Shown: positions 1-19,724 of the stretch, in pieces
How positions within the stretch are numbered: the first letter of the stretch is position 1
How the letters are laid out: every line of letters starts with the position of its first letter
Notes under the pieces: model-generated
Database searches by the model: none
Told to the model about the DNA's origin: nothing
Seen by the model: only the letters and a program-made list of their open reading frames with translations
Translations under genes and position numbers: made by a program
Assembly (NCBI GenBank): GCA_002474405.1
Contig: DLQW01000015.1
Span: forward strand, 17,963-37,686
Source: Christensenella sp. UBA7597
GTDB taxonomy: Bacteria > Bacillota > Clostridia > Christensenellales > Borkfalkiaceae
Direction of reading: 5' to 3'
Length of the DNA stretch: 19,724 bases

Positions 1-6
1 GAATAT

Positions 7-516
7 ATGGAAAAGAAAAAATTCGAACGCGGAACCGTCATCGGCGGCGTCGTCAGAATCGTCGTCGCGTTGATTGCCGTGTTTATCGCAGTCAAAGTCA
101 TCGTTTCGGGCGTCGGCTCCGACGATCCGGACGATACGTCCGGCAGCCTGTTCATGTGCCTGATCGGCGGCATTATGATTGTTGCGGCAATCGGATTTAT
201 CTGCAACGGCGTTAAAATGATTATCGACGGCAAAAAATCGTTCGAAGTAACAAGGAAAGGTCGCCCGGAAAGCGGCAGAATCCTCGATTTATCCGAAACG
301 GAAGTTACCGAAAATCATAACGGAAGCGTTTCCCGGTATACGATATACAACCTGAAGTTCGAATACACGTCCGATTCCGGCAATTTATGCGAAAATCGGG
401 AACAAATCAGCCGTGCCGTGTATGAAAAGTTACAGAGCGCGTCCCTTGTGCCGATTCTCGTGTACAAAGAACGTGCGGTTTTCGATAAAAAGAAATTCGA
501 CGAAGAAAACGAATAA
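7..516 (+). CDS. DUF3592-like small membrane protein
   Basis: A 169-residue protein with two membrane segments (about residues 12-34 and 47-70) separated by a short acidic loop, followed by a soluble domain of about 95 residues. The soluble part (a GRPESGRI stretch, then a YTIYNLKFEYT strand, then a VPILVYKERAVFD ending) resembles DUF3592-type proteins, in which a compact beta domain follows the membrane helices. The function of that family is unknown. The start is uncertain: MEKKKFERG is a natural N-terminus, but only six bases precede it, they are in frame without a stop, and no ribosome site can be seen. It converges on the protease at 874-1602, and the hairpin at 810-848 probably terminates both. 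DUF3592 is assigned from pattern resemblance only. Confidence 0.7.
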   Translation: MEKKKFERGTVIGGVVRIVVALIAVFIAVKVIVSGVGSDDPDDTSGSLFMCLIGGIMIVAAIGFICNGVKMIIDGKKSFEVTRKGRPESGRILDLSETEVTENHNGSVSRYTIYNLKFEYTSDSGNLCENREQISRAVYEKLQSASLVPILVYKERAVFDKKKFDEENE

Positions 517-772
517 CCTCTCTGCCTTCCTGCTTTCCCCTTTGGGCAGGCTTCGCCTGTTTCGTAACGGACTGTCGCTTATCGTTTGTATTTTTAGTTT
601 TTGCCTTTGATATACCCCTTGCTTTCCCCTTTTTCGCTTTTTCGACTGAAAGAGAAAAGCGCGAAAAAACCTACGGAAGCGGGGAAAGTGTCGCGAAGCC
701 AAAACAATTAACCTCTCCGCTTTCCTTGCTTTCCCCTTTGGGGAAAGTGTCGGCGCAGCCGACGATAGAGGT
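517..772. repeat. Cluster of interspersed palindromic repeats (three copies)
   Basis: Three related units follow the stop codon at 516. The best copy (711-772) is bounded by ACCTCT (711-716) and its complement AGAGGT (767-772). Inside it are two hairpins: CTTTCCCC/GGGGAAAG (729-736 with 740-747) and GTCGGC/GCCGAC (749-754 with 758-763). The RNA or single strand would fold as a three-way branched structure. A second copy keeps CTTTCCCC (622-629) and GGGGAAAG (681-688), but the loop is replaced by a second nested stem (630-637 with 661-668). A third, decayed copy starts with CCTCT at 517 and keeps only CTTTCCCCTTTGGG plus a CAGGC/GCCTG hairpin (547-559). No gene is visible in 517-873. Similar CTTTCCCC...GGGGAAAG palindromes are scattered through many Clostridia genomes. 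Confidence 0.7.
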
Positions 773-809
773 CATTCATCATCAAAAACTTGTCCGCTTA
801 TATAAAACA

Positions 810-848
810 AGGCTGTATATCCATCCCCAAAAGATAGATATACAGCCT
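810..848. terminator. Bidirectional intrinsic terminator between convergent genes
   Basis: A perfect 11-bp stem (810-820 with 838-848, AGGCTGTATAT and complement) encloses a 17-nt loop. On the + strand it runs into TTTTT. On the - strand it runs into TTGTTTT. It lies between the convergent genes ending at 516 and 874, so it can stop both transcripts. Confidence 0.8.
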
Positions 849-873
849 TTTTCGATTTATTCTTATTTTTCGA

Positions 874-1602
874 TTATTTCTTCTTTTTGCCGCCGCCGAA
901 CACCAGCAGCACGTACCATAAAAACCGCAGAAAATACACCAGCGACGTAGCCAGCGCCGCAACGTACGTCATCGCCGCCGCTTTTAAAACTTTCGAAGCG
1001 CCGTACAATTCCTCTTCGTCGATAATCCCCTCTTCCACAAGCATCGCTTTCGCCCGCCGCGAAGCGTCCAGCTCCACGGGCAGCGTTACCAGCGTAAACA
1101 ACGTGGAAAGCCCGTATGCCACCACGCCGACAATCGCTATGTTGAAGCCTACGCCCGGCGCAACGGAAACCACCAGAAATTCCAGAATAATGCCCAGAAT
1201 CACCAGCGGCATGGCAAGGAACGATCCGATGTTTGCCAGCGGCACAAGCGCCGTGCGGATTTTATACGGCGCGTACCCGCTCTTTTTTTGCATCACGTGC
1301 CCGATTTCGTGCGCGGCTACGGCTACCGAAGCCACCGAATTATCGCCGTACGTGCTCTCCGATAAATTCACCAGTTTTTTCGAAGGATTGTAATGGTCGG
1401 TTAAATTGCCTTTCACCTTTTCCACGGTAATATCGTCTACGCCGTTCGCGCGGAGCAGCCGCACCGCCGTATCGTATCCCGTCATCTTCGAACTCGCTTC
1501 CACGCTTCTGAAAGCGCTGTAAGTAGAATTCACTCTCATGCTCGCCCAGCCCGCGAACAACGCGCAAAGCAGCAGCAAGCCCAGAAAAATATAATACATC
1601 AT
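874..1602 (-). CDS. YugP-family membrane zinc metalloprotease
   Basis: A 242-residue protein with an N-terminal membrane helix (about residues 3-20) and three further hydrophobic segments (about 120-150, 153-175 and 210-235). The zinc-binding signature HEIGH sits at residues 98-102 within AVAAHEIGHVMQKK. The flanking NLSESTYGDNSVASVAVAAHE region is typical of the Zn_peptidase_2 (YugP) family: integral-membrane zinc proteases with the active site near the membrane and usually unknown substrates. Length is normal for the family. Two ATG codons are adjacent (1597-1602). A GGGAG ribosome site (1613-1617) lies 10 nt before the first. The gene appears monocistronic, with its own promoter at 1653-1681 and the terminator at 810-848. 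Confidence 0.9.
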   Translation of the reverse strand: MMYYIFLGLLLLCALFAGWASMRVNSTYSAFRSVEASSKMTGYDTAVRLLRANGVDDITVEKVKGNLTDHYNPSKKLVNLSESTYGDNSVASVAVAAHEIGHVMQKKSGYAPYKIRTALVPLANIGSFLAMPLVILGIILEFLVVSVAPGVGFNIAIVGVVAYGLSTLFTLVTLPVELDASRRAKAMLVEEGIIDEEELYGASKVLKAAAMTYVAALATSLVYFLRFLWYVLLVFGGGKKKK

Positions 1603-1652
1603 TTTGTTTTTTCTCCCGGAGCGTCCCGCTCCCGTTTTACTTTGGTATTTAT

Positions 1653-1681
1653 ATCATATCATATTTTTTTCGATTTATCAA
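1653..1681 (-). promoter_or_regulatory. Sigma-A promoter of the YugP-like protease
   Basis: On the - strand, TTGATA (1676-1681) and TATGAT (1653-1658) are separated by exactly 17 bp. This is close to consensus and lies about 50 bp before the protease start codon. A small GC-rich hairpin (about 1617-1633) is in the resulting leader, next to the Shine-Dalgarno site. Confidence 0.65.
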
Positions 1682-1690
1682 TCTTTATAC

Positions 1691-1714
1691 CCGATTTTTT
1701 GCAAAGAAAATCGG
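1691..1714. promoter_or_regulatory. Inverted repeat upstream of the protease promoter
   Basis: CCGATTTT (1691-1698) and AAAATCGG (1707-1714) are perfect complements with an 8-nt spacer. They lie about 10 bp upstream of the -35 box of the protease promoter. The position suits an operator or activator site. No regulator is identified, and the role is inferred from position and symmetry only. Confidence 0.3.
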
Positions 1715-1938
1715 TAAGGCGCATATTTTTTGTTGTTTCACGCAAAAACGCCGCCCGAAAAATCCGCGTCGCAAAAATACCGCCAAAATGCGTATTCGCC
1801 GTGAAAAGCGTGAATTATTTTCATTTTTAAGGCGCTTTCGGCAATCTTCGACTTTATTCGTGTGAAAATGTTATTTTTTTTCATTTTTTTGTACTATCAA
1901 CCACGAAAAAACTTTTTTAAAAAACTTCGAAAAAATAT
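1715..1938. other. AT-rich non-coding stretch
   Basis: No convincing gene is visible on either strand. The stretch is AT-rich with long T and A runs (1866-1900 and 1906-1938), and leads into the small RNA promoter at 1939-1967. Confidence 0.5.
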
Positions 1939-1967
1939 TTTACTTTTTTTTATTTATGTTGTAGAAT
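1939..1967 (+). promoter_or_regulatory. Promoter of the small RNA gene
   Basis: TTTACT (1939-1944) and TAGAAT (1962-1967) are separated by 17 bp, embedded in T-rich DNA. A start at about 1973-1975 would place the 5' end of the RNA exactly at the closing stem of the folded domain. No + strand protein gene lies downstream before the terminator, so this promoter serves a free-standing transcript. Confidence 0.55.
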
Positions 1968-2031
1968 ATACCTGTAAACAGCGAGAGCAAGTGAAACGGC
2001 GACGAACCGAACGAAAGCCTCGGCGGTTTAC

Positions 2032-2070
2032 ATGAAATTACTCATCATTTTCCCCCTTATCATAAGGTAA
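2032..2070 (+). CDS. Possible 12-residue peptide inside the small RNA
   Basis: ATG at 2032 opens a frame encoding MKLLIIFPLIIR, ending in TAA (2068-2070) at the base of the terminator hairpin. The only possible ribosome site is GGCGG (2022-2026), partly buried with the ATG in the 1973-1979/2026-2032 stem. A lysine followed by a hydrophobic run is what a tiny membrane peptide or a leader peptide could look like, but a frame this short can arise by chance. Listed as a possibility only. Confidence 0.15.
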   Translation: MKLLIIFPLIIR

Positions 2071-2105
2071 CGTCCTTCGGCGCAAGTCGGAGGGCGTTAT
2101 CTTTT
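2066..2105 (+). terminator. Intrinsic terminator of the small RNA
   Basis: A 14-bp stem (2066-2079 with 2088-2101, three wobble pairs) with an 8-nt loop is followed by TTTTATT. It is oriented for + strand transcription. Confidence 0.65.
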
Positions 2106-2129
2106 ATTCCGAATTTAAAAATCATTTCA

Positions 2130-2158
2130 AAAGGCTTCCCTTTTTCGGGGAAGCCTTT
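2130..2158 (-). terminator. Terminator of the DUF368 operon
   Basis: A perfect 11-bp stem AAAGGCTTCCC/GGGAAGCCTTT (2130-2140 with 2148-2158) has a 7-nt loop. Read on the - strand it ends in TTTT and lies 20 bp after the stop codon of the small membrane protein gene at 2179. The + strand side is also T-rich, so it may insulate the small RNA gene from the operon in both directions. Confidence 0.75.
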
Positions 2159-2178
2159 CCTGTTTTTTTGCGTATTTT

Positions 2179-2544
2179 TTATTTCGTGCCCTGTCCGTTC
2201 TGTCCGTTCGCCGCGTTTTCCGCGCCGCCGTCCGTTTTTTTCGCGCCGTCCTCTTCCGTCAGAGCGGCTTTCAATTCCTGCGCCGCCTCTTTCGTAACGG
2301 GCATCGTTTCGTCTTTCATATACTTCACGATTTCGCGATGGAAGCCGATCATCGTAAACATCGCGCCGATAGCAAACAGCGGGAATCCCACGAAAAACGT
2401 CCAGAATTTTTCCGGTCCGTTCTCGCCTTTAAACGCCTGCGCGAAATCCGCTACGCCGATAACGATGAATACGATGCCGACGGCAAGCAGAATCAACCCC
2501 GTCGTTTTCATAGCCTTTTTGAATTTTTCATGATTGTTGTTCAT
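2179..2544 (-). CDS. Small two-helix membrane protein, function unknown
   Basis: A 121-residue protein with two membrane helices (about residues 13-34 and 47-66), then a soluble, charged and low-complexity tail rich in A, G, N and Q. The sequence between helix 2 and the tail (GFHREIVKYMKDETMPVTKEA) resembles a group of short Bacillota proteins, some with an added zinc ribbon, of unknown function. The open frame continues upstream to 2664, but the start at 2544 is chosen because AAGGAG (2554-2559) sits 9 nt before it and the upstream residues are the other frame of DUF368. The gene overlaps the DUF368 gene by 17 bp, which implies co-transcription and probably translational coupling. A role beside the lipid-carrier transporter is possible but unproven. 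Confidence 0.75.
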   Translation of the reverse strand: MNNNHEKFKKAMKTTGLILLAVGIVFIVIGVADFAQAFKGENGPEKFWTFFVGFPLFAIGAMFTMIGFHREIVKYMKDETMPVTKEAAQELKAALTEEDGAKKTDGGAENAANGQNGQGTK

Positions 2545-3526
2545 TGTCCGTTTCTCCTTTATCCGATATTTCCGCAGCTTCGGCGGCTTTCGCCGCGTCC
2601 GCTTCCGCGTCTTTTCTGCGCTGGTAACGCACCAGCAGATACGATATGGCGGCGCCTGCAACAAACAGCGTCACGCCCAGCCACAAATCTTTCCATGCGA
2701 TTCCGTTTGCAGCCCACTCTTTATATACGGCAAAAATTTCCACGTTGCAGAACATGGCGATAATCGATCCGAGCGAAAGCCCCACGATCATGGAATACGC
2801 CGTATGCCGCGCCTTCTGAAACGCCCGCGTCAGCGCGCCGGAAGAAAAGAAAATGCCGATTAAAAACCCGATGCCCAGCGCCGCATACGTTAAGAATATC
2901 ATCGGATTTTCTTTCCAGTAGGTAACGTGCACGCTTTCCACCAGCGGCGTGAAATACCCGATGCTCATTAAAATCGCGCTTGCCGAAAGCCCCGGCACCA
3001 CCTGCGTAAGCCCCACTACCGCGCCCACGGGCAAACACAAAACGATGCGCCACCACACGGAAAAATCTTTTCCCGCGCCGCCCGAAAACGCTACGGAACA
3101 AATCGCCACCGCCACGGGAATACACACGCCGGCAATAAACAACGCCACGCGCCCGCCCGTGCGCTTTGCGCCTTTCAGTTCGTCTTTCACGGCGGGGAAC
3201 GCGCCGCACATCAGCCCCGCAAACCCGCCCACTATGGCGAACGGTATGTATTCCAGCGTCTTCTGCACGGTGAAAAATCCCACGGCGAGCCCGATGACGA
3301 TGCCGATGGCAATGGGCAGCAAAAAGAAGAAGCAACGTTTAAACTGCCTGAACAGATTGGAAACGGCGTATAAAAACGCGTCGTACAATTTGAAAATAAT
3401 CGCCACCGTAGAACCGCTGATGCCGGGAACGATGACGGCAAGCCCCACGAAAAATCCGAGCAGCGCGCTTTTGCACCACGTTTTTTTATTGTATTTTATC
3501 AACGCTTTCTGCAAATCTTCCTGCAT
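2528..3526 (-). CDS. DUF368 family transporter (PopT-type polyprenyl-phosphate recycling candidate)
   Basis: A 332-residue polytopic membrane protein, about eight to nine helices, of the DUF368 family (PF04018). The family's paired motifs are visible: VPGISGSTVAII (residues 33-44) and VPGLSASAILMS (177-188), suggesting two inverted halves. DUF368 proteins have been reported as undecaprenyl-phosphate translocases (PopT), which return the cell-wall lipid carrier across the membrane; applying this role here is inference from the family. The C-terminus (about 305-332) is a charged alanine-rich cytoplasmic tail. AAAGGA lies 7 nt before ATG 3526, and a perfect-consensus promoter is at 3570-3598. 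It is first gene of a two-gene operon with the small membrane protein, ending at the 2130-2158 terminator. Confidence 0.9.
   Translation of the reverse strand: MQEDLQKALIKYNKKTWCKSALLGFFVGLAVIVPGISGSTVAIIFKLYDAFLYAVSNLFRQFKRCFFFLLPIAIGIVIGLAVGFFTVQKTLEYIPFAIVGGFAGLMCGAFPAVKDELKGAKRTGGRVALFIAGVCIPVAVAICSVAFSGGAGKDFSVWWRIVLCLPVGAVVGLTQVVPGLSASAILMSIGYFTPLVESVHVTYWKENPMIFLTYAALGIGFLIGIFFSSGALTRAFQKARHTAYSMIVGLSLGSIIAMFCNVEIFAVYKEWAANGIAWKDLWLGVTLFVAGAAISYLLVRYQRRKDAEADAAKAAEAAEISDKGETDNEQQS
2554..2559 (-). promoter_or_regulatory. Ribosome-binding site fixing the start at 2544
   Basis: AAGGAG on the - strand, 9 nt before ATG 2542-2544 and inside the end of the DUF368 coding sequence. It decides in favour of the short form of the downstream protein. 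Confidence 0.7.
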
Positions 3527-3569
3527 ACAAATTTCCTTTACAGAATTTATTTACACATTCTATACATTG

Positions 3570-3598
3570 ATTATACAAAACGCGCGCGATTTTGTCAA
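3570..3598 (-). promoter_or_regulatory. Consensus promoter of the DUF368 operon with palindromic spacer
   Basis: On the - strand, TTGACA (3593-3598) and TATAAT (3570-3575) match consensus exactly, with 17 bp between them. The spacer is covered by an imperfect palindrome CAAAA-(CG)4-A-TTTTG (3576-3594), a plausible repressor site because binding would block RNA polymerase. No regulator is known. Confidence 0.75.
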
Positions 3599-3614
3599 GG
3601 CGAAAAGCGCAATA

Positions 3615-3633
3615 TTTTTCCGCAGCGGAAAAA
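3615..3633. promoter_or_regulatory. Perfect palindrome in the divergent promoter region
   Basis: TTTTTCCGC (3615-3623) and GCGGAAAAA (3625-3633) are exact complements around a single A. It lies 17 bp upstream of the DUF368 -35 box, in the 283-bp gap between the divergent DUF368 and 3810 genes. The surrounding AATATTTTT (3611-3619) is also complementary to AAAAATATT (3640-3648). Candidate operator; function inferred from symmetry and position only. Confidence 0.3.
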
Positions 3634-3727
3634 GTTTACAAAAATATTACATTCTGCCGCGTTTTTTTGGCTGTTTTACAGTGATTTTATGTGTATTCCG
3701 GGCTGTTTTTTGCGTGATTTTCGCCGA

Positions 3728-3741
3728 AAAAACGCGTTTTT
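3728..3741. promoter_or_regulatory. Palindrome AAAAACGCGTTTTT upstream of gene 3810
   Basis: A perfect 14-bp palindrome ending 10 bp before the -35 box of the rightward promoter. It shares the core AAAACGCG with the palindrome inside the DUF368 promoter spacer (3577-3584), so one regulator could act on both divergent promoters. Inference only. Confidence 0.3.
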
Positions 3742-3751
3742 CGAGCTTATT

Positions 3752-3779
3752 TTGCACGTTTTTACGCCGAAATTATAGT
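3752..3779 (+). promoter_or_regulatory. Probable promoter of the 3810 gene
   Basis: TTGCAC (3752-3757) and TATAGT (3774-3779) are separated by 16 bp, about 30 bp before the ATG at 3810. An overlapping TAAAAT two bases downstream could serve as an alternative -10. Confidence 0.45.
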
Positions 3780-3809
3780 AAAATACAAGAAAAAAGAGGG
3801 TGAAACAAT

Positions 3810-4799
3810 ATGAATTTTATCAAAAAAATGTGCGTTTTGCGGCAAATCCGTCCCGGTTTCTCGGGCGACGGCAAACAGGCGGGCGGCGTGGTGAAAGCGG
3901 AACAGTACGGCAAAAATCTTTCCGTGGAAGTTTCCGTCATCGGGTTTGCGCCCCTTGCCGCGGGCGAATATTACGCCCTGATCGCCGACGCGAAAGAGCG
4001 CACGGAACTGCTGCCGCTACGCGGAAAAAGTCTGTTCAATTTACTATCGGAGCTGGATATTTCCGAAGGGTTCTGCGCGGTGATCTGTCTTGTGAAAAAC
4101 GGCGTTACGCCGCTTGCGTACGGCGTGAGCGGCAACCGCGAATACGATTTCGACCGATTGATTTCCGCCGCGGGAGAGAAAGAAAAAGGCGACTTCCGCA
4201 TTGCCGCGGCGGACGCGAGCGCACGCGCGGAAGAATACGACGAACAAGACGACGAACAAGGCGATAAAAGCGGCTACAACGACGAAAGCATTGCGGAAAG
4301 CGATTATTTTAAAACGGAGGAACACGATGAACGCGGAACGACTTTTAAACGTGATGAAAATGCGCGCGCTGCAGCTGAGAATGCGGCAGAAAGCGGGAAG
4401 GCGGGGCAAACGGCTGCAACAGATGAAAATGCTGAAAACGTACGCAAGCCGCTTAACGAAAACGGCGACGAATACTACCGCTCGGTAAAAGACGAGATTG
4501 ACGAGCTGTTTAAAACGCACGAGAAAGACGATACATTGAAAGAGGCGTTCCCCTGTTCGGAATGGGTGAGAATAAAAGAGCCCGACAAGGCGGAATACCT
4601 TGTGGGCGTGATTTACGAAGAAGCGGCGCCGCTTTATATCTGCTATGCCTTCCCTGCGGCGGACAAAGACGACCCGCCCGAAGATATTGCGGAGACGTGC
4701 GCGTTTGTTCCTCTTTCGCCGTTTATCGGCGCGAAGGGCTGCTTTGTAATTTTTCAGAGCACCGCCACGGGCGAATGCGTAAAACTGAAAGAGGCGTAA
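3810..4799 (+). CDS. Hypothetical cytoplasmic protein with acidic disordered centre
   Basis: A 329-residue protein with no signal peptide or membrane segment. Three parts are visible. An N-terminal beta-rich domain (about residues 1-120) has a pattern (GGVVKAEQYGKNLSVEVSV... EYYALIADA) seen at the N-terminus of many Clostridia hypothetical proteins. A low-complexity linker rich in E, D, A and N follows (about 125-220). A C-terminal domain (about 223-329) begins YYRSVKDEIDELF, followed by PCSEWVRI, YLVGVIYEE, LYICYAFP, a PPED motif and a FQSTATGE ending. I recognise the last as a recurring domain of Clostridia proteins of unknown function. AGAGGG (3795-3800) precedes the ATG by 9 nt. The gene is probably monocistronic and ends only 16 bp from the convergent YitT gene, with no clear hairpin between. 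Confidence 0.75.
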   Translation: MNFIKKMCVLRQIRPGFSGDGKQAGGVVKAEQYGKNLSVEVSVIGFAPLAAGEYYALIADAKERTELLPLRGKSLFNLLSELDISEGFCAVICLVKNGVTPLAYGVSGNREYDFDRLISAAGEKEKGDFRIAAADASARAEEYDEQDDEQGDKSGYNDESIAESDYFKTEEHDERGTTFKRDENARAAAENAAESGKAGQTAATDENAENVRKPLNENGDEYYRSVKDEIDELFKTHEKDDTLKEAFPCSEWVRIKEPDKAEYLVGVIYEEAAPLYICYAFPAADKDDPPEDIAETCAFVPLSPFIGAKGCFVIFQSTATGECVKLKEA

Positions 4800-4815
4800 G
4801 CAGCCTTAAATATTT

Positions 4816-5772
4816 TTAATTTTCGTCTACGTAATAGAACGTATCGTCGGAGCGGCGCTTCACTTTTTTGAAATTGCCGATGGTTTCGTTCACCGTTTCC
4901 ACAAAAGCGAACGTATCCGGATACTTTCTGATGATATTTTCAAAATCCACGATCTGATGCCGGCTGACAACGCAGATGATGACGTCGCGTTCCGTGTTGC
5001 TGTACACGCCCGTGCCGATCATCTTTGTGGCGCTGTGTTTGAGTTTCTCCACGATTTCCTTATCGATTTCTTCCGCGTGCCGCGTGATAATCATAAATTT
5101 ATACGCCGACTTCACGCCCTGCAGACTGCGGTTTGCCATAAACGACGAGATGAAGCTGTACAGAACGCACATGCACACGGGTTTGTAATTGCGGATTACG
5201 GCGCCCGTTTCCGGATTGACATCGGTATATACGAAATACGAAGAAATCGCCACGACGGCGTTCAGCGCGAACAGCACCCAAACGAAATTCAGATTAGGAA
5301 CCTTTTTATTGACGAATTTCGAAATGACGTCGGTTCCGCCCGTGGAGCCGTTGCGACGGAACGCCATTCCGTACGCAAAGCCGCTGATGACGCCCGAAAT
5401 GAGCACGGGATAGATGGTATCGGCGCCCTTGGCATCGTAACGGAAACTGCCGAGCGCGTTGGTTTTGCTGAGCAGAAGATATACGCCCGAATAAATGATG
5501 CAGTACGCGCCCGTTTTCAGCGCGAAATCTTTTTCCACGAAAAAGTATGCCAGCACGCAAAGGGGCAGATTGATAATCAGCGACATATAGGCGAGGTTCA
5601 TTCTTCCGCCCGTAAGATAATCGATCATCGTAGCCACGCCGTTCAAGCCGGACGGCGCGAATTTATTCTGCACCACGAACAAATCGTAATTGAGCGCCAT
5701 TAAAACAGCCATTGCCGCAATGACGGCGTAATCGGCAAATTTTGCTTTGCCTGCGCGTTTTTCCATCGACAT
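4816..5772 (-). CDS. YitT family membrane protein with DUF2179 domain (second of tandem pair)
   Basis: A 318-residue protein with about five to six N-terminal membrane helices (residues 13 to about 218) and a C-terminal soluble DUF2179 domain (about 225-312). The YitT motif STGGTD is at residues 143-148. The APSGLNGVATM segment after helix 1 and the IIRKYPDTFAFVE segment near the end are also family-typical. YitT proteins are inner-membrane proteins of unresolved function; DUF2179 resembles small ligand-binding folds. AGGAG lies 10 nt before the first ATG (5770-5772), and the alternative Met3 is less well placed. It follows the paralogous gene at 5834-6793 by 61 bp on the same strand and is probably transcribed from the promoter at 6848-6876. 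Confidence 0.9.
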   Translation of the reverse strand: MSMEKRAGKAKFADYAVIAAMAVLMALNYDLFVVQNKFAPSGLNGVATMIDYLTGGRMNLAYMSLIINLPLCVLAYFFVEKDFALKTGAYCIIYSGVYLLLSKTNALGSFRYDAKGADTIYPVLISGVISGFAYGMAFRRNGSTGGTDVISKFVNKKVPNLNFVWVLFALNAVVAISSYFVYTDVNPETGAVIRNYKPVCMCVLYSFISSFMANRSLQGVKSAYKFMIITRHAEEIDKEIVEKLKHSATKMIGTGVYSNTERDVIICVVSRHQIVDFENIIRKYPDTFAFVETVNETIGNFKKVKRRSDDTFYYVDEN

Positions 5773-5833
5773 TTTTTATTTTCTCCTGCAGTATAAGCCC
5801 GTTTCCGACGCGCGGACGGGCGGTTGATTCGAT

Positions 5834-6793
5834 TTATTTCGCCTCTTCGTCCTGTCGGCGACGGAAGTTGCCCGATACCCCCGCCACTTCGGTGTAGTAT
5901 ACGAACGTATCCGGATATTTTTTGAGTATGTTTAAGAATTCGGGAATCTGCCGCAGGTTCACCACGGAAAAAATCACCGCGCTGTCGCTTTCCGTAAACA
6001 TGCCCTTGCTTTCCACCACCGTGGCGCCGTGTTTTAAATTGTACAGAATTTCGCCGCGGATTTCTTCGGGGTGTTTGGTTACGATTTTAAATTCCACCGC
6101 GTTGCGCGAATCTTTCATGAACGTCGCCGCCACGCGTTCGTACACGAACATCTGCACCACCGAAAGCAGAATACTGTCCAGCCGGCGGTACACCGCGTAG
6201 GAAATGAAGATGATGGAATACGAAATGACGGCGATTACCCTTTCCACGTTTAAATACGGGCGGTTTTTCTGCACCATGCACGCCACGATATCCACTCCGC
6301 CCGTAGACATGCCGATGCGAAGCAGCATGCCCATTCTGGCGCCCAGAATGATGCCCGAAAAAATGGCGGGAAGGAATCGGTCCGTTTCCGTATGGTACTG
6401 ATAAAAGCCGATTTTTCTGAGAATAATCAGAAACAGCGAATTCAATACGGTGAACGCCAGCGTGCCGATGACGTACCGTTTTTTCAGCACGAACAGCGCG
6501 GCGATAAGCAACGGCGCGTTAAGCATAAGCATATACCAGCCCGCGTTGAGCCCCGTGATTTTTTGCAGCATCGTGGCGACGCCGTCCATGCCCGCAGGCG
6601 CAAATTCGGCGGGGTACACGAACACGTGAAAGCCGAGGGCGGACATGATTGCCGCCAGCAGCACCGTAGCCGCGTCCAGAAAAATACCCTTCGTTTTTTT
6701 ACCGTCCGGGCGGAACTGTTTTGCGCCCGACGATTTGTCGCCGTCCGTCCTGTTTTGTTCGCCGACGGCGTTTTTTTCGTTTTCAGCCGACAT
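5834..6793 (-). CDS. YitT family membrane protein with DUF2179 domain (first of tandem pair)
   Basis: A 319-residue paralogue of the downstream protein with the same layout: membrane region about residues 37-222, STGGVD at 163-168, DUF2179 domain about 232-310 ending in LKKYPDTFVYYTEV. Unlike its neighbour it has a hydrophilic N-terminal extension of about 35 residues (many E, N, K, D, G) before helix 1. The ATG at 6791-6793 is preceded by GGGAG at a rather long 12 nt, so initiation may be weak or regulated. A leader hairpin lies further upstream (6814-6839). The first gene of the two-gene operon; the exact role of the family is unknown. Confidence 0.9.
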   Translation of the reverse strand: MSAENEKNAVGEQNRTDGDKSSGAKQFRPDGKKTKGIFLDAATVLLAAIMSALGFHVFVYPAEFAPAGMDGVATMLQKITGLNAGWYMLMLNAPLLIAALFVLKKRYVIGTLAFTVLNSLFLIILRKIGFYQYHTETDRFLPAIFSGIILGARMGMLLRIGMSTGGVDIVACMVQKNRPYLNVERVIAVISYSIIFISYAVYRRLDSILLSVVQMFVYERVAATFMKDSRNAVEFKIVTKHPEEIRGEILYNLKHGATVVESKGMFTESDSAVIFSVVNLRQIPEFLNILKKYPDTFVYYTEVAGVSGNFRRRQDEEAK

Positions 6794-6813
6794 ATTTTTT
6801 CACTGCTCCCGTC

Positions 6814-6839
6814 CGTTCTCCCGCCTTGCGGGGAGAACG
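6814..6839 (-). promoter_or_regulatory. Hairpin in the leader of the YitT operon
   Basis: CGTTCTCCC (6814-6822) pairs perfectly with GGGAGAACG (6831-6839) around an 8-nt loop. Transcription from the 6848-6876 promoter would start at or next to this hairpin, putting a strong structure at the 5' end of the mRNA about 20 nt before the GGGAG ribosome site. It may stabilise the transcript; there is no T-tract to make it a terminator. Confidence 0.45.
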
Positions 6840-6847
6840 CGTTTATC

Positions 6848-6876
6848 ATTATACGACTTTTCCGTGCGAATGTCAA
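6848..6876 (-). promoter_or_regulatory. Perfect-consensus promoter of the YitT operon
   Basis: On the - strand, TTGACA (6871-6876) and TATAAT (6848-6853) match consensus exactly with 17 bp spacing, about 55 bp before the start codon. Confidence 0.8.
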
Positions 6877-6955
6877 TAGCTTTTAAATACAGCCGCGAAA
6901 TTTTTCCGCCGCGAAAAGCGCCGCCGCGTTTCCCGTCCGTTTTTTTGTAAAACAA

Positions 6956-6982
6956 GGCGGAACGGAAAAATTCCGTTCCGCC
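6956..6982 (-). terminator. Terminator of the carbohydrate-utilisation operon
   Basis: A perfect 12-bp stem GGCGGAACGGAA/TTCCGTTCCGCC (6956-6967 with 6971-6982) has a 3-nt loop. Read on the - strand it is followed by TTGTTTT. It lies 38 bp after the stop codon at 7021 and closes the long leftward operon. Confidence 0.8.
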
Positions 6983-7020
6983 GTCAGGGCGTTTTTATGT
7001 TTTACCGGATTTGCCGGAAA

Positions 7021-8880
7021 TTACGCGTTCTTTCTCTTTTCCGCAATCGCGATTGCCGCCGCCGAAACGAGTGCGGCGAAAATGCCGCCGCCCACGGAAG
7101 ATTTGCAACCGCCTTTTTTCTCTTCCTGCTTCGGATAGTCCACGCGGAAAGCGCGCGTATACGTAACCCGTTCCACTTCTTCGTATGCGGCGATGACTTC
7201 GGCGTGATCTTCGTACTTTTTCACGGCGAAAATCGTGCCGTCCTGTTCCTCCGTATCGCCTGCGTATGTGGTGGTGATCAGACGGATTTTTCCGCCCGCT
7301 TTCAGTTCCGCCGCTTCGGCGCTCTGCCCCGCCTTGCCTTCGATTTTGCAGACGGATGCGCCGAACGCGTCCGCCACGTTATTCGTCAGCCCGAATTCGC
7401 CTGCGGACGACAGGGAAATGCAATCCTGCGCCGAACCGATCGTCCAGCAGAAGCTCATGTAGCCCCTGTCTTTCAGCGTGCTTTCGAAATACGTGTAATC
7501 GCCGAGGTTGCCCTGCGTGATATCGGCAACGGCGTTATAGGCGTTGTAAAACGCGCTGTCCTCTTCGAAGCTTCTCTGCGCGAAGCCGGAAAGCGAAGCC
7601 ACGGGCACTTCGGGAAGCACTTCGTGCATGGTTTCCAGAACCGTCGAACTGAAAGAAATTACCGTCATCTGATCCCAGAAATCGTAGGTTTCTATCAGTT
7701 TGCGCAGCTCCGTTACCAGCGCGGGCGCGGCGTTTTTGATTTCGAACACGAACACCACCGGCTTGCCCTTGAATTCTTTGAAGAAATCTTCCGCCGTGGG
7801 AATTTCGCAAGCCTCGGTTTTGTAGCCGTTCATCGTTTTGCACACTTTATAGCGCCGTATTTCTTCCAGCGTCATATCGGAAATGTTCTGCGCGCCCGAT
7901 TCGTAATCGGTTGTGCGGGCGATGCTTGCGTCGTGCATGATGACGATCTGATTGTCCTTGGAAAGCTGCGCGTCGATTTCGATGTGCGTGGCGCCGCTTT
8001 CCACGGCGGCTTTGCAGCCTTCGACGGTGTTTTCCGCTCTGGTTACGGGCAGACCGCGGTGCGCGATATTCAGAGAGTATCTCGCCACGGACGGCTGAAT
8101 ATACTTTCCGCCCTCGTTCAGGCTGCCGCCTTTATAGGATGCGTACGCTTTGAAAATTGCGGAACAATCGTTTTTAATCAGTCCGTACGTGCCCGAAGCC
8201 ACGGCGTTTTTCACGTCGAACGCGTCGGCGTCGTCGGGAAGTTCCGTCCATACCGTTTTCATGCGGCTCTGGAAATACGTTACGGTTTCGAGGTCGCTCT
8301 GTTCGTAGGAAAGAATCAGCGTGGTTGCCATGGCGGCGCCGGACGTTTTTATGATTTCCTTTTTATCCGTAAGCGGTTTTGCAGAGCAATCGTAAATGCC
8401 GCGGATGCCGGGCAGGGCGCCGCGCACGTAGGAAAGCACGTCGGCGTTATCGGAAAGCACGGCGATATCCGAGATTTTGTTGCTTTCGTATGCCGAAACG
8501 AAGGCTTCCGCCACGCTCTGCGTTTTAATTTCCGCCACGGGAATCGCGGCTAGATAAATCTGCGCGAACACGTCGTCGAACGAGCCGATGACGCCGCCGG
8601 AAGCGGACAGCACGTTCATTCCGTCGTCCAGCGTTAAAATAACGTTTGCGGGGCGTTCGTCGGAAGAAAGATCGATTTCGCCGAGGGCGTCCTCGTTTTT
8701 CAGGCGAAGAATCACGGACGGCGCGCCGTACAGTTTGTATCTTTCGTCCGGTTCGGTTTTGACGAACGACGACGAATCCGCCGACGCGGAAAACGCGGAC
8801 GAAGCGAGAGGCGCCGCGGCACCGAGGCACGCCGCGCCGAGAAATACGGAAGCAAGCAGACAATTCAGTGATTTTTTCAT
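7021..8880 (-). CDS. Secreted glycerophosphodiester phosphodiesterase-family protein with C-terminal anchor
   Basis: A 619-residue protein with a signal peptide (about residues 1-33) and a catalytic GDPD barrel (about 268-512). The family signature is complete: H274-R275-G276, E283-N284, E301 and D303, H316-D317, ARTTD at 321-325, and E380/K382. The first half (about 50-265) looks like a second, degenerate barrel: it has ILTLDDG and a TVWTELPDDAD...GTYGLIKND ending that parallels CWTIGSAQD...GEFGLTNN of the catalytic half, but no HRG. A linker domain (about 525-585) leads to a C-terminus G-C-K-S-S-V (591-596), hydrophobic stretch and basic tail, shared with the LamG protein at 17479. GDPD enzymes cleave glycerophosphodiesters or teichoic-acid-type polymers; the substrate here is unknown. 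It is last in the operon, 37 bp after the GH43 gene, with GAGGGG before the ATG. Confidence 0.85.
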   Translation of the reverse strand: MKKSLNCLLASVFLGAACLGAAAPLASSAFSASADSSSFVKTEPDERYKLYGAPSVILRLKNEDALGEIDLSSDERPANVILTLDDGMNVLSASGGVIGSFDDVFAQIYLAAIPVAEIKTQSVAEAFVSAYESNKISDIAVLSDNADVLSYVRGALPGIRGIYDCSAKPLTDKKEIIKTSGAAMATTLILSYEQSDLETVTYFQSRMKTVWTELPDDADAFDVKNAVASGTYGLIKNDCSAIFKAYASYKGGSLNEGGKYIQPSVARYSLNIAHRGLPVTRAENTVEGCKAAVESGATHIEIDAQLSKDNQIVIMHDASIARTTDYESGAQNISDMTLEEIRRYKVCKTMNGYKTEACEIPTAEDFFKEFKGKPVVFVFEIKNAAPALVTELRKLIETYDFWDQMTVISFSSTVLETMHEVLPEVPVASLSGFAQRSFEEDSAFYNAYNAVADITQGNLGDYTYFESTLKDRGYMSFCWTIGSAQDCISLSSAGEFGLTNNVADAFGASVCKIEGKAGQSAEAAELKAGGKIRLITTTYAGDTEEQDGTIFAVKKYEDHAEVIAAYEEVERVTYTRAFRVDYPKQEEKKGGCKSSVGGGIFAALVSAAAIAIAEKRKNA

Positions 8881-8917
8881 TTTCCCCCCTCTTTTTTTGT
8901 TTTTCCGACGACGCCGT

Positions 8918-9757
8918 TTACGGTTCGTCGATGATTTTCATTCTTTCCATCGGCGCGAAGTTCGGCTGATGCAAAACGATGTGCTCCTTCCCCTGCAAAT
9001 CGGTGAAACGCATGCAATGTCCGCCGTCTTTTTCGAAAATTTTTCTCTTCGCGACGTAATCGCCGCGGACGCCGTTTTCGCTGACGCTTTCAAACACGGA
9101 ATAGCCCGTTTTCGTATACGTGGACCACAGCAGCGAAATATTGCCGTCCTTTTCGTACAGGTACGGTCCTTCCGCCACGTAGCCCGTGGTTTTGCCCTCT
9201 TCTCCGATTTGCACGGCGAAGCCGCTGTATCTGCCGCTGACGATTTTTTTAGGCTGCTCCGTAAGCGCCGTCAGGTCATCCGACAGGCGAGCGATAAACA
9301 GGCTGCCGTCGCCGTCGCCCGTAATCGGCGTCGTCCATTCGTTGGAAAAACACAGATACGGCGCGCCGCGGTACACGAACAACGTGGCGTCGAGACACCC
9401 CCAGCCCGCGGGCGTGATATATTCGCCCGTGAGCGGTTTGAAATCGCCGTTTAAACCGTCGGACACGAAAATAATGCTGCCTCTGCCCTTATCTTCGCGG
9501 AATACGGAAAAAATCAGATAGAATTTCCCGCGGTACTCGTGCAGTTCGGGCGCCCATACGTTGGTGTAGCCCGCGAGATACCGGGGCTGCACCATCACGC
9601 ATTTTTCGGCGAATGTTTCGAGATTCTGCGATTCGTACAAAACGAGATTGCTGCCTTTCACCCACGGATCTTCGCCCGTGGTGCCGAGAAGATAATATCT
9701 GTTATCGCGCACGAGGACGAACGGATCGCGGATTCTGAGATTTTCTCTTGTTATCAT
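8918..9757 (-). CDS. GH43-type five-bladed beta-propeller glycosidase
   Basis: A 279-residue protein without a signal peptide, so cytoplasmic. Repeated beta-strand blades and the three catalytic acids of clan GH-F (GH43) are visible: Asp11 in RDPF, Asp123 in LDATLF and Glu196 in AEGPYLY. WAPE (68-71) and a late histidine in GGHCMRF (245-251) are also family-typical. Members act mainly on arabinose, xylose or galactose side chains; the exact specificity cannot be read from sequence. The chain is short, only the catalytic propeller without an extra beta-sandwich domain. The gene starts 15 bp after the alpha-galactosidase stop, with AAAGGG upstream. Its neighbours suggest it completes the breakdown of an imported oligosaccharide. 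Confidence 0.8.
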   Translation of the reverse strand: MITRENLRIRDPFVLVRDNRYYLLGTTGEDPWVKGSNLVLYESQNLETFAEKCVMVQPRYLAGYTNVWAPELHEYRGKFYLIFSVFREDKGRGSIIFVSDGLNGDFKPLTGEYITPAGWGCLDATLFVYRGAPYLCFSNEWTTPITGDGDGSLFIARLSDDLTALTEQPKKIVSGRYSGFAVQIGEEGKTTGYVAEGPYLYEKDGNISLLWSTYTKTGYSVFESVSENGVRGDYVAKRKIFEKDGGHCMRFTDLQGKEHIVLHQPNFAPMERMKIIDEP

Positions 9758-9772
9758 ACCTTTTCCCTTTAA

Positions 9773-11884
9773 TCAGCCGTTTTTCTTCAGAAGAATCACA
9801 CAGCCGAAATTTTTTTCTTTGCCGGATACGAACGTCAGTTTACCGCCCTTCATTTTCGTATCGGCGGGCGCGTTAAACGCATCCGCGACGGAATAATTTC
9901 CGCAATCTATTTCAAAATGATGATTTTCCGATTCGATGGCGAACGCGTACACGATTTTATAAACGCCGTCGTCCGAACGGCGGACGAGATACGGCGCGCC
10001 TTTCGCGAAAAGGTAGCTTGAAATTCCGCCGTCGTTGATTTCCAGCGTTTCGCCGTGCGCGATTGTCGGCTTGAGTTTTTCGTAGAACGCCACCGATTCT
10101 TTTAAGATATCCGTGATTTCCTTCGGTTTGTTGCCGAGGTTGCCCGAAAAACAGATTCTGCCGAGCATGGCTTTCGCCACGGTGAATTTTACGTCGTCCG
10201 CGTTGTATTCGTCGCGGATCGTCGCCCAGATCTGCAGCATTGCGGGAGGGATAAAGCGGTGCAGATTCATGGCGATGGGTACGCCGCCCGCGTTTTCGTG
10301 CGCGTCGGAAAACGAGCACATATCCCCCAGCGACAGGAAGCGGGGTTCGTGCCGCATGCCGCCCGACGAGCAGATTTCGAGAATCAGCGAAGGAACGGTT
10401 CTTCTGATTTCTTCGAAGAACGCCAGCACGCCGTCGATATGCTGCCGTATCGCTTCGCCGTACGATTCCGCGCCGTCGGCGCCGAAGCCCGTATTGCCGT
10501 TATAATCCACCTTCATATAGCCGATGCCGTTATCGACGAGGTTTTTAATGACTTTTTCGCGCAGGTATTCTTTCACTTCCTCTTTACGGAAATCGAGGAA
10601 CGTTTTGCCGCCGTGATTGATGATTTTTCCGTCGCACGTGAGCAGCCATTCGGGGTGCTCCCTGTATAAATCGCTGCTTTCGCTGACGCATTCGAATTCG
10701 TACCAGATGCCGGGAATCATGCCGTAGGAACGGACTTTATCGGCAAACGCTTTCAAGCCGTCCGGATAATATTCGCGGTTGACGTTCCAGTCGCCGATGA
10801 CGTAGCGTTTTTCGTTGTAGACGTTGTAAAACCAGCCGTCGTCCACCACGAAATATCTGCAGCCGAGCGAGGCGATCGTCGGGAGCATTTTTCCCAGCGT
10901 TTTCGCTTCCGGTTTGCCCCACGTGTAGCAGTATTCGTTATATAATACGGGCAGATCGCGCTCGGTTTCCCCGACGACGCGGTTATCGAAATGCCTGACG
11001 AGGCGCGCGGCGGCTTTTTCCAATCCGCCTTTCGCCACCGTGAGCCACGCTTTGCCCGTGCGTTCGGTTTCGCCCGTCCGCAGCGTTTTGCGCCAGTGCG
11101 CGGAAAGGAAATCTCCTCTGCCGCCGCCCACGGAAATCGCGTTGTTGCGGAACACGGCTTCGAGCGTCCACGACGCGGGCGCTTCGATTTCCGCCGCCCA
11201 GCAAACGCCGTTCTTTTTATCTTCCACCGAGATGAACGGCAGATAGCCGCGGGCGGGCATCGTGCCCGTCTGCGAAATGCGCAGCGTGCGCACGCCGAGC
11301 CCCGACCACGAGGCTTCGAACGCAAGATCCGCCGCCATAACCGAATATAATTTTCCCTCGCCGCTCCAATTGCTGATCAGCCTGTGAATCACTATGTCGC
11401 GCGGGTCGTCGAACCGTTCGAAAGGCGAAAGGCGCGCCATATTGAAGCTTGGAAGCGCCTCCACGGTAACGGGGTTCCCGCGGTTTTCCAGCTCGGTATA
11501 CGTTTCGATGCAGCCCGCGCCGCAAAGGGAATATACCTGACGGGCAATCAGTCCGTTTTCGTTCCGGAACGTTGCCGTGAGAGTTTTTCTGCCGTTTTCT
11601 TCCGAAAGCCGTACGCCGCCGAATTTCAGCGAAAAAGCCGTATCGCTGTTGCGGAGCGTGATGCCGGGCGAAAAATCGTTGGCGATGCCGTCGCCGGAAA
11701 GCGCGACGTGTACCTGCGCTTCCGGGGAAATCATCCAGCCGAGAGGCGAGATTCCGGCAAGTTTTTCGTCGTTCAGTTTTTCCTGCATGCCCTCCGGAAT
11801 AAACACCGTTTCGGTTACTCCGTCTACGGTAACGAAGGCCACCGCGATATCGCCCAGTTGATAAAATTTCTTGTCTATAGTCAT
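9773..11884 (-). CDS. GH36 alpha-galactosidase
   Basis: A 703-residue cytoplasmic enzyme with no signal peptide. An N-terminal beta-sandwich (about residues 1-300) precedes the catalytic barrel (about 310-620) and a small C-terminal beta domain. GH36/clan GH-D motifs are clear: VVDDGW (346-351), GDWN with YPDGL (364-377), the nucleophile Asp460 in YMKVDYN, CSSGG (505-509) and the acid/base Asp527 in FSDAHE. Reaction: hydrolysis of terminal alpha-linked galactose; GH36 also contains alpha-N-acetylgalactosaminidases, so that specificity is an alternative. Length matches the family. The start at 11884 has no clear Shine-Dalgarno sequence, unlike its operon neighbours, and follows a 58-bp gap that contains a hairpin, so translation may be coupled or separately controlled. 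Confidence 0.9.
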   Translation of the reverse strand: MTIDKKFYQLGDIAVAFVTVDGVTETVFIPEGMQEKLNDEKLAGISPLGWMISPEAQVHVALSGDGIANDFSPGITLRNSDTAFSLKFGGVRLSEENGRKTLTATFRNENGLIARQVYSLCGAGCIETYTELENRGNPVTVEALPSFNMARLSPFERFDDPRDIVIHRLISNWSGEGKLYSVMAADLAFEASWSGLGVRTLRISQTGTMPARGYLPFISVEDKKNGVCWAAEIEAPASWTLEAVFRNNAISVGGGRGDFLSAHWRKTLRTGETERTGKAWLTVAKGGLEKAAARLVRHFDNRVVGETERDLPVLYNEYCYTWGKPEAKTLGKMLPTIASLGCRYFVVDDGWFYNVYNEKRYVIGDWNVNREYYPDGLKAFADKVRSYGMIPGIWYEFECVSESSDLYREHPEWLLTCDGKIINHGGKTFLDFRKEEVKEYLREKVIKNLVDNGIGYMKVDYNGNTGFGADGAESYGEAIRQHIDGVLAFFEEIRRTVPSLILEICSSGGMRHEPRFLSLGDMCSFSDAHENAGGVPIAMNLHRFIPPAMLQIWATIRDEYNADDVKFTVAKAMLGRICFSGNLGNKPKEITDILKESVAFYEKLKPTIAHGETLEINDGGISSYLFAKGAPYLVRRSDDGVYKIVYAFAIESENHHFEIDCGNYSVADAFNAPADTKMKGGKLTFVSGKEKNFGCVILLKKNG

Positions 11885-11904
11885 AGTAATCTGAATTGTC
11901 GGAC

Positions 11905-11943
11905 GTTCCGCCGCGCGGAACTTTGGTGCGCGTATAACGTTAT
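11905..11943 (-). promoter_or_regulatory. Intercistronic hairpin and palindrome before the alpha-galactosidase gene
   Basis: The 58-bp gap between the LplC-like and GH36 genes holds a perfect 7-bp stem GTTCCGC/GCGGAAC with 3-nt loop (11905-11911 with 11915-11921), and a 10-bp palindrome ATAACGTTAT (11934-11943) touching the stop codon of the permease gene. No T-tract follows, so this is more likely an mRNA processing or stability element than a terminator. It may separate enzyme expression from transporter expression. Confidence 0.4.
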
Positions 11944-12869
11944 CAGCCTTTCACAGCGCCGATCATCACGCCCTTCGTGAAATATTTCTGCAACAAAGGA
12001 TAGATAATCAGAATGGGAATGAGCCCGATGACGATCATCGCGGCGTTGGAGCCTTGTTCGAACACTTTGGAAGGATCCCAGCCGCCGCCCTGTCCTTCGC
12101 CGCGTTCGTTGTTGAGTCCCTGACGGATTTTCAGGGCGAGAGGCGCGAGTTCGCTTCTTTCCTGCAGGAAGATGGCGGGCCAGTACCAGTCGTCCCACTT
12201 GGCGACGAGGTAGTACATCATAATGGTTGCCACGCCCGCTTTGGAAAGCGGAATCACGAACGAGAAAAGAATCCGGAATTCGCTTGCGCCGTCCAGCCGG
12301 CAGGAATCGATGATGCTTTCCGGCACCTGATTGAAAAAGTTGCGGAGCACGATCATATTGAAGGTGTTGATGCCGAAAGGAATGATGAGCGACCACAGGT
12401 TTTCCGTGCCCACCGTGTTGTTTACGGTGAGATAGAACGGAACCAGTCCGCCGCCGAAGAACATCGTGCAGATGATGAAAAAGAAGATGATTTTCAAGCC
12501 CGGAACGTCTTTCTTCGTAAACGCGTACGCGCCGAGAGACGTGAGTACGAGGCTGTAAATCACGCTGCCGATCGTAACGACGAGAGATACGCCGAACGCC
12601 TGAAAGATTTTATCCTGATACAGCGTAACTTTGTAGTTTTCGAAATTGAAGTGTTTGGGGAACACGATGAGATTCGCGTTCAGGTAATCGTTCTTGGAAG
12701 AGAAACTCAACAGCAGTTCGTATACGCAGGGAAGAACGCACACAAGGGCGAAGATGCCGAGGAGCGTATAGTTCACCCAGTCGAACGCCGTCATTTTGTT
12801 CTTCCTGACGTACTGCGCCTGTCCGTCGATGATTTTTATCGTATAGTTGGGATTATCCGCTTTATTCAT
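11943..12869 (-). CDS. LplC/CUT1-type sugar ABC transporter permease
   Basis: A 308-residue permease of the binding-protein-dependent transport family (MalG/LplC side) with six membrane segments starting about residue 33. The cytoplasmic coupling loop is at about 184-210: its EAA triad is replaced by D-S-C, but the following R-L-D-G-A and VIPLSKAG are intact. The N-terminal cytoplasmic stretch (1-30) and the STKN-like loop after helix 1 (SFSSKNDYL) are typical of LplC-like subunits. It pairs with the LplB-like permease immediately upstream. The 9-nt gap contains TGAGGTGG, in which the stop codon of the upstream gene is part of the Shine-Dalgarno site, so translation is probably coupled. Confidence 0.9.
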   Translation of the reverse strand: MNKADNPNYTIKIIDGQAQYVRKNKMTAFDWVNYTLLGIFALVCVLPCVYELLLSFSSKNDYLNANLIVFPKHFNFENYKVTLYQDKIFQAFGVSLVVTIGSVIYSLVLTSLGAYAFTKKDVPGLKIIFFFIICTMFFGGGLVPFYLTVNNTVGTENLWSLIIPFGINTFNMIVLRNFFNQVPESIIDSCRLDGASEFRILFSFVIPLSKAGVATIMMYYLVAKWDDWYWPAIFLQERSELAPLALKIRQGLNNERGEGQGGGWDPSKVFEQGSNAAMIVIGLIPILIIYPLLQKYFTKGVMIGAVKG

Positions 12870-12878
12870 ACCGCCACC

Positions 12879-13883
12879 TCAATCGATAGAGAACATGCTG
12901 TAACCGTTAATCTTCTTCGTGATGAAGTTGCCTGCGAGAAGCAACACGAAGTTAACGGACGTTTTGAAGATACCCACCGCCGACGACAAAGGATAATCGT
13001 GTTCGTCCATAAACAGCCGGTACGCGTACGTATCGATGATATCCGCCGTATCGAACACGTTGGGACAATACAGGTTATACACCGAATCGAAGCCCGCGTT
13101 CATGATGTTGGAAAGCTGCATGATGAACATGACGGTGATGACGGGGAAAATCATGGGGAGTGTGATACGCAGAATAATGGAACCGCGCTTGCAGCCGTCG
13201 ATTTTCGCCGCTTCGTACAGCGACGCGTCGATGCCGCTGATCGCCGCGATATAGATAATCGTGCCCCAGCCCGTGCCCTTCCATATTTCCGCGACGATGA
13301 GAATCGTACGGAAAAATTCCGGACGAATCATGAACGCGACGCGTTCGCCGCCGAAAAGGGCGATGAGATTGTTGATGGCGCCGTCGTCTTTGGCAAGCAG
13401 CGTTTTGATGATGCCGCCGAGCACTACCCACGAAATGAAATTCGGCAGGTAAATCATCGTCTGCACCGCTTTCTTGTAGGACTTATTGAGCACTTCGTTG
13501 AGAAGCAGCGCCACGAGAATGGGCAGCGGGAAGCAGATGCACAGCTTCAGCACGGAGATAATCAGCGTGTTTCTGATGGCGCGCGGAAGATCGGGGAAGG
13601 AAAACAACCGGCGGAAGTTTTCCCAGCCTACCCACGGACTGCCCTCGATGCCGTACTTCGGACGGTAATCTTTCCAGGCGAGCGTGATGCCGTACATGGG
13701 AACGTACGAATACACTATGTAAAACAGCACGACGGGCAGAAGCATCAGATATATCTGCTTGTTCAGCACGATACGGCTTAACAGCCGCTTGAATTTTTTC
13801 TTTTTTCCGCCCTGCGCGGTTTCTGCCTTGGCGGAAACGTTTTCCGTTTCCGCGGCAGATTTGTTCTGAATATCGCTATTCAT
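12879..13883 (-). CDS. LplB-type sugar ABC transporter permease
   Basis: A 334-residue permease with a charged N-terminal cytoplasmic tail (about residues 1-40) and six membrane helices. The EAA coupling loop is well conserved: E224-A-A-K-I-D-G230, ending ITLPM at 240-244. The segments YLMLLPVVLFYIVYSYVPMYG (44-64) and YLPNFISWVV (145-154) are characteristic of LplB/YtcP-type CUT1 permeases, which import complex oligosaccharides with an LplA-type binding protein. The gene starts 9 nt after the GH28-like gene, and its site TGAGGAAAG fuses the upstream stop codon with the Shine-Dalgarno sequence. No ATP-binding subunit is encoded in the window; systems of this kind often use a shared MsmX-like ATPase encoded elsewhere. 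Confidence 0.92.
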   Translation of the reverse strand: MNSDIQNKSAAETENVSAKAETAQGGKKKKFKRLLSRIVLNKQIYLMLLPVVLFYIVYSYVPMYGITLAWKDYRPKYGIEGSPWVGWENFRRLFSFPDLPRAIRNTLIISVLKLCICFPLPILVALLLNEVLNKSYKKAVQTMIYLPNFISWVVLGGIIKTLLAKDDGAINNLIALFGGERVAFMIRPEFFRTILIVAEIWKGTGWGTIIYIAAISGIDASLYEAAKIDGCKRGSIILRITLPMIFPVITVMFIMQLSNIMNAGFDSVYNLYCPNVFDTADIIDTYAYRLFMDEHDYPLSSAVGIFKTSVNFVLLLAGNFITKKINGYSMFSID

Positions 13884-13892
13884 ATTCTTTCC

Positions 13893-15569
13893 TCATTTTA
13901 CGGTAAGTTCGTCGAAATATTTGCCTGCCAGATTTCTGAACAGGGACGAATCTTCTTTATCGGCGGCAGTAAGTATTCTGCCGCAGAAATCGATATTCTG
14001 CAACGTGATGTTTTCGATGGAGCCGCCCGCAGCCGAAAAGTTCATCGTAAACGCGTACACGCCCGTTTCCGTGGAATGCACCTTGATGTTTTTAAACAGA
14101 ACGTTCTTTAAATTGCCGCCTCTGCCGTTTATCTGACAGATCATTACGTTGGGCGAAACGCAGCGGTATACTTCGATGTTTTCGAAAGTGATGTTTTCCC
14201 ACGTTTTCGTTGCGTTGGTGCCCAGCCGGCAATCGAGCGCGTTGTTGCCGCTTGACCAGGTGGGCTGCGCGAAGCCGACGTTGTTGTTTCTGAACACCAT
14301 GTCCGTCATGTCGCACTCCGATTCCCACGTGAGGCTGTAGCCCGAACCTTTGTCCGTCCAGCAATCGTTGTATTCGAAAATATTGTTGTTGCCTACCGTG
14401 CCCTGCGCGCTGCCGTTCTGCCAGCCGGTGCCCTTGTATTCGATGGCGTCGTCGCCCGTGCGCACGAAATTGTATCTGCCCGAAGAATTGCTGCATTCGC
14501 TGAACATCAACCCGTCGGAATACGTTCTGTAAGAAAGCAGCAGATTCGAATTAAAGCGTACGTTATCGGAATTGTAGGCACACATCGTCCAGGTGTTGGA
14601 ATTGATGACCGTAAGTCCTTCGATAAGCACGTTTTCCGCCGAGCCGACGTTGACGACGTGTTTGTGCTTATTGTCGCCGCCGAGCACTTCGCCCGTATCC
14701 AGAAGTCCGCGACCGAGAATCTGTACGTTTTCGGTGTTTTCGGTATGCAGCGCGGTGTTCGTGTTCCAGCCGGCGCCGTCGCTGCCGCGGTCGGTTACTT
14801 TGAGATACGCGCCGCGTTCGAGATAGAGAATACTGTTGGACGGAACTTTGACGGAAGAAATTTCGTGCAGACCTTTTTTGAAATAGTACACGGTTTCTTC
14901 TTCGGAAAATTCCAGTTCGTAATCGTCGTGATAACCCGCTTCGATATCGACGCGGTTGTAGCCGTCGGGCGTTTTCAACGGGGATTCCTGCGTTACCATC
15001 AGAGTGATCGGCGCAAACTTCGGATCGGTGGCTTCGGCGTCCTCGGTTTCGGCAAACGTGAACGTATACGAACCGTACTGCGTGATGAACGCGGAATACG
15101 TATTGCCGGATTTTTTCGCCTCTACGTTTTTGTTGAGCGGCAGCACCACGCACTTCGCGGCGCTTTCCGATAACGTAAGCTGCGTATCCAGCACGAAATC
15201 GCGCGTGTTATCCACCACGTCTACCCAGGCGTAAGAGTGCGAGCCTTTGCCGCAGCGCGCCGTGTACACGGGAACGGTTTTCCCGTTGATTTTCAGGGTG
15301 TGCCACGGGCTTTTAATCAGCGCGTCCGTGGTGGGCATATCGTTGTTTCCGCCGTTCGCGGTGAATACCTGTGCCTGCCAGGAAGCGGCGTCGCCCGCCT
15401 CCGTTTCTTCTATCTTTTTCACTTCCGCGTTGTCGTACACGGTAGCGACTATCGTGCCTTTCGCCTGCATGCCGGTATTTCCTCCGTTATCGGGATTTTC
15501 GGAACAGCCCGCCGACGAGAAAGCGAGAGCCGCCGCGCACAGGGCGGCAAGTAACGTCTTTTTCTTCAT
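13893..15569 (-). CDS. GH28-like right-handed beta-helix lipoprotein
   Basis: A 558-residue lipoprotein: signal peptide with lipobox SSAGC (Cys22), a beta-sandwich-like N-terminal region (about 30-200), and a parallel beta-helix (about 205-558) with many N-rich coil turns. Asp352 (YSDG) and Asp373-Asp374 (TGDDAIEYK) occupy the 21/22-residue spacing of the three catalytic aspartates of polygalacturonases (GH28). The GHG motif appears as GSGYSL (408-413), without histidine, and the RIK motif as R-L-G (Arg448), without lysine. A GH28-superfamily glycosidase with altered substrate specificity is the best reading; a GH49-like enzyme is an alternative. The start at 15569 is preferred over ATG 15626 because it gives a proper lipoprotein signal and has GGAGG just upstream. 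It follows the binding-protein gene by 118 bp. Confidence 0.8.
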   Translation of the reverse strand: MKKKTLLAALCAAALAFSSAGCSENPDNGGNTGMQAKGTIVATVYDNAEVKKIEETEAGDAASWQAQVFTANGGNNDMPTTDALIKSPWHTLKINGKTVPVYTARCGKGSHSYAWVDVVDNTRDFVLDTQLTLSESAAKCVVLPLNKNVEAKKSGNTYSAFITQYGSYTFTFAETEDAEATDPKFAPITLMVTQESPLKTPDGYNRVDIEAGYHDDYELEFSEEETVYYFKKGLHEISSVKVPSNSILYLERGAYLKVTDRGSDGAGWNTNTALHTENTENVQILGRGLLDTGEVLGGDNKHKHVVNVGSAENVLIEGLTVINSNTWTMCAYNSDNVRFNSNLLLSYRTYSDGLMFSECSNSSGRYNFVRTGDDAIEYKGTGWQNGSAQGTVGNNNIFEYNDCWTDKGSGYSLTWESECDMTDMVFRNNNVGFAQPTWSSGNNALDCRLGTNATKTWENITFENIEVYRCVSPNVMICQINGRGGNLKNVLFKNIKVHSTETGVYAFTMNFSAAGGSIENITLQNIDFCGRILTAADKEDSSLFRNLAGKYFDELTVK

Positions 15570-15573
15570 AATT

Positions 15574-15578
15574 CCTCC
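15574..15578 (-). promoter_or_regulatory. Ribosome-binding site fixing the start of the GH28-like gene
   Basis: GGAGG on the - strand, four nt before ATG 15567-15569. It supports the shorter protein beginning MKKKTLLAAL rather than the in-frame ATG at 15626, whose extra residues would spoil the signal peptide. Confidence 0.7.
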
Positions 15579-15664
15579 ATAATCATCGCCCGGAAAGCGA
15601 CAGGGCGGAGCCGCAACAAAATCCATCGGGCATATTTTGCCGCAACTCCGCCGAATCCGTTTAC

Positions 15665-15685
15665 TTTTCCCCCGACAGGGGAAAA
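15665..15685 (-). promoter_or_regulatory. Stabilising hairpin directly after the solute-binding protein gene
   Basis: A perfect 8-bp stem TTTTCCCC/GGGGAAAA (15665-15672 with 15678-15685) with a 5-nt loop begins two bases after the stop codon of the binding-protein gene. On the - strand it is followed by GTAAACGG, not a T-tract, so it is unlikely to stop all transcription. Such hairpins after binding-protein genes commonly protect the upstream message and keep the binding protein in excess over the permeases. A weaker, longer inverted repeat (CGGAG...CTCCG, 15605-15656) follows in the same 118-bp gap. Confidence 0.5.
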
Positions 15686-15687
15686 AA

Positions 15688-17475
15688 TCAGTCTTTGGTT
15701 ACTTTCACCGCTTTTCCGCTCTTAATGAAATCGTTGTATTCGCTTTGCATCTGCGAGCCTTTATAAGTGGTGTTGTACGTGTTTTTGAATTGATTCCACT
15801 CGTCCTGCATCTTCTGCGATACGGTGTAGAGTTTCGTCATGCCGTCCGTTTTCCACGTTTTCGCGTCGTACGTCCAGCCGGCGGCGAGAGAATCGCTGCC
15901 TTTCTTCACGATCATTTTCAGCACGGTTTCGTCGAAATAGGAATACGCTGCCGTCTGATACTGAATAATCGATTCGGTGGTAACGTCGGGATAATCGGAA
16001 AGGATCATGCACTTTTCGCTGGCTTCGGCGCGCGCCGTGAGAATATCTCCGTTGGTGAGCAGCGCTTCCGCTTCGTGCGGCGTGTAGGTAAGGTACGAGA
16101 TGAACGCCGCCGGATCCGTCCAGCGCAAAGCCTGAACAAAGCCCTGCGGATCGGCTTTGCAAAGCGAAACCTTTTCGCCGCCTTCTTCGTCGTCCTTCCA
16201 TTCCCAATGCTCGCCCATTACGCCGTAATTGACAAGTTCGAGCCCTTCGGGGCTGTGCAGATATTCCATCAGCTTCAGGCACGCTTCGCGGCGTTCCACG
16301 CTCATGCCGCTTCTGATGCACCAGCCGCGGTAGTACTGAATATCGCCCTGTCCGCCGTATTCGCCGTTTTTGCCCGCGGGAGGATCTTTGATGAGAATTT
16401 TCTCCCTTGCGCCCTGTACGGTGAGCCCGGAAGTGGCGCTCATCATCGTGGCGGAAATTACGTTATACCAGTTGTGCGCGTACATCATACCCGCTTTGCC
16501 GTTGGCGAAATCTTCCTGTTTGTTGCCCACGCTCTTGGTGGCGACTTCTTCGGAAACGTAGCCGTCGTTCACCATTTTGGCAAGCAGCGCCGTAGCCATC
16601 ATGGAAGAATCGGACGTGGCGCTGTTGGAATATTCGCCCGTAGCCGTATCTTTCATCCACATCTTCCAGCCCGTGCCGTACGCCACGTGCAGCCACGAAT
16701 CCATATCGCGGTTGCTTTCGGTAACGTAGCCGTACGTATCGTTTTTGCCGTTGCCGTCGGGATCGTACAGCGTGAACGCGCGCGCCAGTTCGTAGAAGTC
16801 CGCAATCGTCTGCGGTCCCTCTTCGTTGAACTTATGCTCGTTACGCATCTGCTCGGTGATCTGACTCTTATCCGACACCACGCCGTCCGCAACCAGAATA
16901 TCGTCGATTTTCTTGTTGAGGTTCTGAATCCAGTCTCGGCGGACGTACAACGATTTTTCGTTGCTCCACTTCACGGGGATGAACCAGCTCTTTCCGTTAG
17001 CGTACGTGAGGTTGGATTTCATGTAATCGTACTGCTGCATATATTCGTACAGGTACGGATACTTATCTTTCGTGGACTCGTTGACGTAATCGGAAATGGC
17101 GATGATTTCGTCGTCGCGGATGAGATTGTTGAAGAACTTGGGATCTTTCGGTCCGTTCACGATGAACATTTCCGTAAGGGTGCCCTTGTTTCTCATCAGA
17201 TCGAGCGTGCTGTAATACGTTTCGAGACCGGTGGATTTCGCCTGTATGTCGCACTTCGTAACGGCTTTCAGTTTTTTATACACGGGACTGTTTACCGCCG
17301 CGCCGTTATTGAACTGTTCCCAGTCGTTGCAGAACAAAGTAATGTTCTTGATGCTGTCCTCATGCCATTCTTCGTTTGCAGAACCGCCGCCGGGCTTCGC
17401 CTTGCAGGCGCCGACCGAAAGGACGACGCCGCAGGCTACCGCGCCCGTAACGATAGTTTTAATAAAATTTTTCAT
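15688..17475 (-). CDS. LplA-type sugar ABC transporter solute-binding lipoprotein
   Basis: A 595-residue extracellular binding protein. The signal peptide ends in lipobox VGAC (Cys24), followed by a glycine/serine-rich tether. The long chain, the motif NGKSWFIPVKW (about 155-165), the region KTPADFYELARAF-like TIADFYELARAFTLYDPDGNGKNDTYG, and the C-terminal Trp/Tyr-rich segment identify the LplA/YtcQ-like group of large CUT1 binding proteins, which capture oligosaccharides for LplB/LplC permeases. The gene begins 3 nt after the stop codon of the LamG gene, with AGAGG overlapping that gene's end, so the two are tightly coupled. It is followed by a hairpin likely to enhance its expression relative to the permeases. 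Confidence 0.92.
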   Translation of the reverse strand: MKNFIKTIVTGAVACGVVLSVGACKAKPGGGSANEEWHEDSIKNITLFCNDWEQFNNGAAVNSPVYKKLKAVTKCDIQAKSTGLETYYSTLDLMRNKGTLTEMFIVNGPKDPKFFNNLIRDDEIIAISDYVNESTKDKYPYLYEYMQQYDYMKSNLTYANGKSWFIPVKWSNEKSLYVRRDWIQNLNKKIDDILVADGVVSDKSQITEQMRNEHKFNEEGPQTIADFYELARAFTLYDPDGNGKNDTYGYVTESNRDMDSWLHVAYGTGWKMWMKDTATGEYSNSATSDSSMMATALLAKMVNDGYVSEEVATKSVGNKQEDFANGKAGMMYAHNWYNVISATMMSATSGLTVQGAREKILIKDPPAGKNGEYGGQGDIQYYRGWCIRSGMSVERREACLKLMEYLHSPEGLELVNYGVMGEHWEWKDDEEGGEKVSLCKADPQGFVQALRWTDPAAFISYLTYTPHEAEALLTNGDILTARAEASEKCMILSDYPDVTTESIIQYQTAAYSYFDETVLKMIVKKGSDSLAAGWTYDAKTWKTDGMTKLYTVSQKMQDEWNQFKNTYNTTYKGSQMQSEYNDFIKSGKAVKVTKD

Positions 17476-17478
17476 GCT

Positions 17479-19724
17479 TTAACCTCTTTTCTTCTTAAGT
17501 GCCGCGCACACCGCGATTCCCGCAGCCGCGAGCATTGCGGAGGACGCGATTACCGACGATTTGCAGCCGGATTTTTTAACTTCCTGCGCCTTTTCCGCGA
17601 ATGTTGCGGAAATTTCCACGTCGCTGTTGCCCTTGATCGTGAAGGTGTACGTGCCGTTTTCGTCCACCGTTACGGCTTCGCCGCCTACGGTGAGTTCTTT
17701 CAGTTCGTAGCCGTCGTTCGCCTGTACGGTGATTACGACGCTTTCGCCCAGTTTCGCCGCCGCTTTATCCGCGGTAACGGTACCGTTTTCGATGGTTTCG
17801 TCGATGACGATTTTTCTGTCTTTCTTTTCTACGGTAACTTCCTGTCTTACTTCGGTAACGCCCGTCAGAGTGGTGGCATAGCCGAGGTTGGTGGCGTCCA
17901 CTTCGCCGATCGCGTAATATTTGCCGTCCGATTCAAGCTTCACCGTCTTCCAGGTAACGCTTACGGGAATGGTGGTTTCGCCGTCGTCGAGAAGCGCGTT
18001 TACCGTAGCGGGCTTCAGGCGGTTGACGAACTGCGTGGCGGTGAGTTTATCGTTGAGTCCTTTTTCGTCCACATACACGCCTTCCGTTTCGAAATGAGGC
18101 GTGGAATCGATGGCAGAAATAATGGAGCCCTGCATATCCTGCACCGTTACTTTGCCCTTCTGCCAGTACGCGGCGGACTGCGCTTCGGTCATCGCGAAGT
18201 TATAGACGGTAACGTTATCCACCCAGCCTTTGAAATAATCGTAGCCGTTGCCCCATACGCATTCGGCGCCGATGGAGAACTGCATGTTCTGATGAGAGAG
18301 ATTCCAGCCTGCGGGGCAGGAGAACGACTGTACCTGTACGCCGTCCGCGTAGATTTTAACGAATTCGCCGGGACGAACGCTGAGCGTTACGTTGTGCATG
18401 GCATCCGCGATGTGCGTAAGCACTTCGGGACCCCAATACGCCTGATTTTCGCCCTTATCGTTCTTCGTGATGTCGTGCGCGTTGAAGCGGAGCATGTCGC
18501 CGCCGCCCGACGTTGCAACGAGGAATCTGCAATAGGTGCTGGCGCTCCAGTCGTTGAAACCGAAAGACACGGGAGCCGCCCATTCGCCTTTGTTGGGACG
18601 ATCGGAAATGTCGCCGTCCTGTTTCACCTGAAAGTTAAGCGTGAAGCCGTTGGAAATATTTTCGGTTACGTCGTTGAGTTCGGGAAGCGTGAGCATATCG
18701 TCGCCGCTTAAGTACAGCATGCCGTTTTCCACTTTGCCCGTGCCCGTGGGGTTGTTGGTTCTGTCGCCGTCCGCTTTCGCGCCGCACTGCAGCGTGTATT
18801 TGCCCATGGCGTCGTTCAGTTTGGTTTCTTCGGAATCGAACGTCCACTTCGCAACGGGAGTCAGTTCTTTAATCTTCCCTTCGTTGGTTTGCGTAACGGT
18901 GAGTTTCACTTCCGCCGTGGCTACTTTCTTGCCTTCCAGAAGAACGTCGCCGTACGCCGTGTACGAGCCCATATCCGCAACGATTTTATTGAAAGTTACG
19001 GTTACGTCCTGCGTGGAATCGTCGTCAAGCGTAACGGTTACGGTGGCGGTGTTGATGAGCGCAAGCATTTCCGCCTCGGTCATGCTGTCTTTCAGTTCGC
19101 CCGTCGTAATCGCGTTATCGGCGAACACGGGCGCGCCGATTTCCTTTACGGAAGCCACGGAAAGTTCGTAACGCACTTCGTTTACGAGGTTTGCGTAGCC
19201 GAGCTTTTTGGTATCGATCGTGCCTACGGCGTAATATTTTTCGCCGACTTTTTCCACTTTCTGCCATACGACGTTCGCGGAAGCCTTACCGCCGTCCGAA
19301 AGAGTGAGGTCCGCCGTGGCCGCGTTGAGCGATTCGAACATTTTTTCGACGCTCATCGCGCCGTTGAGCGCCACTTTCGTCGCGTCGCCTTCGAATTTCG
19401 CCGTTGCCGCGGTAATAGCGGTTACGCCAGAAAGATCGGCTGCGGTGAGTTTTCCGTTATTCGTATACGCAACCGCCGCCGTGTTATCCATTGCGAAGTC
19501 GTATACGATTACGTTTTTCAACGAAGCCGAGGAGGTGTATGCCGCCGCGCCGTTGAATTCGCCGCCGATAGAGAACATATTGTTTTCGTCGTACGCCGTC
19601 CAGGTAGCGGAAACGTCTTTCTCTTCGGAAAGCTGAACGCCGTCGTTCCATACGCGGAGTTTGCCGCCCGGCTGCGCGCTGATAATAATCGTATGATAGT
19701 TTTCCAGTTCGCCGTTAACGGCGG
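17479..19724 (-). CDS. Large secreted LamG/Ig-like protein with C-terminal anchor (5' end outside window)
   Basis: Only the last 747 residues are present; the frame stays open to the window's right edge, so ATG 19578 is internal. Layout of the visible part: end of a concanavalin/LamG-like domain (1 to about 95), Ig-like domain (about 105-193), another beta domain (about 196-280), a complete LamG domain (about 288-525; KWTFDSE start, MHNVTLSV...VKIYADG core), a second copy of the Ig-like domain (about 540-632), an InlB-type bacterial repeat (about 635-710), then G-C-K-S-S-V (719-724), hydrophobic segment and KKKRG tail. The LamG-Ig unit is duplicated (W.xV...KYYA.G..D...LGYA in both). LamG domains usually bind carbohydrate; an enzymatic domain may lie in the missing part. 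The gene heads the visible operon, so the promoter is outside the window. Confidence 0.85.
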   Translation of the reverse strand, partial: AVNGELENYHTIIISAQPGGKLRVWNDGVQLSEEKDVSATWTAYDENNMFSIGGEFNGAAAYTSSASLKNVIVYDFAMDNTAAVAYTNNGKLTAADLSGVTAITAATAKFEGDATKVALNGAMSVEKMFESLNAATADLTLSDGGKASANVVWQKVEKVGEKYYAVGTIDTKKLGYANLVNEVRYELSVASVKEIGAPVFADNAITTGELKDSMTEAEMLALINTATVTVTLDDDSTQDVTVTFNKIVADMGSYTAYGDVLLEGKKVATAEVKLTVTQTNEGKIKELTPVAKWTFDSEETKLNDAMGKYTLQCGAKADGDRTNNPTGTGKVENGMLYLSGDDMLTLPELNDVTENISNGFTLNFQVKQDGDISDRPNKGEWAAPVSFGFNDWSASTYCRFLVATSGGGDMLRFNAHDITKNDKGENQAYWGPEVLTHIADAMHNVTLSVRPGEFVKIYADGVQVQSFSCPAGWNLSHQNMQFSIGAECVWGNGYDYFKGWVDNVTVYNFAMTEAQSAAYWQKGKVTVQDMQGSIISAIDSTPHFETEGVYVDEKGLNDKLTATQFVNRLKPATVNALLDDGETTIPVSVTWKTVKLESDGKYYAIGEVDATNLGYATTLTGVTEVRQEVTVEKKDRKIVIDETIENGTVTADKAAAKLGESVVITVQANDGYELKELTVGGEAVTVDENGTYTFTIKGNSDVEISATFAEKAQEVKKSGCKSSVIASSAMLAAAGIAVCAALKKKRG

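What the first reader, a model, noticed from the sequence alone, without database searches (positions are those of the whole stretch)
7024..17568. Shared 29-residue C-terminal sorting-like signal G-C-K-S-S-V on two unrelated surface proteins of one operon
The GDPD-family protein (last 29 codons 7024-7110) and the LamG/Ig protein (last 29 codons 17482-17568) have no other similarity, yet both end in a basic KK[GS]-G-C-K-S-S-V, a hydrophobic run of about 16-18 residues and a basic tail, with exactly 29 residues from the G to the end. Neither has LPXTG. The layout (short Cys-containing motif, helix, basic end) resembles known CTERM sorting signals such as MYXO-CTERM, Synergist-CTERM and GlyGly-CTERM, where a dedicated membrane protease cuts near the motif and the protein may be anchored or released. 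I know of no characterised sortase for a GCKSSV form. The invariant Cys could be lipidated after cleavage, as proposed for rhombosortase-type systems.
Basis: partly seen in the sequence, partly recalled or inferred. Interest (0 to 1): 0.72.

Follow-up and report, generated by a model that had tools for sequence, protein, structure and literature searches.

The report
C-terminal lipoprotein-style sorting tag system
Two surface proteins of a gut-type bacterium share a cysteine-bearing tail that recurs in many related bacteria together with a membrane protease whose gene often sits beside a lipid-attaching enzyme, which suggests a mirror-image lipoprotein pathway that anchors proteins by their C-terminal end.

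Summary
In detail: both proteins end in G-C-K-S-S-V, a hydrophobic run and a basic end, 29 residues each. It is not a two-protein curiosity. The same genome has at least ten such tails, and 27 of 38 GDPD homologues keep a GC motif before the helix.

A candidate processing enzyme exists: a distinct CPBP (Rce1/CAAX-type) intramembrane protease, here "CPBP2". In 61 genomes of the order it is present in 17 of 23 tail-bearing and 1 of 38 tail-less genomes; all six exceptions among the tail-bearing are one family. In 46 genomes found through CPBP2 alone, 38 have a tail match at E<=1e-4.

In 29 of 55 CPBP2 loci the neighbour is a divergent Lgt (diacylglyceryl transferase), against 0 of 35 other CPBP loci. 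Five loci also have a tail protein beside the pair.

Best reading: Lgt2 lipidates the tail cysteine and CPBP2 removes the helix. This is a relative, in Clostridia and Bacilli, of the MYXO-CTERM/myxosortase systems, with a genetically linked candidate for the acyl-transferase that the myxosortase paper calls unidentified. No biochemistry supports it yet.

The parts
7024..7110 (-). C-terminal GC tail of the GDPD protein: GCKSSV, helix, basic end
   Evidence: recurrence; conserved in homologues
7021..8880 (-). GDPD-family secreted protein (signal-peptide-like N-terminus by eye) carrying the tail
   Evidence: PF03009 at 95.2 bits; N-terminus
17482..17568 (-). C-terminal GC tail of the LamG/Ig protein
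17479..19722 (-). LamG / Big_4 / InlB-repeat-like surface protein carrying the tail; 5' end beyond the window. The genome contig has a 39-N gap close upstream, beyond which a frame begins with a signal peptide
15688..17475 (-). same operon: solute-binding-like protein with an N-terminal lipobox (VGAC), i.e. an ordinary N-terminal lipoprotein
   Evidence: by eye; no Pfam match at E<=1
13893..15626 (-). same operon: probable beta-helix protein with an N-terminal lipobox (SAGC)
   Evidence: by eye; no Pfam match over its cut-off
11943..13883 (-). same operon: two sugar ABC transporter permease-like proteins (12879-13883, 11943-12869)
   Evidence: by eye
8918..11884 (-). same operon: melibiase-type glycosidase (9773-11884) and GH43 protein (8918-9757)

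Best explanation
The tail is a C-terminal protein-sorting signal (consensus [KG]-G-C-[GKNS]-[SG]-[SA]-[VI], hydrophobic helix, K/R end) on secreted surface proteins. Proposed steps: (1) Sec export by the N-terminal signal peptide, with the tail helix as a stop-transfer that leaves the GC motif at the outer face of the membrane; (2) a divergent prolipoprotein diacylglyceryl transferase (Lgt2, in this genome G000:C62:14722-15540, overlapping the protease gene) puts a diacylglyceryl group on the Cys; (3) the CPBP intramembrane glutamic-type protease CPBP2 (G000:C62:13839-14738) cuts on the helix side of the lipidated Cys and leaves the protein anchored by a C-terminal lipid. This would be the mirror image of Lgt/LspA processing of N-terminal lipoproteins. 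Shown by sequence: the signal, its recurrence, co-occurrence with CPBP2, Lgt2-CPBP2 gene pairing, tail genes beside the pair, intact CPBP residues. Inferred: topology, lipidation, order of steps, cleavage site.
For: Recurrent tail: at least ten in the genome; the five carriers whose own N-terminus was read have signal-peptide-like starts (by eye; in three of them at a Met inside the long frame); 27 of 38 GDPD homologues keep the motif. Profile: in 61 genomes of the order, CPBP2 (>=79 bits) is in 17 of 23 tail+ and 1 of 38 tail- genomes; outside family f18 17 of 17 versus 1 of 38 (Fisher p 3e-9 and 3e-13, kinship not corrected); within family f1 7 of 7 versus 1 of 11. Reverse test: 46 genomes reached by a CPBP2 scan without tail information; 38 have a tail match at E<=1e-4 (36 of these best matches were listed and all 36 cover the motif), or 32 of 40 without genomes that gave rows to the model. 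Linkage: Lgt homologue adjacent in 29 of 55 CPBP2 loci, 27 same strand, 26 overlapping as called; 0 of 35 other CPBP loci. Tail gene beside the pair in 5 of 55 loci (L184, L205, L211, L227, L228; 0.58 expected). CPBP residues E, E, R, H, H invariant in all 66 sequences aligned (64 genomes, two entered twice), second-motif N in 64 of 66. The Lgt2 model matches E. coli Lgt (Foldseek prob 1.00). LspA and a canonical Lgt lie together on another contig of this genome, so Lgt2-CPBP2 is extra. Precedent: MrtX cleaves MYXO-CTERM, and an Lgt-like acyl-transferase is predicted but unidentified (PMC11980579; abstract, introduction and found passages seen).
Against: Family f18 has tails in all 6 of its genomes in the 61 and no CPBP2. 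G042 has CPBP2 and no found tail (best E 0.288). The pair occurs in Izimaplasma HR2 (no tail match) and Acholeplasma-like genomes with one or two tail matches (L200, L203, L223; best E 0.03, 9.5e-6, 0.2). 26 of 55 CPBP2 loci have no adjacent Lgt, 3 of them with under 1 kb upstream. Two of the 29 paired loci (L226 121 bits, L228 96 bits) score no higher, or hardly higher, with the CPBP2 model than other CPBPs do (up to 103). Eight tail+ genomes have a single Lgt gene (G018, G074, G093, G140, G170, G224, G241, G246): of these G074 and G170 are of Lgt2 type, G241's is canonical, G140's a long-branch form outside the Lgt2 clade, the other four were not typed. Lgt2-type genes also occur in tail-less G102 and G210, and in G170 an Lgt2-type gene is the only Lgt, so Lgt2 is not tail-exclusive. 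Rhomboid, sortase and exosortase families were not profiled. Genomes are mostly MAGs. Nothing is shown biochemically.
Confidence: 0.72

Rival explanations
1. The tail is cut by CPBP2 but the Cys is lipidated by the housekeeping Lgt, or not at all; Lgt2 is only a spare Lgt that happens to be co-transcribed.
For: G241 has tails and CPBP2 but only a canonical Lgt. Lgt2-type genes also occur in tail-less genomes and as sole Lgt. In PMC11980579 (passages seen) MrtX worked in E. coli, and the authors name Lgt as leading candidate.
Against: 29 of 55 versus 0 of 35 adjacency; the paired Lgts share a form (H..GRxGCxxxGCC[HYF]G, 34 of 34) and cluster on the tree; this genome keeps a canonical Lgt with LspA elsewhere.
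Confidence: 0.15
2. Lgt2-CPBP2 is an N-terminal lipoprotein module (replacement for LspA, or an LnsB-like acylation partner); its co-occurrence with tails is indirect.
For: CPBP-like LnsB takes part in lipoprotein N-acylation in S. aureus (PMC7387801, passages seen). The pair occurs in Izimaplasma HR2 with no tail match.
Against: LspA is found in 56 of 64 CPBP2+ genomes and 16 of 16 CPBP2- genomes tested. CPBP2 keeps the catalytic motifs, while the paper says LnsB diverges from the CPBP signature motifs. Tail proteins lie beside the pair, and the tail profile follows CPBP2.
Confidence: 0.08
3. The tail is an unprocessed transmembrane anchor; GC is a loose sequence preference at the membrane edge.
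For: Some GDPD homologues have a plain helix and basic end without Cys (P0007, P0024, P0025), and five have a Cys only inside the helix.
Against: The motif, not the helix sequence, is what stays constant (the 93 tails were chosen for GC); tails appear together with one protease subfamily.
Confidence: 0.07
4. Another protease (rhomboid, sortase-like, or another CPBP as perhaps in f18) processes the tail, and CPBP2 has a different role.
For: f18 has tails without CPBP2; G046 and G105 carry tandem CPBPs of another type; other protease families were not profiled.
Against: 17 of 17 tail+ genomes outside f18 have CPBP2; tail genes adjacent to the Lgt2-CPBP2 pair.
Confidence: 0.08
5. Shared tails come from one recent 3' duplication.
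For: Nearly identical first residues of the motif in the two window proteins.
Against: Different codons and unrelated helices; ten different carriers in the genome and many genomes.
Confidence: 0.01

Closest known systems
MYXO-CTERM / myxosortase (MrtX, MrtC, MrtP)
   Same: Tripartite C-terminal signal with invariant Cys, helix, basic end; a CPBP intramembrane protease as processing enzyme; proposed lipidation of the Cys before cleavage (PMC11980579).
   Different: Myxococcota, Gram-negative, T2SS export afterwards. This genome's CPBP2 is not over the NCBIfam cut-off of any Mrt model. No cognate acyl-transferase is identified there; here an Lgt paralogue is genetically linked.
Synerg-CTERM/MrtS, JDVT-CTERM/MrtJ, CGP-CTERM/MrtA (Haft 2024, paper not held; recalled)
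   Same: Cys-containing tails and CPBP proteases; JDVT tail and MrtJ genes are adjacent (as told in PMC11980579).
   Different: Other phyla; the models match CPBP2 only weakly (MrtJ 15 of 18, MrtS 10 of 18 members at E<=1e-3; for this genome's CPBP2 26-29 bits against cut-offs 75 and 130).
Lgt/LspA N-terminal lipoprotein pathway
   Same: Lgt homologue plus intramembrane protease acting around a Cys at the outer membrane face.
   Different: Signal at the C-terminus in inverted topology; CPBP glutamic-type protease instead of the aspartic LspA; paired Lgt2 have GRxGCxxxGCC[HYF]G where most canonical Lgts sampled in the order have GRWGNF.NQE-like sequence.
GlyGly-CTERM / rhombosortase
   Same: C-terminal tripartite signal cut by an intramembrane protease; proteins stay surface-attached.
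   Different: Rhomboid serine protease and GG motif; no CPBP or Lgt link known to me (recalled).
LPXTG / NPXTG sortase signals
   Same: Tripartite C-terminal layout in Gram-positives; two of nine tail peptides scanned exceed the LPXTG model's cut-off by their helix and basic end (19.2 and 16.6 against 15.9).
   Different: No LPXTG, and no Thr-Gly cleavage motif.

Membership tests
MYXO-CTERM (TIGR03901) | score over curated cut-off (20 bits) | tested here: not met
   9 tail peptides scanned; best 15.8 bits
Myxosortase-type C-terminal sorting system (functional kind) | invariant Cys, then helix, then basic end at the extreme C-terminus of secreted proteins | tested here: met
Myxosortase-type C-terminal sorting system (functional kind) | co-occurring CPBP protease with intact catalytic residues | tested here: met
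   not in family f18
Myxosortase-type C-terminal sorting system (functional kind) | cleavage of the tail by that protease | not testable with these tools
   needs experiment
Myxosortase proteins (Mrt_core NF040914, MrtS, MrtJ, MrtC, MrtP) | score over model cut-off | tested here: not met
   this genome's CPBP2: 25-29 bits against cut-offs 75-195, MrtP 16.9 against 250. For the other 17 members one search shows only E-values (best 1.2e-9, MrtS), not bits
CPBP / Rce1-like (PF02517) | score over Pfam cut-off; EExxxR, FxxxH, H motifs | tested here: met
   58.5 bits against 22.4; E154, E155, R159, F188, H192, H235 in all 66 rows
Lgt (PF01790) | score over Pfam cut-off | tested here: met
   112.8 bits against 24.9; model matches 5azb
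Canonical Lgt equivalog (TIGR00544) | score over cut-off 118.9 | tested here: not met
   92.2 bits for this genome's Lgt2
LPXTG sortase substrate | LPXTG-like motif before the helix | tested here: not met
   none in either window protein
GlyGly-CTERM / rhombosortase | cognate rhombosortase in the genome | not tested
   rhomboid families were not searched
LspA replacement | absence of LspA in CPBP2 genomes | tested here: not met
   LspA in 56 of 64 CPBP2+ genomes, this one included

The most novel reading that the evidence does not exclude
A dedicated C-terminal lipoprotein pathway in Clostridia and Bacilli: Lgt2 attaches diacylglycerol to the Cys of a GC tail and CPBP2 acts as the C-terminal counterpart of LspA. 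The Lgt2-CPBP2 operon would be a genetically linked acyl-transferase/protease pair for a Cys-type CTERM system, the first as far as the papers I could search show, and this genome would run two parallel lipoprotein pathways (Lgt1-LspA for N-termini, Lgt2-CPBP2 for C-termini).
Probability: 0.58. Interest if true: 0.87.

Novelty: new variant of a known kind. Interest (0 to 1): 0.8.

Why it matters
Cys-type C-terminal sorting signals are known in Gram-negatives and archaea, and the enzyme that should lipidate their Cys is described as unidentified (PMC11980579, passages seen). A conserved Lgt2-CPBP2 gene pair, sometimes with a tail-protein gene beside it, names a candidate and makes the two-step model testable in laboratory hosts. 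It would also give a sorting rule for many secreted glycosidases and adhesin-like proteins of gut Clostridia, some of whose tails score as LPXTG anchors by model. Two named species, Pumilibacter muris and P. intestinalis, carry the protease and 12 tail-profile matches each at E<=0.01, one of the latter's not covering the motif.

Tried and rejected
Second Lgt copy number alone as the marker of the system: rejected as a clean marker, since multiple Lgts also occur in tail-less genomes and several tail+ genomes have one. CPBP1 (G000:C55) as the partner: not pursued; no Lgt within its 3.3-kb locus, its profile was not run and its surroundings were not scanned for tails. G210 was first called tail-bearing with model A3, which contained its own sequence; with A6, which does not, it has no match at E<=0.01 (0.427), so it is counted tail-less. 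G074's match covers the motif only narrowly (8-32, E 8.2e-5) but its tail was read directly (L297). Seven genomes (G012, G017, G034, G039, G045, G084, G132) gave matches that begin after the motif and were counted tail-less. A Cys seven residues before the CPBP2 glutamates looked universal in 18 sequences but is missing in a minority of 66. Fold comparison of CPBP2 gave only SpdC as a likely match, E 0.068; no PDB relative by sequence. A class-wide sample (391 genomes) has CPBP2 at 246 bits or more in 4 (G000, G042, G064, G538; next best 101), too few for a class-level profile; tails were not searched there. The first Lgt HMM was built from one sequence because a regular expression failed; one search repeated the count with models from 33 Lgt2 rows and from canonical Lgts and found the same 29 loci. 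Literature: searches (only the listed top rows seen) and passages; Haft 2024 is not held.


Full report
OBSERVATION. The two ORFs and the coordinates are right. GDPD protein 7021-8880 (-) ends EEKKGGCKSSVGGGIFAALVSAAAIAIAEKRKNA; the LamG/Ig protein 17479-19722+ (-) ends QEVKKSGCKSSVIASSAMLAAAGIAVCAALKKKRG. Both measure 29 residues from G to the end. Their domains differ. The codons of the shared motif differ, so a recent 3' duplication is unlikely. The window lies in contig C18 of a 1.76-Mb, 98-contig draft genome (86.7% complete). The eight genes from 19722 to 7021 are on one strand with small gaps and look like a carbohydrate-use operon (melibiase and GH43 by Pfam; two permease-like and one solute-binding-like protein by eye). 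By eye, two of its proteins have ordinary N-terminal lipoboxes, so N-terminal lipoproteins and tail proteins share one operon.

HOW COMMON IS THE TAIL. With the GDPD tail as query, other tails of the genome ring weakly. With a profile of seven tails an eighth appears (read), and the profile points to two more, on C38 and C11. That makes at least ten: GGCKSSV, SGCKSSV, GGCKSSV, KGCRSSV, GGCKGNV, KGCSGAV, KGCKSSF, SGCGGFV, KGCKGSA, SGCKGAA. Five carriers whose own N-terminus was read (GDPD, C18:81k, C35:41k, C38, C11) have signal-peptide-like starts by eye, in the last three at a Met inside the long frame. Near the LamG gene a 39-N gap separates the long frame from a frame that starts with a signal peptide. 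Of 38 GDPD homologues listed at E<=1e-20 (only the 7998 candidates sharing most words were scored), my reading is: 27 keep GC in front of the helix, 5 have a Cys only inside a GC-containing helix, 1 has NC, 3 have a plain helix with basic end, and 2 have no tail. Tail-less homologues are therefore not the norm. Over 93 collected tails, chosen for having GC, the consensus is [KG]-G-C-[GKNS]-[SG]-[SA]-[VI], with length 25-36. In NCBIfam none of nine tail peptides reached a Cys-CTERM model; two of the nine passed the LPXTG model by helix and basic end although they have no LPXTG.

A CANDIDATE PROTEASE. The genome has two CPBP (PF02517) genes. One, CPBP2 at G000:C62:13839-14738 (-), lies directly behind a divergent Lgt, here Lgt2, at C62:14722-15540, with overlapping reading frames. 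I searched CPBP2 in 61 genomes of the order and called tails in the same 61 with profile A6, taking matches at E<=0.01 that cover the motif (query from <=9). The 61 were chosen after to hold its tail-bearing genomes, their family mates and others of the order. Tail+ genomes: 23, of which 17 have CPBP2 (>=79 bits). The six without are all family f18. Tail- genomes: 38, of which one (G042) has CPBP2. Within family f1 it is 7 of 7 versus 1 of 11. Fisher p is 3e-9 overall and 3e-13 outside f18, without correction for kinship. Rows of A6 come partly from these genomes.

REVERSE TEST. A scan of genome contigs with a CPBP2 core alignment found 55 loci, among them Pumilibacter muris, P. intestinalis, Ca. 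Gallimonas merdae, Oscillospiraceae and Clostridia MAGs, Acholeplasmataceae, Ca. Izimaplasma HR2 and an Erysipelotrichaceae MAG. Nine of these contigs have the lengths of contigs of order genomes already seen. I searched tails in the other 46 genomes: 38 of 46 have a match at E<=1e-4, and 32 of 40 when the six genomes that gave rows to A6 are dropped. The match list was cut; for 36 of the 38 the best match is listed and covers the motif, for G273 and G280 it is not listed. Misses: G252, G258, G263, G270, G272, G276, G279 (Izimaplasma, none), G288. For comparison, 3 of 43 CPBP2-negative order genomes reach 1e-4 with the motif, all f18. Reading the 30 loci that fetched, 28 show the match at an ORF's C-terminal end; L240 and L241 were not recovered by the script's pattern. 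In a class-wide sample CPBP2 stands apart: 4 of 391 genomes at 246 bits or more, next best 101. Among the 55 loci, however, L228 (96 bits) and L226 (121) come near that range.

LINK TO LGT. In 29 of 55 CPBP2 loci an Lgt homologue is adjacent: 27 on the same strand, 26 with overlapping frames when the first possible start is taken; 3 loci have under 1 kb of upstream sequence. Among 35 loci of other CPBPs (flanks of about 1.5 kb or less) none has an Lgt (Fisher p 1.5e-8). In the order sample this genome, G215 and G235 have the same arrangement, G047 has it at a contig end, and G064 has a divergent neighbour, which makes 34 of 64 CPBP2 genomes in all. In L184, L211 and L227 a tail protein precedes the pair on the same strand, in L228 one follows, and in L205 one is convergent: 5 of 55 loci, where about 0.58 would be expected among 110 flanking genes. 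These six neighbours have signal-peptide-like starts; four of the six have Big_3, CBM9 or GH3 domains and two have no Pfam match.

WHAT LGT2 IS. All 34 paired Lgts have H..GRxGCxxxGCC[HYF]G where most canonical Lgts sampled in the order have Q..GRWGNF.NQE-like sequence. The tree splits the canonical set (plus two GC-type rows) from the Lgt2 side with 100/99 support. Standalone genes of the 47-row Lgt2 clade exist in tail+ G095, G112, G177, G230, G046, G105, G087, G121, G029, G074 and G170, but also in tail-less G210 and, on a long branch, G102. In G170 it is the only Lgt found. Lgt2 therefore is associated with the system but not restricted to it. The model of this genome's Lgt2 matches E. coli Lgt (pLDDT 92, Foldseek prob 1.00), and its profile aligns to the E. 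coli enzyme over most of its length.

SEPARATE FROM THE ORDINARY PATHWAY. This genome has a canonical Lgt at C20:77207 and LspA 1.8 kb further on. LspA is found in 56 of 64 CPBP2+ genomes and 16 of 16 CPBP2- genomes tested. CPBP2 is thus not a general LspA replacement.

CATALYTIC STATE. E154, E155, R159, F188, H192 and H235 are invariant in all 66 CPBP2 rows aligned, which come from 64 genomes (G170 and G224 entered twice); N195 is kept in 64 of 66. LnsB, the CPBP-like protein of S. aureus lipoprotein N-acylation, is said to diverge from these signatures (PMC7387801, passages). The CPBP2 model is confident (pLDDT 89); its only likely structural match is SpdC, which PMC7387801 counts among CPBPs.

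MECHANISM. The evidence fits a two-step pathway: Lgt2 lipidates the Cys at the outer face, CPBP2 cuts on the helix side, and the protein stays anchored by a C-terminal lipid. The myxosortase paper (PMC11980579; abstract, introduction and found passages seen) proposes such steps for MYXO-CTERM, says the acyl-transferase is unidentified, and names Lgt as leading candidate. The present system resembles that one, but the tails and this genome's protease do not pass the published models' cut-offs, so I file it as a new variant and not as a member. Apart from that paper I saw none in the listings that links an Lgt gene to a CTERM system; Haft 2024 is not held, and what I say of it beyond PMC11980579 is recalled.

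LIMITS. Co-occurrence is not proof of processing. f18 needs another enzyme. Eight tail+ genomes have a single Lgt gene; in G241 it is canonical and in G140 outside the Lgt2 clade, four were not typed. Several Mollicutes-related genomes have the pair with little or no recognisable tail. Rhomboid, sortase and exosortase families were not profiled. Most genomes are MAGs.

Noticed in passing
G018, G046, G068, G087, G105, G121 (family f18): GC tails without CPBP2; G046 and G105 have two tandem CPBP genes of another type (L151, L153) and standalone Lgt2-clade genes, so a different protease may serve there.
   Followed up: partly
L209 (Ca. Izimaplasma HR2), L203, L223, L200: Lgt2-CPBP2 gene pairs in Acholeplasma/Izimaplasma-like genomes with no or one to two tail matches; the substrates there may have a diverged signal.
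   Followed up: partly
L157-L159 (G095 = Pumilibacter muris, G177 = P. intestinalis, G241): CPBP2 lies near a patatin-like gene (GGGGARGFAHIG motif, by eye) in these genomes instead of beside an Lgt.
   Followed up: no
L090 (G028, a 0.9-Mb genome): The only Lgt found is of GC..GCCYG type while keeping the canonical Q, a form between the two groups.
   Followed up: no
window 13893-15626 and 15688-17475: Two proteins of the same operon have N-terminal lipoboxes by eye, so the operon mixes N-terminal lipoproteins and C-terminal tail proteins.
   Followed up: partly
L308:2388-2426 (G000:C18): A 39-N gap near the start of the LamG gene; beyond it a frame starts with a clear signal peptide.
   Followed up: partly
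L227:2004-3317 and 3610-4854: Tandem CBM9-domain proteins with identical tail helices beside Lgt2-CPBP2, a local duplication.
   Followed up: partly
window 4816-6793: Two adjacent YitT-like membrane protein genes (recalled family name, no search) downstream of the operon.
   Followed up: no
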